Shown piece by piece: positions 1 through 64,000 of a stretch of 64,000 bases of DNA (the first letter of the stretch is position 1; each line of letters starts with the position of its first letter). The notes under the pieces were generated by a model. The model was not told the origin of the DNA. It did no database searches and worked only from the letters and a program-made list of their open reading frames with translations. Made by a program: the position numbers and the translations under genes. This DNA comes from Streptomyces sp. NRRL S-244 (GTDB lineage: Bacteria; Actinomycetota; Actinomycetes; Streptomycetales; Streptomycetaceae): NCBI RefSeq assembly GCF_000717915.1, contig NZ_JOCX01000020.1, forward strand, positions 40,412-104,411. Direction: 5' to 3'.

Positions 1-628
1 GACTTTGCATCACAGCATGTCTGCGTCGGCGATTTCCGCGACCCGGCGTCGGTTCGAGTCAGATTCGGGTGACCTCCAGGGCATCGTCCAACTTCGGATG
101 CTCGGCCAAGGCTACGACTTCCCGCCGATCACCGTGGTCGTGCCGGTGCGGCCTTACGGCAGCTTCGGTGAGTTCTACCAGTTCGTGGGGCGTGGTGTAC
201 GCGTCCTGCGACATGCGAGCGTCCCCACCGACGAGCAGTACATGGACGTGGTCTGCCACGCAGAATTGGGCCTAGAGGAACATCTGGAGGCCATGTGCGT
301 GGACAACGACCTGGATCCCGCGGTGCTGCTCGACGCCCCGCTCATCGATGCCGCATCACTGTCGGATGGAACCGAAGGCAGCGATGGCGAAAGGGGTGAT
401 GAGTCTGCAGACACCGGACCGGCCGGGGTGGATGCGTTCGTGCTGTACGAACGGGGCCGCGTCGAGCAGCGTGTGGTGCACGACCTGGAACGGGTGGAGG
501 CGAGACGAGCCGAGCGGGGGATGCAGCTGATGGCGCAGCGTTACGCCGTCTATGCGCAGAGTTCCACGACCCCCATGCCGTTCGAGCAGTTCGTCGAGTA
601 CGTGAGGAGGCTGACCGGTGGCCAGTGA
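1..628 (+). CDS. SF2 (DEAD/DEAH-type) helicase, C-terminal part, truncated by the window edge
   Basis: The frame is open at the left edge, so only the last ~208 residues are present. Near the start, LGQGYDFP fits helicase motif V and QFVGRGVRV fits motif VI (QxxGRxxR, arginine finger), so this is the second RecA-like lobe of a superfamily 2 helicase. An acidic Ser/Asp/Gly-rich linker follows around residues 115-145 of the visible part, then a charged helical tail (DLERVEARRAERG). The helicase motor and its Walker motifs must lie upstream. The stop overlaps the next gene by 11 bp, so the two are probably translated together. Third positions are less GC-biased than in genes after 7.6 kb. A TTG at position 5 can be read as a start but would leave no ATPase lobe, so I treat the gene as partial. 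Helicase family is well supported; the specific role is inferred. Confidence 0.75.
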   Translation, partial: TLHHSMSASAISATRRRFESDSGDLQGIVQLRMLGQGYDFPPITVVVPVRPYGSFGEFYQFVGRGVRVLRHASVPTDEQYMDVVCHAELGLEEHLEAMCVDNDLDPAVLLDAPLIDAASLSDGTEGSDGERGDESADTGPAGVDAFVLYERGRVEQRVVHDLERVEARRAERGMQLMAQRYAVYAQSSTTPMPFEQFVEYVRRLTGGQ

Positions 629-3335
629 TCAACTGCGATGGTGGCAAGAGGCCATCGTCGTGAGCCCAGCCGAGGCCCTCGCTCTGGAGACTGCCGCGGG
701 CCAGGACCAGCGGTTCGCCGAACTCGACGGGATGGCCGCGAGACTCCTGGAAGCCGCACTCAACGGGCAGCCGATCGTCAGAGTCACCCAGGCTAAGGGG
801 CCTCAGACCTCCGACACCGTCGCCTTGGTGGGTCTCTCGCCGCACGAGGGCCTGATCTGCACGGACGTGTTTGGTGTCCAGGAGCAGCAGCGTCGGGGGG
901 CCTGGTACCTACCGCAGAAGTTGTCTCTGAAGGCTGGTGTGGTGAACCTGCCGCATCTGATGCGACGGCGCGCGGCTCATGCGATGACGGTTACAGCGGA
1001 CGACACTGCCAGGATCAGCGCCGTGGACAGCGCCGATCTGGTGTTGTTGTGGGCATTGTTGAACCCGTTGTTCGAAACGCTGATGGAGCCGGTCCGGATC
1101 CGGGCGGCAGGGCCGATCGGATCGGTTGAGGAACAGCGGCAGCTGTGGGGTGGGATCGAAAGCCGCTTCGCTCGCCTGGGTCTGGCTCCCGATGTCCTGG
1201 AGTGCTTCCGCTTCGGGGCCGGCTGGCACCGCCTGGACCGAGCTGGGCAACATCGCGCACGCCTTGATCTCTTGGACTCACTCGCCGCCAGCGACCTGTC
1301 GCAACTCGTCGCCCGTCATCGCATGACGCAGGTGCAGTCCCTCATGGAGGGCTTCGCCAAGAAGGCCAAGTCCGCCAAGGTCGGGACGGCCCTGGCGCGT
1401 CGCGTGCTGACGCGGGCCCTGCAGCCCGTCGTCTCCGGCTATTTCTCCGGCGACTGGCTCGCTGTGCTGGATTACCTGCAAGCGCCCCCTCATCCGGACG
1501 AGGAAGTCATTACCACGCTCCCCGAGCCTCGCCTGTACGTAGGCATGTCCTCCCAGGCGGCGGCCATGGCGACCGAGTCCGGGGTGGCCGAAGAAGAGAT
1601 CCACGCAGTACTCGCCGCCTTCCTCGGGGGATCGTCTTCACTCTCCCCGATTGAAGAACGCAGTGACGCGCTGCGTGAGTGGTGGACGGCCTTCGACCAG
1701 GCTCACGCCATGCAAGCTCCGGGTATGCGCTCACTGTGGGGATTGGTCGACGAGGACCTCATGGCACTCTCTGGGAACGACCGTGGCCACACTGTCCAGT
1801 TGTACCGAGACATCCTGCCCACCGCTGTGAACGAGCGCGTAGGCCAGTTGTGGGACACGATGACGCTTCAGCGCCATTCCCGCAGCATCGTGAGCAATCC
1901 ACGGCCACACCAGCTGATGGCCGACGCCTTCGGCCCTGCAGTGGACTTCTGGCACGGGGTTGCCCTCACTGCCTGGTTCGTCTGTGAGGGCCCCTACTCG
2001 CGCACCTCTTTGTCCGGCGTCGGTGACTACTACAGACGTTCCCTCACCGAACTCCAGAGGGTCGGCTGTCCAGTCGACCCCTCCCTGTTCGAAGAGCTGC
2101 GTACCGCAGAACAGCACCTGGGGCCGGAGGAGAGGATCACGAGGGACAGGGGGTTCTCGGACGGCACGCCCTTCGGTGACATCACCGTGTCCTCGGGCAT
2201 CGGCTACTCCACTCGTCGTGAGGGCTTCGAGGGCGTGCGCGACATCGTGACACGGCACCGCCGAGCATGGGCTGAGAAACACCTCGACGACTACCTCCGG
2301 CAGCGCTGGCGCACCGAGCTGGAAGATGTGGCCGGTGCCCATCACAGGTTCGTCGCCGCCAAGGGCCGTCCGCCCACCCTGATCCAGTTCGCCCAGTTCG
2401 CCACCACTGCGGCGAATCGCTGGACCGGCGGTGACCTGGGTTCCGTGTACACGGCCATCGGGGAGCCGGCCGCAGCCGAGCAGCACCGGCCCACCCGTCT
2501 GTTGACCTGCGACGGTTATGACTTCGCCCGCAGGGTCTACGACGCGTTGGGCGGCAAGTCTCTCGACCACGACACCTGGATGAACGACCCGGATGAGTCG
2601 CGTCGGCAGTGGCAACTGAGCCGATTGGCCACGGAGAGCCTGCGCTATGTCCAGCTCCATGAGGCACTCGGTGAACCGCCCACCGCGAAGCAGTTCGGCG
2701 CACAGCGCATGACCTGGCCCTGGCCAGGAGAAGAATCCGAAGGCTGGCCGGTTCTCCAGAGCGCGATCAGTACACTCACAACCTCAACCCCTCCGGTGGT
2801 CGCAGATCAGACTGCGGGCAATCTCCGTGCAGGTCCAGTGCAACAACTGGCCAAGGGAGGCAACGCCCCACTGCAGACAGCTCCCGTCACCGTGCGCATC
2901 ATCGCCACCGGAGCGCCCGTCGACGTATCTGCAGTGCTGCTCGCCGCCAACGGCAAAGTGCGCAACGACAACGATCTGGTCTTCTACAACCATCCTCAGC
3001 AGGACGGCGTCCGAGCCGACGGCGACACGGTCACGGCCGTCCTGGGCAGTGTCCCCGATGCCGTCAGGAGCATCGCCGTCGTCGTCAATATCGACCTCGA
3101 GGCCCAACCCACCGCCGTCTTCGACCAGCACACCACCTGGCGGGCCGAGGCTACCCAACTGTCAGGGAACCTCCTGTCGTTCGAGCCGGAGCCCTTCGCA
3201 TCGGGCGAAACGGTCACCGTCGCGATGGAGCTCTACCGGCACTCCGACGGATGGAAGGCCCGCGCCGTCGGGCAGGGCTACGACACCGGACTGGCTGGCC
3301 TGGCCACCGACTACGGCATCGACGTCGAGTCCTGA
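618..3335 (+). CDS. Large protein of unknown function with a C-terminal TerD-like domain
   Basis: 905 residues from a GTG at 618, with AGGAGG at 605-610 (7-nt spacing), overlapping the helicase gene by 11 bp. Residues ~755-905 look like a TerD domain: a VDVSAVLLAANGKV strand, the NDNDLVFYNHP element, a GD loop, then LYRHSDGWKARAVGQGY and LAGLATDYGI, matching the usual FYN(N/H)P and YRH..W..RAVGQGY features of tellurite-resistance/stress proteins. The first ~720 residues match no family I know. They are mostly soluble and helical, contain no Walker motif I can see, and include a conserved-looking patch (GRPPTLIQFAQFATTAANR). TerD domains are calcium-binding modules reported in genomic association with DNA-processing enzymes, which fits the adjacent helicase. 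Function is unknown; a defence role with the helicase is inference. Confidence 0.75.
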   Translation: MASDQLRWWQEAIVVSPAEALALETAAGQDQRFAELDGMAARLLEAALNGQPIVRVTQAKGPQTSDTVALVGLSPHEGLICTDVFGVQEQQRRGAWYLPQKLSLKAGVVNLPHLMRRRAAHAMTVTADDTARISAVDSADLVLLWALLNPLFETLMEPVRIRAAGPIGSVEEQRQLWGGIESRFARLGLAPDVLECFRFGAGWHRLDRAGQHRARLDLLDSLAASDLSQLVARHRMTQVQSLMEGFAKKAKSAKVGTALARRVLTRALQPVVSGYFSGDWLAVLDYLQAPPHPDEEVITTLPEPRLYVGMSSQAAAMATESGVAEEEIHAVLAAFLGGSSSLSPIEERSDALREWWTAFDQAHAMQAPGMRSLWGLVDEDLMALSGNDRGHTVQLYRDILPTAVNERVGQLWDTMTLQRHSRSIVSNPRPHQLMADAFGPAVDFWHGVALTAWFVCEGPYSRTSLSGVGDYYRRSLTELQRVGCPVDPSLFEELRTAEQHLGPEERITRDRGFSDGTPFGDITVSSGIGYSTRREGFEGVRDIVTRHRRAWAEKHLDDYLRQRWRTELEDVAGAHHRFVAAKGRPPTLIQFAQFATTAANRWTGGDLGSVYTAIGEPAAAEQHRPTRLLTCDGYDFARRVYDALGGKSLDHDTWMNDPDESRRQWQLSRLATESLRYVQLHEALGEPPTAKQFGAQRMTWPWPGEESEGWPVLQSAISTLTTSTPPVVADQTAGNLRAGPVQQLAKGGNAPLQTAPVTVRIIATGAPVDVSAVLLAANGKVRNDNDLVFYNHPQQDGVRADGDTVTAVLGSVPDAVRSIAVVVNIDLEAQPTAVFDQHTTWRAEATQLSGNLLSFEPEPFASGETVTVAMELYRHSDGWKARAVGQGYDTGLAGLATDYGIDVES

Positions 3336-4066
3336 GCTGCCCGCCGGCGCCACGTTCAGCGGCCGCCGCCGACGGGCTCCGGCCAGCCGAAGAGTCCGGT
3401 GGCGCCGCACACGCCAATCTCAGGCATGGGCGCTCCCTGCGCCCGGCGGGCTCCAGGTCCGGGGGGACCGGGTCACGCAGCGGCGGACTTGGGCGGGTAG
3501 TTGGGGGTGCGCCAGAACCGGTCGGCCATCCAGGCTTGTCGGTGTCGAGAATGAGCACCACAAACAAGCACGCGCTGTCCGCTCAATCGGTTCAGGCAGC
3601 GTGCGGCGGATCCGACGATGGCACACCGGGCCGTCGACGACTTTCGGCGTGCACTGCTCGCCAAGGACGAGAAGCTACTGGCAGCGGTGGGACGGCAGGA
3701 CTTCAGGCTGGTGCACGGGCCCCGTTACCCGGCCTGCGGACGTTTCTCGATCGGATCTGGTCGGCGAGATCGCAGAACATCTCTCGCCATCTTCAGAAGA
3801 CTCCAGCCGTGTGCAGATATGCGTGATCACAGGCCTATCGGAACTGGGTAAATCGATCCCGTCCGTCGCCAGCCTATTCGGACGGACCTCAAGTAGACGT
3901 CCGGGGCCGACGATTCAGCCACCATCCGGTGCCCGGAGCGGATGCCCTGAGGTCTCGGCGATGGCGTCCTGCGGGGGCACTGTGGCCCGAAGGCCGTGCC
4001 AAGTAGGATGAGCGCACACTGAGTGGTGCGCAGCGAGCAAGACAAACAGGTGCTGCTGTCTGCGGA
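3336..4066. other. 731-bp stretch with no convincing gene
   Basis: Several short open frames cross this interval, but none has a good ribosome binding site, a recognisable domain or consistent codon bias. The longest plausible one (3618-3851, plus strand) begins with a helical-looking stretch that is not followed by conserved sequence. The stretch may be eroded coding DNA from an older gene in the island. A candidate promoter for the downstream NLR-like gene lies at its right end. Confidence 0.5.
3980..4009 (+). promoter_or_regulatory. Candidate promoter for the NLR-like gene
   Basis: TAGGAT at 4004-4009 resembles a streptomycete -10 box. CTGTGG at 3980-3985 lies 18 nt upstream as a weak -35. 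Transcription would begin about 50 nt before the ATG at 4067. The -35 match is poor. Confidence 0.25.
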
Positions 4067-6679
4067 ATGAGGAGGGGCGGGGACAAGTTGATTTCCTCCA
4101 TGCCTGCGGCAGTCGGCGTGCCTCTCATCAACTTCCGGGCGCACGAGCTCCGTACCGGCAGCGTGGACGGAGCCCGCGCCGAGTTCGAGAAGATGATCGC
4201 GGAGCTGGCCGGGGCCACGACTCCGAACGTCCGCAGAATCGAGGCCAATCCCGGGGACTGGGGCGTGGACGCGTTCGCCGGAGACCTCGGCGGTGCGATC
4301 GCCGTGTGGCAGTGCAAATACTTCATGCCTGTGACTACCACAAGCCACTCACAGCAGATCCGAGAGTCCTTCGCCCAGGCGCTGAAGGCGGCGCAAGCCA
4401 ACGGTCACACGATTACGGAGTGGGTGCTGTGCATCCCTTCCTGCATGGACGGTCCCGCGGCGAAATGGTGGGACGGGTGGAAGAAGCGAACTGAGCAGGG
4501 CCACGGTGTCGTGCTTCGGTTGTGGGACGAAACGGAGCTGATGCGCAGGCTTCACAGTCCCGAGGGCGACCCGGTGCGTCGGGCTTACTTCGAGCCCAGG
4601 GGCACTTCCGTGGAGTTGGTGGACAAGGTGTCGAACGTGCGATCCGGGCTGTTCATAGGCCGGGCGGGTGAACTCCGCGCGCTGGACGCGGCGTTCTCCG
4701 AGGCGGGTCACGCCGTGGTCCACACGGTGCACGGTCTGGGCGGGGTCGGGAAATCGGCGCTTGCAGCGCACTGGGCAGCGGGCCGGCCCGAGGCAGTGCG
4801 GTGGTGGATCACCGCCGACAGTACGTCCGCTGTGGATGCCGGGTTGGCCGCGCTTGCACGGGCCCTTCACCCTAGGCTGACCAGCCAACCCGCCGAGGAA
4901 CAGACCGAGACCGTAATGCGGTGGCTTGCCACGCACGACCAGTGGCTGCTGGTGCTCGACAATGTCGAGGACCCGGCCCATATCCGTCCACTGCTGGACC
5001 GGATCCCGGGTGGCCTGGTCCTGATCACCAGCCGTCGGGCGACCGGTTGGCACCACGATGCCACAAGCAGCCGACTCGGCACCCTCTCTCCGACCGACGC
5101 CGTAGAACTGTTCGCCCGGGTCCTCACCCACCACGGGCCACGGGAGACTGGCGGAGCGAACGCTCTGTGCGAGGAACTCGGATATCTAGCACTGGCCGTG
5201 GAGCAGGCCGCCGCGTACTGCGCCGAGACAGGCATCACCCCGCGCGACTACCTGGGCATGTTGGCTGAGCATCCTGCGACGGTGTTCGCCGCCGGCCCCG
5301 AGGGCAGCGAGTCCGACCGCACCGTAGCCCTAATCTGGCGCCTAACCCTCGACCGTCTGACCGACACCCCACTGGCTGGGGACATCCAACGCATCCTGGC
5401 CTGGTACTCCCCCGACCGCATTCCCCGCGACCTCCTCGACGCTCTCGCAGAGCCGCCGGAACGCGCGACCGCGATCGGCCGGCTCATCGCCTACAGCATG
5501 GTCGTCGACAACCACGACGGCACCCTGTCCGTCCACCGCCTCGTCCAGGCCCTTGCACGCACCGCAGACCCTCGCGACCCCCACCGCCGCACCGCCGCCA
5601 TCAACCAAGCCCGCGGGCAAGCCACAACCCTCCTGGCAAATGCCTTCCCCACCGAACTCGACCAGCCCCGAAATTGGCCGCGCTTCCGAGCGCTCCTGCC
5701 TCACAGCGACACCCTCACCAGCCTGCACACCCCCGACCACGACACCGTTCACACCGCCCGTATCCTCAACTGCGCCGCAGTGTTCCGGCAGGCGCAGGGC
5801 TTACCGGCCGCAATCGTTCCCACCTTCGAGCGCGTGCTCGACATCCGCGAGCGGGTTCTCGGTAGTGACCATCCCCACACTCTGATCTCTCGCAACAATT
5901 TGGCATACGCATATCAAGAGGCAGGCCAGCCGGGCCGCGCGATTCCGTTGTACGAACGGACCTTGAGAGAGTTCGAGCGTGTGTTGGGCGACGAACACCC
6001 CGACACGATGATGACCAGCAACAACCTTGCGGGCGCGCACCAGAAAGCGGGCGACATACGCCGCGCGATCCAGCTCTTCGAGCGCACTCTGCAAGACCGG
6101 GAGCGGGTGCTGGGTAAGCGCGCCCCCGACACTCTGGTCTCGCGCAACAACCTGGCGGCCGCATACCAAGAGGCGGGCGACGTGAACCGGGCCATCCCGG
6201 TATTGGAGCGCTCATTGGAAGAGTGTGAGCGGGTCCTGGGCGACGACCACCCGACCACGCTGACCTTCAGTAACAACCTGGCCGCCGCCTACCAGGAGGC
6301 GGGCGACGCGGACCACTCGATCCTGCTGTACGAACGCACCCTAGAAATCTGCGAGCGGGTGCTGGGCAAAGACCACCCCACCACCATCATTTCCCGCGAG
6401 GACCTCGCTGCCGCCTACCGGGCTGCAGGTGACCTGGACCGCGCGATCACACTGCACAAGCGCACCCTGCACGGCCAGGAGCAGGAACTGGGCCAAGACC
6501 ACCCCAACACCCTGGCCTCACGTAGCAACCTCGCGCTCCTATACGCGGCTGCGGGCGACCTGAATCGCGCGACCCGGCTGTACGAAGTCCTCCTGAAGGA
6601 CTGCGAGCGGGTACTGAGGTCGGGGGATCCGGTGACCGCTCAAGTGCGAGCGAACCTGGAACGCGTGCGGTCCATGTAG
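4067..6679 (+). CDS. NLR-like STAND NTPase: Mrr-type nuclease domain, NB-ARC ATPase, TPR array
   Basis: 870 residues. Residues ~20-180 look like a PD-(D/E)XK nuclease of the Mrr type: Asp68 in GDWGVDAF followed by Gln82-x-Lys84 in AVWQCKYF. NB-ARC follows: Walker A GLGGVGKS at 223-230, Walker B LLVLDNVED at 294-302, sensor-like LITSR at 319-323. From ~590 to the end there are about seven ~42-residue TPRs of the kinesin-light-chain type (ERVLGxDHPxTLxSxNNLAxAY). This order, effector-STAND ATPase-repeat sensor, is that of bacterial NLR-like antiphage proteins such as Avs. Start is uncertain: the ATG at 4067 has no Shine-Dalgarno, whereas AGGAGGGG at 4070-4077 fits a TTG at 4088. Residue numbers count from 4067. 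It appears to be a single-gene unit after a 731-bp gap. The domain reading is strong; the antiviral role is inferred from family knowledge. Confidence 0.85.
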   Translation: MRRGGDKLISSMPAAVGVPLINFRAHELRTGSVDGARAEFEKMIAELAGATTPNVRRIEANPGDWGVDAFAGDLGGAIAVWQCKYFMPVTTTSHSQQIRESFAQALKAAQANGHTITEWVLCIPSCMDGPAAKWWDGWKKRTEQGHGVVLRLWDETELMRRLHSPEGDPVRRAYFEPRGTSVELVDKVSNVRSGLFIGRAGELRALDAAFSEAGHAVVHTVHGLGGVGKSALAAHWAAGRPEAVRWWITADSTSAVDAGLAALARALHPRLTSQPAEEQTETVMRWLATHDQWLLVLDNVEDPAHIRPLLDRIPGGLVLITSRRATGWHHDATSSRLGTLSPTDAVELFARVLTHHGPRETGGANALCEELGYLALAVEQAAAYCAETGITPRDYLGMLAEHPATVFAAGPEGSESDRTVALIWRLTLDRLTDTPLAGDIQRILAWYSPDRIPRDLLDALAEPPERATAIGRLIAYSMVVDNHDGTLSVHRLVQALARTADPRDPHRRTAAINQARGQATTLLANAFPTELDQPRNWPRFRALLPHSDTLTSLHTPDHDTVHTARILNCAAVFRQAQGLPAAIVPTFERVLDIRERVLGSDHPHTLISRNNLAYAYQEAGQPGRAIPLYERTLREFERVLGDEHPDTMMTSNNLAGAHQKAGDIRRAIQLFERTLQDRERVLGKRAPDTLVSRNNLAAAYQEAGDVNRAIPVLERSLEECERVLGDDHPTTLTFSNNLAAAYQEAGDADHSILLYERTLEICERVLGKDHPTTIISREDLAAAYRAAGDLDRAITLHKRTLHGQEQELGQDHPNTLASRSNLALLYAAAGDLNRATRLYEVLLKDCERVLRSGDPVTAQVRANLERVRSM

Positions 6680-7592
6680 TCATCGCACATCCTTCGCCAA
6701 TCCACCTCGGGTGGTCCGACCGCCAGCAGCCATCAACCGGGACGGAGCGAGCCCACCCCCGCGAGGAGACGCGGGTCGCGATCCCTCGCCGCCACACCCC
6801 GCGCCAGCCGAACATCCGCGTATATGGACCATCCGCGACCGCATCGGCCGCCACTGGGTCGTCCACCCCTGGGCACTCGCGGACGACCGTCCGGGCGCTG
6901 GCAGGCAATCACCGGCGCTACAGACCCTCCCGCGGAACCGCACCCGGCGACGAAGAGACCCTTCGCCGAGGAGGACCTGGACGCCTCTGCCGCTACGGCG
7001 AGGGGGCTTCTTCACCAGCGACCCACGTCCGGGCGGGAGTCGACATCGGCTACCGGCCTTCGCACCTTCGATCACGTCGAAGGGAGCCTAACGACGGCCA
7101 GGGTGTGCGCCACCTCGATGCACCACTACGGCCCCCGCAGCCCAAAGTCTGCTCGACCTCCCGCAGCGGCTGACCGTCGACAACGCCCAAAACATTCGGA
7201 TCCGCCTCGGTCAGCACGCTACTCTGTCGTTGTCTCATCTCCACAAAAAGCGGCCGCCGCGGACCGACGGGTGCCTACCGAATCTGGATCGATGATCTCG
7301 TCGTCCCATATGGCACCGCGGCCTGGCTTGCTGCAGGACCCGAAGGTGTGCCACGAACTGCGGATCACACAGAGATTCAGACGTATCTGAGTCGGCCCAT
7401 CGACGTCACCCAGAGGTGAACCAGAGTCAGCATTCGTCCTGGCACACCCTGACGCGAACGGCCACACCTGAGAATCAGGCTGGAGGCGCCGACCGGCTTC
7501 TGGCTTCGTTGAAAGGTGTTGAGAACGCGCAGAGGTCCAGGCCTCGCCTCCTCTCGACGAGGCCCGGACTCGCATCCCGAATGCTCACATAG
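6680..7592. other. 913-bp stretch with no convincing gene, possibly decayed coding DNA
   Basis: No frame here has a ribosome binding site together with a recognisable domain. A plus-strand frame through about 7142-7290 reads QSLLDLPQRLTVDNAQNIRI, which looks protein-like but lacks a start and soon stops. Other short frames are proline/arginine-rich and look non-coding. Base composition remains like the island genes to the left. It ends at the 3' end of the pirin gene, where GC rises sharply, so the island boundary is probably in this interval. Confidence 0.45.
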
Positions 7593-8558
7593 TCAACGCA
7601 CACGACCCCGTGGTTTCAACTGAGTTGGGGGAATCTCGGGGGCCGGGATCGAGGGCCCGTCGTAGCCTTTGACCTCGCCGAATCGGGTTCCGTTCATCCA
7701 GTCCTCACGGGCCTGAACGACCTCTTCATGACTCCTGGCGACCCAGTTCCAGAACATCACGATCTCCTCCTCGAACGGTTCGCCGCCCAGGAGCATCAGG
7801 GCCGCGTCCGAGGTCGCGCGCAGGGGGAGTTCCGTGCGGCCGCAGCCGAGGTAGAGCATCGAGCCCGGGAGGACCGGGACGCCGTCCACGTGGGCCTCCC
7901 CCGCCATCGACAGCACCGCGTACTCGAAGTCCGGGTCGAGCGGGAGCCGGGTCTCCGTGCCCGCCGCGAGCGCCAGGTCAGCGCCGACGATCGGGCTGTA
8001 CGCCGTGCCCGGCGAGGTCGCCGTGTCCAGGGTGCCCAGGATGACCGTCGCCGTCAGGCCCGGGGCGGTCACCTGCGGGAGCTCCGCGTGGTGCTGGAAA
8101 TGGGGCTCCACATTGCGGTGCTCGTCCGGGAGGGCCACCCACAGCTGGGCCCCGTGCAGGATGCGGCCGTGCGAGCGCGGGCTCTCCTCCGAGTGGCTGA
8201 TCCCGCGGCCGGAGGTCATCAGGCCGAGCTCGCGCGGCCGGATCGTCTCGAGGCTGCCCACGCTGTCCCGGTGCAGCACCTCGCCGTCGTGCAGCCAGCT
8301 CACCGTCTGGAGCCCGGAGTGGGGGTGCGGGGCGACCTGCATGCCGGGCTCGCCCGCGATGTCGTCCGGGCCGTAGTGGTCGACGAAGCACCAGGCGCCC
8401 ACCATGCGGCGGCCCAGGTTCGGCAGGAGTCGGCGGACCTCGGTGGATTCCCCGAGCTTGACCGTGCGCGGGCTGAGGAGCTCGCGCACGGGTTCGGCCA
8501 CGACGAAGCCGCGGCCGCCGCAGGCGGAGAGAGCGGGCTGGCGATCGAGATTGCTCAT
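7593..8558 (-). CDS. Pirin family protein
   Basis: 321 residues from the ATG at 8558. It carries the pirin N-terminal signature: FVDHYGP followed by VAPHPHSGLQTVSWLHDGEVLHRDS, with the metal-binding histidines of the cupin fold, then GRGISHSEES and the C-terminal pirin domain ending around GGEPFEEEIVMFWNWV. Bacterial pirins are cytosolic iron-binding cupins; some have quercetinase activity, others are redox-linked regulators. Which applies here cannot be told from sequence. It is divergent from the small TPR gene with a 107-bp intergenic gap. Open reading continues upstream of the ATG in frame, but that part is antisense to other genes and is not coding. GC content is typical of the chromosome, unlike the left flank. 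Confidence 0.9.
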   Translation of the reverse strand: MSNLDRQPALSACGGRGFVVAEPVRELLSPRTVKLGESTEVRRLLPNLGRRMVGAWCFVDHYGPDDIAGEPGMQVAPHPHSGLQTVSWLHDGEVLHRDSVGSLETIRPRELGLMTSGRGISHSEESPRSHGRILHGAQLWVALPDEHRNVEPHFQHHAELPQVTAPGLTATVILGTLDTATSPGTAYSPIVGADLALAAGTETRLPLDPDFEYAVLSMAGEAHVDGVPVLPGSMLYLGCGRTELPLRATSDAALMLLGGEPFEEEIVMFWNWVARSHEEVVQAREDWMNGTRFGEVKGYDGPSIPAPEIPPTQLKPRGRVR

Positions 8559-8665
8559 ACCCCACAACTTAGTACCGACACCGGCGCCGCGTTCGGTGGA
8601 ATGTCCGGCCGCCCTCACGTGTTGGGGCAGGCGGACACACCACCTGAACGGCGGAAGGGATCTCG

Positions 8666-9016
8666 ATGAACGCGCCGACGACGTACTTCGAGCACGGCAC
8701 GGCGGCCGAGCGCTGGGAGCGCGCCCGGCTCTTCTTCGACGCGAAGGAGTACACGACGGCCGCGAACATCCTGGAGGCGCTGGCCGGCGAGGCCCCCGAG
8801 CAGCTCGCGCCCCGGCTGCTGCTGGCCCGCGCCTACTACCACTCCGCCCGGCTCTCCCGCGCCGAGCACGAGCTCCGCGCCATCCTCGAGCGCTGGCCGG
8901 TGGAGGATTACGCGCAGCTGATGCTCGGCCGGACGCTGGAGCGCCAGGGCCGGGCCGAAGAAGCCCGCCCCCACCTGCGGATGGCCGCCGCGATGGCGGG
9001 CGAGTTCCCCGAGTAG
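8666..9016 (+). CDS. Small tetratricopeptide repeat protein
   Basis: 116 residues, ATG at 8666 preceded by a GGAAGGGA ribosome binding site. It is almost entirely alpha-helical and contains about two and a half TPR units (RWERARLFFDAKEYTTAANI, LLLARAYYHSARLSRAEHEL, LGRTLERQGRAEEARPHLRM). It has no signal peptide or membrane segment. Small TPR proteins act as protein-protein adaptors; the partner is unknown. The last codons and stop (CCCCGAGTAGC) are duplicated 24 bp downstream in the same frame, followed by a strong hairpin terminator. Divergent from pirin. Confidence 0.85.
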   Translation: MNAPTTYFEHGTAAERWERARLFFDAKEYTTAANILEALAGEAPEQLAPRLLLARAYYHSARLSRAEHELRAILERWPVEDYAQLMLGRTLERQGRAEEARPHLRMAAAMAGEFPE

Positions 9017-9046
9017 CACCGCAGGTGGTGCCCCGAGTAGCCCACC

Positions 9047-9074
9047 GCCCGGCCCCGTGTGTGCGGGGCCGGGC
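9047..9074 (+). terminator. GC-rich hairpin terminator
   Basis: GCCCGGCCCCG at 9047-9057 pairs perfectly with CGGGGCCGGGC at 9064-9074 over a 6-nt TGTGTG loop. There is no U-run, as is common in streptomycetes. It ends the small TPR gene and lies just ahead of the methyltransferase gene. Confidence 0.7.
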
Positions 9075-9101
9075 CGCAGCCTCGGTTAGCCTGGGGTCAC
9101 G

Positions 9102-10298
9102 ATGAACCGTCTGACCACGCCTTTCGGCTCCTACGAGCTCACCCGCTTCCCCGAAGACCCGCGCGACCAGCTCCGCGCCTGGGACGCCGCCGACGAGTAC
9201 CTGCTGCGCCACCTCGACTCCGGTACGGGGGAACACGGCCCGGTGGACCTGGCCGGCGCCGGGCAGATCACCATCCTCGGGGACCGCTGGGGGGCGCTCA
9301 CGACGGCGCTGGCCGCGTACCACCCCACGCAGATCACCGACTCCTACCTCGCCCGGGCCGGCACCGCCGCGAACCTGGACCGCGCCGGGATCGGCACCGC
9401 CAAGTCCACGGTGCGGCTGCTGACCACGCAGGACGCGCCGCCCGAGCGGATCGACGTACTCCTCGTACGGGTGCCGAAGAGCCTGGCGCTGCTGGAGGAC
9501 CAGCTGTACCGGCTGGCGCCGCACGTGCACGCCGGCACGGTCGTCGTGGGCACGGGCATGGTCAAGGAGATCCACACCTCCACGCTGAAGCTCTTCGAGA
9601 AGATCCTCGGCCCGACGAAGACCTCGCTCGCCGAGAAGAAGGCCCGACTGATCTTCTGCACGCCGAGCGCCACCTCGACGCGGGCCGTCGACCCGTGGCC
9701 GGTGACGTACACGCTGGACGAGGACGCGGGCTCGGGCGCCGGCCTGACCGCCGTCAACCACGCCGGGATCTTCTGTGCCGACCGGCTCGACGTCGGCACC
9801 CGCTTCTTCCTCCAGAGCATCCCGAACAACACGAACGGCGCCCGGGTCGTGGACCTGGGCTGCGGCAACGGCATCGTCGGCACGGCGGTCGCGGTCGCGG
9901 ACCCGCGCGCCGAGATCGTGTTCACCGACGAGTCGTACCAGGCCGTCGCCTCGGCGAAGGCCACGTTCCGCGCCAACGTGCAGCACGAGCGCGAGCGGGC
10001 CGACTTCCTCGTCGGCGACGGCGTGGCCATGCTGGACCCGGGCTCGGTCGACCTGGTGCTGTGCAACCCGCCGTTCCACTCCCACCAGGCGACGACGGAC
10101 GCCACGGCGCTGCGCATGTTCGCGCAGTCGCGCAAGGTGCTGCGCCCGGGCGGTGAGCTGTGGGTGGTCGCCAACCGCCACATGGGCTACCACACCCACC
10201 TGCGCCGCCTGTTCGGCAACAGCGAAGTCGCCGCGAGCGAACCGAAGTTCGTGGTGCTGCGGGCGGTCAAGCAGGAGGACCGGCCGCGCCCCATGTGA
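9102..10298 (+). CDS. Class I SAM-dependent methyltransferase, RlmG/RsmC-like rRNA guanine-N2 type
   Basis: 398 residues from the ATG at 9102. Motif I is VVDLGCGNGIVGTAVA (around residues 250-265) and motif IV is LVLCNPPFHS, the NPPF signature of N2-guanine/N6-adenine methyltransferases. Length and the pseudo-methyltransferase-like N-terminal half match RlmG (23S rRNA m2G1835 methyltransferase) and its relative RsmC. The likely reaction is transfer of methyl from SAM to a guanine exocyclic amine in rRNA; the exact target base cannot be fixed from sequence. It is cytosolic. Its own promoter probably lies in the 27 bp after the upstream terminator or the mRNA is nearly leaderless, as no strong Shine-Dalgarno is visible. 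Confidence 0.85.
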   Translation: MNRLTTPFGSYELTRFPEDPRDQLRAWDAADEYLLRHLDSGTGEHGPVDLAGAGQITILGDRWGALTTALAAYHPTQITDSYLARAGTAANLDRAGIGTAKSTVRLLTTQDAPPERIDVLLVRVPKSLALLEDQLYRLAPHVHAGTVVVGTGMVKEIHTSTLKLFEKILGPTKTSLAEKKARLIFCTPSATSTRAVDPWPVTYTLDEDAGSGAGLTAVNHAGIFCADRLDVGTRFFLQSIPNNTNGARVVDLGCGNGIVGTAVAVADPRAEIVFTDESYQAVASAKATFRANVQHERERADFLVGDGVAMLDPGSVDLVLCNPPFHSHQATTDATALRMFAQSRKVLRPGGELWVVANRHMGYHTHLRRLFGNSEVAASEPKFVVLRAVKQEDRPRPM

Positions 10299-10350
10299 CC
10301 TGCCGGTACACCCGCCGGTAGCTCCCCCGGTTCGCCCTACACTCGGCCGC

Positions 10351-11133
10351 GTGAGCAGCCAGGTACGAGAAGACGACGGTACGGACGGCAGCGCGGGCGG
10401 CGCCACCACCGCCGAGCGCTACCGCCGCGAGGACCTGGCCCGCGCGGCCGGCGTCAAGGTGCGCAACCTGCGCTACTACCAGGAGCGCGGGCTGCTCCCG
10501 CCGCCGCGCCGCGAGGGCCGCATCGCCTGGTACTCCGCGGACCACCTGACCCGGCTGCGCCTGATCAGCGATCTCCTCGGGCGCGGGTACACCGTCAACG
10601 GGATCGCCGAGCTGCTGCACGCCTGGGAGGCGGGCGGGGGCCTGTCCCAACTCCTGGGCCTGGAGCGGGCGATGACCCGCGACTGGGTCCACGAGGAGCC
10701 GGTCACCATGACCCTGGCCGAGCTGCGCGGGCTCTTCGGCCCGACGGGGACGGCCGAGGACACCCGGCGGGCCGCGGAGCTGGGGTACGTACGCATCGAG
10801 GGCGACCGGGTCACGCACCGGAGCCGGCGCCTGCTGGAGGCCACGCTCACGCTCGTGCGGCAGGGCGTGCCGCTCGCGGAGATCCTCGACGCGGGGGACT
10901 TCGTACAGACGCAGGCGGCCGCGCTCGCCGACCGGTTCGTCGGACTGTTCCGGCGGCATGTGATCGGACCGGACGGGCTGGAGCGACTTTCGGCCACCCA
11001 ACTGGATCACATCTCGGACGCGGTGGCGGCGCTGCGTCCGGTGGCGGGCGAGGTCGTGGCGTCGGAGTTCGCCCGGGCGATGGCCCGGCGGGTGGAGGCG
11101 GAGGTCGCCCAACTGCTCCGGAAGGACGCGTAA
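10351..11133 (+). CDS. MerR family transcriptional regulator
   Basis: 260 residues from a GTG at 10351. The helix-turn-helix and wing are clear: REDLARAAGVKVRNLRYYQE followed by RGLLPPPRREGRIAWYSADH. A dimerisation helix follows (LLGRGYTVNGIAELLHAWEA). The C-terminal ~160 residues form a helical region without the cysteine pattern of metal-sensing MerR proteins or an obvious drug-binding GyrI domain, so the signal is unknown. It is 52 bp downstream of the methyltransferase gene in the same direction and may be co-transcribed. Degenerate GCGTAA/CCGC repeats follow the stop. Confidence 0.9.
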   Translation: MSSQVREDDGTDGSAGGATTAERYRREDLARAAGVKVRNLRYYQERGLLPPPRREGRIAWYSADHLTRLRLISDLLGRGYTVNGIAELLHAWEAGGGLSQLLGLERAMTRDWVHEEPVTMTLAELRGLFGPTGTAEDTRRAAELGYVRIEGDRVTHRSRRLLEATLTLVRQGVPLAEILDAGDFVQTQAAALADRFVGLFRRHVIGPDGLERLSATQLDHISDAVAALRPVAGEVVASEFARAMARRVEAEVAQLLRKDA

Positions 11134-11302
11134 AGCCGCGTAATACCGCATGAGGGCGCGTAAGGCCGCACCGGAAGGCAGTGACCGATCGGTAGGAGTC
11201 GGCCGAAAAGGCACGGCCGAGCAACCTTGCCAACCCCCATTGGCACTCTTACATTCAACTCGTCGGTAACAACGATGCACAGCCGAAATAAGGGACGATC
11301 TC

Positions 11303-13046
<1,744 letters not shown>

Positions 13047-13071
13047 GGGACGGCGGCAACCCGCGCAGAAA

Positions 13072-13113
13072 GAGGCCCGCCGGCCCCGGAGCGATCCGGG
13101 ACCGGCGGGCCTC
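13072..13113. terminator. Bidirectional hairpin between convergent genes
   Basis: GAGGCCCGCCGG at 13072-13083 pairs with CCGGCGGGCCTC at 13102-13113, and inner CCGGA/TCCGG arms lengthen the stem. It sits between the secreted-protein operon and the 3' end of the penicillin acylase gene, so it can end transcription from both sides. Confidence 0.75.
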
Positions 13114-13192
13114 AGCGGTGGTACGCGCGGGGCCTCAGCGGTGGTACGGGCGGGGCCTCCCCGCCCGTACGCGCGGGCCTCAGCGGTGCGCC
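13107..13192. repeat. Triplicated 3'-end sequence of the acylase gene
   Basis: The element GGCCTCAGCGGTG occurs near 13109, 13132 and 13177. The last copy holds the acylase stop codon and the final His-Arg codons. The middle and last copies are 45 bp apart and in frame, so the stop context is repeated downstream of the real stop. Confidence 0.55.
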
Positions 13193-15942
13193 GGGAACTC
13201 CACCACCTGCTGGTACGTGGGCCGGTTCTGCCAGTTGATCTGCGGGTGGCTCAGCCCGCCCACCGGACGCTGCACGATCGAGTCCGCGCACCACTGGTTC
13301 CCGGCCGCGCAGGTCCCGTCGGCCGGGTACACCGACGCCGGGGTCGCGGAGGCCGCCTGCTTGAGCGTGGCCGCCATCGCGTCGCGGCACGCGGACAGCG
13401 AGCCGCCTCCGCAGTACGCCTTGGCCAGCGGACCGGCGACCGGGCGCCCGAGCACCGTGCGCAGGTCCTTGTCCGCGTAGCTCCACCAGCCGTACTGGAA
13501 CGCCGACCCGGCATGCGAACCGGTGGGCCCGTGCCCCGCGTTGGGCGCCTCGTCGACGGTCAGCGAGGCCCGCAGGGCGTCGTAGAGCGGCGCCCCGAGC
13601 CCCGGTTTGAACTCGGCCTCGATCAGCAGCGGCCACCAGGCGTCCATGATCCGGACGGCGTCGGCGTGAGCGTACGCCTTCGAGCCCTGAGCGGTCTCCT
13701 TGCGCTCGGTCCCTGCCGCCTGCCACGCCGCCAGCTTGTCGACGGCGGCGGCCACCGCCGGATCGGTGACCGGCTGGCTGCGTACCACCGCGAGCAGCTC
13801 GGGCAGCAGGTTCTCGGCCCGCAGGTCGGTGACGGCCGCGTCCGCCATGGCCTGGGTGAGCTTGGCCCGGGTGACCCCGCCCGCGGCGACGAGCGGTTTC
13901 ACGCGCTGGTCGAGGAGGTCGCCGCGGTGCACGGAGCCCATGCCGAAGCCGGCCGCGCCGTACCCCTTGGCCTGCTTGTTGTTCCAACTGATGTAGTAGT
14001 CCTGCCCGATGGACTGCGGGTGCTCGGCGGGCGGCGTGTACGCGGCGGTGTTGGCCGCCGGGTCGAAGCCCTGCCACTCGTACTGCTGCTTCGCCGCGAT
14101 CGGCAGCGCGGCGTCGACCCCGGCCGGCCGGACCGGGTTCGAACCGCTGTTGTAGTACGCCGCTTCGCGCGCGTCGGCGTAGAACCAGTTGAAGGCGTAG
14201 CCGATGTGCTGGGCGGCCTGCTGGAACGTGCGGGCGTCCGTCACGTACGAGGGGTCGTTGAGCATCTGGAAGCCGATGATCGAGTCGGCCTCGTGGCGGT
14301 ACGTGGAGCGCAGCGCGGTGTAGGCCACGGGCTTGCCCGCGATGGTGGCGCGGTGGGTCACGATGCCGTAGTTCGTCCGCCAGACCTGCATCCGGTACGA
14401 GCCGTTCGGCGTCGGGTCGGCCACCGAGGACTTCCAGGTGTTGGTGCGCTCCAGCTTCTCCATGGGGGTGCAGGTGCCGCGGTAGAGGTACGAGGCGCTC
14501 GCGGTGGTCGGGGCCCCGCCGCCCGGCTCGCACAGCTCGACGGCGAAGGTGTCGGTGATGTCCTGCCCGGCGGAGGTGGCGCTCCAGGCGTAGTCCTGGC
14601 CCCGGCCGAGCTGGACGTACATGCTCACCCCGGCGAAGGAGGCGCCCCGGGCGCTGATGCCGGGGCCCTGGAGCTCCTGGAGCATGAGGAGTTGGGGTGC
14701 GAGGTAGCCGGTCTGCGGGCCGAAGACGGCGACGGGGTGGCCGCTCGCGGTCTTCGCCCCCGAGACGAGCAGGGCGTTGGACATGCTCTGCTTGACCGGC
14801 TTCGGCGGGTTCGCGGCGGCAGCGGTGGCCGCCGCGCCCGTGCGGTCGTAGACCAGCTGCTCGGCGGTGACCGAGCCCGGATCCGGGAGCGCGGCGCCCT
14901 GCGGGTTCGCGGGCTTCTGCGCGTACGGGAAGCTCGTGCCGTCGTGGACGGTGAGCACGGCCTCGGGGTCGTCGCGTTCGCGGAAGGACTCCCAGACCCG
15001 GGTGCCCTCCTCCAGGCCGTACTTCTGCTGCGCCGAGAGCAGGGAGAGCGCGGCCTGCACCTCGCCGCCGCCACCGCCGCCGAACAGCCCGCCGACGACG
15101 GAGGCGAGGGCGATCAGGTCGGTGGTCTTGAACGGCTGGATCTCGCCGGCGTTGGTGATGGAGTCGATGTGGCCGGTGAGGACGTACTCGCCGGGGAAGT
15201 AGCGGCCGTTCTTGGACTGCACGCGGTAGGCGTTGATGCCGTCGACGTACGCCTGCGCGTCCTCCATCGCGAGGCGGCCGCGGTCGCCCTCGGTGGTGCG
15301 GATCCGGTCCACCTGCGCCTGGAGGTCGGCCTCGGTGTACGGGGCCTGCGGCCAGAACTGCTGCTCCAGGCCCTGGTTGGCGAGGGCGCCGCCGGCGAAC
15401 GGGGTCAGGTCGCCGCGGCCGACGTGGCGGAAGAGGTCCATCTGCCAGAGCCGGTCCTGGGCGGCGGCGAAGCCCGCGCCGAAGGAAGTGCCGTAGCGGG
15501 TGGTGCCCTTGATGTGGGGGACGCCGGTCTTCTTGTCGCGGGTGATGGTGACGTCGGAACGCGGGCTGGCGGTGGACTCGACCTGGTCGGCGGGGACCCC
15601 GAAGGACGCGTCGTTGAAGAAGTCGTTGACCTTGGCGTCGGTGAGCCCGGGATATCCGGCCACCAGCGAGTCGTAGCGGGCCAGTTGGTCGGAGGCGTGG
15701 GCGGGCATCGTGCCGAACGCCTTGTGCAGGAGGATCTGGGCGAGGGTCGCGTTGCCGTTCTGGCCGGGCGGCAGGATGTCCGCGCACTGGCCGCCGCAGT
15801 AGTCGGCGACGGGAAGCGGCACGGGATCGGCGGACGGCGCGGCGGTCGCGGCCGCGGTCGCGAGCGGGGAGAGCAGGGCGGCTCCGAGGGCGATCACCCC
15901 GGCGGCTACGGCAGTTCTCAGGCGGGCGGTGGGACGTCGCAT
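13180..15942 (-). CDS. Secreted penicillin acylase family Ntn-hydrolase
   Basis: 920 residues, ATG at 15942 with GGAGGAG 6 nt upstream. A Sec-type signal peptide (AGVIALGAALLSPLATAAAT) indicates export. The alpha region contains GVPHIKGTTRYGTSFGAGFA and AAQDRLWQMDLFRH, typical of penicillin/acyl-homoserine-lactone acylases. The likely autocatalytic cleavage site is before Ser388 in KQSMSNALLVSG; that Ser-Asn would become the N-terminal nucleophile of the beta chain, with LGRGQDYAWSATSAGQDITD downstream carrying oxyanion residues. The family hydrolyses amide bonds of penicillins, acyl-homoserine lactones or cyclic lipopeptides (aculeacin acylase type); the substrate cannot be told. It converges on the DUF6230 operon. 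A good match in length and motifs. Confidence 0.9.
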   Translation of the reverse strand: MRRPTARLRTAVAAGVIALGAALLSPLATAAATAAPSADPVPLPVADYCGGQCADILPPGQNGNATLAQILLHKAFGTMPAHASDQLARYDSLVAGYPGLTDAKVNDFFNDASFGVPADQVESTASPRSDVTITRDKKTGVPHIKGTTRYGTSFGAGFAAAQDRLWQMDLFRHVGRGDLTPFAGGALANQGLEQQFWPQAPYTEADLQAQVDRIRTTEGDRGRLAMEDAQAYVDGINAYRVQSKNGRYFPGEYVLTGHIDSITNAGEIQPFKTTDLIALASVVGGLFGGGGGGEVQAALSLLSAQQKYGLEEGTRVWESFRERDDPEAVLTVHDGTSFPYAQKPANPQGAALPDPGSVTAEQLVYDRTGAAATAAAANPPKPVKQSMSNALLVSGAKTASGHPVAVFGPQTGYLAPQLLMLQELQGPGISARGASFAGVSMYVQLGRGQDYAWSATSAGQDITDTFAVELCEPGGGAPTTASASYLYRGTCTPMEKLERTNTWKSSVADPTPNGSYRMQVWRTNYGIVTHRATIAGKPVAYTALRSTYRHEADSIIGFQMLNDPSYVTDARTFQQAAQHIGYAFNWFYADAREAAYYNSGSNPVRPAGVDAALPIAAKQQYEWQGFDPAANTAAYTPPAEHPQSIGQDYYISWNNKQAKGYGAAGFGMGSVHRGDLLDQRVKPLVAAGGVTRAKLTQAMADAAVTDLRAENLLPELLAVVRSQPVTDPAVAAAVDKLAAWQAAGTERKETAQGSKAYAHADAVRIMDAWWPLLIEAEFKPGLGAPLYDALRASLTVDEAPNAGHGPTGSHAGSAFQYGWWSYADKDLRTVLGRPVAGPLAKAYCGGGSLSACRDAMAATLKQAASATPASVYPADGTCAAGNQWCADSIVQRPVGGLSHPQINWQNRPTYQQVVEFPAHR

Positions 15943-16109
15943 ACGTGCTCCTCCGTGGGGCAGGAAGCGGTCACGGGGGAGGGTACTGGCGGGGCCTACC
16001 GCTCAGTAAGATGAACGACCGTCACTTTTCAGGGGAGTTGACGTCCCCGACCGTGCGTCGGGCATAAATCCGTTGCCGGACGTGCGGGGTGTCGGACAGG
16101 CTCGCTGCC

Positions 16110-16411
16110 ATGTCACCACAAGAGCGCCGTGTCGCCGACCTCTTCTCCGGCGGGCGGCTCATCGCCATCCCGCGCAAGGCCGCCCGCCGCGAGCAGCTGC
16201 TCGCCCCCTCACCGAGACCCTCTTCGCGGAGGGCCGCACGTACACCGAGCCCGAGGTGAACGACGCGCTGCGCACCGTGCACGAGGACTGCTCGGCGCTG
16301 CGGCGCTACCTGATCACCTCGGGCTTGCTGACCCGGACCCGCGACGGCAGCAGCTACCGGCGGGCCGACGTCGTGGACCCGGCTATCCCCGGTACGCCTC
16401 CAGCAGCCTGA
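16110..16411 (+). pseudogene. DUF2087 gene interrupted by a -1 frameshift
   Basis: The ATG at 16110 opens a frame reading RRVADLFSGGRLIAIPRKAA, the N-terminal half of a DUF2087 domain. The C-terminal half (FAEGRTYTEPEVNDALRTVH then LRRYLITSGLLTRTRDGSSY) lies in a different frame. The two join if one base is added at the CCCCC run at 16204-16208, giving a normal ~100-residue product. So this is either a single-base deletion inactivating the gene or an assembly error at the homopolymer. DUF2087 proteins are small, probably nucleic-acid-linked proteins often paired with MarR/ArsR regulators. The 3' end overlaps the convergent reductase gene by 29 bp. Confidence 0.75.
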
Positions 16412-17822
16412 GCCAGATCTCGCTGATCGTCGGGAACGCCGGGACCGCGTGCCACAGCCGGCCGATCGGGACCTCCCCCGCGACCGCGATCGTGGCCGCG
16501 TGCACCAGCTCGGCCGCGCCCGGGCCGACGAAGGTCGCCCCGAGGAGCACCTCCCGGTCCAGGTCGACGACCATCCGGGCCCGGCCCCGGTACCCGTCGG
16601 CGTACAGGCCTGCGCCGGAGACCTTGCCGAGGTCGTAGTCGACGGCGCGGACCCGGTGGCCCGCGCGCTCGGCCTCCGCGAGGGTGAGGCCCACGGCCGC
16701 CGCCTCCGGGTCGGTGAACACCGCCTGCGGCAGGGCCTGCGTATCGGCGGTCGCCGCGTGCGCGCCCCAGCGGCCGGTGTCGAGCGCGGGGCTGCCCGCC
16801 GCGCGGGCCGCGATGGCGGCCCCCGCGATGCGGCCCTGGTACTTGCCCTGGTGGGTCAGCAGCGCGCGGTGGTTGACATCGCCGACCGCGTACAGCCAGT
16901 CGTGGCCCTGGACGCGGCAGCTCTCGTCGACCGGGATCCAGTCGCCGGGCGTCAGCCCGACGGTCTCCAGCCCGATGTCCTCGGTGTGCGGCGAGCGGCC
17001 GGTCGCGATCAGCAGCTCGTCGCCCTCCAGGATCTCGCCGCCCTCCAGTACGACCTGGACGGGCCCGGTCGAGCCGTCCCGTACGACCGCCTCGACGGAG
17101 ACGTCCGTACGGACCACCGCGCCGGCTTCGCGCAGCGCCTCGGCGACCAGCTCACCGGCGAAGGGCTCCATCCGCGGCAGCAGCCCGGAGCCGCGGACGA
17201 GGACCGTGACGTGGGAGCCGAGGGCCTGCCAGGCCGTGGCCATCTCGGCGGCCACCACCGAGCCGCCCACGATCAGCAGCCGGCCCGGCGCCTGCCGGGC
17301 GGAAGTGGCCTCCCGGCTGGTCCACGGCCGCGCCCCGGCGAGCCCGGGCACGTCCGGGATCACGGCGCGGGTGCCGGTGGCGACGACGACGGCGTGCCGG
17401 GCCGCGAGCACGTGGTGCTCGCCCTCGGGGCTGGTGACGGCGACCTTGCGGACCCCGTACAGGCGGCCGTGGCCCCGGTAGAGGTGGGCGCCGATCGAAT
17501 CGATCCAGTCGACCTGGCCGTCGTCCTTCCAGCTGGAGGTCCAGTAGTCGCGGTGCGCGAACACGGCCTCCGTGTCCAGCGGCCCCTCCACGGCGCCCGC
17601 GAGCCCGGGCACCCGGCGGGCGTCGGCCCTGGCCAGCGCGGGACGCAGCAGCGCCTTGCTCGGGACGCAGGCCCAGTACGAGCATTCACCGCCGACGAGT
17701 TCGGCCTCCACCAGGGCGGTGGTCAGCCCGGCGGCGCGGGTCCGGTCCACGATGTTCTCGCCGGCCGGTCCCCCGCCGAGCACCACGACGTCGTACTCCA
17801 CCGCTTCCGACACAGTCACCAT
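16383..17822 (-). CDS. FAD/NAD(P)-dependent pyridine nucleotide-disulfide oxidoreductase
   Basis: 479 residues. FAD-binding VVVLGGGPAGENIV is at the N-terminus, followed by GGECSYWACVPSKALLRP, in which two cysteines separated by four residues form the redox disulfide (compare CLNVGC in lipoamide dehydrogenase). The NAD(P) fold has LLIVGGSVVAAEMATAWQAL; a second FAD motif is LYAVGDVNHRALLTHQGKYQ. The C-terminal dimerisation domain ends in LWHAVPAFPTISEIWLRLLE, with the His of the His-Glu pair. It resembles dihydrolipoamide dehydrogenase or mercuric reductase paralogues. No 2-oxoacid dehydrogenase genes are nearby, so a thiol or quinone reductase role is as likely. The start could be the ATG at 17822 or the adjacent GTG. 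Confidence 0.88.
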   Translation of the reverse strand: MVTVSEAVEYDVVVLGGGPAGENIVDRTRAAGLTTALVEAELVGGECSYWACVPSKALLRPALARADARRVPGLAGAVEGPLDTEAVFAHRDYWTSSWKDDGQVDWIDSIGAHLYRGHGRLYGVRKVAVTSPEGEHHVLAARHAVVVATGTRAVIPDVPGLAGARPWTSREATSARQAPGRLLIVGGSVVAAEMATAWQALGSHVTVLVRGSGLLPRMEPFAGELVAEALREAGAVVRTDVSVEAVVRDGSTGPVQVVLEGGEILEGDELLIATGRSPHTEDIGLETVGLTPGDWIPVDESCRVQGHDWLYAVGDVNHRALLTHQGKYQGRIAGAAIAARAAGSPALDTGRWGAHAATADTQALPQAVFTDPEAAAVGLTLAEAERAGHRVRAVDYDLGKVSGAGLYADGYRGRARMVVDLDREVLLGATFVGPGAAELVHAATIAVAGEVPIGRLWHAVPAFPTISEIWLRLLEAYRG

Positions 17823-17969
17823 CCGTGGTTCCAGGGGCGCTTGTTCCCTGTCACCTTACGTGCGGAGCGTGGGGCGGGCGGGAGACGCGCGGCGGCCGCG
17901 CGCAGACGCACCCCGACCGCCCGGCAGACACGCCGTACGCGGTCCCGCGGACGGTCGGCGGGTCGGAGC

Positions 17970-18359
17970 TCAGGCCTCCGACGTGCCGGGCTGCCCGTCC
18001 TGCTGCGACGCGGCGATCTTCGCGCGGACCTCGTCCATGTCCAGCGCCCGCGCCTGCCCGATCAGGTCCGTCAGCGCGGCCTCCGGCAGCGCGCCGGGCT
18101 GCGCGAAGATCGCCACCTGGTCCCGGACGATCATCAGCGTCGGGATCGAGGTGATCTGGAAGGCGGCGGCCAGCTCCTGCTGCGCCTCCGTGTCCACCTT
18201 GGCGAAGACCAGGTCGGAGTGGGCCTCCGAGGCCTTCTCGTAGACCGGGGCGAACTGGAGGCAGGGCCGGCACCAGCCCGCCCAGAAATCGATCAGCACG
18301 AACGGGTTCTCGCTGACCGTCTGGTCGAAGTTCTCCTTGGTGAGCTCGACAGTAGCCAC
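17970..18359 (-). CDS. Thioredoxin
   Basis: 129 residues from a GTG at 18359, with AGGAGG 9 nt upstream. It has the thioredoxin fold with the active site WAGWCRPC (Cys30, Cys33), in which Arg replaces the usual Gly of WCGPC, and the conserved cis-proline in TSIPTLMIV. It is cytosolic: there is no signal peptide. A C-terminal extension of ~20 residues rich in Gln and Ser lies beyond the usual 105-110 residues. It probably accepts electrons from a thioredoxin reductase encoded elsewhere; the neighbouring disulfide reductase (148 bp downstream in the same direction) is of the lipoamide class, so pairing is possible but unproven. Confidence 0.92.
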   Translation of the reverse strand: MATVELTKENFDQTVSENPFVLIDFWAGWCRPCLQFAPVYEKASEAHSDLVFAKVDTEAQQELAAAFQITSIPTLMIVRDQVAIFAQPGALPEAALTDLIGQARALDMDEVRAKIAASQQDGQPGTSEA

Positions 18360-18460
18360 GGTTCCAGACCTCCTGATTGCCTTGTATGCACCTTGAACGA
18401 TCGGCTCGCCCCGTGCATTCCGCCACGGCGTACGTACGGCGCGATGCGCGGCGCACGTAC

Positions 18461-18486
18461 GGGCCGCCGCACGGCGTCGGCGGCCC
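18461..18486 (-). terminator. Hairpin after the aldehyde dehydrogenase gene
   Basis: GGGCCGCCG (18461-18469) pairs with CGGCGGCCC (18478-18486) over an 8-nt loop, flanked on both sides by copies of GCACGTAC. It lies 17 bp beyond the dehydrogenase stop and upstream of the thioredoxin gene. Confidence 0.55.
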
Positions 18487-18502
18487 GCACGTACCTGCCG
18501 TC

Positions 18503-19942
18503 TCAGAAAGGGTGCCCCGCCGGAGCCGAGCGGACCGTCGTCCAGCGCAGCTCCGTGAAGGCGTCCAGGTTCGCCTCGCCGCCGAACCGGGCCCCGGTGC
18601 CGGAGGCGCCGACCCCGCCGAACGGGGCCACCGCCTCGTCGTTCACCGTCTGGTCGTTGACGTGCGCGATCCCGGTCGGGATCCGCCCGGCCAGCTCCAT
18701 CCCGCGCGCCGCGTCGCGCGTCACGATCCCGAGGGAAAGGCCGTAGGGGCCGGCCGAAGCCAAGGCCACCGCCTCCTCCTCCGTCACGAAGGACCGTACG
18801 GGCGCCACCGGGCCGAAGACCTCCTCCGCGTAGGCGGGGGTGTCCTCGGCGACGCCCGCCAGCACGGTCGGCCGGTAGAAGAGTCCCTCGTGCGTGCCTC
18901 CGACGACGAGCTTCGCCCCCTGCTCCGTGCTCGCCGCGACCAGGGCGTGGACCCGCTCCAGCTGGCCGCGGTCGATCAGCGGCCCCAGGTGCACCCGCTC
19001 GCGGTACGGGTCCCCCACCGCCAGCGCCTCGGCCCGCGCGGCGAGCCGCTCGACGTACTCGTCGTACAGCGAGGCGTGGACGAGGTGCCGGCCGGCCGTC
19101 ATGCAGATCTGGCCCTGGTGGAAGAACGAGCCCCAGGAGGCCTGCGCGACGGCGGCCTCGACATCGGCGTCCTTGAGTACGACCAGGGCCGAGTTCCCGC
19201 CCAACTCCAGGTGGGCCCGCTTGAGATGACGGCCCGCCAGCTCCCCGACGAGCCGCCCGGCGGCCGTGGACCCGGTGAACGACACCACCCGGACCAGCGG
19301 ATCGGCGACCACCGCCGCCCCGGTCTCCGCGCCCCCGGGCAGTACGTGCAGCAGCCCGTCCGGCAGCCCGGCCGCCGCGAAGACGGCGGCGAGCGCGAGG
19401 CCGCCGCACACGGCGGTCCGCCGGTCCGGCTTGAGCAGCACGGCGTTGCCGAGGGCGAGGGCCGGGGCCACCGAGCGGATCGCCAGGATCAGCGGCGCGT
19501 TGAACGGGGCCACCACGCCCACCACCCCGGCCGGGACCCGGCGGGTGAAGGAGAGCCGCGGCGCCTCGCTCGGCAGCACCTGCCCGGCCGGGCGGGAGGC
19601 CAGCGCGGCCGCCTCGTAGCACTCCTGGGCGGCGACGTGCAGCTCGAAGTCGGCCTTGCCGGGTATGGAGCCGGACTCGCGCACCAGCCAGTCCCGCAGC
19701 TCGTCGGCGTGGGCGGCGAACAGGTCCCCGGCGCGGCGCAGGACGGCGGCCCGCTCCATGTGGGAGGCCCGCGCCCAGTCCTCCTGGGCGGCCCGGGCCC
19801 GCAGGGCGGACTCGGCGACATCGGCGGGCGCGGCCAGGGCGAGGGTGGCCAGGGTGCGGCCGGTGGCGGGTTCGACGACCGGGGCGGCGCCCCCGGTGAG
19901 GGTCGGTCCGTCCTGCCAGAGCGTCGGTTCGAGGAGCGGCAT
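18503..19942 (-). CDS. NAD(P)-dependent aldehyde dehydrogenase, benzaldehyde dehydrogenase-like
   Basis: 479 residues from the ATG at 19942 (GGAGG upstream); a longer frame to 19990 lacks a binding site. Cofactor motif SFTGSTAAGRLVGELAG precedes LELGGNSALVVL, which carries the general-base Glu, and the catalytic Cys lies in FFHQGQICMTAGRH. VVGVVAPFNAPLILAIRSVA and GVGASGTGARFGGEANLDAF are typical of the benzaldehyde/vanillin dehydrogenase branch. The reaction would be aldehyde to carboxylate with NAD(P)+. Its neighbour upstream is a 3-oxoadipyl-CoA-like thiolase in the same direction, 156 bp away, suggesting an aromatic acid pathway. Substrate is inferred from branch similarity only. Confidence 0.85.
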   Translation of the reverse strand: MPLLEPTLWQDGPTLTGGAAPVVEPATGRTLATLALAAPADVAESALRARAAQEDWARASHMERAAVLRRAGDLFAAHADELRDWLVRESGSIPGKADFELHVAAQECYEAAALASRPAGQVLPSEAPRLSFTRRVPAGVVGVVAPFNAPLILAIRSVAPALALGNAVLLKPDRRTAVCGGLALAAVFAAAGLPDGLLHVLPGGAETGAAVVADPLVRVVSFTGSTAAGRLVGELAGRHLKRAHLELGGNSALVVLKDADVEAAVAQASWGSFFHQGQICMTAGRHLVHASLYDEYVERLAARAEALAVGDPYRERVHLGPLIDRGQLERVHALVAASTEQGAKLVVGGTHEGLFYRPTVLAGVAEDTPAYAEEVFGPVAPVRSFVTEEEAVALASAGPYGLSLGIVTRDAARGMELAGRIPTGIAHVNDQTVNDEAVAPFGGVGASGTGARFGGEANLDAFTELRWTTVRSAPAGHPF

Positions 19943-20098
19943 GGCGCGGGGCCTCCGGTGGGAATGGGGCGGGGCGGGGGGCGGCAGCACGCGCCATCGT
20001 GCCAGACCGGAGGCACCACATCTGTTCAGTTATTGGGCAGTTGACGGGCCACCGTGACCGGAAACGATCGACGGCCCCGCGGAGTGGGTGGGTTGGGT

Positions 20099-21316
20099 TC
20101 AGCGCTCCAGGACGAGCGCGATGCCCTGCCCGACCCCGATGCACAGCGTCGCCATGCCCGTACCCGAGCCGGCCGCGGCCAGCTGGTGCGCCACCGAACC
20201 GGCCAGCCGGGCCCCGGAGGCGCCGAGCGGGTGCCCGATGGCGATGGCGCCGCCGCGCGGGTTCAGCACCGCCGGGTCCAGCTCCGGCCAGGCCGCGAGG
20301 CAGCCCAACGCCTGCGCCGCGAAGGCCTCGTTGAGTTCGAGCACGCTCAGGTCGGTCAGGCTCCGGCCCGCCTTGGCGAGCGCGCGCTGCACGGCGTCGA
20401 CCGGGCCCAGGCCGAAGAGCTGCGGCTCGATGCCCGTCACCGCGGAGGCGCTGATCCGGGCCAGCGGCTCCCGGCCGGTGGCGGCCAGCCCCTCCTCGTC
20501 GGTCAGCAGCAGCGCCGCGGCGCCGTCGTTGAGCGGGGAGGCGTTCGCGGCCGTGACCGTACCCGTGCCGTCCGTCCGGAAGGCGGGCTTCAGGCGGGCC
20601 AGCGACTCGAGGGTGGAGCCCTCCCGGATGCACTCGTCGCGTACGAGGTCCACTCCGGGGTACGCGACGACCTCGCCCCCGTACTGCCCGGCGGCCCAGG
20701 CCGCCGCCGCCTTGCGGTGGCTCTCCAGGGCGAAGAGGTCCTGGGCCTCGCGGGTGATGCCGTGCTTCTCCGCGATGAGTTCGGCGCCCTCGCCGAGCGA
20801 GCCCGTCCACTCCGCGGGCATGCGGGGGTTGGTCATCCGCCAGCCCAGGGTGGTGGACCACATCTGCTGGTGGCCGGCCGGGAAGGCGCGCTCGGGCTTC
20901 TGCACCACCCAGGGGGCGCGGCTCATCGATTCGACGCCGCCCGCGATGGCGACGGAGGCGTCGCCCAGGGCGATGGCCCGGGCGGCCTGGATCACCGCTT
21001 CGAGGCCCGAACCGCAGAGCCGGTTGACGGTGACCCCGGGGACGGACACCGGGAGCCCTGCGAGCAGGACGGCCATCCGGGCCACGTCCCGGTTGTCCTC
21101 GCCCGCGCCGTTGGCATCGCCGAAGACCACGTCGTCGATGCGGGCGGGGTCGAGGTCGGGCGTACGGTCCACCAGCGCGCGTACGACGTGCGCGGCGAGG
21201 TCGTCGGGGCGGACCCCGGCGTAGGCTCCGCCGAACTTGCCGATCGGGGTGCGGACGGCGTCGACGACGTAGACGTCGCGGACGCTGAGTCCGTCGCGGG
21301 CGGTGCGGATGCTCAT
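20099..21316 (-). CDS. Thiolase (acetyl-CoA C-acyltransferase), 3-oxoadipyl-CoA thiolase-like
   Basis: 405 residues from the ATG at 21316 (GGAGAG upstream). Catalytic features are complete: nucleophilic Cys in VTVNRLCGSGLEAVI, His in AIAIGHPLGASGARL, and the second Cys in ATLCIGVGQGIALV. The segment AIAGGVESMSRAPWV and the ~400-residue length match degradative thiolases, closest in feel to PcaF/PaaJ (3-oxoadipyl-CoA + CoA to succinyl-CoA + acetyl-CoA). Fatty-acid beta-oxidation is the alternative. No other pca or paa genes are visible in the window, so I do not assign a symbol. It follows the LacI gene after 244 bp of repeat-rich DNA. Confidence 0.88.
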   Translation of the reverse strand: MSIRTARDGLSVRDVYVVDAVRTPIGKFGGAYAGVRPDDLAAHVVRALVDRTPDLDPARIDDVVFGDANGAGEDNRDVARMAVLLAGLPVSVPGVTVNRLCGSGLEAVIQAARAIALGDASVAIAGGVESMSRAPWVVQKPERAFPAGHQQMWSTTLGWRMTNPRMPAEWTGSLGEGAELIAEKHGITREAQDLFALESHRKAAAAWAAGQYGGEVVAYPGVDLVRDECIREGSTLESLARLKPAFRTDGTGTVTAANASPLNDGAAALLLTDEEGLAATGREPLARISASAVTGIEPQLFGLGPVDAVQRALAKAGRSLTDLSVLELNEAFAAQALGCLAAWPELDPAVLNPRGGAIAIGHPLGASGARLAGSVAHQLAAAGSGTGMATLCIGVGQGIALVLER

Positions 21317-21480
21317 GGGGGCTCTCCTGCGCGGATCCGTACGGGCGGCGCCGGGGCGGTGCCGGGGTCGGCACCCGGTGCGGTGCCGGGCGCGCCCGGT
21401 GGGGCGCGCCCGCAGTCTCCGTCCGCAGGTCACCGGCTGTCAACGGCCCTCTGCCGGCCAACGACCGACCGTCGCCGGGC

Positions 21481-21564
21481 GGGCCGGTCGTCAGGCGGGC
21501 CGGCCGTCGCGGGCCGGGGCCGGTCGTCAGCGGGGGCCGGCCGTCAGCCCGGGCCGGTCGTCAG
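21481..21564. repeat. Degenerate tandem repeat downstream of the LacI gene
   Basis: About five imperfect copies of GGGCCGGTCGTCAG lie at roughly 21481, 21498, 21517, 21534 and 21551. The last copy contains the stop codon of the LacI gene (21561-21563). GGGCGCGCCC also occurs twice just to the left of this array. The stretch may act as a transcription barrier, but mostly looks like slippage-driven duplication. Confidence 0.55.
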
Positions 21565-22574
21565 GTCGACTCGCGCCGGATGGCCACGGCGGAGATCAGG
21601 TCGTGCCGCTGCGTGATCTCGCCGGGCTCGCGCACCGCCCGGTCCACCAGCTCGGCCAGGTGGTCCCCGGTCGGCAGCTCGATCTGCACCGTGCTCAGCC
21701 GGGGCCGCAGCAGCCTGCCGATGAGCAGGTCGTCGGCGCCGATGACCGCGACGTCCTCGGGGACCCGCAGCCCCTCGTCCAGCAGGGCGCGCATCAGCAG
21801 CATCGCGTACTCGTCGTTGTACGCGAACACCGCGTCCAGGCCGAGCGAGCGCCAGCGGGCGGCGAGCGCGGCGGCCGACTCCTCCGAGTAGGCCATCGCC
21901 AGCGGCTCGACCTCGGCGCCCGCCACCGAGCGGGCGCCCTCCAGCCGGGGGGTGGAGAAGAGCTCCATCCCCTCCTCCTCCGGTACGACCACGCCGATCC
22001 GCCGGTGGCCCCGCTCCACGAGGTGGGCGACGGCCCGGGCGCCGACCTCGCTCTGGTCCATGACCAGGGCGTGCGCCCCGGGGACCCCGACCGGGCCCAT
22101 CGTTATCACCGCGCGGGCGCCGGCCCGTTTGAGCGTGGCCACGTTGTGGGCGGAGAGGGTGATCTCGCCGAGCGAGATCACCGCGACCGGGCGCAGCTCG
22201 GCCCAGGCACGGGCGGCCTCGTCGCCGCTGAGGCCGAGGCTGCCGTACTGGACCACCGTGTAGTCGAGGCGGCGCAGCGACCACTGGAGCTCGTTGAGGA
22301 AGGCGCTGTAGAGCGGTCCGATCGGCACGTGCGAGGTGGGCAGCAGCACGATGCGGGTATGGCCGGCGCGCAGGCTGCGGGCCGCGGCGTGCGGCACGTA
22401 CCCGAGCTCCTCGGCGGCCCGGCGGACCTTGCGGCGGGTCGGCTCGCTGATGCGTACGGCTTCGGCGTTGTTGAGGACGTAGCTGACGGTCGCGCGCGAC
22501 ACGCCGGCGAGACGGGCCACGTCGGCGCTGGTCGGCACGGGGGCCGGCTGCGGCGGTTTCGATGACTGTGACAT
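21561..22574 (-). CDS. LacI family transcriptional regulator
   Basis: 337 residues from the ATG at 22574. The HTH is canonical: TSADVARLAGVSRATVSYVL followed by the hinge helix AAEELGYVPHAAARSLRAG. The effector-binding domain is periplasmic-binding-protein-like (ending VIGADDLLIGRLLRPRLSTV). Bases that contact DNA are set by the VSRATVSYVLN recognition helix, the usual LacI/CcpA type. It is divergent from the MFS transporter gene, and the shared region holds a 9-bp inverted repeat likely to be its operator. The likely role is repression of the transporter-hydrolase unit, relieved by a small ligand, perhaps a sugar or ester. The ligand is unknown. Confidence 0.92.
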   Translation of the reverse strand: MSQSSKPPQPAPVPTSADVARLAGVSRATVSYVLNNAEAVRISEPTRRKVRRAAEELGYVPHAAARSLRAGHTRIVLLPTSHVPIGPLYSAFLNELQWSLRRLDYTVVQYGSLGLSGDEAARAWAELRPVAVISLGEITLSAHNVATLKRAGARAVITMGPVGVPGAHALVMDQSEVGARAVAHLVERGHRRIGVVVPEEEGMELFSTPRLEGARSVAGAEVEPLAMAYSEESAAALAARWRSLGLDAVFAYNDEYAMLLMRALLDEGLRVPEDVAVIGADDLLIGRLLRPRLSTVQIELPTGDHLAELVDRAVREPGEITQRHDLISAVAIRREST

Positions 22575-22908
22575 TGCCGTGGCATCTTTCCAGACCGATT
22601 GCGCCCGGGGGCTAGCGGATGGCCGGAAACGAATGCTACACAGTGGTTACACGATTCATTGACACGTGTAACCCGGGGTGTCACATCCCGTTCCCCGGGG
22701 GCGCCGCAGCACGTGTCCGACCGTGTCCCGCCGTGCCGCCGCCCTGTCGTGTTCCGACGCACCCCCGCCGCCGCGACAGGGCGGCGCGCACCCTCCCCGT
22801 GCCCCTCCCTGCACTGCTTCCCCACACCTCCCGACGCCCCCTCCCGTACCCCCCACCTCAGCTTCACCCCACCCTCATCCGCACGAAGAACCCGCCCAGG
22901 AGGGCACC
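22575..22908. promoter_or_regulatory. Divergent control region between LacI and MFS genes
   Basis: This 334-bp gap holds the inverted-repeat operator at its left end and, after it, a C-rich leader of about 220 bp before the transporter's ribosome binding site (AGGAGGG at 22898-22904). Frames open through the leader are proline-rich and lack binding sites, so they are not counted as the transporter N-terminus. Confidence 0.5.
22645..22673. promoter_or_regulatory. Probable LacI-family operator overlapping a -35 box
   Basis: GGTTACACG (22645-22653) and CGTGTAACC (22665-22673) form a perfect 9-bp inverted repeat with an 11-nt spacer. TTGACA at 22659-22664, a consensus -35 for the plus strand, lies inside the spacer, so a bound dimer would block polymerase. 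The -10 in the expected place is weak. Confidence 0.65.
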
Positions 22909-24195
22909 GTGGCCCTTTCCTCCTCCGGCACCGGTACCACCGGAGCCACCCCCGACGACGCGTCCGCCGCACCCGCCACACCCGCCGCCACCAGCGCCCC
23001 GCGCACTCCGGGACGCGGCCTGTTCCCGTTGCTGCTCGTCGGGAACAGCGCGATGTACGCGCTCTACATCGGCGTCGCCGGCGTCCTGCTCGCCCTCCAG
23101 GTCGAGGACGTCGACCCGGCGAACAAGGTCTCCAACTTCGGCCTGATCGCGGGGGTCTCGGCGATCTTCGCCACGATCTTCAACCCCGTCGCCGGCGCCC
23201 TCTCCGACCGCAGCGGACGGCGCAATCCCTGGATCCTGGGCGGCGGACTCGCCGCCGTACCGGCGATGCTCCTGCTCGGCGCCGCCGACACGATCCTGCT
23301 GATCACGATCGCCTGGTGCCTCGGCCAGGCCGTCATGAACGTCTACCAGGCCGCCATCACCTCCGTGGTCCCCGACCGGGTCCCGAAGTCCGCCCGCGGC
23401 AAGGCCTCCGCGGCCGTCGGACTCGGCCTGCCCTTCGGCTCCACCCTCGGCGCGCTGATCGGCGCCGCGTTCTCGGAGGACTACCGCACCGGGTACCTCG
23501 TCTTCGGCGCGATCGTGGCGGGCGCCGCGGTCCTGTTCACGGCCTGCACCCGCGAGGAACGGCTCCCGGCGCGCGCCCCGCTGCCGGTCAGGGAGCAGCT
23601 CGCCGCGTTCACCGGCGCCCTGCGCGACCACGACTTCCGCTGGGCCTTCATCGGGCGGGCGCTGCTCGTGCTGGGGTACTTCGCGGTCAGCGGGTACCAG
23701 CTGTACATCCTCCAGGACCACACCGTGCTGCCCGACGGCATGAAGCCGGAGGCGGCGGTGGCGGTGCTGATGCCGCTGACGAGCGTCGCGATGGTGCTCT
23801 CCACGGTCCTCGGCGGGTACCTCTCCGACCGGCTCGACCGCCGCAAGCTGTTCGTCGGCGCCTCCGCCCTGCTGTCGGCCGTCGCGCTCGTGATCCCGGC
23901 CGTGTCGGACAGCTGGGCCGCCATGCTGGCCTTCGCGGCCGTCAACGGGCTCGCGTTCGGCTCGTACATGGCCGTGGACACGGCGCTCGTGACGATGGTG
24001 CTCCCGAAGGCGGAGGACGCGGCCCGCGACATGGGCGTGCTCAACATCGCGAACGCGGGGCCGCAGATCATCGCACCGTTCGTCGCCTCGGTGATCGTCT
24101 CGCTGAGCGGCGGCTACACCGCGCTGTTCGTCGCCGCGGCGGTCCTGGCGGTGGCGGGCGCGCTGGCGGTGAAGCCGATCCGCGGTGTGCGGTGA
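22909..24195 (+). CDS. MFS transporter
   Basis: 428 residues from the GTG at 22909, five bases after AGGAGGG; the frame stays open further left but that part is a C-rich leader. After a ~45-residue Thr/Ala/Pro-rich cytosolic tail there are about 12 membrane helices. The MFS signature appears twice: GALSDRSGRRNPWILG between helices 2 and 3 and GGYLSDRLDRRKLFVG in the second half. The LQVEDVDPANKVSNFGLIAG loop resembles sugar or drug MFS carriers of actinobacteria. It is divergent from the LacI gene and followed 126 bp later by a hydrolase gene, so it probably imports a carbohydrate or ester that the hydrolase processes. Substrate is inferred from context only. Confidence 0.88.
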   Translation: MALSSSGTGTTGATPDDASAAPATPAATSAPRTPGRGLFPLLLVGNSAMYALYIGVAGVLLALQVEDVDPANKVSNFGLIAGVSAIFATIFNPVAGALSDRSGRRNPWILGGGLAAVPAMLLLGAADTILLITIAWCLGQAVMNVYQAAITSVVPDRVPKSARGKASAAVGLGLPFGSTLGALIGAAFSEDYRTGYLVFGAIVAGAAVLFTACTREERLPARAPLPVREQLAAFTGALRDHDFRWAFIGRALLVLGYFAVSGYQLYILQDHTVLPDGMKPEAAVAVLMPLTSVAMVLSTVLGGYLSDRLDRRKLFVGASALLSAVALVIPAVSDSWAAMLAFAAVNGLAFGSYMAVDTALVTMVLPKAEDAARDMGVLNIANAGPQIIAPFVASVIVSLSGGYTALFVAAAVLAVAGALAVKPIRGVR

Positions 24196-24249
24196 GGGCG
24201 GCGCACCGGCGCCGCGTTCGGTACCCGCGTTCCCGCCGACTCCTGTTCC

Positions 24250-24312
24250 TCTGTCACCACTGCTGATTCCCCTGTCACCACTGCTGATTCCTCTGCCACC
24301 ACCGCCGAGAAA
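24250..24312. repeat. Short tandem repeat, 21-bp unit
   Basis: CTGTCACCACTGCTGATTCC occurs in two copies 21 bp apart (24251 and 24272), followed by a degenerate third (from 24293). It fills most of the gap between the transporter and hydrolase genes. There is no hairpin, so it probably does not end transcription. Confidence 0.6.
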
Positions 24313-24321
24313 GGCATCACC

Positions 24322-25029
24322 GTGCAGCTGCACACCCACACCTGGGGCGAGGGCGACCGCGTCGCGCTCCTGATCCACGGCATGATGGCCGACCACCGGA
24401 CCTGGCGCCGGGTGGGTCCCGCACTCGCCGAGCGCGGCTACCGCGTCATCGCCGTGGACCTGCGGGGCCACGGCGCCAGCGGGCGGGGCGAGTACCGCCC
24501 GGAGCTCTTCGCGCAGGACGTGGTCGAGACCCTACCCGCCGGCGCCGACCTCGCCATCGGCCACTCGCTGGGCGGGCTGACCCTCTCGCTGGCCGTGGAC
24601 CGGCTGAAGCCGAAGCGGGCGGTGTTCTCCGACCCGGCCTGGTACCTGGCCGGCCCGGCCGAGGGGATGGGTCCGGAGCTGTTCGCTCAGTTCAAGTCCG
24701 CGCCCAAGGAGCAGATCCGGGCGATGAACCCGCGCTGGGAGGAGGCGGACATCGACGTGGAGCTCGAGACCCTGGCCGTCTGGGACGAGGCGACGGCGCT
24801 CGGCCTCTCCGCGCTGTTCGGTAAGGACGACCTGCTGCCGGCGGCGCCGGTGGTCCCCTCGCTCGTCCAGCTCGCCGACCCGAGCTTCCTCATCTCCCCG
24901 GAGCGGGCCGCGCTGCTGGAGGAGCGCGGTTTCGAGGTACGGACCGTCGCCGGCGCCGGACACACCATCCACCGGGACGACTTCGACGGGTTCATGGCCT
25001 CGCTGGAGGGCTGGATCCAGCCGCTCTAG
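24322..25029 (+). CDS. Alpha/beta hydrolase
   Basis: 235 residues from a GTG at 24322. The oxyanion region is LLIHGMMADHRTWRRVGPAL, the nucleophile elbow is AIGHSLGGLTLSLA (Ser in GHSLG), and the catalytic His is in AGAGHTIHRDDF near the end; the acid is probably the Asp in LADPSF or nearby. There is no signal peptide, so it acts in the cytosol. The family includes esterases, lactonases and haloperoxidase-like enzymes; the substrate is unknown. It follows the MFS transporter and likely belongs to the LacI-controlled unit. Its transcript ends in a long hairpin at 25042-25083. Confidence 0.88.
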   Translation: MQLHTHTWGEGDRVALLIHGMMADHRTWRRVGPALAERGYRVIAVDLRGHGASGRGEYRPELFAQDVVETLPAGADLAIGHSLGGLTLSLAVDRLKPKRAVFSDPAWYLAGPAEGMGPELFAQFKSAPKEQIRAMNPRWEEADIDVELETLAVWDEATALGLSALFGKDDLLPAAPVVPSLVQLADPSFLISPERAALLEERGFEVRTVAGAGHTIHRDDFDGFMASLEGWIQPL

Positions 25030-25041
25030 CCACCCTAGGGC

Positions 25042-25083
25042 CCTCCCCGTTACCTTCGGTCCTACCGAGCGGTAACGGGGAGG
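25042..25083. terminator. Long hairpin that also contains the amidase ribosome binding site
   Basis: CCTCCCCGTTACC (25042-25054) pairs perfectly with GGTAACGGGGAGG (25071-25083); an inner TCGGT/ACCGA pair extends the stem to a 3-nt loop. The right arm contains GGGGAGG, the Shine-Dalgarno of the amidase gene starting at 25088. In read-through RNA the binding site would be locked in the stem. Confidence 0.75.
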
Positions 25084-25087
25084 TCCG

Positions 25088-26578
25088 ATGTCGGTGCCGT
25101 CGTCAGCTACGAAGTCTTCAACTGTCCCTTCCGGCTCTTCCGGCTCTTCCGGCTCTTCTACCCCTTGCGCCCCTTCCGTCTCCGCCGGTCTGGTGGACAC
25201 GGCGCGGGCGCTCGCCGAAGGGGCCGTCTCCGCCCGCCGGTTGGCCGAGGAGGCGCTGGAGCGGATCGCCGCCGCGCAGCCCGTCCTCAACGCCTTCCGG
25301 ATCGTGCGCGCCGAGGCCGCCCTCGCCGAGGCGGACGCGGCGGACCGGCGCCTGGCCGCCGGTGAGCGGCTCCCGCTGCTCGGCGTACCGGTAGCCGTCA
25401 AGGACGACATGGACGTGGCCGGGGAGCCGACCGCGTTCGGGTGCGCCGGGGAGTTCCCGCCGAAGACCGCCGACAGCGAGGCCGTACGCAGGCTGCGCGC
25501 GGCCGGCGCGGTCGTCATCGGCAAGACCCAGACTCCGGAGCTGGGGCAGTGGCCGTTCACCGAGGGCCCTGCCTTCGGCGAGACCCGCAATCCGTGGAAC
25601 CCGGCCTACACGCCCGGCGGTTCCTCCGGCGGCTCGGCGGCCGCCGTGGCCGCGGGGCTGGTCCCGGCGGCGCTGGGGTCCGACGGGGCCGGGTCCGTAC
25701 GGATCCCCGCGGCCTGGACCCACCTGGTCGGCGTCAAGCCGCAGCGCGGACGCATCTCCACCTGGCCGGAGCCGGAGTCGTTCCACGGGCTGACCGTCAA
25801 CGGAGTGCTGGCCCGCAGCGTCGGCGACGCGGCGCTCCTGCTCGACGCCGCGAGCGGCCCGCACGCCGGGGACCGGCACCACCCGGCCCCCGTCTCCGCG
25901 GTCGAGGCGACCCTTCGCACGCCACGCCGGCTGCGCATCGCCCTGTCGTTCGGGATGGCCTTCACGGCGACGCCGAAGTCCCTTGATCCGGAGGTCCGTT
26001 CGGCGGTGGAGCGGCTGGCGGGCCGGCTGGAGGCCCTGGGCCACGAGGTGGTCCCGGAGGATCCGCGCTACGGACAGATCGGCCTGACCTTCGTCCCCCG
26101 CGCGACCGGGGGCGTACGGGACTGGGCGTCCCGGGTGCCGGATCCCGGGCTGCTGGACCCGCGCACGCACGAGGCGATGCGCACGGGCCGGATCCTGGGC
26201 GGGCTGCCGCTGCGGGCGTCCCGCCGGGCGGAGACCCTGCTGCGGCGGCGGGTCGGGGAGATCTTCGGCCGGTTCGACGTGGTCCTGACCCCGACGACGG
26301 CCACTCCCCCGCTGCGGATCGGAGCCCTGGCGGGGCTCGGGGCGATGGCCACGGACCGGGCGATGATCGCGGCGTGCCCGTACGCATGGACGTGGAACGT
26401 CCTGGGCTGGCCGGGCGTGAACATCCCGGCGGGCTTCACCACCGAGGGCCTCCCCCTGGGGGCCCAGCTCCTGGGCCCGGCCGATTCGGAACCCCTCCTC
26501 CTCTCCCTGGCGGCCCAGGCGGAAGCAGCCGAAGCCTTGCCGAACCACTGGCCGACCGGGCCCGTCGGCGGCTGGTGA
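25088..26578 (+). CDS. Amidase signature family hydrolase
   Basis: 496 residues from the ATG at 25088. The amidase signature is complete: Lys in LGVPVAVKDDMDVAG, and the Gly/Ser loop YTPGGSSGGSAAAVAAGL followed by GSDGAGSVRIPAAWTHLVGV, giving the Ser-cisSer-Lys triad. A Ser/Gly-rich N-terminal tail of ~25 residues is low-complexity and not a signal peptide. The family hydrolyses amides (for example 6-aminohexanoate cyclic dimer, aryl acylamides) or serves as GatA; the isolated position and the absence of gatB/gatC make a stand-alone amidase likely. The ribosome binding site sits in a hairpin arm shared with the upstream terminator. Confidence 0.9.
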   Translation: MSVPSSATKSSTVPSGSSGSSGSSTPCAPSVSAGLVDTARALAEGAVSARRLAEEALERIAAAQPVLNAFRIVRAEAALAEADAADRRLAAGERLPLLGVPVAVKDDMDVAGEPTAFGCAGEFPPKTADSEAVRRLRAAGAVVIGKTQTPELGQWPFTEGPAFGETRNPWNPAYTPGGSSGGSAAAVAAGLVPAALGSDGAGSVRIPAAWTHLVGVKPQRGRISTWPEPESFHGLTVNGVLARSVGDAALLLDAASGPHAGDRHHPAPVSAVEATLRTPRRLRIALSFGMAFTATPKSLDPEVRSAVERLAGRLEALGHEVVPEDPRYGQIGLTFVPRATGGVRDWASRVPDPGLLDPRTHEAMRTGRILGGLPLRASRRAETLLRRRVGEIFGRFDVVLTPTTATPPLRIGALAGLGAMATDRAMIAACPYAWTWNVLGWPGVNIPAGFTTEGLPLGAQLLGPADSEPLLLSLAAQAEAAEALPNHWPTGPVGGW

Positions 26579-26583
26579 GCCGG

Positions 26584-26609
26584 CCGGACGGGCAGCCCCG
26601 CCCGGTCGG
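26584..26609. terminator. Hairpin between the convergent amidase and TPR genes
   Basis: CCGG...CGGGC (26584-26593) pairs with GCCCG...TCGG (26600-26609) with one interruption. It sits in the 53-bp gap between two converging genes. Confidence 0.5.
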
Positions 26610-26631
26610 CGCCGCACCTACGCGCTGCGGC

Positions 26632-28551
26632 TCAGCGGGTGCGGCCGAAGAGCCGGCTCAGGAGGGACCGGGGCTTCGAGGCGTCCTGCGGCGCTGCGGC
26701 ACGGGACTGCCGTGCTTCCAGTTCGGCCGTGATGGCGGCGCCGCGTTCCGCCTCGTCCTCCGGGGACCGGGCGTCGAACTCCACCGCCGCCGACAGCATC
26801 TTCCCGGCCAGGTCGAGGAAGGTCTTGTCCAGCCACGGGCAGGCGAGTACGAGTCGGCACAGCGAGGCCAGACTCGTGGCGTCGCGCTCCCGCCAGGCCT
26901 TGCCGACCGCCATCATGCGGTCGACGAGGCGTACCCCGACGTCCTCACGGGCTGACGGGTCCGACCAGGCCGTGGCGAGGAGCGCGAAGCCGGCCGCCTC
27001 GTTGGTCCAGTCCTCGGGGCCGAAGAGCAGGTCGAGGAGGAGGGCCCTGCGGCGGGAGTCCTCCCAGGGCTCGTCCGCCCGGTGGTGGGCCAGCCCCAGG
27101 CAGGCGAAGACCTGTACGGCACGGACCCACATCTCGGGCTGCCGGCCCAGCAGGTACGCCCCTTGCCCGTCCTCCCGGGGAAGCGGCGGGTGTACGCAGA
27201 CGGCGAGCAGGTCCGCGGGGTCCAGACCCGAGAGCCGGACGGCGTGGTCGTACGCGGCGACCGGCGCCGGCCAGGCCAGGGCGGTGATTTCGCGTACGAG
27301 TTCCGCGGACGCGGCGGAGGGCGGATCGAGGGCGGGACGGGCGTCGAGCCCCTCGGGGCCGTCGAACCGCCACAGCGGTGTGCCGACCTCGTACTGCGGA
27401 ACCCGGGGGTCGGGCGCGGCCACCGACTGGTAGTCGATCTTCGAGTTCGGGAAGCCCATGCGTACGGCGAGCCGTGTGCTGGGGGCTTCGAGAGCGGAGC
27501 TGAGCAGCTCGATCTCGTGGTCGCGGGCGCTCTCGGGGTTGGCGAGCATCTGGTGCAGCACGTTGACGCTCGCTTCCGACGCGGAGTGCACGTGCCCGAG
27601 CCACGGCTCGTCCTCGCACAGCTCCGCCAGGAGGGCGGCGGCGTAGCCGTGTTCGGGGTGGGAGCGCAGATGGTCGGAGAGGGCCAGCAGGTGCGCCGTA
27701 CCTCCGTCGACGGCGTGGCGCAGGGCGAATGCCGCGGGCAGGGCCTTGGGGTGCTCCGGTTCGACGGCGAGGGCTCGGTCGAGCCAGGCGAGGCCCTCGG
27801 CGGGGCGGCCGCCGTGCCGGTGGAGCTCGGCCACGTCCACGTACAGGTCCACGTCCGAGGGGTCGCGGGCGATCTCCGCCTCCCAGACGGCCAGGGCCTC
27901 GTCCGGGCGTCCGGCGGCGCGCAGGGCGCCGCCGAGGACGACCGCCTGCCAGTGGCCGGGTTCGAGGCTGCGGGCGTGCTCTGCCCATGCGACGGCCTCG
28001 GCCGTGTCGCCGAAGCGGCGGGCCAGGGTGGAGGCCATGGTGTGCAGCAGCGAGTGCCCGGGATGGGCGGTCACACAGGCCCGGACCAGGGCGTAGAACG
28101 GCCCGACACCATCGCGGAGCTGCGGCGGCAGCGGCTCGGGCAGGGTACGGACGAGTACGGCGACGGCCTGCGTGACGGCGTCCGGCGGAACCCGGCCGGG
28201 CAGGGCGGGATCGGCCAGCCAGGCGACGTCGGCCCAGGGGCGCTCGGGATCGGCGCCGATCACGGAGGCGAGCGCCGGGAGGGCGGAGTCCCATTGGCCT
28301 GCGGCGGCGTGGAGCTGGGCGATGCAGGCGACCGTGCCGAGGTAGGGCTCGTCCGTGGAGAACAGCTCCAGCGCGGCGGCGTTGCCGCCGGCGGCCACGG
28401 CGAGCTCGGCGAGGGCCTCGTACGCGTCGGGAAGTTGGGGGGCGACGGTCAGGGCGTTCCCGAGATGCACCGCCGCGTGCCGCAGGTCGCCGCTGCCGAT
28501 GGCGAGCCGCGCGACCGCGACCTCCCCCTCGGCTTCGAGCCGCTCGTCCAT
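26632..28551 (-). CDS. Large tetratricopeptide repeat protein
   Basis: 639 residues from the ATG at 28551, preceded by GGGGGAG. The first ~300 residues are TPR-like helical hairpins (RHAAVHLGNALTVAPQLPDA, AVVLGGALRAAGRPDEALAV, EGLAWLDRALAVEPEHPKAL). The remainder is a helical domain that I do not recognise, ending in a basic tail (KPRSLLSRLFGRTR). No signal peptide, membrane helix or catalytic motif is seen. Related large TPR proteins are common in streptomycetes and are annotated only as TPR proteins. It is convergent with the amidase gene. A scaffold role is inferred from the repeats. Confidence 0.8.
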   Translation of the reverse strand: MDERLEAEGEVAVARLAIGSGDLRHAAVHLGNALTVAPQLPDAYEALAELAVAAGGNAAALELFSTDEPYLGTVACIAQLHAAAGQWDSALPALASVIGADPERPWADVAWLADPALPGRVPPDAVTQAVAVLVRTLPEPLPPQLRDGVGPFYALVRACVTAHPGHSLLHTMASTLARRFGDTAEAVAWAEHARSLEPGHWQAVVLGGALRAAGRPDEALAVWEAEIARDPSDVDLYVDVAELHRHGGRPAEGLAWLDRALAVEPEHPKALPAAFALRHAVDGGTAHLLALSDHLRSHPEHGYAAALLAELCEDEPWLGHVHSASEASVNVLHQMLANPESARDHEIELLSSALEAPSTRLAVRMGFPNSKIDYQSVAAPDPRVPQYEVGTPLWRFDGPEGLDARPALDPPSAASAELVREITALAWPAPVAAYDHAVRLSGLDPADLLAVCVHPPLPREDGQGAYLLGRQPEMWVRAVQVFACLGLAHHRADEPWEDSRRRALLLDLLFGPEDWTNEAAGFALLATAWSDPSAREDVGVRLVDRMMAVGKAWRERDATSLASLCRLVLACPWLDKTFLDLAGKMLSAAVEFDARSPEDEAERGAAITAELEARQSRAAAPQDASKPRSLLSRLFGRTR

Positions 28552-28646
28552 GTACCCGTCTCCCCCACCCTGGTAGTCGCCCCGACCGTATCCGCCACCC
28601 GGCCGCCCCCCTCCACGGGGTCACCCGAACCCCGAAAACCCCACCC

Positions 28647-29276
28647 ATCACGAGCCCCGACCAGCTCGCCCGCGTCACCGGAATGCGGTCCCTGTCGATG
28701 CGCCTCAGCCAGATCGCGGGCCCACCGATCGGCGGCCTGGCCATGGGGCTCGGAGGCGTGGCGGCCGCCTTCACCGTCGCCGGCCTGTTCTTCGCGCTAT
28801 CGCTGCCGCTCCTGCTGACGCTGCGGATACGGATGGGGGCCGTCGGAGGGCGTACCGAGGAGCAGTCGGCGCCCGGCACCGCACGGAAGGACCTGATCGA
28901 CGGCCTGCGCTACATCCGCCGCCACCGCCTCATCGGCCCGCTCGTCGCCGCCGGCGCCATCTGCGAACTCGGCCTCACCGGCATCCTCGGCGTCGGCATG
29001 GTGCTCCTCAACGCCGAGCGCGGCTGGGGGCCTTCCGGCTACGGCTGGATCGTCAGCGGCTTCGGTGCGGGGGCCGCGACGAGCGCCGCGCTGCTCGCGA
29101 TGGCCGGCTGGCTGCGCTACCCGTTGATCGGCGCGGCCATGGGGGCCTGGGGCGCGGCGCCGGTGTTCGCCGGCTGCGGCGCCTTCGCCGGCCTGGGCGG
29201 GATCGTCGTCCTGGCTTCCGACCCGGTCCGCCGCGCCGAGCTGCCCCGGCAGCAGCGGACCGGGCTCGCCGTATAG
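28647..29276 (+). pseudogene. MFS transporter remnant
   Basis: The frame starts abruptly in TSPDQLARVTGMRSLSMRLS and continues IAGPPIGGLAMGLGGVAAAF, which is the middle of a macrolide-efflux-type MFS protein (the loop after helix 4). It goes through helices in the second half and ends after AGLGGIVVLASDPVRRAELP. The N-terminal third, including the start and the first helices, is missing, and the last part appears shortened. An ATG at 28683 has no binding site and would start inside a helix. I regard it as a truncated, non-functional gene copy of about 200 codons. Confidence 0.7.
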
Positions 29277-29280
29277 GAGG

Positions 29281-29955
29281 TCAGGCTGTGCGACCCGCCG
29301 CCGAGGCGAAGCCGAGCCAGGTGTGGCGGTTGCCCCACCAGCACCAGCCGACCTTCGGGGCGTTGCGCCGCTCGCGGCCGTCCCGCCCCGTGCCGTTGCT
29401 GATCCAGATCGCCGGGGTACGGGCGTCCAGGGCGCCGTTCGCCTTGCGCAGCCGGGAGCCGATGGTCATGAAGCAGCGGTTGCGTTCCAGGGCGGCCGGC
29501 TGCTGGAGCACCCAGTGGATGCCCTCGGTGAGCAGCAGCGGTGTGCGCTCCTCCTTCGTGAGGGCCGGCAGTGCCTCCTCCGGGCTCCAATTGGCCATGT
29601 GGTCGCCGCGATCGAGGCCGGTGACGACGTAGAGCGGGGCGTCGGGCAGCTCGACGGCGTTGAGCGGGGCGAAGCCGTCGACGTCGGGCATGTCGGTGAC
29701 GACGAAGCCGGGCTTGCCGTCGCGGCGGAGCAGCGGCGCGAGGGCGGAGGCGGGGGCGCGGTCCGGATGGACGGCGAGCAGGGCGTCGTCGCCGTGCCCG
29801 CCGCCGGCGTCCTCCGCGGAAGCGAAGGCGCGCAGCTCATCGGCGGGAATCCCCGCGCGCTCGTGCACCCCGAGCTCGATCAGGCGCTCGGCCTGGGCGG
29901 CGAGCGGCGGGAGGGAGGGCATGGCGGGGCCGGACGAGGTCTCGGGTACGGGCAC
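29281..29955 (-). CDS. DUF5701 family protein
   Basis: 224 residues from a GTG at 29955, with AGGAG five bases upstream. The conserved block GFVVTDMPDVDGFAPLNAVE, then YVVTGLDRGDHMANWSPEEA and APKVGWCWWGNRHTWLGFAS at the C-terminus, match DUF5701 proteins of actinobacteria. Soluble, with no signal peptide. Trp and His rich near the end. Function is unknown. It is divergent from rox, and its upstream leader contains a strong minus-strand terminator (30052-30090), so expression from the far side of the intergenic region would be attenuated. Confidence 0.8.
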   Translation of the reverse strand: MPVPETSSGPAMPSLPPLAAQAERLIELGVHERAGIPADELRAFASAEDAGGGHGDDALLAVHPDRAPASALAPLLRRDGKPGFVVTDMPDVDGFAPLNAVELPDAPLYVVTGLDRGDHMANWSPEEALPALTKEERTPLLLTEGIHWVLQQPAALERNRCFMTIGSRLRKANGALDARTPAIWISNGTGRDGRERRNAPKVGWCWWGNRHTWLGFASAAGRTA

Positions 29956-30051
29956 GGTACTCCTGGCGTTCGCGGTTCAGAGCAGCGGACCCCGGACCAA
30001 CGAGGCGGCCCGGCGGAACGTTCCCGCTGTGCGCGAAGCCACCGAGCGGCG

Positions 30052-30090
30052 GACAAAAAAGAAAGGCAAGGAGGTTACCCACTCCTTGCC
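30052..30090 (-). terminator. Rho-independent terminator, minus strand, between DUF5701 and rox
   Basis: Read on the minus strand, GGCAAGGAG (30090-30082) pairs perfectly with CTCCTTGCC (30073-30065) over an 8-nt loop and is followed by a T-rich run (TTTC then six T). This is a textbook intrinsic terminator, unusual for this GC-rich genome. No minus-strand gene lies upstream, so it terminates a short RNA or a DUF5701 leader. Confidence 0.7.
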
Positions 30091-30098
30091 ACTCTCAA

Positions 30099-31737
<1,639 letters not shown>

Positions 31738-31754
31738 GCACGCGGCCCATCCCC

Positions 31755-31814
31755 GCGATCACCGCCGCGATCACCGCCGCGATCACAACCGCGACCACCG
31801 CCGTGATCACCTCC
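31755..31814. repeat. 12-bp tandem repeat with TGATCA-type core
   Basis: Five copies of GCGATCACCGCC (two perfect, three degenerate) run head to tail just after the rox stop. Each holds GATCA. No hairpin is formed by the unit itself. It lies upstream of the delta-60 protein gene. Confidence 0.75.
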
Positions 31815-31948
31815 GCGCGCTCCCCCGCCGGGGTGGTTCCCGGGGCCCAGTGGGCGCGGTGCGGCACGGCTCGCGGGGCGCGGGCGGGCTCCCGTACGAA
31901 GCTGTGCGCTGCTCCCTGCACCCCGCGAGGCCGGAGGTTCGTACGCCC

Positions 31949-34000
31949 ATGACCCACGCACACCTGAGACCCGCGCGGCGGCGGCGCCGCGGGCCCGGCG
32001 GGACGACCGGGGTACTGGCCGCCGCGCTCGGCCTGGCGCTCGTCCTCGCGCTGCCCGGCTCCGCGCTGGCCGCGCCCGGCGACCTGGATCCGTCGTTCGG
32101 TCCCGACGGCCGGGTGGTCACCCCGTTCCCCGGGTACGCGGAAGGCCACGACATCGCGCGGCAGGCCGACGGCAAACTGGTCGTGGCGGGGCTGAGCGAG
32201 GGCGGCTTCGCGCTCGCCCGGTACAACGCCAACGGCAGCCTCGACTCCGGCTTCGCCGGAGACGGCACGGTGACCAGCGACTTCGGCGGCGGTGCCCATA
32301 CGGCCAACGCGGTGGCGATCCAGCCCTCGGACGGGAAGATCGTCGTGGCGGGCACCACCGAGGTCGTCGCGGAGGAGGGCGGCGGCTGCTGCTTCTTCTC
32401 CGTGGCCCGCTACAACACGGACGGCAGTCCGGACGCGGGCTTCGGCGAGGGCGGCCTGGTACGGGTCGAGGAGTTCGGCGGATCCGCGGACGGCGCCGAC
32501 GTGGCGGTGCAGCCCGACGGCAAGATCATCGCTGCGGGCAAGGGCGGCGGCGGAGGCTTCGCGCTGGTCCGCCTCGACACCGCCGGCCACCTGGACCCGA
32601 GCCTCGGCGGCGACGGCGCGGTCGTCGCCGGTTTCACACCCGCATCGCCCCAGGACGCCGGCGGCATCGCCCGCGGTATGGCCCTCCAGCCGGACGGCAA
32701 GATCGTCTCGGTCGGGTACGTGGGCAACACCGCCTTCGACATCGGCGTGGCCCGCTACCTGCCCAACGGCACCCTCGACCCCTCCTTCAGCGGTGACGGC
32801 ATGGTGACCGCCGACTTCGGCGGCACCGAGTTCGGCAACGCCGTGGCGGTGCAGCCGGACGGCAGGATCGTCGCCGCCGGAACCGGCGGTGTCGGCGTCG
32901 CCCTGCTGCGCTACAACGCCGACGGCAGCCCCGACGCCGGCTTCGGCACCGGCGGGCGCACGTCGGTCCACTTCCCCGGGGACGGCGGCGGCGCGAACGC
33001 GCTGGCGCTCCAGCCCAACGGCAAGATCGTCATCGCGGGGCAGGCCGACGACCCGAACAGCCAGGAGGCCAACGACTTCGGCCTGGCCCGCTTCACCACC
33101 AACGGCACGGTGGACACCGGCTTCGGCGGCGACGGCTTCGTGGTCACGGGCTTCCAGGACTGGGACGGCGCCCGCGGGGTGCTCGTACAGCCGGACGGCA
33201 AGATCGTCGCGGCGGGCTTCGGTGCGGGCTTCGCCTTCGCCCTCGCCCGCTACCAGGGCGGCGACGGCACGACGCCGCCGCCCCCGCCGCCGAGCGCGGA
33301 CCTGTCGGTGACGCAGACCGGTACGGCCACCGTGAGCATCGGCGACCGCGCCTCGTACACGGTGACGGTCTCCAACTCCGCGGCCTCCACCGCGACCGCG
33401 ACCGGCGTCACGCTGTCGGACACGCTCTCCGGAGCCGGCGTGGGCCTCACCTCGGCCGCCGCCTCGCAGGGTACGTGTACGACCACGGCGACGGGGGCCA
33501 CCTGCGCCCTCGGCTCCCTGGCCCCGGGCGCGAGCGCGACGGTCACGGTGACGGGCGAGCCGCGGAGCACCGGTACGGTCACGAACACGGCCGTCGCGAG
33601 CGCGACCCAGCAGGACCCGTCGACCTCCAACAACACGGCCACGACCACCACCGCGGCGAACAACGCCCGCGGCTGCACGATCATCGGCACCACTGGCGCG
33701 GACACGCTGACGGGCGGCTACTTCGCCGACGTGATCTGCGGCCTCGGCGGCAACGACACCGTCCGCGCGAGCTACGGGAACGACACCGTCCACGGCGGCT
33801 ACGGCAACGACAACCTCGACGGCGGCTTCGGCGACGACACCCTGAACGGCGGCCCGGGCAACGACATCCTGACGGGCGACTACGGCAACGACCGCCTGAC
33901 CACCACCGACGGCGTCTCCGCCAACGACACCGCCAACGGCGGCCCCGGCACCGACACCTGCACCACGGACCCGGGCGACACCCGCACCAGCTGCCCCTGA
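31949..34000 (+). CDS. Secreted delta-60 repeat, DUF11 and RTX-like calcium-binding protein
   Basis: 683 residues from the ATG at 31949 (GGAGG 11 nt upstream). A long basic signal peptide (RPARRRRRGPGG then LAAALGLALVLALPGSALA) directs export. About six to seven delta-60 repeats follow (GDLDPSFGPDGRVVT, VQPDGKIIAAG, FALARYNANGSLDSGFAGDG), which form a beta-propeller-like or solenoid array. Next is a DUF11 (CARDB-like) domain (DLSVTQTGTATVSIGDRASY). The C-terminus has RTX/hemolysin-type repeats (GGNDTV, GGYGNDNLDGGFGDDTL, GNDILTGDYGNDRL). No anchoring motif is seen, so it is probably released or held by Ca2+-dependent contacts. The role is unknown; adhesion or surface display is a guess. A hairpin terminator follows. 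Confidence 0.85.
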   Translation: MTHAHLRPARRRRRGPGGTTGVLAAALGLALVLALPGSALAAPGDLDPSFGPDGRVVTPFPGYAEGHDIARQADGKLVVAGLSEGGFALARYNANGSLDSGFAGDGTVTSDFGGGAHTANAVAIQPSDGKIVVAGTTEVVAEEGGGCCFFSVARYNTDGSPDAGFGEGGLVRVEEFGGSADGADVAVQPDGKIIAAGKGGGGGFALVRLDTAGHLDPSLGGDGAVVAGFTPASPQDAGGIARGMALQPDGKIVSVGYVGNTAFDIGVARYLPNGTLDPSFSGDGMVTADFGGTEFGNAVAVQPDGRIVAAGTGGVGVALLRYNADGSPDAGFGTGGRTSVHFPGDGGGANALALQPNGKIVIAGQADDPNSQEANDFGLARFTTNGTVDTGFGGDGFVVTGFQDWDGARGVLVQPDGKIVAAGFGAGFAFALARYQGGDGTTPPPPPPSADLSVTQTGTATVSIGDRASYTVTVSNSAASTATATGVTLSDTLSGAGVGLTSAAASQGTCTTTATGATCALGSLAPGASATVTVTGEPRSTGTVTNTAVASATQQDPSTSNNTATTTTAANNARGCTIIGTTGADTLTGGYFADVICGLGGNDTVRASYGNDTVHGGYGNDNLDGGFGDDTLNGGPGNDILTGDYGNDRLTTTDGVSANDTANGGPGTDTCTTDPGDTRTSCP

Positions 34001-34010
34001 CCCCCTCCCC

Positions 34011-34050
34011 GGAGAGCCGTCGTCGCCCCACACGCCGAAGACGGCTCTCC
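34011..34050 (+). terminator. Hairpin terminator of the delta-60 gene
   Basis: GGAGAGCCGTC (34011-34021) and GACGGCTCTCC (34040-34050) form an 11-bp stem with an 18-nt loop, starting 10 bp after the stop codon. Confidence 0.65.
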
Positions 34051-34149
34051 CCCACGTGACACGCCCCCGGACACCCCCCGGGTGACGGCAGGAGGGTGCG
34101 CCGCTGACACCGCGGGTATCGGTGAAAGCACTCAGGAAGGTGGTGCCTC

Positions 34150-34917
34150 ATGCCGATGCCGAGCGTTCTGGCCTTCTTCGCCCATCCCGACGACGAAGCC
34201 CTCTTCGCGGGCGGTGTCCTCGCCCGGCACGCTGCGGCGGGCGCCCGGACCGCGGTGGTGACCGCGACATGGACGGCAGGTACTCGGCGCGCTGCCGAAC
34301 TCGCCGATGCGCTGGAGATCCTCGGCGCCGGTGCGCCCCGGCTGCTGGGCTACGCCGACGCCCGCGTCCCGTCCTCGGCGCCCGGCCGGCCACGGTTCTG
34401 CGACGCACCTCTCGACGAGGCCGTGGGGGCCGTGGTCGCCCGGATCAGGGAGTTCCGACCGGAGGTCGTCATCACCAACGACGCGTACGGGGGTCTGACG
34501 GGGCATCCGGACCACATGCACGCGCACAGGCTCGCGGTCCTGGCCGTCCACGCGGCCGGCTTCGGCCGGCTCCACCCCGAGGCCGGAGATCCCTGGCAGC
34601 CGACCGCGCTCTGGCTCGCCACCCACCCGCACTCCGCCGCCCACGCCCTCGGCGGGCATCTCCTGCGACCCGGCAGAACCGTGGACGGCGCGTACTCCGT
34701 CCCGGACGGGTTGGTCACAGCCGTCGACGTGAGCCCATGGGCCGAGCAGAAGCTGGCCGCCATTGCCGCCCACCGCAGCGAGGCGGACCGGGGAGCCGCC
34801 CCCGGCCGCATCGCCGCCCTTGCGCCCGCGGTCCAGAGGCGAGTCACGGGCACCGAGTGGTACATCCGGCACCACCTCGCCCCCACAACGGGACCGGACC
34901 CGCTGCCGACGCGCTGA
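34150..34917 (+). CDS. PIG-L family deacetylase
   Basis: 255 residues from the ATG at 34150, preceded by AGGAAGGTGG. The metal-binding motif AFFAHPDDEALFAGG is at the N-terminus, and the second motif GLTGHPDHMHAHRLA supplies the other histidine; Asp16 (of HPDDE) is the expected general base. Zn-dependent LmbE/PIG-L enzymes deacetylate GlcNAc-containing substrates such as mycothiol intermediates (MshB) and mycothiol conjugates (Mca), or antibiotic glycosides. The sequence is shorter than MshB/Mca and lacks their neighbours, so I keep the family name only. It is convergent with the pyridoxamine-oxidase-like gene. Confidence 0.88.
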   Translation: MPMPSVLAFFAHPDDEALFAGGVLARHAAAGARTAVVTATWTAGTRRAAELADALEILGAGAPRLLGYADARVPSSAPGRPRFCDAPLDEAVGAVVARIREFRPEVVITNDAYGGLTGHPDHMHAHRLAVLAVHAAGFGRLHPEAGDPWQPTALWLATHPHSAAHALGGHLLRPGRTVDGAYSVPDGLVTAVDVSPWAEQKLAAIAAHRSEADRGAAPGRIAALAPAVQRRVTGTEWYIRHHLAPTTGPDPLPTR

Positions 34918-34946
34918 CGACGCGGCGCCTTCGTGATTCCCGTGGC

Positions 34947-35504
34947 TCAGAACGTCCAGCGGGTGTGGGTGTAGACCCCGTCGTTGCGGCCGTAGCCGTA
35001 GGCCGTGGACGGGGGGACCGCGAACACCACCACGTCGCCCTTGCGGAACGCGTCCCCGATGCCGTGGAAGGTGCCCTCGGGGGAGGTGATGTGGGGGCCG
35101 TACTTCGTCTCGTACGCCGTGATCACCTCCTCCAGCCGCGCCGGATCGGCGATCTGCTCCGCCGTGCCCTCGACCACGAGGTCGAGCCCTTCGGTGAGGG
35201 AGTTGCCCCCGGTGGTCAGCGCGCAGTGACCGTCGTGGGCGAGGTTCTTCGTCTTCTGCTCGCTCGGGCCAGTCGAGAAGTACAGCACCCCGTCGTGCCA
35301 GGCGGCGATCACGGGAGTGACGTGCTGTCGTCCGTCGGCTCGCGCCGTGGACAGCCAGAAGATCTCGGCGGTCTCCAACTGCCGCTGGGCGTCGGCCCAG
35401 TCGGTGGCGGTCACGTCCTCGGCGCCCGGGCGGGGGTTGAGGGCGGAGCTGTAGCGGGGGTCGAGCTCGGTCGTGGGCTGCTTCGCGGGTCCGTGTGCGG
35501 GCAT
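34947..35504 (-). CDS. Pyridoxamine 5'-phosphate oxidase-like flavin/F420 family protein
   Basis: 185 residues, ATG at 35504 with AGGAAGGAGG upstream. The split-barrel fold is visible from IFWLSTARADGRQHVTPVIA followed by VLYFSTGPSEQKTKNLAHDG, the usual phosphate-binding and cofactor-binding strands, and CALTTGGNSLTEGLDLVVEG. It continues with TFHGIGDAFRKGDVVVFAVP to its end. Members bind FMN, F420 or heme; this one, with an N-terminal extension of ~25 residues, resembles uncharacterised streptomycete members. True PNPOx activity is unlikely. Its cofactor cannot be fixed by eye. Confidence 0.85.
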   Translation of the reverse strand: MPAHGPAKQPTTELDPRYSSALNPRPGAEDVTATDWADAQRQLETAEIFWLSTARADGRQHVTPVIAAWHDGVLYFSTGPSEQKTKNLAHDGHCALTTGGNSLTEGLDLVVEGTAEQIADPARLEEVITAYETKYGPHITSPEGTFHGIGDAFRKGDVVVFAVPPSTAYGYGRNDGVYTHTRWTF

Positions 35505-35597
35505 GGCGGACCTCCTTCCTCCGCTCCCCGTAACGACCGGCCGACCAGACGGAAACCCCCGCCGCGCCCGTTTCGCCCGTCTGCCTTCGGAGCGGGA

Positions 35598-35733
35598 TCA
35601 GTCCGTGTGCCGGTACGCCGGGTAGGTCAGGTAACCCGCGTCGCCGCCCTGGTAGAACGTGGCCTCGTCCACCGGGGCTACGGGCAGCCCGAGGCGCAGC
35701 CGCTCGACCAGGTCGGGGTTGGCGATGCAGGCG
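35598..35733 (-). pseudogene. C-terminal remnant of an old-yellow-enzyme family alkene reductase
   Basis: Only about 44 codons remain on the minus strand, reading CIANPDLVERLRLGLPVAPV then EATFYQGGDAGYLTYPAYRH before the stop at 35598. This is the characteristic end of NADH:flavin oxidoreductases (FIANPDLV...FY.GG..GY.DYP). The rest of the gene is gone, and the sequence switches abruptly at about 35733 to a MerR fragment on the other strand. Confidence 0.75.
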
Positions 35734-35841
35734 CGCCACTACGAGGAGCAGGGGCTGGTCAGCAGTACGCGGATGAGCACGGCCCGGGCGCACCGGGAAT
35801 CCCTGCGCGCAGCCTCGGCCGTGTCCGCCACAGCCTGCTGA
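35734..35841 (+). pseudogene. MerR regulator remnant
   Basis: The plus-strand frame beginning at 35734 reads RHYEEQGLVSSTRMSTARAH, matching the conserved RYYEEQGLL..R...G.R turn of MerR HTH domains. Both the N-terminal helix and the remainder of the protein are missing. It abuts an alkene reductase remnant, a pairing common as a divergent regulator-target pair, and so marks a deletion scar. Confidence 0.6.
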
Positions 35842-35896
35842 AAGTCACCGGCTGAACCGCACCGCGACGGCCGCCCGAACCACTAACCTCAGCCGC

Positions 35897-36361
35897 ATGA
35901 CGGCACTTTCCCACCACAGCTCCGACCCCATCGAGCAGCCCGGGCGCGGCGGGGCCACCGCCACCACCGAGGCCGATCCGCACGCCATCGGGCCCGTGCG
36001 CACCGAGTACGCGCCCGACAAGGACGGCGATCCGGACCCCGGCGAGATCGTGTGGACCTGGGTCCCGTACGAGGAGAACGACGGCCGAGGCAAGGACCGT
36101 CCGGTGCTGGTCGTCGCCCGGGAGGCGGGCGGGCGGACGCTGCTCGCCGTACAGCTGTCCAGCAAGCGGCACGACAACGACCGGGAGTGGGTGCCGATCG
36201 GGACCGGGCCGTGGGACGGCGCCGGGCGGGAGTCCTGGGTGGACGTGGACCGGGTGCTGCGGGTGCACGAGGACGGCATGCGGCGCGAGGCGTGCGCCCT
36301 GGACCGGGGCAGGTTCCAGCTGGTCGTGAACCGGCTCCGCGAGCGCTACGGCTGGCGCTAG
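35897..36361 (+). CDS. PemK/MazF-like family protein
   Basis: 154 residues. After a ~45-residue polar N-terminal extension comes GEIVWTWVPYEENDGRGKDR followed by PVLVVAREAGGRTLLAVQLS, which fits the PemK/MazF fold (G-IVW.-..E..G-.RPVLVV). The C-terminal helix is ALDRGRFQLVVNRLRERYGW. In toxin-antitoxin systems such proteins are sequence-specific endoribonucleases. There is no antitoxin-like partner gene on either side, so this is a solitary chromosomal member, common in streptomycetes and perhaps not toxic. It probably has a leaderless mRNA (see TAACCT at 35884). Confidence 0.75.
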   Translation: MTALSHHSSDPIEQPGRGGATATTEADPHAIGPVRTEYAPDKDGDPDPGEIVWTWVPYEENDGRGKDRPVLVVAREAGGRTLLAVQLSSKRHDNDREWVPIGTGPWDGAGRESWVDVDRVLRVHEDGMRREACALDRGRFQLVVNRLRERYGWR

Positions 36362-36401
36362 GGAGTATCCGCAAAGCCCTGCCCGGCCGGCCCGGGCCGC
36401 C

Positions 36402-37244
36402 CTACGCCCCGAATTCGGCGAAAGCCCGTTCGAACGCCTCCCGCGGTCCCGGATCGCGGTCCAGCACCCCGAACACCACCCGCTCGAAGACCCCCGCGAA
36501 ACGCCCGGCCAGAAGGGCCCGGAAGGCCTCCGCGACCTGCGCCGGGTCGTTGCGGAAGACCCCGCACCCCCACGCCCCCAGCACCAGCCGCGGGTACCCG
36601 TGCAGTGCCGCCGTCTCCAGGACGCGCTCCGCGCGCCGCGCCAGGACCGCCGGGATCTCGGCGACGCGCTCCGGCTCCTGGCGGCGGATGGTGCCCGCGT
36701 TCGGTGCCGGGGAGGTCAGGAAACCGGCCCGGAAGGGGGTGTCCAGCAGCTCGCCCCGGTCGTCGCGGAAGACGGGCACCCCGGGCGAGTGAATCACCCG
36801 GTCGGTGTAGAAGGTGCTGCGCCCCGCGCGGTGGACCTCGTAGTACTCCGGGGCCTCCAGCAGGGTCTCGTACAGGGCCGAGGCGCGGCACAGCGCCTCC
36901 TCCTGGGCCTTGGCCCCGCGGACGTATCCGCCCCCGGGATTCCGGGCCGAGGCGAAGTTCAGGACGGCCACCGAGGCCCCGGAGACCGGCCCCGGACCGT
37001 CCTCGGCGAGCCTACGGGCTGCGACCGTGCTGCTCTCCCCCGTGACCTCGACGGCCGTCTCGTACCGTCCGGCGGGAAGTGTCTCGTCTGGAATGACCTG
37101 GTTTGGCCCATATATTCTGGTTCCGGCCCTGGACTCCGCCAGGGCGGCGGCGAGGGAGACCTGCCGCCCCGACCGCGTCCGGTACCGACCGGCCGCCACG
37201 ATGGTCGCGTTCTCCCGCGCGATCTCACGCAATCTGCTGCTCAC
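36402..37244 (-). CDS. TIGR02452 family (PARG-like macrodomain) protein
   Basis: 280 residues from a GTG at 37244 (an in-frame GTG at 37271 is the alternative). The N-terminal part has the helical DUF2263-like region SSRLREIARENATIVAAGRY, followed by the macrodomain signature VAVLNFASARNPGGGYVRGA, QEEALCRASALYETL (as in poly(ADP-ribose) glycohydrolases: GGG..QEE), and LVLGAWGCGVFRNDPAQVA. These residues are the ADP-ribose-binding and catalytic loops of bacterial PARG, so the likely activity is removal of ADP-ribose from protein or nucleic acid. A partner ADP-ribosyltransferase is not visible nearby. The 29-bp spacing from the PemK-like gene is convergent. Confidence 0.85.
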   Translation of the reverse strand: MSSRLREIARENATIVAAGRYRTRSGRQVSLAAALAESRAGTRIYGPNQVIPDETLPAGRYETAVEVTGESSTVAARRLAEDGPGPVSGASVAVLNFASARNPGGGYVRGAKAQEEALCRASALYETLLEAPEYYEVHRAGRSTFYTDRVIHSPGVPVFRDDRGELLDTPFRAGFLTSPAPNAGTIRRQEPERVAEIPAVLARRAERVLETAALHGYPRLVLGAWGCGVFRNDPAQVAEAFRALLAGRFAGVFERVVFGVLDRDPGPREAFERAFAEFGA

Positions 37245-37378
37245 ACCGCAATCATCGGCAGCAGGAACCACCCGCGGCCAGAGATTTTCCGCGCGGTGGC
37301 CCGCTCCCCCCTTTTCAGGCCGACAAGGACGGGTAGGTAGGCATGGTCAAGTCGCACCCGTGGACAGGAGACCCTGCC

Positions 37379-38740
37379 ATGCCACAGGACTCGTACACAC
37401 CACAGGACTCGTACGCACCACCAGACCCGCAGGCCCAGGGCGACCCACACGCTCTCGGCGAAACCGCCGCCGAGGACCTGGTCCACGGCATCTGTTTCAA
37501 GACGGGCCCGCCCCGCACCCTCGGTGCCGAGCTCGAATGGCTCGTACTGGACGCCGAGCGGCCCGGCGAGATACTGCCGCCCGACCGGCTGACCGCCGCG
37601 CACGACGCGGCCCGCGCCCTGCCCCTGCACTCCCGGCTCACCGTCGAGCCCGGCGGCCAGCTGGAGCTCAGCTCCGCGCCCGCCCCCTCCCTCTCCGGCT
37701 GCGTGGACGGCCTTCAGGCCGACCTCACCGCCGTACGGGCCGCCCTGCGGTCCCGGGGCCTGGCCCTGCGCGGCACCGGCCGCGATCCGCGCCGGCCCCT
37801 GCGCCGCCTGCTGTACAGCCCGCGCTACGACGCGATGGAGACCTACTTCGACCGCACCGGCCCGGCCGGGCGCGCCATGATGTGTTCCTCCGCCTCCGTA
37901 CAGGTCTGCGTGGACGCCGGGTACGAGGAACCCGGCCCGCTCGGGTACGGCCGGCGCTGGCGGCTGGCGCACCTGCTGGGCGCCGTGTTCGTGGCGGCCT
38001 TCGCCAACTCCCCCGCGCACGAGGGCCCGTACGCCGGCTGGCGGTGCTCCCGCCAGGGGATCTGGCACGATCTCGACGCCCGGCGCTCGCTCGCCCCGCC
38101 GCTGGACGCCGAACCCCGCAGCGGCTGGACCCGGCACGCGCTGGACACCGAGGTGATGTGCGTACGGTCGGCCGGCGACGGCCCGTGGCCGGTCCCGCGC
38201 GGCATGACCTTCCGCGACTGGCTGCGCGCCGACGGGGCCGGGGCCGGGGCCGGCAGCAACGGCGCCCCGGGCCGGGACGGCCTGCGGCCGCCCACCGCCG
38301 AGGACCTGGAGTACCACCTGACCACGCTGTTCCCGCCGGTGCGCCCGCGCGGCCACCTGGAGTTCCGGATGATCGACGCCCAGCCCGGCGACGACGGCTG
38401 GCTGGTGCCGGTGGCCGTCGTCCACGCGCTGTTCGACGATCCGGAGGCCGCCGAGAGCGCGTACCGGGTGGCGAAGGCGCTGGCCGACACCCACGGGCCC
38501 CGGCCCGCGCCGCGCAACCCGCTGTGGCAGTCCGCCGCCCGGCACGGCCTGGCCGATCCGGAGCTGCGCTCGGCCGCCGCCACCTGCTTCCGGGCCGCCG
38601 CCGAGGCGCTGCCGCGGCTCGGCGCGAGCCGGCACGTCCAGGACGTGGTCGGCGCCTTCACCGAACGCTTCACACTGCGCGGCCGCTGCCCGGCCGACGA
38701 CGGATACCTGCAGCTCACCGGGACGGGGGCCCGCTCATGA
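37379..38740 (+). CDS. egtA: Ergothioneine biosynthesis glutamate-cysteine ligase EgtA
   Basis: 453 residues from the ATG at 37379 (AGGAG 8 nt upstream); an ATG at 37343 is possible but has no better site. After a disordered Pro/Gln/Asp-rich tail the GCS2-like fold starts at TLGAELEWLVLDAE. It continues with SAPAPSLSGCVDGL, RAMMCSSASVQVCVDAG and HLEFRMIDAQPGDDGWLVPV. EgtA makes gamma-glutamylcysteine, the sulfur donor used by EgtB. It is first in egtABCD, overlapping egtB by 4 bp. Identification is strong because all four partners follow in order. Confidence 0.93.
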   Translation: MPQDSYTPQDSYAPPDPQAQGDPHALGETAAEDLVHGICFKTGPPRTLGAELEWLVLDAERPGEILPPDRLTAAHDAARALPLHSRLTVEPGGQLELSSAPAPSLSGCVDGLQADLTAVRAALRSRGLALRGTGRDPRRPLRRLLYSPRYDAMETYFDRTGPAGRAMMCSSASVQVCVDAGYEEPGPLGYGRRWRLAHLLGAVFVAAFANSPAHEGPYAGWRCSRQGIWHDLDARRSLAPPLDAEPRSGWTRHALDTEVMCVRSAGDGPWPVPRGMTFRDWLRADGAGAGAGSNGAPGRDGLRPPTAEDLEYHLTTLFPPVRPRGHLEFRMIDAQPGDDGWLVPVAVVHALFDDPEAAESAYRVAKALADTHGPRPAPRNPLWQSAARHGLADPELRSAAATCFRAAAEALPRLGASRHVQDVVGAFTERFTLRGRCPADDGYLQLTGTGARS

Positions 38741-40089
38741 CCGCATCGCCTTCAGCCGACCACACTCCGACGGACCTTGCGCCCACCCGCTGGACACCCG
38801 CAGACCTGCGCGAGCGGGCCTTCGCCGCCCTGACCGCGGCCCGCACCCGTACGGCCCTGCTCACCGACGCCGTCAGCGACCGCGACCTGACCGCCCAGCA
38901 CTCCCCGCTGATGTCCCCGCTCGTCTGGGACCTGGCCCACATCGGGAACCAGGAGGAGCTCTGGCTGCTGCGCAACGTGGCCGGACACGACTCCCTGCAC
39001 CCCGAGATCGACCCGCTCTACGACGCGTTCCGCCACCCCCGCTCCGAGCGGCGCAAACTGCCCCTGCTGGGGCCGGCGGAGGCCCGGAGCTACACGGCCG
39101 AGGTGCGCGGCCGGGTCTTCGACCTGCTGGAGCGCACCGCGCTGGAGGGATCCGCGCTGCTGGACGACGGTTTCGCGTTCGGGATGATCGCCCAGCACGA
39201 ACAGCAGCACGACGAGACCATGCTGATCACCCATCAGCTGCGCCGGGGCGAGCCGGTGCTCACCGCCCCCGATCCGGATCCCCCACAGGGCCCGCCGCCC
39301 GCGGCCGCCGAAGTCCTGGTCCCCGGCGGTCCGTTCACGATGGGCACCTCGGCCGAGCCGTGGTCGCTGGACAACGAGCGGCCCGCGCACACCCGGGACA
39401 CCGGGGCGTTCTGGATCGACACGGCGCCGGTGACCAACTCCGCGTACCAGGCGTTCATCGCCGACGGCGGCTACCGGGACGACCTCTGGTGGGCCCCAGA
39501 GGGCTGGGACCAGATACACCGGAACGGGATCGAGGCGCCGCTGTTCTGGCACCGGGAGGCCGGCCAGTGGCTGCGCCGCCGCTTCGGCGTCACCGAGCCG
39601 GTGCCCGCCGACGAGCCCGTACTGCACGTCAGCTGGTACGAGGCCGACGCGTACGCCCGCTGGGCGGGGCGCCGGCTGCCCACGGAGGCGGAATGGGAGA
39701 AGGCCGCCCGGCACGACCCGGCCACCGGCCGCTCCACCCGCTACCCGTGGGGCGATGAGGACCCGACCCCGGCGCACGCCAACCTCGGCCAGCGCCATCT
39801 GCGGCCGGCCCCGGCGGGCAGCTACCCGGCCGGGGCGTCCCCGCTCGGGGTGCGCCAGCTGATCGGCGACGTGTGGGAGTGGACGGCCTCCGATTTCCTG
39901 CCGTACCCGGGGTTCCGGGCCTTCCCGTACCGCGAGTACTCGGAGGTGTTCTTCGGACCGGAGCACAAGGTGCTGCGCGGCGGCTCGTTCGCCGTGGACC
40001 CGGTGGCCTGCCGGGGCACCTTCCGCAACTGGGACCTGCCGGTGCGCCGGCAGATCTTCTCCGGGTTCCGGACCGCGAGGGATGCCTGA
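38737..40089 (+). CDS. egtB: Ergothioneine biosynthesis sulfoxide synthase EgtB
   Basis: 450 residues, ATG at 38737 overlapping egtA. The N-terminal DinB-like domain supplies the iron ligands: His in VWDLAHIGNQEELW and the pair in IAQHEQQHDETML (HxxxH). The C-terminal formylglycine-generating-enzyme domain has GGPFTMGTSAEPWSLDNERP, WYEADAYARWAGRRLPTEAE and RNWDLPVRRQIFSGFRTARD. EgtB is a non-heme iron oxygenase that joins gamma-glutamylcysteine to hercynine, forming the C-S bond with sulfoxidation. Length is typical. The last base of its stop codon is the first base of egtC. Confidence 0.95.
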   Translation: MTASPSADHTPTDLAPTRWTPADLRERAFAALTAARTRTALLTDAVSDRDLTAQHSPLMSPLVWDLAHIGNQEELWLLRNVAGHDSLHPEIDPLYDAFRHPRSERRKLPLLGPAEARSYTAEVRGRVFDLLERTALEGSALLDDGFAFGMIAQHEQQHDETMLITHQLRRGEPVLTAPDPDPPQGPPPAAAEVLVPGGPFTMGTSAEPWSLDNERPAHTRDTGAFWIDTAPVTNSAYQAFIADGGYRDDLWWAPEGWDQIHRNGIEAPLFWHREAGQWLRRRFGVTEPVPADEPVLHVSWYEADAYARWAGRRLPTEAEWEKAARHDPATGRSTRYPWGDEDPTPAHANLGQRHLRPAPAGSYPAGASPLGVRQLIGDVWEWTASDFLPYPGFRAFPYREYSEVFFGPEHKVLRGGSFAVDPVACRGTFRNWDLPVRRQIFSGFRTARDA

Positions 40090-40847
40090 TGTGTCGTCAC
40101 ATCGCCTTCATCGGCCCCGAGATACCCCTGGCACGGCTGCTGACCGAGCCCGAGCACTGCCTCGTACGGCAGTCCTGGGAGCCGCGCCGGCAGAGCCACG
40201 GCACGGTCAATGCCGACGGCTTCGGGGTCGGCTGGTACGCCGAGGGCGACCCGGCCCCCGCGCGCTACCGGCGGGCCGGGCCGATCTGGGGGGACGCCAA
40301 CTTCGCCGATCTGGCCCGGGTCGTCCGTACGCGGGCCGCGCTGGCCGCCGTACGGGACGCCACCGTGTTCGGGGCGGACGGGGAGGCCGCGGCGGCGCCC
40401 TTCGCCGCCGGGCCGTGGCTGTTCAGCCACAACGGCGCGCTGCGGGACTGGCCGGACGCGGCGGCGCCGCTCGCGGCCACCCTGCCGCCCGCGGAGCTGC
40501 TGTCCCTGGCCGCGAGCACCGACTCGGCGCTGGTCTGGGCGCTGGTGCTGCACCGGCTGCAGCGGGGGGACGACCTCGGCTCGGCGCTCGCCGAGCCCGT
40601 GCGGGAGCTCGCGGCGGCAGCGCCCGGCTCCCGGCTCAACCTGCTGCTGACCGACGGCACCGGCATCGCCGCTACGGCCTGGGGCGATTCGCTCTGGTAC
40701 CTGGCCGACGCGGCGGCCGAGCGCACGGTGGTGGCGTCCGAGCCGTACGACGACGATTCCCGCTGGTGCGAAGTACCCGACCGGACCCTGCTGACCGCCC
40801 GTGGCACACGGGTCGACCTGACCCCGCTGAAGGAGACCTCCCCGTGA
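40089..40847 (+). CDS. egtC: Ergothioneine biosynthesis amidohydrolase EgtC
   Basis: 252 residues; the ATG at 40089 gives MCRHIAFIGP, which leaves Cys2 as the N-terminal nucleophile after Met removal, as in class II glutamine amidotransferases. SHGTVNADGFGVGWY and LFSHNGALRDW are the amidotransferase substrate-binding loops. EgtC removes glutamate from the gamma-glutamyl hercynylcysteine sulfoxide made by EgtB. It overlaps egtB by one base and egtD by four, so stoichiometric translation is likely. Confidence 0.95.
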   Translation: MCRHIAFIGPEIPLARLLTEPEHCLVRQSWEPRRQSHGTVNADGFGVGWYAEGDPAPARYRRAGPIWGDANFADLARVVRTRAALAAVRDATVFGADGEAAAAPFAAGPWLFSHNGALRDWPDAAAPLAATLPPAELLSLAASTDSALVWALVLHRLQRGDDLGSALAEPVRELAAAAPGSRLNLLLTDGTGIAATAWGDSLWYLADAAAERTVVASEPYDDDSRWCEVPDRTLLTARGTRVDLTPLKETSP

Positions 40848-41902
40848 GCGACTTCCAGTTGACCCGCACCCTCGACGAGCACTCCGCGGACACCGCGCTG
40901 CGCGCGGACGTCCTGCACGGACTGACGGTGTCCCCCAAGGTGCTGCCGCCCAAGTGGTTCTACGACGCACGGGGCAGCGAACTCTTCGAGGAGATCACCC
41001 GGTTGCCCGAGTACTACCCGACGCGCGCGGAGCGGGAGATCCTGCTGGCGCGGGCCGGGGAGATCGCCTCGGCGAGCGGGGCGCGCACGCTGGTGGAGCT
41101 GGGCTCCGGTTCCTCGGAGAAGACCCGGCACCTGATCGAGGCGATGCCCGCGCTGGACACGTACATCCCGGTGGACGTGAGCGGGAGCGCCCTGGAGGGG
41201 GCGGCGCGGACGCTGCTGGCGGAGCACCCGGGGCTGCGGGTGCACGCGCTGGTGGCCGACTTCACGAAGCCGCTGCGGCTGCCGGACGCGCCCGGGCCCC
41301 GGCTGGTGGTGTTCCTCGGCGGCACGGTCGGCAACCTGCTGCCGCCGGAGCGCGCCGTGTTCCTGGCCTCCGTACGGGCGATGCTGTCGCCCGGGGACGC
41401 CCTGCTGATGGGGACGGACCTGGTGAAGGACGAGGCCGTGCTGGTGGCCGCGTACGACGACGCGCAGGGGGTGACGGCCGAGTTCAACAAGAACGTACTG
41501 GCCGTCGTCAACCGGGAGTTGGGCGCGGATTTCCACACCGGGGACTTCGCGCACGTCGCGGTGTGGAACCGGGAGCAGGAATGGATCGAGATGCGGCTGC
41601 GGGCCCGGTCGGAGCTGGTGGTGAAGGTCCGGGCGCTGGATCTGGTGGTGCCGTTCGCGGCGGGCGAGGAGATCCTGACGGAGGTCTCCGCGAAGTTCCG
41701 CCAGGAGGGCGTACGGAAGGAACTCGCCGCGGCCGGACTGGAGTTGACTCAGTGGTGGACGGACGTGGAGGGCCGCTTCGCCCTGTCCCTGTCGGTGGCC
41801 GACGGCGAGCCCGGCTGGGCCGGTACGCCCGCGAGCAGGGAGGAAGCGGGGAGTGAGGTGAGGGGTGCGACGGGCGTGGACGCGACGGTGACGGCCGCCT
41901 GA
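40844..41902 (+). CDS. egtD: L-histidine N-alpha-methyltransferase EgtD
   Basis: 352 residues from a GTG at 40844, with AAGGAGA upstream. SPKVLPPKWFYDARGSELFE and ITRLPEYYPTRAEREILLAR are the EgtD N-terminal blocks; LVELGSGSSEKTRHLIEAM is the SAM-binding motif I. EgtD trimethylates histidine to hercynine, the first step of ergothioneine formation. The C-terminus runs ~20 residues past the usual end (GTPASREEAGSEVRGATG). The 3' end overlaps the convergent olsA-type gene by 154 bp, so the two transcripts would be antisense over that stretch. Confidence 0.95.
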   Translation: MSDFQLTRTLDEHSADTALRADVLHGLTVSPKVLPPKWFYDARGSELFEEITRLPEYYPTRAEREILLARAGEIASASGARTLVELGSGSSEKTRHLIEAMPALDTYIPVDVSGSALEGAARTLLAEHPGLRVHALVADFTKPLRLPDAPGPRLVVFLGGTVGNLLPPERAVFLASVRAMLSPGDALLMGTDLVKDEAVLVAAYDDAQGVTAEFNKNVLAVVNRELGADFHTGDFAHVAVWNREQEWIEMRLRARSELVVKVRALDLVVPFAAGEEILTEVSAKFRQEGVRKELAAAGLELTQWWTDVEGRFALSLSVADGEPGWAGTPASREEAGSEVRGATGVDATVTAA

Positions 41903-42669
41903 GCCGCGGCCGCGAGCTCCCGCCGGTCCGCGTACCGGCCCGGCGGGATCCGCGGCAGCAGCCGGACCTCGGCCCGCACCCCGCGGGCCCGCGCGATCCG
42001 CCACAGGGATGCGGTCAGCGGATCGTCCCCGACGAAGGCGGGGGCCCCGGCGAGGCTCCCGTCCGGCAGCCGGTACGCGAGCCGCACGGGCTGTACGGGC
42101 ACCCGGGCGTCCAGGGCGGCCTGGAAGGCGGCCCGCCGGAAGGGCCCCTGGGCGCGCCCGCACCAGGTGCTGCCCTCGGGGAAGACGGTGACGCGGTCGC
42201 CGGCCAGCAGGGCGCGGCCGATGGTCTCGACGGTGCCGGGGAGGGCGCGGATCCGGTCCCGCTCGATGAACAGGGTTCCGTTCTGCCGGGAGAGCGGGCC
42301 GAGCACCGGCCAGTGGCCGATGTCGCTCTTGGCCAGCATCCGGCAGGGCATGGCGGCGGCGACGAGCGGGATGTCGAGCCAGGAAATGTGGTTGGCGACG
42401 ATCAGGCGGCCGCCCCCCGGCCCGGGGCTTCCGTGCACGGTGATCCGTATGCCGAAGGCCCGGACCAGGGCGGTCGCCCAGGCCCGCACCAGCGCTTGGC
42501 GGGGGCGGGTGGGGAGCAGCCGGACGGGCTGGAAGCCCAGGATCCCGAGGAGGATCAGGGCGACGGCGGCGGTGAGCCGGAGCACCGCACGGGCGACGCT
42601 CGCCCGCTCCCCCTCGTGGCCGGCGCAGGCCTCGGGGGTGCAGGGCGAGGTGGGCAGCCAGACGCTCAT
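41749..42669 (-). CDS. olsA: 1-acyl-glycerol-3-phosphate acyltransferase family, OlsA-like O-acyltransferase
   Basis: 306 residues from the ATG at 42669, overlapping the upstream acyltransferase gene by 4 bp. A membrane anchor (AVLRLTAAVALILLGILGF) precedes the PlsC fold: NHISWLD (93-99; the NHX4D-type site) and FPEGST (163-168), plus PFRRAAFQAALDARVPVQPV. Next to an OlsB-type N-acyltransferase, the likely reaction is O-acylation of lyso-ornithine lipid to give ornithine lipid; lysophosphatidate acylation is the alternative. About 45 C-terminal residues are low-complexity and fall within the overlap with egtD, suggesting a late 3' extension. Confidence 0.82.
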   Translation of the reverse strand: MSVWLPTSPCTPEACAGHEGERASVARAVLRLTAAVALILLGILGFQPVRLLPTRPRQALVRAWATALVRAFGIRITVHGSPGPGGGRLIVANHISWLDIPLVAAAMPCRMLAKSDIGHWPVLGPLSRQNGTLFIERDRIRALPGTVETIGRALLAGDRVTVFPEGSTWCGRAQGPFRRAAFQAALDARVPVQPVRLAYRLPDGSLAGAPAFVGDDPLTASLWRIARARGVRAEVRLLPRIPPGRYADRRELAAAAQAAVTVASTPVAPLTSLPASSLLAGVPAQPGSPSATDRDRAKRPSTSVHH

Positions 42670-43520
42670 GCGCCCGGGACGAGCGAGAGGAAGTGCTTGA
42701 GGTAGCGCGGGTTGGTGCGCCGCAGGGAGAGCAGGACGTACAGGTCGGCGCAGCCGAACTCGGCGTCGAGGGCGGGCTCGCCGCAGACCCAGGCGCCCAG
42801 GCGCAGGTAGCCGCGGAGCAGCGGGGGCAGCTCCACACGGGCCGGGAAGGTGATGCCCTCGGGGTTCCAGGGCAGGTGCGGGGTGACCCGGTACTCCTCG
42901 GGGGCGAGGTTGCGGGTGAGGACGCTCTCGCGGGTGGCGGCGGCCAGGACCCCGCCGTCGGCGAGCGGTATCGAGCAGCAGCCGGCGAGCCAGTTGTGGC
43001 CGGAGCGGTCCATGTAGCGGGCGAGGCCGGCCCAGATCAGCGCGATGACGGCGCCGTTGCGGTGGTCGGGGTGGACGCAGGAGCGGCCGACCTCGACGAG
43101 GTCCGGGCGGATCGGGGCGAGGGCCGAGAGGTCGAACTCGCCCTCGGAGTAGAGGCGGCCGGCGACGGCGGCGCGCTCCGGGGGCAGCAGCCGGTAGGTG
43201 CCGACGACCTGCTCGGTCTCCTCCTCGACGACGAGGAGGTGGTCGCAGTACGCGTCGAAGGCGTCGGAGTCGAGGCCCGGCTCGGGTCCGTCGAGGCGGG
43301 CGCCGAGCTCGCCGGCGAAGACCAGGTGGCGCAGGCGCTGGGCAGCGCGTACCTCGTCCTCGTCGCGGGCGAGGCGGACGGTGTAGTGGGGGGTGGCGGG
43401 GAGGGCCGCGGGTGCCGCGACGGGTGCGGCCGCGGGGACGGCCGCGGGGGTGAGGAGGGGGGGGACGGCCGGGGTCACGGTGGGGGGAAGGGTGGACGGG
43501 GACAGGGGGGCGATGGTCAT
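42666..43520 (-). CDS. olsB: GNAT-type N-acyltransferase, OlsB-like (ornithine lipid synthesis)
   Basis: 284 residues from the ATG at 43520 with AGGAG upstream. A Pro/Ala/Val-rich leader of ~40 residues (not a signal peptide) precedes the acyltransferase fold: VRLARDEDEVRAAQRLRHLV, the FDAYCDHLLVVEEETEQVVG strand, and EVGRSCVHPDHRNGAVIALI (acyl-ACP-binding motif). OlsB transfers a 3-hydroxyacyl group from ACP to the alpha-amine of ornithine. Paired with the downstream O-acyltransferase and overlapping it as ATGA, the unit probably makes ornithine lipids, used in phosphate limitation. The family match is good; the substrate is inferred. Confidence 0.82.
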   Translation of the reverse strand: MTIAPLSPSTLPPTVTPAVPPLLTPAAVPAAAPVAAPAALPATPHYTVRLARDEDEVRAAQRLRHLVFAGELGARLDGPEPGLDSDAFDAYCDHLLVVEEETEQVVGTYRLLPPERAAVAGRLYSEGEFDLSALAPIRPDLVEVGRSCVHPDHRNGAVIALIWAGLARYMDRSGHNWLAGCCSIPLADGGVLAAATRESVLTRNLAPEEYRVTPHLPWNPEGITFPARVELPPLLRGYLRLGAWVCGEPALDAEFGCADLYVLLSLRRTNPRYLKHFLSLVPGA

Positions 43521-43542
43521 GGCGGCTCCTGATCCGGGCACG

Positions 43543-43576
43543 GGAGCCAGGCCGGCAGGTGGTGCGGCCTGGCTCC
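43543..43576 (-). terminator. Hairpin terminator after the sugar-binding lipoprotein gene
   Basis: GGAGCCAGGCCG (43543-43554) and CGGCCTGGCTCC (43565-43576) make a perfect 12-bp stem over a 10-nt loop. It lies downstream of the lipoprotein gene and just ahead of olsB. A T-rich tail exists only on the plus-strand side. Confidence 0.65.
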
Positions 43577-43676
43577 TTTACTTCTTCCGTGACCGGCTGG
43601 ATTCGACATGACCGCTCAGCGGCACTTGGATGTGCGAACGCTGAACTCGGCGGACGCGCCGGGACCCGGCGCTCGG

Positions 43677-44939
43677 TCAGCGGTCGGAGCTGAGGACCTT
43701 GCTGATCGTGTCGGAGGCCGCTTTGGCGGCCTGCTTCGTGTCCTGTCCGGTGAGTACCGCCGTCATGTAGGGCTTGATCGGGTTCTTGCCCTCGACCTCG
43801 GCCCAGCGGGCGGACTTCGGCGTGGCGCGCCCCTGGGCGGCTCCGGGCGCCATGCTCGCGGCGCCCTCGTTGCCGTCGACCACGTGCGCGAGGGTGGCCT
43901 TGTTCGGTACGTAGCTCATCGTGCGGGCGAGTTCGGTCTGCCAGGTCTCGCTGACCAGGGCGGTGATCACGTCGACGGCCTGGCGCCGGTGCTTCGTCCG
44001 CTCGGGGATGATCAGGTCCGATCCGCCGGTGAAGACGGCGCCGGGCTTGTCGGAGGTCTTGCCGGGGACCGGGAAGAAGCCGAGCTTGCCCTTGAGGGCC
44101 GGGTTGGCGGCCTCGATGGCGGCGGCCTGGCCGGGCGGGGCGATGATCTGGGCGACCTCGCCGCGGGCGAAGACCTCGGACTGCGGGGGCGTCTCCTCGT
44201 CGGCGTCCTTGGGGCCGTCGCCGAGGGCCTGGAGCTGCTTGTAGAACTCCATGCCGGCCAGGGCCTTGTCGTCGTCGAGGGTGCCGACCCACTCGCCGCC
44301 GGTCTCGACGGCGAGCTCGCCGCCCTCGTCCCAGATGAACCCGGAGAGGACGTACCAGTTCTGGCCGGGCAGGTAGATGCCCTGCCGGTCGCCCTTGTCG
44401 AGCTTCTGGGTGGCCTGGATCCACTCCTGCCGGTTCCTGGGCGGGGTCTTGATGCCGGCGTTCGCGAAGAGGTCCTTGTTGTAGATCACCACGCGGTTGG
44501 CGGCGTACCACGGGACGCCGTACTGGGCCCCGTCGATGCTCGCCGGGTCGGAGAGGCCCTTGAGCCAGTCCTTGCTGCCCCACTCGCGCAGGCCCTCGAG
44601 GGTGAGTTCGGACAGGCCGCCGGTCTCGATGTACTGGGCGACCTGGGTGTTGCCGACCTCGATGACGTCGGCGCTCTCGCCGCTCTTGCCCGCGAGGACG
44701 GCGTTGACCTTCTCGCCGATGCCCGTCCACTCCTGGATCTTGACGTCCAGGTCGACGCCGGGGTGCTCCTTCTCGAACGAGGTGGTGAACTTCGCGATGA
44801 AGTCCTCCGAGGCGCTGCCCTTCATCAGCCAGAGGGTCACCTTCTGCGCCCCTCCGGCCGATCCCGCCAGCTGGCTGCAGCCGGTGAGGGCGGTCGCGGC
44901 CGCGAGGGCCGTGCACACGGCGAGGAAGCGCATCTTCAC
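43677..44939 (-). CDS. Extracellular sugar-binding lipoprotein (ABC transporter solute-binding protein)
   Basis: 420 residues from a GTG at 44939 (AAGG 8 nt upstream; the ATG at 44933 is the alternative). A lipoprotein signal ends in ALTGC, with Cys21 the lipidated residue. The mature protein is a family 1 solute-binding protein: KVTLWLMKGSASEDFIAKFT, FEKEHPGVDLDVKIQEWTGI, GQYGVPWYAANRVVIYNKDL-like and TGGSDLIIPERTKHRRQAVD. No permease or ATPase genes flank it, so it is an orphan binding protein that must use a shared transporter. A DasR-like site just upstream suggests an N-acetylglucosamine or chito-oligosaccharide link. Ligand is inferred from the operator only. Confidence 0.88.
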   Translation of the reverse strand: MKMRFLAVCTALAAATALTGCSQLAGSAGGAQKVTLWLMKGSASEDFIAKFTTSFEKEHPGVDLDVKIQEWTGIGEKVNAVLAGKSGESADVIEVGNTQVAQYIETGGLSELTLEGLREWGSKDWLKGLSDPASIDGAQYGVPWYAANRVVIYNKDLFANAGIKTPPRNRQEWIQATQKLDKGDRQGIYLPGQNWYVLSGFIWDEGGELAVETGGEWVGTLDDDKALAGMEFYKQLQALGDGPKDADEETPPQSEVFARGEVAQIIAPPGQAAAIEAANPALKGKLGFFPVPGKTSDKPGAVFTGGSDLIIPERTKHRRQAVDVITALVSETWQTELARTMSYVPNKATLAHVVDGNEGAASMAPGAAQGRATPKSARWAEVEGKNPIKPYMTAVLTGQDTKQAAKAASDTISKVLSSDR

Positions 44940-44980
44940 GAAGGTCACCTTCTGGAGTCCGGTCTCGGAGATGGCTTGAA

Positions 44981-44996
44981 ATTGGCATAGACCAAT
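44981..44996. promoter_or_regulatory. DasR-type (dre-like) operator
   Basis: ATTGGCATAGACCAAT is a near-palindrome. Read on the gene strand, ATTGGTCTATGCCAAT resembles the DasR consensus ACTGGTCTAGACCAGT, mainly differing at the centre. It lies about 45 bp upstream of the lipoprotein start, near the expected promoter. Confidence 0.6.
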
Positions 44997-45104
44997 GGGT
45001 GGGTCAAGGCCCTGCCGCTCGGGACTGTTCACGCAAAGTTCGCGGAGACGGACTTACTGGGGCACCGTGGAACGAGGCAAAAGCCCCCACCGTCGGGAGA
45101 ACCC

Positions 45105-45320
45105 ATGTCGAACCACACCTACCGCGTGACCGAGATCGTCGGCACCTCCCCCGAGAGCATCGATCAGGCCATCCGCAACGGCATCACCCGGGCCGGCCAG
45201 ACGCTGCGCAACCTGGACTGGTTCGAGGTCACGCAGGTGCGGGGGCACATCGAGAACGGCGCGGTGGCGCATTACCAGGTGGGGCTCAAGGTCGGGTTCC
45301 GTCTCGACGGCGAGGACTGA
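45105..45320 (+). CDS. Dodecin family flavin-binding protein
   Basis: 71 residues from the ATG at 45105, with GGGAGAA upstream. The length and the blocks TYRVTEIVGTSPESIDQAIR and LRNLDWFEVTQVRGHIENG are typical of dodecins; the conserved Trp of LDWFEV stacks on the flavin. Dodecins form hollow dodecamers that store riboflavin, FMN or FAD (and in some actinobacteria CoA). Cytosolic. It is a single-gene unit, divergent from the lipoprotein gene and convergent with the HAD gene. Confidence 0.93.
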   Translation: MSNHTYRVTEIVGTSPESIDQAIRNGITRAGQTLRNLDWFEVTQVRGHIENGAVAHYQVGLKVGFRLDGED

Positions 45321-45359
45321 TCCGGGGCGGCCACGGACCGGTTCCGGGTCAGGTACGGC

Positions 45360-45854
45360 TCAGGTGCGGCCCTCGCCCTCCTGTGCCGACTTGAGCTCCG
45401 GCGCGTCCGCCGCCCAGTCCGCCAGGACCACCTTGAAGCCCGCGGCGCGCGCCGCCTGGCAGACGAGCTCGTCGTCGTCCACGAGCATCCGCACCTCCCG
45501 GCCCCGGGCGATCCGCCGCAGCACCTCCAGCTTGGTGGTCCGCGCCGGCCTGCGGTCCTGGTTCCCGCGCATCCACAGCCGCCCCTCGGGCAGTCCGTGC
45601 CGGGTCAGCCACTCCTCCGTGTCGGCGCGGCACCGCTCCGGGCGCCCGGTCAGGTACACGACCTCGCAGTCGGCCGCCTGCTCCACCGCCAGCGCCACCC
45701 CGCGCGCCAGCGGCGGGTCGGCCGGGGCCGCGCCGAAGAAGCCGTCCCAGTCCCGGGGCCGGCCCTCCAGGAAGTGCTGGCGGTGGTCGGTGTCGGCCAG
45801 GGTGTTGTCGATGTCGAAGACGGCCAGCGGCCGGCGGTCGTTGCTGTCACTCAT
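45360..45854 (-). CDS. HAD superfamily phosphatase
   Basis: 164 residues from the ATG at 45854. The catalytic HAD motif is AVFDIDNTLADTDHRQHF (nucleophile Asp followed by Asp two residues on); motif II is VVYLTGRPERCRADTEEWL; motif III/IV is LEVLRRIARGREVRMLVDDD. The cap is short, as in polynucleotide kinase 3'-phosphatase-like and LNS2-like HADs. Such proteins hydrolyse small phosphate esters; the substrate is unknown. It is convergent with dodecin and divergent from the LLM oxidoreductase. Confidence 0.85.
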   Translation of the reverse strand: MSDSNDRRPLAVFDIDNTLADTDHRQHFLEGRPRDWDGFFGAAPADPPLARGVALAVEQAADCEVVYLTGRPERCRADTEEWLTRHGLPEGRLWMRGNQDRRPARTTKLEVLRRIARGREVRMLVDDDELVCQAARAAGFKVVLADWAADAPELKSAQEGEGRT

Positions 45855-45907
45855 ACGGGTCAGACTAGGCAGGGAATCCTTTCGGCGCGTGTGCGTTACA
45901 GCCTTGT

Positions 45908-46951
45908 GTGATCCGCAAACTCTCCATCCTCGACCGGTCCCGCACCCGCGAGGGGCACCCGGCCCCGCAGGCCCTTCGCGACACCGTGGAGCTCGCCCGC
46001 GCGGCGGAGCGGCTCGGATACCACCGCTTCTGGGTGTCCGAGCACCACAGCGTCCCCGGAGTCGCGGGCTCCGCGCCCGCCGTGCTGGCCGCGGCCGTCG
46101 CCGCGGTCACCCGGCGGATCCGGGTCGGCACGGGCGGGGTGATGCTGCCCAACCACCAACCGCTGGTGGTCGCGGAGCAGTTCGGGGTCCTGGAGTCGCT
46201 GTTCCCCGGCCGGATCGACATGGGGCTCGGCCGCTCGGTCGGCTTCACCGGCGGGATCCGGCGGGCGCTGGGCCGCGACACCGGGGACGCCGACCGCTTC
46301 GAGGAGCAGCTGGCGGAGCTGCTGGGCTGGCTGGACGGCAGCCAGCGGGCGCACCCCGAGGTGCACGCCCGCCCGGCGGAGGGGCTGTCGATACCGGCCT
46401 ACGTGCTGGCCACCGGCGAGGGCGCCGGGATCGCGGCCCGGGCCGGGCTGCCGCTGGTGGTGGGCGACCTGCGGGCCCGGGGCCGGGTCACGGAGGTCAT
46501 CGACCGCTACCGCGCGCAGTTCCGCCCCTCGGCCGCCGGCTCGGAGCCGTACGTCGTGGTCTCCGGGACGGTGGCCGTGGCGCGGACCCCGGAGGCCGCC
46601 CGGCGCATCCTGGTCCCGGAGGCCTGGTCCCTCGCGTACTCCCGGACCCGCGGCAGCTTCCCTCCGCTGCGCCCGGCGGAGGAGGTCGAGGCGTTGGCCA
46701 TGCCCCCGAAGGAGCGGGAGTTGTACGAGGGCGGGCTCGCCGGGCACGTCCACGGCACCGAGGAGCAGGTGGCGGCGCAGCTGGCCGAGGTGGCCGACCT
46801 GACGGGCGCGGACGAGCTGCTGGTCACCACCTCCACGTACGACCGCACGGCGCTGCTGGAGTCCTTCGAGCGGCTGGCCCGGGTGGCCGGGCTGGCGGGG
46901 TCGGCGGAGGCGGCCGGACCGACCGGGCCCGCCGGGCCACCCGGGCTCTGA
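45908..46951 (+). CDS. LLM-class (luciferase-like) flavin-dependent oxidoreductase
   Basis: 347 residues from a GTG at 45908. The TIM-barrel signature is clear: LSILDRSRTREGHPAPQALR then YHRFWVSEHHSVPGVAGSAP (the SEHH motif), RIRVGTGGVMLPNHQPLVVA and FPGRIDMGLGRSVGFTGGIR. It belongs to the branch of MsnO8-like LLM oxidoreductases that use FMNH2; F420-dependent relatives usually have different loops. No Shine-Dalgarno is seen before the start, so the mRNA may be leaderless. Its substrate is not evident from the neighbours. Confidence 0.88.
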   Translation: MIRKLSILDRSRTREGHPAPQALRDTVELARAAERLGYHRFWVSEHHSVPGVAGSAPAVLAAAVAAVTRRIRVGTGGVMLPNHQPLVVAEQFGVLESLFPGRIDMGLGRSVGFTGGIRRALGRDTGDADRFEEQLAELLGWLDGSQRAHPEVHARPAEGLSIPAYVLATGEGAGIAARAGLPLVVGDLRARGRVTEVIDRYRAQFRPSAAGSEPYVVVSGTVAVARTPEAARRILVPEAWSLAYSRTRGSFPPLRPAEEVEALAMPPKERELYEGGLAGHVHGTEEQVAAQLAEVADLTGADELLVTTSTYDRTALLESFERLARVAGLAGSAEAAGPTGPAGPPGL

Positions 46952-46991
46952 CCGCGCGCAGCCCCCGGAAGCGGCCCGTAAACTGGGGCGA

Positions 46992-49454
46992 ATGCACCAC
47001 TCCCCCTCGCCCGAGACCCACCACGACCCCTTCGTACGGGTAAGGGGTGCCCGGGAGCACAATCTGCGCGGCGTCGACGTGGACATCCCGCGCGACGCCC
47101 TGACCGTGTTCACCGGGGTCTCCGGCTCCGGGAAGAGCTCCCTGGCCTTCGGCACGCTCTACGCCGAGGCCCAGCGCCGGTACTTCGAGTCGGTGGCCCC
47201 GTACGCCCGCCGCCTCATCCACCAGATCGGCGCCCCGAAGGTGGACTCCGTCACCGGACTGCCGCCCGCGGTCTCGCTGGAGCAGCGGCGCTCCTCCCCC
47301 GGCTCGCGGTCCTCGGTCGGGACGGTGACCCTGCTGTCCAACTCCCTGCGGATGCTGTACTCGCGCGCCGGGACCTATCCGCCGGGCGCCGAGCGGCTCG
47401 ACTCGGACGCCTTCTCCCCCAACACCGCCGCCGGGGCCTGCCCTTCCTGCCACGGACTCGGCAGCATCCACCGCACCAGCGAGGAACTCCTGGTGCCGGA
47501 TCCGGAGCTGTCGATCCGTCAGGGCGCCATCGCCGCCTGGCCCGGGGCCTGGCAGGGCAAGAACCTCCGGGACGTCCTGGAGGTGCTCGGGTACGACGTG
47601 GACGCGCCCTGGCGGGAGTTGGCGGCCGAGGACCGCGAGTGGATCCTGTTCACCGAGGAGCAGCCGGTGGTCACGGTGCATCCGGTGCGGGACGCGGACC
47701 GGATCCAACGGCCCTACCAGGGCACCTATATGAGCGCCCACCGCTATGTGATGCGGACCTTCTCCGACAGCAAGAGCGCCACGCTGCGGGCCCGCGCGGA
47801 GCGCTTCCTGACCGATTCCCCGTGCCCGGTGTGCGAGGGCCGGCGGCTGGGACCCGCGGCGCTGGCCGTGACGTTCGCGGGCCGGACGATCGCGGAGCTG
47901 GCGGCGCTGCCGCTGACCGCCCTGGACGCCGTACTGGCCTCCGTACCGGACTCCGTACGGGAGGGCGCGCCCGCGGGCGGGGAGGCGGCGCGGGTGCTCG
48001 CCGAGGATCTGCGGTCCCGGATCGGGCCGGTCGTGGAGCTCGGGCTCGGCTATCTGAGCCTGGACCGCACGGCGCCGACCCTGTCGGCGGGCGAGTTGCA
48101 GCGGCTGAGGCTGGCGACGCAGCTGCGGTCGGGGCTGTTCGGGGTGGTGTACGTGCTGGACGAGCCGTCGGCCGGGCTGCATCCGGCCGACACCGAGGCG
48201 CTGCTCGGCGTACTGGACCGGCTCAAGGCCGCGGGGAACACGGTGTTCGTGGTCGAGCACCACCTCGACGTGGTGCGGCACGCGGACTGGCTGGTGGACG
48301 TGGGTCCGCTGGCCGGGGAGCACGGCGGGCGGGTGCTGTACAGCGGGCCGCCGCAGGGGCTCGCGGGTGTGGCGGAGTCGGCGACGGCGCGGCACCTGTT
48401 CGGGTCGGACGAGGCGGAGGCGGTGACGAAGACGGAGGCGGAGGCGGAGGCGGAAGCGGAGCCGGGACTGCGGCCGGCGCGGGCGGCGCGCGGTTCGGTC
48501 CGGCTCAGCGCCGTCGAGCGGCACAACCTGCGGGGCGTGGACGCCGAGTTCCCGCTCGGGGTGTTCACCGCGGTCACCGGCGTGTCGGGGTCGGGCAAGT
48601 CCACGCTGGTGGGCCAGGTGCTCGCCCGGGAGGTCGGGGAGCGGATCGCGGACCCGGGGTTCCCGGTGCGGCGGCTGGTGGAGGTGGACCAGAAGCCGAT
48701 CGGCCGGACCCCGCGGTCCAACCTGGCCACGTACACGGGACTGTTCGACGTGGTGCGCAAGCTGTTCACGCAGGCTCCGCAGGCGCGGGCGCGCGGCTGG
48801 AAGGCGGGCCGGTTCTCCTTCAACGTGCCGGGCGGCCGGTGCGAGACCTGCCAGGGCGAGGGGTTCGTCTCGGTGGAGCTGCTGTTCCTGCCGAGTACGT
48901 ACGCCCCGTGCCCGGAGTGCGCCGGGGCCCGGTACAACACCGAGACCCTGGACGTGCGGTACGAGGGGCTGAACATCGCGGAAGTGCTGGGCCTGACGGT
49001 GGAGTCCGCGGCGTCCTTCTTCGCGCGGGTCCCGGCGGCGGCGCGCAGCCTGCGGGCACTGGAGGACATCGGGCTCGGCTATCTGCGGCTGGGCCAGCCG
49101 GCCACGGAGCTGTCGGGCGGCGAGGCGCAGCGGATCAAGCTGGCGACGGAGCTCCAGCGCCTGCGCCGCGACCACACCCTGTACGTGCTGGACGAGCCGA
49201 CGACCGGGCTGCATCCGGCGGACGTACGGGTGCTGCTGCGGCAGTTGCACGGGCTGGTGGACGCCGGGCACTCGGTGGTGGTCGTGGAGCACGACATGGA
49301 GGTGGTGGCGGGCGCGGACTGGGTGATCGACCTGGGTCCGGGCGGCGGCACGGACGGCGGCAGGATCGTCGCGGCGGGCACGCCGGCGGAGGTCGCCGCC
49401 GCGGGCGCGGGCCGTACGGCGGGCTACCTCGCGCGGGCGCTGGGCCGGACGTAG
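46992..49454 (+). CDS. UvrA paralogue (class II excinuclease-like ABC ATPase)
   Basis: 820 residues from the ATG at 46992. Two ABC halves: Walker A TGVSGSGKSSLAFGTLY (residues ~41-57) with signature LSAGELQRLRLATQL, and a second Walker A GVSGSGKSTLVGQV with LSGGEAQRIKLATEL. Zinc-binding CxxC pairs lie in GACPSCHGLG, CPVCEGRRLG, CETCQGEGF and CPECAGARY. The length is ~120 residues short of UvrA, and the UvrB-binding region between the first Walker A and signature is reduced, as in UvrA2/DrrC-type proteins. These bind damaged or drug-modified DNA and are linked to DNA-binder tolerance. An E/A-rich linker (EAEAEAEAEPG) joins the halves. Stand-alone gene. Confidence 0.9.
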   Translation: MHHSPSPETHHDPFVRVRGAREHNLRGVDVDIPRDALTVFTGVSGSGKSSLAFGTLYAEAQRRYFESVAPYARRLIHQIGAPKVDSVTGLPPAVSLEQRRSSPGSRSSVGTVTLLSNSLRMLYSRAGTYPPGAERLDSDAFSPNTAAGACPSCHGLGSIHRTSEELLVPDPELSIRQGAIAAWPGAWQGKNLRDVLEVLGYDVDAPWRELAAEDREWILFTEEQPVVTVHPVRDADRIQRPYQGTYMSAHRYVMRTFSDSKSATLRARAERFLTDSPCPVCEGRRLGPAALAVTFAGRTIAELAALPLTALDAVLASVPDSVREGAPAGGEAARVLAEDLRSRIGPVVELGLGYLSLDRTAPTLSAGELQRLRLATQLRSGLFGVVYVLDEPSAGLHPADTEALLGVLDRLKAAGNTVFVVEHHLDVVRHADWLVDVGPLAGEHGGRVLYSGPPQGLAGVAESATARHLFGSDEAEAVTKTEAEAEAEAEPGLRPARAARGSVRLSAVERHNLRGVDAEFPLGVFTAVTGVSGSGKSTLVGQVLAREVGERIADPGFPVRRLVEVDQKPIGRTPRSNLATYTGLFDVVRKLFTQAPQARARGWKAGRFSFNVPGGRCETCQGEGFVSVELLFLPSTYAPCPECAGARYNTETLDVRYEGLNIAEVLGLTVESAASFFARVPAAARSLRALEDIGLGYLRLGQPATELSGGEAQRIKLATELQRLRRDHTLYVLDEPTTGLHPADVRVLLRQLHGLVDAGHSVVVVEHDMEVVAGADWVIDLGPGGGTDGGRIVAAGTPAEVAAAGAGRTAGYLARALGRT

Positions 49455-49593
49455 GTTTCAACGAAGTCCGCTGCCAAGCGAGTTGGCGTACTGGCATGCT
49501 GAGCCTGAGCCGGATCGAGGGGGCGGTCCTGCCGGGGCCAGGGGGTTCTGCGGGCCCCGCGGTCCGCGAAGACCTGCGTCTCAGGAGGAGCCA

Positions 49594-51171
49594 GTGGGTT
49601 TGGGTGGGCTGCGGGCGGGGGACCCGGAGCGGATCGGCGGCTTCACGCTCGTCGGCCGGCTGGGTGCGGGCGGCATGGGTGTCGTCTACCTGGCACAGGG
49701 TGCCGACGGCCGGCTCGTCGCCCTCAAGCGGCTGCGCGAGGAGTTCGCTTCGGACTCCGAGTTCCGGGCACGGTTCCGGCGTGAGGCCGCGGCGCTGCTG
49801 CGCGTCCAGGGCGCCTGCACGGCCCGGGTGCTGGCGGTCGAGACCGAGGCGAGCAGTCCGTTCGTCGTCATGGAGTACGTACAGGGCCCGACGCTGGCGG
49901 AACACGTCGGCGAACACGGGCCGTTGCGCGGTGACATGGCGCACGGCTTCGCCGTCGGGCTCGCCGAGGCGCTCGTGGCGATCCACGGGGCCGGCCTCGT
50001 CCATCGCGATCTCAAGCCCGGCAACGTGCTGCTGTCGAACCAGGGACCGAAGGTCATCGATTTCGGCATCGCGCAGGCCGCCGACGCCACGGCGCTGACC
50101 CGCCCCGGTGTGGTGGTCGGGACCGTGGGCTACATGGCGCCGGAACAGGCGCGCGGGCAGGCGGGGCCTCCGGCCGACGTGTTCGCGTGGGCGCTGACCG
50201 TCGCCTACGCCGCCACCGGACGCCACCCGTTCGGCACCGGACCGTCCGAGGCGGTGCTGTACCGGGTCCTGCACGAGGAACCCGACCTCGACGGTGTTCC
50301 CGCGCACCTCAGGACACTGCTGGCGCCGGCCCTGGACAGGGCGCCCGAGCGGCGTCCCACCCCCCGGCACCTGCTCGCCGGACTGACCGGTGCCACGGAT
50401 CCCGGGACGGTCGCCGACGCCGAGGCCGTCAGCACGCTGCTCGCCACCGCGTGGCGGATGCCGGCAACCGGGGCGCCGCCGGCCTCCGTGCCGAGGCGGC
50501 GCACCGCGCTGGTCGCCGCGGCGGCGGCGGTGCTCCTGCTCTCGACCGCCGGGATCGTCTGGGGGGTACTGCCCGGTGGCGCAGACTCGACGGCCTCCGG
50601 CACGACCGCGCCCGCGGGCCGGCCGGCGAGCGCGGCGCCCTCCTCGTCCCCGACGGTCTCGGCGCCGCGCACGGCCCCCGGTCCGACCGGATCGGCTCCC
50701 CGGCCGACCGGCCCCCGGACGACGGCGCCGGCGCCGGCCACCCCGGCCTTGATCCCCTCGCCACCACCCCCGTCCTCGCCCCCCGCATCCACGGGCCCGC
50801 TCACCAACACCCACAGCGGGCTGTGCATCGACACCAACGGACCGCAGCGGCCCGGCCTCGAAGTCGTGCTCCGCGCGTGCGGTAACTACAGCGGCCAGAT
50901 CTGGGCCCATGACGAGACGAGCCTGCACCTCACGAACCCGCCCAGCGGCCTGTGCCTGGACACGAACGGCCCCCCGGCCACGGGCGTCATGGCCGTGCTC
51001 AATCCGTGCGGCTACTACAGCGGCCAGCAATGGCACTACGACGCCGGAGCCGGCCGGTTCGTCAACCCGGCGAGCGGCCTGTGCCTGGACACGAACGGCC
51101 CCCCGGCCCTCAACCTCTACCTGGTGCTCAACCCCTGCGGAAACCACACCGGCCAGTCCTGGCGCAGGTGA
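49594..51171 (+). CDS. Transmembrane Ser/Thr protein kinase with extracellular ricin-type lectin domain
   Basis: 525 residues from a GTG at 49594, with AGGAGGAG upstream. Kinase domain ~15-280: glycine loop GRLGAGGMGVVYL, Lys45 in VALKRL, catalytic loop VHRDLKPGNVLL (~136-147), KVIDFGIAQ, and GTVGYMAPEQARG. A single membrane helix (~306-328; ALVAAAAAVLLLSTAGIVWG) separates it from a Ser/Pro/Thr-rich spacer. Three repeats follow (SGLCIDTNGP...CGNYSGQIW, SGLCLDTNGP...CGYYSGQQW, SGLCLDTNGP...CGNHTGQSW): a ricin-type beta-trefoil with QxW motifs. The kinase would sense sugars outside and phosphorylate inside; the ligand is unknown. It is 139 bp downstream of the UvrA-like gene and converges on the phosphatase. 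Confidence 0.92.
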   Translation: MGLGGLRAGDPERIGGFTLVGRLGAGGMGVVYLAQGADGRLVALKRLREEFASDSEFRARFRREAAALLRVQGACTARVLAVETEASSPFVVMEYVQGPTLAEHVGEHGPLRGDMAHGFAVGLAEALVAIHGAGLVHRDLKPGNVLLSNQGPKVIDFGIAQAADATALTRPGVVVGTVGYMAPEQARGQAGPPADVFAWALTVAYAATGRHPFGTGPSEAVLYRVLHEEPDLDGVPAHLRTLLAPALDRAPERRPTPRHLLAGLTGATDPGTVADAEAVSTLLATAWRMPATGAPPASVPRRRTALVAAAAAVLLLSTAGIVWGVLPGGADSTASGTTAPAGRPASAAPSSSPTVSAPRTAPGPTGSAPRPTGPRTTAPAPATPALIPSPPPPSSPPASTGPLTNTHSGLCIDTNGPQRPGLEVVLRACGNYSGQIWAHDETSLHLTNPPSGLCLDTNGPPATGVMAVLNPCGYYSGQQWHYDAGAGRFVNPASGLCLDTNGPPALNLYLVLNPCGNHTGQSWRR

Positions 51172-51193
51172 GAGCGGCCCGGCGGCAGGCGGC

Positions 51194-51856
51194 CTACGCG
51201 TCGCCCGGGAGCAGGTGCTGCGCGAGTTCGCGGAAGCTCCACCGGCCCTGGCGGCGGGTGAACATCCACACCAGGTCGTAGCGGTCGGGCCAGACGGCGG
51301 GGACGCCGAGGACCTGGTGGGCGCCGAGGGCGTGGATCAGGCGGGGCATGCCGGTGTGCTCCCAGCAGACGAGTACGGGCATCGGGGCGGCCAGCGCGGC
51401 GCGCGCCAGGGCCTCCTCGGCACCGACGGCGAACTCTGTGCGCAGGGGCGCGCGGAGGGCGGCGGTCAGCGGCTCGACCGTCTGGCGGCAGCGGGCGGGG
51501 GGCTTCCCTCCGGGTCCGGACGGGCCGCCGGCCGCGAAGACGACGGCGGGGCGCGGCAGCGTCGATCCGCCGGCCGGCGGGAACAGGCTGTGCAGTTCCT
51601 CGGCCCGGCGGCGGCCGCGCCCGGCGAGGGATCCGGGGTCCTCGTTGCCGTCCTCGTCCTCGCCCAGGTCCCCCGCGTACGGCTTCTCCGCGTGCCGGAC
51701 CAGCATGACCAGGGCGTCCTTCGGCGCGGCTTTCGGGCCGTGGGCGGCGGTGGACGGATCCTCCGCCGAGCAGCCGGCCATCGCGAGCGGGGCGAGGGCG
51801 GCGGCCGCCAGGAGGGTGCGGCGGCGCGGTCCGGACCCGGCGGGGGCTTCTGGCAT
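51194..51856 (-). CDS. Histidine phosphatase family lipoprotein
   Basis: 220 residues from the ATG at 51856. The N-terminus has a twin-arginine-like signal (SGPRRRTLLAAAALAPLAMA) ending in the lipobox LAMAGC, so it is probably an exported lipoprotein. The mature domain has VMLVRHAEKPYAGDLGED (the RHG-type motif as RHAEK, catalytic His) and VLVCWEHTGMPRLIHALG (second His and acid). Phosphoglycerate-mutase-like phosphatases of this kind act on sugar or nucleotide phosphates; the substrate is unknown. It lies between a convergent kinase and a Stealth gene 85 bp upstream in the same direction. Confidence 0.88.
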   Translation of the reverse strand: MPEAPAGSGPRRRTLLAAAALAPLAMAGCSAEDPSTAAHGPKAAPKDALVMLVRHAEKPYAGDLGEDEDGNEDPGSLAGRGRRRAEELHSLFPPAGGSTLPRPAVVFAAGGPSGPGGKPPARCRQTVEPLTAALRAPLRTEFAVGAEEALARAALAAPMPVLVCWEHTGMPRLIHALGAHQVLGVPAVWPDRYDLVWMFTRRQGRWSFRELAQHLLPGDA

Positions 51857-51930
51857 GGGGCCCACTGTCCCCCACCGGCCGGACGCCTCCGTGGCGCGGC
51901 GCGGCGTACCGCCGGCACGAGCGCCCGGTC

Positions 51931-51955
51931 GGCCGATCGGATCAGCCGATCGGCC
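51931..51955 (-). terminator. Perfect palindrome around the Stealth gene stop codon
   Basis: GGCCGATCGG (51931-51940), a 5-nt loop, and CCGATCGGCC (51946-51955). The stop codon (51942-51944) lies in the loop, and the last codons of the gene form one arm. Confidence 0.6.
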
Positions 51956-53747
51956 GAGGCCTCTCGTACGACCCGTACGTCTCGTACGGCCCGCACGTCT
52001 CGTGAGGCCCGCACCTCTCGTACGGCCCGCACCTCTCGTACGGCGACGGCACCGGGAAGTACGCCTCCAGGAAGGCGGTGACCGCGCGCTGCTGCTCCTG
52101 TGGCGACAGCCCGGGTCGGGTGTCGTCGTCGGCGAGGCAGAACGCGTCGGCCCAGCGGTCGGCCGCCAGGCCGGGCAGCCGGTCGATCTCCTCGGCCCGG
52201 CCGGTGCTGACGTACGCGTGGTGCAGTTCGCCCTCCACGGCACGGCCGTCGGCGAGGGCCAGGTGGGAGGCGAGGGTGACCGGGGCGAGGTCGTCGGCGC
52301 TGCGGAAGACCGAGCGGCTGGTGGTGGTCAGCCGGCCGGGCAGCCGCGCCTCGACGTGGGCGAAGAGGGAGCGGCTGAGCGGGTACGGGGTGTGGGCCAG
52401 GATGTGCGGGTAGGTGCGGCCGACGGCCCGTTCCACCGCATGGCGGGTGGCCTTCTGGGAGGCGGTGAAGACGTCGTCGTCGACGCCGGGGGCGCTGGGG
52501 GCCACGGCCCGCTGGTCGTGGAAGACCTTGGGCAGGCCGGAGGAGAGGAAATAGTTCTGGGGGCGCTGCGGGCGGCCGAGGAAGATGTCGTCGTTGAAGT
52601 AGAGGAAGTGCTCGGCGAGGCCCGGGATGCGGTGGAGCTGGCTCTCGATGGCGTGGGAGTTGAAGACGGGGAGGCCGGCGGGGTCGGCGAACAGCTCGCG
52701 GTGGTCGACGACGGTGACCTGCGGGTGGTCGGTGGCCAGCCAGGACGGGATCTGGTCGTCGGTGACGATGAAGACGCGGCGGATCCAGGGGGCGTGGGCG
52801 GCGATGGAGCGCAGGCAGTAGCGCAGCTCCCCGCGGTCGCGGTAGCGGTTCTCGGCGTGGTCGACGGGGGCCCGCTCGGCGCCGCCGGATCCCGTGGCGG
52901 CCCTGGCGGCGCGGTCGCGGCGGCGGCGCCAGGCGGGGTCGGCGGCGTCGACCCAGGTGATCACGGCGTCGACGGGGAAGTCGATGTCGTCGGGGAAGCG
53001 GCCGGCGAAGGCGTCGACGACGGGGTGGTCGCGGTCGCCGACGCGGGTGGTGGACGTGGCTTCGAGGGTGGGCACCCACCAGCCGTACGGGGTCTCGCGC
53101 AGCCCGGCGATCGCGCCGATGCCCGACTCGGCGGCTTCCCAGAACTCCAGGTCACAGCCGGTTTCGGGGCCGTAGGCCACGGTCCGGCCGGAGGTGACGA
53201 CCGGCTGGAAGAGCCGGATGCCCTTGATCTTCGGGGGGTCGGTTTCGGCGGGCGAGCCCTCGTGGGCCACGACCGCTTCGGGGAGTGCTTCGGCGAGGAC
53301 CTCTCCGGCTTCGCTGCCGTCACCGAGGAGCCGGGCGTACACCGGGAGCCCGGCGAAGGCCGCCGCGCATGCCTTCAGGGCGGCCGCGCGGTCGCCCGGG
53401 GCGATGGCCACCCGGTGCCGGAGCTCCCCGTCGGGGACCAGCCCGTACGGGACGGCGGCCGTTTCGAGTGCCTCGGCGACCGCGTTCAGGTTGGCGTTCC
53501 GGGCGTCGGCGGGCAGCAGGTCGTCGCGGACCCGGGAGAGCCGGCCGCGGTGGCGGACCAGGCCCGGCAGCTTCCCCAGCAGCTCGTCCTCACGGGCCCG
53601 GCCGGGCGGGGGCGGCGCCGGGCTCCCGCTCCCGGTGCTCTCCCGCACGGCGGCGTCGGGCTGCTTCGGTACGCCGCCGGGCCGGCGCAGCGTCCGTACG
53701 ATCCGGCGCAGGCCGACGGGAAGGGGGAGACGGGAACGGCCCTGCAT
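51942..53747 (-). CDS. Stealth family sugar-phosphate transferase (capsular polysaccharide-type)
   Basis: 601 residues from the ATG at 53747. All four Stealth regions are seen: CR1 IDFPVDAVITWVDAADPAWR, CR2 NRYRDRGELRYCLRSIAAHA followed by PWIRRVFIVTDDQIPSWL, CR3 HFLYFNDDIFLGRPQRPQNY, and CR4 later (TYPHILAHTPYPLSRSLFAH). These enzymes transfer hexose-1-phosphate from UDP-sugars to glycans, forming phosphodiester-linked polymers, and in human GNPTAB make the lysosomal tag. A basic N-terminal patch (LPVGLRRIVRTLRR) but no signal peptide. Odd: a C-terminal hexapeptide repeat with cysteines. The envelope glycan target is inferred. Confidence 0.9.
   Translation of the reverse strand: MQGRSRLPLPVGLRRIVRTLRRPGGVPKQPDAAVRESTGSGSPAPPPPGRAREDELLGKLPGLVRHRGRLSRVRDDLLPADARNANLNAVAEALETAAVPYGLVPDGELRHRVAIAPGDRAAALKACAAAFAGLPVYARLLGDGSEAGEVLAEALPEAVVAHEGSPAETDPPKIKGIRLFQPVVTSGRTVAYGPETGCDLEFWEAAESGIGAIAGLRETPYGWWVPTLEATSTTRVGDRDHPVVDAFAGRFPDDIDFPVDAVITWVDAADPAWRRRRDRAARAATGSGGAERAPVDHAENRYRDRGELRYCLRSIAAHAPWIRRVFIVTDDQIPSWLATDHPQVTVVDHRELFADPAGLPVFNSHAIESQLHRIPGLAEHFLYFNDDIFLGRPQRPQNYFLSSGLPKVFHDQRAVAPSAPGVDDDVFTASQKATRHAVERAVGRTYPHILAHTPYPLSRSLFAHVEARLPGRLTTTSRSVFRSADDLAPVTLASHLALADGRAVEGELHHAYVSTGRAEEIDRLPGLAADRWADAFCLADDDTRPGLSPQEQQRAVTAFLEAYFPVPSPYERCGPYERCGPHETCGPYETYGSYERPRPIG
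51954..52043 (-). repeat. 18-bp tandem repeat encoding a hexapeptide array
   Basis: Five units encode PYERCG, PYERCG, PHETCG, PYETYG, SYERPR at the C-terminus of the Stealth protein. Cys, Tyr and charged residues dominate. The array keeps frame and stops 10 bp before the gene's end. Confidence 0.8.
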
Positions 53748-53940
53748 ATACGACCTCGCGAGACGGCGCCGGTGTGCGGCACCCGAGGATGCGGACGGCA
53801 CCCGGCGTGAGGGGGTGCGGCGCCGTCCGGCAGGCAGGGGCGGATGCCTCGTTCACCTCCACCTTTCCCTTCGTTCATTTTTCACGCAAGTACCAGGAGT
53901 CCCTTGTTCCCGTCTCACAGCGACTTCTCAGAATCCCCTC

Positions 53941-54683
53941 TCACGCTCCGTGCTTGCGGACCGCCCGCAGCCATTCGCGGTTCATGGCGGCGATGGACGG
54001 CAGCGGGATGCCCTTGGGGCAGGCCGTGGCGCATTCGCCGGTGAGGGTGCAGCCGCCGAAGCCCTCGTCGTCCATCCGGGCCACCATGTCGAGGACGCGG
54101 GTCTCGCGCTCCGGCGAGCCCTGCGGCAGCACGTTCAGGTGGTTGACCTTGGCGGAGGTGAAGAGCATCGCGGAACCGTTGGGGCAGGCCGCCACGCAGG
54201 CCCCGCAGCCGATGCACTCGGCGTGCTCGAAGGCGGAGTCGGCGTCGGCCTTGGGCACGGCGGTGGCGTGCGCCTCGGGGGCGGAACCGGTGGGGGCGGT
54301 GATGTAGCCGCCGGCCTGGATGATCCGGTCGAAGGCGCCGCGGTCCACGACGAGGTCCTTGACCACCGGGAAGGCGGCGGCGCGCCAGGGCTCGACGTCG
54401 ATGGTGTCGCCGTCGGCGAAGGAGCGCATGTGCAGCTGGCAGGTGGTGGTGCGCTCGGGGCCGTGGGCGTCGCCGTTGATCACGAGGCTGCACGCGCCGC
54501 ATATGCCCTCGCGGCAGTCGTGGTCGAAGGCGACCGGGTCCTCGCCGCGCAGGATGAGGTCCTCGTTGAGGGTGTCGAGCATCTCCAGGAACGACATGTC
54601 GCGGGAGATGCCGTCGACCTCGTACGTGACCATGGCGCCGGGGGTGTCGGGGTTCTGCTGGCGCCAGACGCGCAGGTTGAGCC

Positions 54684-54687
<4 letters not shown>
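53941..54687 (-). CDS. sdhB: Succinate dehydrogenase/fumarate reductase iron-sulfur subunit
   Basis: 248 residues from the ATG at 54687. The [2Fe-2S] domain has [20 protein letters not shown] and TTTCQLHMR; the C-terminal ferredoxin domain has [17 protein letters not shown] and [20 protein letters not shown] for the [4Fe-4S] and [3Fe-4S] clusters. It passes electrons from SdhA flavin to the membrane subunit. It overlaps sdhA by 4 bp (ATGA) and is last in the sdhCAB operon. Confidence 0.95.
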
Positions 54688-56636
<1,949 letters not shown>

Positions 56637-56637
56637 G

Positions 56638-57342
56638 TCAGCTCACCACTCCGGTCATGACGGCGACGGGGACGGAAACGAAGCCCGCGAAGAGGACGAG
56701 GGCGAGGGCGTCGGCGAGGAACTTCAGCGCCCGGTCGCGGCGGGCGTTGCCCGCGCCGAGGGTCTGGGCGGCGCTCCAGAAGCCGTGCCGGACGTGCAGG
56801 GCGAGGGCGGACATCGCCACGATGTAGATCGTGTTGCCGTACCAGGTGGAGAAGGTGGCGAGGACGTTCTCGTAGGGGTGGCCGGCCCACGCGCGCTCGT
56901 TGACGGTGAGCGTGGTGAGGTCGAGCAGGTGCCAGACGATGAACAGGGCGAGGATGACGCCGCCCCAGCGCATGGTGCGGGTGGCGTAGCTCGCGCGGCG
57001 GCGCTTGTGGGCGTACTTGACCGGGCGGGCCTTGATGTCCCTTCGGCTGAGCTGGTACGCGGACACGCCGTGGCCGACGACCGCGGCGAGGAGCACGACG
57101 CGCACGATCCACAGGGCCCACTCGTGGTGGAGGAAGGGCGAGCCGAGGGTGCGCAGCCAGTGGGCGTAGCCGTTGAACTCGGCGGACCCGAAGAAGATCT
57201 TGAGGTTGCCGAGCATGTGGACGACCAGGTATCCGAGCATGATCAGCCCGGACACCGCCATCACGGACTTCTTGCCGACGGTGGAGTCCCAGAGCGTGCG
57301 CGTGGTGGACGGCCGTCGGCCCGTCCGCGTTGCCAGAGCCAT
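56638..57342 (-). CDS. sdhC: Succinate dehydrogenase cytochrome b subunit (single five-helix type)
   Basis: 234 residues from the ATG at 57342 (an in-frame TTG at 57363 is less likely). Five membrane helices, with heme-ligand histidines in [50 protein letters not shown] and [15 protein letters not shown]. It is the TIGR02046-type fused anchor, binding two hemes b and the quinone. First gene of sdhCAB. The promoter region is shared with a divergent LysR gene 94 bp away. Confidence 0.92.
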
Positions 57343-57400
57343 GCCACCGACGGTAAGGACCAAAGTCCCGAGAGGTCCAAGACATGATGGCGCTGATCTC

Positions 57401-57417
57401 CATAGGGAATGCCTATG
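57401..57417. promoter_or_regulatory. LysR-type binding site between sdhC and lysR
   Basis: CATAGG, GAATG, CCTATG: 6-bp inverted repeat with a 5-nt spacer, containing the T-N11-A pattern (T57403, A57415). It lies 20 bp before the LysR start and 59 bp before the sdhC start. Confidence 0.6.
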
Positions 57418-57436
57418 TACGGCGTACGCTGGGGCG

Positions 57437-58315
57437 ATGCAGTTCCAGCAGCTCCTGTACTTCGTGGCCGTCGCCGAAACCCGTCACTTCACCCGGGCCG
57501 CGGAGCGGGTGCACGTCGCCCAGCCGTCGCTCTCGCAGCAGATCAAGGCGCTCGAACGGGAGCTGGGGGCGGAGCTGTTCAGCCGGGCGCGGGGGAACAT
57601 CGCGCTGACCGACGCGGGCGAGGCGCTGCTGCCGCTGGCCCGGCGGATCCTGGCGGACGCGGACACGGCGCGGCTGGAGGTGCAGGAGCTGGCGCAGCTG
57701 CGGCGGGGGCGGGTCCGGCTGGGGGCGACGCCGAGCGTGTGCACGGGGCTGCTGCCCGGTGTGCTGCGCGCCTTCCACACCGCGCATCCGGGGATCGAGC
57801 TGCTGATCGAGGAGAGCGGTTCGCTGGACCTCGTACGGGAACTCGCGCGCGGGGCCCTGGACCTGGCGCTCATCGCGCTGCCGCTCCCGCCCTCGGCTCC
57901 GGCGCTGACCACGGTGGAGCTGCTGACGGAGGACCTGGTGGTGGTCTCCTCGGCAGAGCTGCCGGCGCCGGCGGGCGGCGGGCCGCTCACGGTGTCCGCG
58001 CTGCGCGACGAGCCGATGGTGATGTTCCGCCACGGCTACGACCTGCGGGACCTGACGGTGGCCGCCTGCCGGGCGGAGGGCTTCGAGCCGGTGTTCACGG
58101 TGGAGGGCGGGGAGATGGACGCGGTGCTGGGCTTCGTGCGCGCGGGACTCGGGGTGGCGGTGGTCCCGGCGATGGTCGTCGACCACGGCGGCCCGGGGCT
58201 GCGCGCCACCCCGCTGGCGGGCTCCCCGCTGCGCCGCACCATCGCCCTGGCGCACCGCACCGACGTCGCTCCCCCGCGCGCGGCCCGCGAGCTGAAGCGC
58301 ATCCTGCTGGGCTGA
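57437..58315 (+). CDS. LysR family transcriptional regulator, divergent from sdhCAB
   Basis: 292 residues from the ATG at 57437. The winged HTH is typical: QFQQLLYFVAVAETRHFTRA then AERVHVAQPSLSQQIKALER and ELGAELFSRARGNIALTDAG. The effector domain has VRLGATPSVCTGLLPGVLRA and ends with the usual dimer interface. LysR proteins respond to small molecules and act on the divergent gene; the likely target is sdhC (and itself) through the palindrome at 57401-57417. The effector may be a TCA intermediate, but this is not shown by the sequence. Confidence 0.93.
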   Translation: MQFQQLLYFVAVAETRHFTRAAERVHVAQPSLSQQIKALERELGAELFSRARGNIALTDAGEALLPLARRILADADTARLEVQELAQLRRGRVRLGATPSVCTGLLPGVLRAFHTAHPGIELLIEESGSLDLVRELARGALDLALIALPLPPSAPALTTVELLTEDLVVVSSAELPAPAGGGPLTVSALRDEPMVMFRHGYDLRDLTVAACRAEGFEPVFTVEGGEMDAVLGFVRAGLGVAVVPAMVVDHGGPGLRATPLAGSPLRRTIALAHRTDVAPPRAARELKRILLG

Positions 58316-58351
58316 GCGCCGCGCCGCGCCTCCTCCGGGGCGGCGGGGCCG

Positions 58352-58996
58352 TCAGGCCCCGGCTATGGGGAGGGCCTTGTCGAGCCCGTCGGCCAGCATC
58401 GCGAAGGCCTGGTCGGCTTCGGCCACGGCCGCAGGGTAGGCCTCGTCGGCGCTCTGGCCGGCGGCCATGCGGAGGTGGTTCTCCCGGCCGAGCTCATGGC
58501 GGACCGCCACCAGGTGCATCGCGGCCAGGCGGGCGGCGAACGGCCGGACCGACTCCGATTCGAGTACGGCGGCGAGCAGCTCCACCTCGCGGTCGCTGTA
58601 GTGGGACATCCGGCTCTCCAGGCTGGCGGTGGAGTAGAGCAGCCGCTGGAACGCGACCACCTCGGGGTGGTCGCAGAGCCCGGTGATCGGGTCCCGATCG
58701 GCGAGGGCCGCCAGGAAGTGCGCGCGCACCGCGGCCACCGGCGTCCGGCCGGCGGGCCGGTCGCGCACGATGCGCGCCGCCTCGTCCTGGTGGTCGGCGA
58801 ACCGGTCGAGCACCAGATCCTCCTTGCTCGGGAAGTACCGGAACAGGGTGGGCTTGGAGACCTCGGCCGCGGCGGCGACATCGGCCACCGACACGGCATC
58901 GAAGCCCCGCTCCAGGAAGAGTTCCAGCGCCGTGTCCGCCAGCTGGCGACGCGTACGGAGCTTCTTGTTCTCGCGCAGACCCGTCGTCTTCTCCAT
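58352..58996 (-). CDS. TetR family transcriptional regulator
   Basis: 214 residues from the ATG at 58996. N-terminal HTH: RQLADTALELFLERGFDAVS and VADVAAAAEVSKPTLFRYFP followed by SKEDLVLDRFADHQDE, a canonical TetR recognition region. The ligand domain is C-terminal and helical. It is divergent from an FAD monooxygenase gene; such pairs are usually regulator and target, with the flavoenzyme's substrate as inducer. A GTTAA/TTAAC inverted repeat sits between the two genes. Confidence 0.92.
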   Translation of the reverse strand: MEKTTGLRENKKLRTRRQLADTALELFLERGFDAVSVADVAAAAEVSKPTLFRYFPSKEDLVLDRFADHQDEAARIVRDRPAGRTPVAAVRAHFLAALADRDPITGLCDHPEVVAFQRLLYSTASLESRMSHYSDREVELLAAVLESESVRPFAARLAAMHLVAVRHELGRENHLRMAAGQSADEAYPAAVAEADQAFAMLADGLDKALPIAGA

Positions 58997-59026
58997 ACCG
59001 CGAGCGTAGCACAGAACCATGACTCA

Positions 59027-59040
59027 GTTAATTTCTTAAC
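59027..59040. promoter_or_regulatory. Candidate TetR operator
   Basis: GTTAA, TTTC, TTAAC inverted repeat, AT-rich in a GC-rich context, between the TetR start (58996) and the monooxygenase start (59116). Confidence 0.45.
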
Positions 59041-59115
59041 CGGGTTGCTTTTTCTGGCGGGAGCCGCTTTCCTTGAGACATCGACGAGACGGACATCGAC
59101 CTGAGAGGACGTCCG

Positions 59116-60186
59116 ATGACTGACGTACTGATCGTGGGCTCCGGCCCCACGGGACTGACCCTGGCCTGCGACCTCGCCCTGCGCGGAGCCGCCGTCCGCG
59201 TCATCGACCAGCGCACCGCGCCGCACCACGAGTCCCGGGGCAAGGGGCTCAATCCGAGCAGTCTGGAGATCTTCGAGGAGCTCGGCGTGGCCGAGTCCCT
59301 GACCGGCATCGGCACCGAGGCGGTGGTCCTGCGCAAGTACTTCGACGGAGCACATGTCAACGACACCGCCGTGGCCGGCACCGGCCTGCTGATCGGGCAG
59401 TGGCAGATCGAGGCGGCACTGCGCGAGCGGCTCGCCGGCCTGGGCGTGGCCATCGAGTACGGAGCCGGGCTCGCCGCAATCACCCAGGACGCGGCCGGGG
59501 TCCGGGCGGAGCTGACGGACGGCACCGTGATCGAGGCCCGCTACCTGGCCGGGTGCGACGGCGGGCGCAGCACCACCCGCAAGCTCCTCGGCATCCCCTT
59601 CGAGGGGAACACGGAGGAGGAGCCCGCGATGGTCATCGGGGACGTCCGGGCCCCCGGGCTCAGCCGGGACTTCTGGCACCAGTGGTTCACTTCGGAAGGC
59701 GGCGGGATCATGCTCTGCCCGATGCCCGGGACGGACTCATTCCAGTTGCAGGCCTCACCCGAGCAGGACGAGCACGGCGAACTGGTGCCGCCGTCGCTGG
59801 AAAGCTTCCAGCGGCTGTTCGACCGGCATGCCCGGATACCGGGGATCCGGCTCACGGATCCCACCTGGTTCTCCACCTGGCGGGTCAACGTGCGCGTGGC
59901 CACCCGGATGCGCGAGGGCCGGGTCTTCCTCGCCGGGGACTCCGCGCACGTCCACCCCATAGCCGGCGGGCTGGGCATGAACACCGGCATCGGCGACGCG
60001 GCCGCCCTGGGCCGGACCTTGGCCGCCGCCCTCACCGGGGAGGGCGGGGAGGAGGTGCTCGACGTGTACGAGGCCGAGCGGCTGCCGGTGGCCACCGAGG
60101 TCGTGGCCGACACGGCGCGGCGGTACGAGCGGGTCGTGGAGGCCGTCCGGACGCCCGGCCGGGGGATCGAGGCCGGCCTGGACTGA
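59116..60186 (+). CDS. FAD-dependent aromatic monooxygenase (class A)
   Basis: 356 residues from the ATG at 59116 (GAGAGGA upstream). LIVGSGPTGLTLACDLALRG binds [22 protein letters not shown] is the DG motif; RVFLAGDSAHVHPIAGGLGM is the GD motif, in which the usual PxGGQG is modified to IAGGLG. At ~356 residues it is shorter than Rox-type enzymes (no C-terminal thioredoxin-like domain). It likely hydroxylates an aromatic compound or antibiotic-like molecule and is under the divergent TetR. It shares the class A core with rox in this window but is only distantly related. Confidence 0.9.
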   Translation: MTDVLIVGSGPTGLTLACDLALRGAAVRVIDQRTAPHHESRGKGLNPSSLEIFEELGVAESLTGIGTEAVVLRKYFDGAHVNDTAVAGTGLLIGQWQIEAALRERLAGLGVAIEYGAGLAAITQDAAGVRAELTDGTVIEARYLAGCDGGRSTTRKLLGIPFEGNTEEEPAMVIGDVRAPGLSRDFWHQWFTSEGGGIMLCPMPGTDSFQLQASPEQDEHGELVPPSLESFQRLFDRHARIPGIRLTDPTWFSTWRVNVRVATRMREGRVFLAGDSAHVHPIAGGLGMNTGIGDAAALGRTLAAALTGEGGEEVLDVYEAERLPVATEVVADTARRYERVVEAVRTPGRGIEAGLD

Positions 60187-60197
60187 CCGGGCGGGCG

Positions 60198-62480
60198 TCA
60201 GGAGGGCGTGGGCACGGCGTCCGACAGCGAGAGGGTGTGGATGCGGTCGGGGGCGCCGGGGCGGGCGTAGTACCAGCCCTGGGCGGTGTCGCAGCCGAGG
60301 TCGCGGAGCTGGGCGGCCTGGGCTCCGGTCTCCACGCCCTCGACCGTGACGGCGAGTTCGAGGCTGTGGGCCAGGGCCACGATGCCTTCCACGATCTTGA
60401 CGTCGACCGGGTTGGCGGGCTGCTGCTGCATCCCCTTGGTGAAGGAGCGGTCCAGCTTCAGGACGCTGACCGGGAGGCGGCGCAGGTTCGCCAGGTTCGA
60501 GTAGCCCGTGCCGAAGTCGTCGAGCGCGATGTCCACGCCGAGGGCCGCGAGCCTTCGCAGGGGTTCCAGGAGTTCGTCGTCGGCGCCGATCAGGGCCGAT
60601 TCGGTGACCTCCAGGCACAGGGCGCCCGGGGCGAGGCCGGAGTTCTCCAGCACCGCGACGGTGTCGGCGACCAGGCCGGGGTGGTGCAGCTGGGTCGGCG
60701 AGAGGTTGACGTTGATCCGCAGGGCCGAGCCGCCGTGCTGGCGCTGCCAGTTGCGGGCCTGGCGAACGGCCTCCTCCAGGACCCAGCGGCCGAGCGGCAC
60801 GATCAGCCCGGTCCGTTCGGCGAGCGGGATGAAGCGGTCCGGGCCGAGTACCCCGTACTGCGGGTGCGACCAGCGGACGAGGGCCTCGGCGCCGTGGACG
60901 CTGCCGTCGTGCAGGTGGACCAGCGGCTGGTACTCGATGAAGAACTCGCCGCGTTCCAGCGCCGCCGGGAGGGCGTTGGTCAGTCCGTGCCGGGTGATGG
61001 CGCGGGCGTCGGCCTCGGCGTCGGCGAACTCGAAGCGGTTGCCGCCGGCCGCCTTGGCCCGGTACATGGTGATGTCGGCGCTGCGCAGCACCTCGGCCGC
61101 GGTGCGCTCGCGGGCCGGGCCCTCCACGATGCCGATGCTGCCGCGGACCGACAGCTCGCGGCCCTCGATCCGGATGGGAACCGAAAGGGCGGACAGGATC
61201 CGGACGGCGAGTTCGGTCACCTTCTCCTCGGTGTCCGAGCCGGTGGTCAGCGCCACGAACTCGTCGCCGCCGAGGCGTGCGACGACCTCGCCGGGACCCG
61301 TCGCACAGCTCTGCAGCCGGTCGGCCACCTCCACCAGGAGCCGGTCGCCCGCGGAGTGGCCGAGGCTGTCGTTGACCGCCTTGAACCCGTCGAGGTCCAG
61401 GTAGCAGAGGCCGAAGCGGCTGCCGCCGGCCCCGCTCAGCGCCTTCTCCAGGCGTTCGAAGAACAGCGTCCGGTTCGGCAGCCCGGTCAGGGCGTCGTGG
61501 GTGGCCTCGTAGCGCAGGCGCAGGTTCAGCAGCCGGCGCTCGGTGGTGTCCTCCATCAGCGCCAGCTGGTACTGGGGAACGCCCTCGGCGTCGCGCAGCA
61601 GCGACACCGTCAGGTTGGTCCACAGCACGGTCCCGTCGTGCCGGTAGTACGGCTTCTCCACGCGGTAGCTCTCGCGTTCGCCGCGTACGAGTTCGCCGTA
61701 CATCCGCCAGACGTGCGGGGCGTCGTCGGGATGGCCCCACTCGCTGACGTTGCGGCCCCGCATGTGCCCGCCCATCCCGCCGAACATCTGGAGCAGCGCG
61801 TCGTTGACCTCGAGGATGTTCCCTTCGAGGTCGGCGATGCCGATGCCGACGGCCGCGCCCTCGAAGACCGCCTTGAAGCGCTCCTCGCTCGCGTGCAGGG
61901 CCTGCTGGGCGTCGATGCGGGCGGTCAGTGCGGAGCGGGCGATGGCCTCCTGCTCCTTGAGCGTGCGTTCGCGCAGGGCGCGGGCGAATCCGGCCGCGAT
62001 CCCGTGCTGGAGCCGGGCGCAGCGCGAGCGGTACTCCTCGGTGCCCTCCACGCCGACGCCGTCGGGGCCGCAGTAGAGCACGAGGTACGACTCGACCACG
62101 CCGAGCGTGCCGGCCAGTGCCTCCGGGTCGGTGCAGTGCACGGCGACGAGTTCGGCCCCCACCCGCTGGGCGACGCCCGCGTCGAAGGGCCGGGCGTGCA
62201 GGGCTTCGGCGAGGGTCCGGGCGAGCGGTATGAGGTGCTGTTCGAACTCGACGCGGGTCAGCGAGGTCGCGGTGACGGGGAAGATCGCCCGTCCCCAGAT
62301 GGTCGCGAAGCGCCCGATCCGGTCCTCCAGCCCGCTCCGCAGCGCGGCCGGGCCCGTGCCCGCCGACAGGCCCGCCGGAGCCGGCGGGCCTGTGGGCGGG
62401 GCGGTGGGCTCCGCTGCCTGCGCGGGCCCCTCGTTCTTCGGGGTCGGTGTGCCGGAGGGCACCGCGGCCGTGGATCTCAC
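60198..62480 (-). CDS. rmdA: PAS-GGDEF-EAL cyclic di-GMP enzyme, RmdA-like
   Basis: 760 residues from a GTG at 62480, overlapping the methyltransferase stop (GTGA). After a helical N-terminal region (~35-190, LARTLAEALHARPFDAGVAQ) comes a PAS/PAC domain (~195-310: EERFKAVFEGAAVGIGIADL, GTVLWTNLTVSLLRDAEGVP). Next the GGDEF domain (DALTGLPNRTLFFERL, intact VARLGGDEFVALTT near residue 402), then EAL (intact AEALVRWSHPQYG near 528, DDFGTGYSNLANLRRLPVSV). RmdA of S. coelicolor (SCO0928) has this order and is a c-di-GMP phosphodiesterase that affects development. Both active sites appear intact. Synteny supports the assignment. Confidence 0.88.
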   Translation of the reverse strand: MRSTAAVPSGTPTPKNEGPAQAAEPTAPPTGPPAPAGLSAGTGPAALRSGLEDRIGRFATIWGRAIFPVTATSLTRVEFEQHLIPLARTLAEALHARPFDAGVAQRVGAELVAVHCTDPEALAGTLGVVESYLVLYCGPDGVGVEGTEEYRSRCARLQHGIAAGFARALRERTLKEQEAIARSALTARIDAQQALHASEERFKAVFEGAAVGIGIADLEGNILEVNDALLQMFGGMGGHMRGRNVSEWGHPDDAPHVWRMYGELVRGERESYRVEKPYYRHDGTVLWTNLTVSLLRDAEGVPQYQLALMEDTTERRLLNLRLRYEATHDALTGLPNRTLFFERLEKALSGAGGSRFGLCYLDLDGFKAVNDSLGHSAGDRLLVEVADRLQSCATGPGEVVARLGGDEFVALTTGSDTEEKVTELAVRILSALSVPIRIEGRELSVRGSIGIVEGPARERTAAEVLRSADITMYRAKAAGGNRFEFADAEADARAITRHGLTNALPAALERGEFFIEYQPLVHLHDGSVHGAEALVRWSHPQYGVLGPDRFIPLAERTGLIVPLGRWVLEEAVRQARNWQRQHGGSALRINVNLSPTQLHHPGLVADTVAVLENSGLAPGALCLEVTESALIGADDELLEPLRRLAALGVDIALDDFGTGYSNLANLRRLPVSVLKLDRSFTKGMQQQPANPVDVKIVEGIVALAHSLELAVTVEGVETGAQAAQLRDLGCDTAQGWYYARPGAPDRIHTLSLSDAVPTPS

Positions 62481-63307
62481 GCCTTGCGTCCCACTCCGCC
62501 GAAGCCCGAGAACGCGTACGGGTCCTCGGGCGTCTCGCCGCCCTCCGGGTCCTCGGTGCCCTCGGGCTGCCACAGCGGCATGGACACGACGCCGGGTTCG
62601 ATGAGCTCGAAGCCGTCGAAGAAGCGGCCGATCTGCTCGCCGCTGCGCATCACGAGCGGGTTGCGGATGTCCCGGTAGACGCCGACCGTCCCGGCCGCGA
62701 CCTCCTGGGAGAGCGGGATCCCCTCGTAAGAGGCGTGCGTGAGCACCAGGAGGCTGCCGGGGGCCAGCGCGTCGCGCAGCTCGGCGACGGCGGCGTACGG
62801 GTCGTCCGAGTCCTCCAGGAAATGCAGGACGGCGACGAGCAGCAGGGCGACGGGGCGCTCGAGGTCGAGCAGCTGCGAGACCTCGGGGGCGGCGAGGATG
62901 TCCTGCGGCTTGCGCAGGTCGGCGGCGACGATGCCGGTGCTCTCCTCGCCGGCGAGGACGGCCCGGCTGTGCGCGACGGCCACCGGGTCGTGGTCCACGT
63001 AGACCACGCGGGCGTCGGGGCTGGCGGCCTGGGCGATCTCGTGGACGTTGCCGAAAGTGGGGATGCCGGATCCGATGTCGAGGAACTGGGTGACGCCCTG
63101 GGCCACGGCGTAGCGGACGGCACGGCGCATGAACGCCCGGTTGGCCTGCATGATCTTGGGCAGGCCCGGCAGGAACTCCATGGCGCGGCGGGCGGCCTGG
63201 CGGTCGACCTCGAAGTTGTGGGAGCCGCCCAGGTAGTAGTCGTAGATGCGGGACACGCTCGGCACCGATATGTCGATACCTGGCGGGGCCCAGGCGGGGC
63301 GCTCCAT
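62477..63307 (-). CDS. SAM-dependent methyltransferase, DUF574/Methyltransf_19 family
   Basis: 276 residues from the ATG at 63307 (GGAG 7 nt upstream; a TTG at 63319 is the alternative). PPGIDISVPSVSRIYDYYLG with GGSHNFEVDRQAARRAM is the family's N-terminal block; LDIGSGIPTFGNVHEIAQ is motif I, VVYVDHDPVAVAHSRAVLA motif II. This large actinobacterial family has few characterised members. The stop overlaps the start of the rmdA-type gene, so the two proteins are translationally coupled. The methyl acceptor is unknown; a link with c-di-GMP-dependent development is only a guess. Confidence 0.88.
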   Translation of the reverse strand: MERPAWAPPGIDISVPSVSRIYDYYLGGSHNFEVDRQAARRAMEFLPGLPKIMQANRAFMRRAVRYAVAQGVTQFLDIGSGIPTFGNVHEIAQAASPDARVVYVDHDPVAVAHSRAVLAGEESTGIVAADLRKPQDILAAPEVSQLLDLERPVALLLVAVLHFLEDSDDPYAAVAELRDALAPGSLLVLTHASYEGIPLSQEVAAGTVGVYRDIRNPLVMRSGEQIGRFFDGFELIEPGVVSMPLWQPEGTEDPEGGETPEDPYAFSGFGGVGRKA

Positions 63308-63621
63308 CGGGGTCTCCAAGCCGTAGTCCTGCGCGGTCGTCCGGGATCGGACGCCTGTCCGAGCCGAATGTACTGATCATTGCCCAACGGAGCGAGCAAA
63401 AGCGGAAATTGGTGATCCGTTCTTCATCACACACCAAAGGCCTCCACGGCCTCTCCCGCAGCGAATGACCGAAACCGACAAGTCGCTTTTGGGAATGCGC
63501 AGGTAGATGATCGGAATTCTTCATTCCGTGGCTCAAACCTCTACGGTCTTCGCACCACCCGTTCAGGCGAACCACGGCCGAGCTCCGCGTGCGCGAGCGC
63601 ACGTGAGCCCATGCTCCCCGG
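63308..63621. other. 314-bp divergent intergenic region
   Basis: Contains promoters for the methyltransferase (minus) and the Gly/His-rich protein (plus). AT-richer patches occur around 63405-63430 and 63505-63530. I do not see a repeat or palindrome strong enough to name. Confidence 0.4.
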
Positions 63622-64000
63622 GTGAACAGAGCCTCTGCCAGACGCCTGCTGGCGGTCCCGGTCCTGCTGTGGGCGGCGCTGTCCGCCACGCCGGCCGTGG
63701 CTGATAGCTGCGCCTACGCGACGATCGACGCCGGGGACGGCGCGAGTGCCGTCGGGCTGATCGCGACCGCCGGAACCGGCGCGGCCGCGAGCGCGCGGGG
63801 TGGCGGACATCACGGCGAAGGCCCTCCCGACGGCCGGGGCAACGGCCACGGAAGCGGCCACGGCTCGGAGCGCGGGAACGGCCCCGGAGGCCACCACGGC
63901 CACGGTGGCCACGGCGGGCACGGTGGCCACGGTGGCCACCACTGCCCGCCGCCTCCCCCGCCGTGCCCGCCGAAGCCGACCCCCACCCCGACGCCGACCC
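63622..64000 (+). CDS. Secreted Gly/His-rich protein, truncated at the window edge
   Basis: A GTG at 63622 opens a frame that runs to the end of the window without a stop (126 codons visible). A Sec signal peptide (RRLLAVPVLLWAALSATPAV, cleavage near AVADS) is followed by SCAYATIDAGDG, a Gly/Ala region, then a dense array of His and Gly (GGHHGEG, GHGSGHGS, GGHHGHGGHGG), a CPPPPPPCPP stretch and a PTPTPT repeat. His/Gly repeats can bind Ni, Cu or Zn; Pro-Thr stretches are typical wall spacers. An LPXTG-type anchor may lie beyond the window. No Shine-Dalgarno is strong; an ATG at 63611 is followed at once by a stop. Confidence 0.7.
   Translation, partial: MNRASARRLLAVPVLLWAALSATPAVADSCAYATIDAGDGASAVGLIATAGTGAAASARGGGHHGEGPPDGRGNGHGSGHGSERGNGPGGHHGHGGHGGHGGHGGHHCPPPPPPCPPKPTPTPTPT

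Follow-up and report, generated by a model that had tools for sequence, protein, structure and literature searches.

To clarify whether a helicase gene that runs into the gene of a large TerD-ended protein belongs to an undescribed defence or stress system, we analysed a stretch of 64,000 nucleotides (the window) together with the DNA upstream of it. The 11-bp overlap between the helicase gene and the gene of the 905-aa protein is confirmed. The original prediction had regarded both genes as a pair; the upstream DNA recovers the full helicase, reveals its fusion to a DUF559 nuclease and exposes an additional gene, so that the overlap stands but the unit is an operon of three overlapping genes. 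These encode a 198-aa TPR-like protein (gene 1, a small helical protein by sequence), a 690-aa nuclease-helicase (gene 2) and the 905-aa TerD fusion (gene 3). The DUF559/MTES_1575 nuclease and the N-terminal half of the helicase lie outside the window (Table 1).

Table 1. Position of the operon, its parts and its neighbours (window positions unless a contig is given).
Feature	Position	Strand	Remarks
Gene 2, 690-aa nuclease-helicase	L009:14968-17040		start 1444 bp upstream of window
Nuclease-helicase, C-terminal 208 codons (Helicase_C, motif VI)	2..628	+	ORF, upstream DNA, Pfam
Gene 3, 905-aa TerD fusion	618..3335	+	GTG start within helicase gene, 11-bp overlap
Conserved core, residues 1-720	618..2777	+	own family, mostly helical (model), 172 relatives
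Possible HNH_repeat-like module, copy A (residues about 567-605)	2316..2432	+	weak
Possible HNH_repeat-like module, copy B (residues about 669-705)	2622..2732	+	weak
TerD domain, residues 767-899	2916..3314	+	PF02342 profile and predicted fold
NLR-like neighbour, 870 aa	4067..6679	+	LmuA-like nuclease, NB-ARC/AAA, TPR repeats
Pirin gene	7593..8504	-	PF02678 3.5e-25, PF05726 2.6e-20

Overlaps of 4 bp and 11 bp within the operon occur in 6/6 Streptomyces loci compared, all of which also keep the sequence of the 11-bp overlap, and helicase and core overlap by 8 bp in the three of three non-Streptomyces loci that hold the helicase. Scans for promoters (0 vs 0.6 by chance) and terminators (1 vs 2.2) gave nothing exceeding chance. 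A first survey with the whole 905-aa protein mostly returned TerD domains and found the core in only 1 of 61 cases (the window's own genome); later surveys were therefore run with the core alone. From 7994 candidates scored, 172 core relatives were found and 120 listed.

Gene 1 accompanies gene 3 in all 11 distinct loci read, and the helicase lies between them in nine, the recurrence of the large protein beside this helicase that the original prediction had implied. As the helicase is missing from the other two loci and from those whole genomes, it is not indispensable. These counts leave out a remnant of 84 residues in G456 (L056; no gene 1 in the stretch, no helicase in the genome), G579 (21 bits), the plasmids H1 and H2, which are near-identical to H3 (H1 holds the same parts), and the second G539 copy (L052), which holds core and helicase. 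In a draw of 150 Streptomyces genomes three contain the helicase, and these are also the three with a full-length gene 3. Twenty of the 120 listed core relatives sit on contigs exactly as long as that of one of 120 listed helicases; with the lengths shifted by 1-50 the mean is 0.32 and the maximum 3. In P0224 gene 1 and helicase form a single fusion protein. Judged by sequence, the three form an overlapping set that moves together.

For gene 2, PF04480 (1.8e-06; 28.2 bits) lies above its cut-off of 20.6 and PF18741 (2e-08; 34.6 bits) below its cut-off of 38.2; the motor matches PF04851 (4.4e-14) and PF00271 (6.3e-06). The nuclease columns D, E-L-D-G and H are invariant in 18/18 aligned relatives, as are G-GKT (Walker A K/T) and DEAH of the motor, and motif VI is kept in 17/18 aligned helicases, P0164 being the exception. 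These conserved motifs mark the predicted product of gene 2 as a PD-(D/E)XK-type (DUF559) nuclease domain joined to an SF2 translocase. Its helicase has only three solved relatives: 7clg, a 953-aa putative helicase that we take to be SauUSI (the best match, E 2e-12), the repair helicase RadD (6jde, E 1.8e-06) and the type I R subunit (HsdR, 3h1t). With SauUSI-like type IV enzymes (PADLOC mREase_IV, matching residues 408-683 of the 792-aa read, E 5.4e-14) gene 2 has the SF2 motor and a nuclease domain in common, but its nuclease is of the DUF559/MTES_1575 type, and in all or nearly all cases two more proteins are encoded alongside. The type I R subunit likewise combines a nuclease with an SF2 translocase, whereas our three-gene unit comprises no methyltransferase or specificity gene; methyltransferases near some loci are other neighbours outside the unit. 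RadD is related in the motor only, has different operon partners and contrasts with the rare and mobile distribution of gene 2.

The region of about 720 residues which the original prediction had called unrecognised has no Pfam match above chance and forms a family of its own. No significant match to the PDB was obtained by sequence profile (E up to 1), and Foldseek, with the core modelled and searched as part of a longer chain, gave significant matches for the TerD part only; a new fold does not follow from this. A hint towards two HNH_repeat-like modules arises from a weak PF18780 signal (E 0.0078 at best) in 6 out of 24 members of the family and from the alignment of copy A with copy B (hhalign probability 92%). 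In PADLOC-DB 2.0.0 gene 3 matches no family at E 1 and gene 1 none at E 1e-3, and full-text searches of the literature did not bring up the gene set as a named system, in agreement with what had been suspected. Gene 1 and the core of gene 3 would add two undescribed protein families to the likely anti-invader systems of antibiotic-producing bacteria. A phage origin of the module was considered and rejected: searches for the core came up empty among 50,697 phage records and, by peptide pattern, in IMG/VR; the latter yielded one distant helicase match (26% identity).

This small mobile gene set of soil bacteria has the appearance of a defence system against foreign DNA that has not been described before, and from the domains and their neighbourhoods we consider it probable that it is a three-gene, restriction-like anti-invader module. 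The defence assignment is made by association, since neither gene 1 nor gene 3 is covered by a PADLOC model. In a scan of neighbours picked by eye, without control neighbourhoods and excluding those of L062 and L063, the module is often found near Gabija, pPIWI-RE, methyltransferase, OLD-like or NB-ARC/NACHT genes. The neighbouring Gabija, pPIWI-RE, methyltransferase and NLR genes lend support to a nucleic-acid-targeting defence role; the interpretation proposed at the outset, a stress or antiphage system, holds in part. The products of the three genes would form one complex, in which the core of gene 3 with its two weak HNH_repeat-like modules may read or bind incoming DNA, or hold the complex there, gene 1 could be a TPR-type adaptor docking to the helicase, and gene 2 would move along DNA with ATP and cut by means of its nuclease domain. 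Lacking its own methyltransferase, the module would have to discriminate self from non-self by another route; modified bases, DNA ends, replication intermediates and a signal are candidates.

The chief alternative to the defence reading is DNA repair. A repair or replication-stress module would act on damaged or stalled host DNA in the manner of RadD or Vsr, with gene 3 as scaffold and TerD providing a connection to chemical stress, for instance by metals or oxidants. RadD is indeed among the few solved relatives, the N-terminal domain of gene 2 belongs, by profile and by the annotation of relatives, to the Vsr/very-short-patch-like DUF559 group, the core in G397 is found alongside SbcD-like and SbcC-like genes in place of the helicase, and a complete operon for Ter synthesis is present in the host. 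Whereas repair genes mostly belong to the core genome, this module is rare, with the full-length core in 3 of the 150 Streptomyces genomes and 2 of 396 in a draw across the phylum. It is borne by an integrative element, by linear plasmids and by chromosome ends, and lies near defence genes. In our view this explanation is rather unlikely.

The module fills an 11-kb element inserted at the pirin gene; this element contains an integrase, the three-gene unit and the NLR only. The 3' end of the pirin gene is the right-hand border of the element and is repeated as a partial second copy upstream of the window, next to the integrase. Integration at a tRNA was rejected, as no tRNA was found in L009 or in positions 1-20000 of the window and the pirin repeat was found instead. 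Taken over all loci, the module occurs on integrative elements, mobilizable linear plasmids and chromosome ends, and in G397 it is next to an integrase. Such a setting would also be expected if the genes had a selfish or housekeeping role for the mobile element (maintenance, exclusion of competing elements) and no benefit against phage. We regard this as improbable, for the module is also chromosomal in Streptosporangiaceae-like genomes, where an unsystematic look noticed no integrase, and keeping out competing elements would itself count as an anti-invader function.

The NLR-like gene starts after a gap of 731 bp and matches PADLOC LmuA (1.4e-49), NF040586 (3.6e-121) and, by Pfam, NB-ARC and TPR, its LmuA-like domain being fused to NB-ARC and TPR. 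Inspection by eye of the ORFs from 6679 to 12000 noticed no LmuB, the SMC partner that goes with an LmuA-like nuclease in Lamassu/Avs. That an NLR-like gene is an adjacent neighbour, as originally stated, holds, but it is not co-translated and its type changes among loci. In 5/6 Streptomyces loci read (G000, L011, L046, L054, L055) the gene behind the TerD fusion is of NB-ARC/TPR or NACHT type. Three of these NLRs are approximately 90% alike and the window's is 27% identical to them; that of L055 has no BLAST match to any other. L047 has a PDC-S39-like gene and no NLR at that place, and none was seen in the neighbours, scanned in part, of five non-Streptomyces loci. An abortive-infection or regulatory unit, in which the operon would provide or process a DNA signal for an NLR effector, would suit the frequent position of the NLR behind gene 3, but is highly improbable in view of the dissimilar NLRs, the intervening gap, L047 and the loci outside Streptomyces.

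As to the C-terminus of gene 3, the TerD domain predicted at residues 755-905 is borne out by profile and predicted fold. PF02342 matches with E 7.3e-24 (84.7 bits vs a cut-off of 25.3) over profile positions 40-187, the first 39 positions of the profile being unmatched, and a structure search with the model assigns residues 740-904 a predicted TerD fold (compare 3ibz, 2kxt), which differs from these TerD proteins in its fusion to the 720-aa core. Aligned with L003, a canonical TerD of the same genome (rows L001 and L002 left out), the stretches of FDLDAS and GDNRTGEG-GDDE type are replaced or shortened. Canonical TerD motifs are associated with calcium binding. Since most of them are absent from gene 3, its ligand binding may be lost.

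TerD had been taken as the defining feature of the system, a view that we abandon: relatives keep the helicase and the core without it. Of the 120 listed core relatives 67 carry PF02342, 2 DUF2510 and 51 neither, some of the latter being fragments. A tree was built from 73 of 77 chosen sequences, four having been left out as short. It places all 27 that bear TerD in one clade of 28 (support 0.964), whose 28th member, P0042, is a truncated copy with a tail that breaks off within TerD, and relatives beyond the Streptomyces/Kitasatospora branch are mostly without TerD. This distribution identifies TerD as an apparent C-terminal addition in one branch and not the core of the system. P0026, a TerD-bearing protein, is labelled Stenotrophomonas, and P0114, a fragment from Ilumatobacteraceae, carries the name TerD in its source although no PF02342 was precomputed for it; both count against a pure Streptomyces/Kitasatospora origin.

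Ter-dependent stress-response systems in which TerD is linked with DNA-processing enzymes were reportedly described by Anantharaman, Iyer and Aravind in 2012. The link is common to both, but here TerD is fused to a core of about 720 aa that belongs to a new family, the partner enzyme is of DUF559-SF2 type and not McrBC, and most of the wider family has no TerD. In the proposed anti-invader module TerD may serve one branch as a regulatory tail by which the machine is coupled to the Ter stress pathway of the host, probably via ligand binding. A more tentative idea, which we hold to be doubtful, is signal-gated restriction: by gaining TerD the DNA-reading subunit would let a nucleoside-like signal, predicted from the host Ter operon, switch DNA destruction on or off. 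If true, the Ter stress pathway would be connected physically and directly to DNA restriction, and the gating would have evolved once, by addition of a domain to a system that works elsewhere without it. The module bears on the long-standing question of TerD ligands and function: in it a TerD domain is joined to the DNA-side partner of a nuclease-helicase, and sister systems without TerD allow the machine to be compared with and without it. The Ter synthesis system belongs to the host genome and is not carried by the module: another contig of the same genome holds PRTase_2, TRSP, StiP, PELOTA_1, C-C_Bond_Lyase and TerC, a Ter synthesis operon, so that the action of a Ter signal on DNA restriction is testable in one strain.

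The original prediction had described a helicase gene overlapping the gene of a large TerD protein by 11 bp, an arrangement that is seen in the window and kept in all six Streptomyces loci compared. Regarding the proposed helicase and TerD-fusion pair, the overlapping helicase stands, but the unit is not one of two genes, since the upstream DNA (L009, same contig) contains a further gene which overlaps as well. Genes 1, 2 and 3 follow each other on the plus strand; genes 1 and 2 share 4 bp, the TGA stop of the former lying within the ATG of the latter, and gene 3 starts with a GTG 11 bp ahead of the end of gene 2. Both overlaps are identical in the six Streptomyces loci, apart from GTG replacing ATG in one locus and a one-base difference of the 11-mer in two. 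In all three non-Streptomyces loci having the helicase, its overlap with the gene of the core (residues 1-720 of the gene 3 product) is 8 bp, as calculated from coordinates. Gene 2 carries the motifs of a nuclease and a motor, in the order of a nuclease-type domain of DUF559 (PF04480) and MTES_1575 (PF18741), ResIII and Helicase_C.

Coordinates of the features in the window, its upstream stretches (L009, L010) and the Ter locus (L069)
Feature	Location	Strand	Details
Window	contig C20, bases 40412-104411		genome size 7.1 Mb
Gene 1	L009:14375-14971	+	198 aa
Gene 2	L009:14968-17040; last 208 codons = window 2-628	+	690 aa
Gene 3	window 618-3335	+	905-aa ORF
Tyrosine integrase ORF	upstream of gene 1		PF00589 9.9e-15; listed start probably too early
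NLR-like gene	window 4067-6679		LmuA-like N-terminal nuclease (PADLOC 1.4e-49), NB-ARC/AAA, TPR repeats of FxSxx type
Pirin gene, intact	window 7593-8504	-	
Second pirin 3' end, partial	L010:828-993		adjoins integrase; last ~50 codons duplicated
Ter synthesis cluster	L069:1963-8872, contig C23, window's genome		C-C_Bond_Lyase, PRTase_2, TRSP, StiP, PELOTA_1, TerC-type gene, several TerD genes

Eleven distinct loci were read: six from Streptomyces (the window's genome G000, L011, L046, L047, L054, L055), in which TerD is present, and L053, L062, L063, L064 and L065, in which it is absent. According to profiles gene 1 occurs in 11/11 and the helicase sits between genes 1 and 3 in 9/11, so that homologues of the large protein do lie beside helicases as had been anticipated. 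The genes are also linked statistically. In 150 Streptomyces genomes the full-length core is present in G000, G505 and G539, with a remnant in G456, and the helicase is found at E 1e-60 in exactly the first three; ignoring kinship among the genomes, two rare genes without any relation would coincide in this way with a probability of about 2e-6. Taking 120 listed relatives each, 20 core proteins are on contigs exactly equal in size to a helicase contig (control with sizes shifted by 1-50 bases: mean 0.32, maximum 3), and 25 of 81 gene-1 relatives are on contigs equal in size to those of the first 70 core relatives. In one protein, P0224, gene 1 is fused to the helicase (E 2.1e-21 for the gene-1 domain). 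The gene 1 model is helical and TPR-like with a mean pLDDT of 76.2, its first 45 residues being largely unordered. A 278-aa protein annotated as transposase (P0317) contains a gene-1-like stretch across 45% of its length, as though gene 1 had been hit by an insertion.

The two loci lacking the helicase are L053 (genome G397) and L064 (G1169), and at E 1e-10 neither genome holds it elsewhere. In L053, which has gene 1, the core precedes genes of an SbcD-like phosphoesterase and of an SbcC-like ATPase on its own strand, and the locus also has an integrase and two methyltransferase-like genes of type II. L064 has a UvrD-type helicase on the opposite strand, about 1.7 kb off. From these two cases genes 1 and 3 therefore look like a constant pair whose DNA enzyme can be exchanged. 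A function of the three-gene module in DNA repair is possible yet unlikely; we regard the module as probably an anti-invader machine.

The C-terminal TerD-like domain predicted for the 905-aa protein is borne out by a Pfam match at residues 767-899, and the C-terminal part of its confident AlphaFold2 model (mean pLDDT 89.8) matches TerD structures (Foldseek, VIA-align). Equally, the N-terminal region of about 720 residues is without a recognised domain, Pfam giving nothing besides TerD above chance. This core is largely helical and, searched as part of the larger protein, had no significant match to solved structures. Residues 567-605 and 669-705 are alike by profile (hhalign probability 92%, control region 1%), and a weak HNH_repeat match occurs there or elsewhere in 6 of 24 family members (best E 0.0078), which together may hint at DNA-binding modules.

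The search gave 172 core relatives, of which 120 were listed. Among these listed matches TerD is present in full-length relatives of at least 56% identity and absent in those of 48% or less, and the tree agrees with what appears to be a single gain of TerD in the family. Full-length relatives without TerD have nothing further at the C-terminus, a DUF2510 domain (2), or a hydrophobic tail of membrane-like character (P0071, P0078), the crude tail test being not specific because it flagged four TerD-bearing proteins too. The window's genome holds 13 TerD matches and, on contig C23, a Ter synthesis cluster. The authors of two papers (PMC7159879; PMC7824862) suggest that TerD possibly senses nucleotide-like signals, and a TerD-dependent anti-phage system having McrBC-like parts is mentioned in PMC3710099.

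Most likely, the three products would act jointly on DNA entering the cell. The gene 3 product may clamp or recognise the incoming DNA, gene 1 could provide the bridge to the helicase in such a complex, and the gene 2 product would travel along the DNA, cutting it, possibly gated by a host signal via TerD. No PADLOC 2.0.0 model matched gene 1 or gene 3 at the thresholds used, and the set was not found in searches of open papers, with an earlier mention possible elsewhere, notably in the 2012 Ter paper; we rate it as probably a further form of an already known kind, the nuclease-helicase defence systems.

The core is rare. Counting the own or centre genome, it matched in 2/396 genomes of the phylum draw, 2/394 of the class draw, 4/150 of the genus draw (one a remnant), 4/250 of the family of G945 and 2/138 of the order of G397, where one match scored 21 bits. 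Four plasmids in 72,556 records carry it, all from Streptomyces and typed mobilizable, and on two of them (one scanned and a second) gene 3 is split into two frames. G539 carries a copy near both ends of its chromosome contig, each about 10.8 kb inside, and in G505 the core is about 38 kb from a contig end. In the window's genome about 11 kb between two pirin copies contain the integrase, genes 1-3 and the NLR-like gene. The pirin repeat (166 nt at 73% identity, best stretch 93 of 119) lets us read this as a putative element inserted at the pirin 3' end, with one border copy displaced. That the three genes serve the maintenance of such an element is improbable.

Neighbours for scanning were picked by eye, with L062 and L063 left out. 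The NLR-like protein is, judging from its domains, likely a defence protein in its own right. An NB-ARC/TPR neighbour, about 90% alike among the three, occurs in L011, L046 and L054; the neighbour in L055 is a 1800-aa NACHT protein without PADLOC match. A unit depending on the NLR is the least likely of the readings, hardly to be expected. Further neighbours are a pPIWI-RE protein (L054), PDC-S39-like, GajA/OLD-like and restriction-type helicase genes (L047), a type I methyltransferase and a DUF262 protein (L046), and a Gabija pair 0.9 kb downstream (L065). L046:8011-10278 and L054:3274-5511, both upstream of the three-gene unit, each encode a protein of 745-755 aa that has no Pfam match and is 88% alike between the loci. 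Upstream of the window, two adjoining ORFs at L009:10019-12491 contain repeated W-G-N-x-GQLGNG-like motifs, which resemble RCC1-type repeats.
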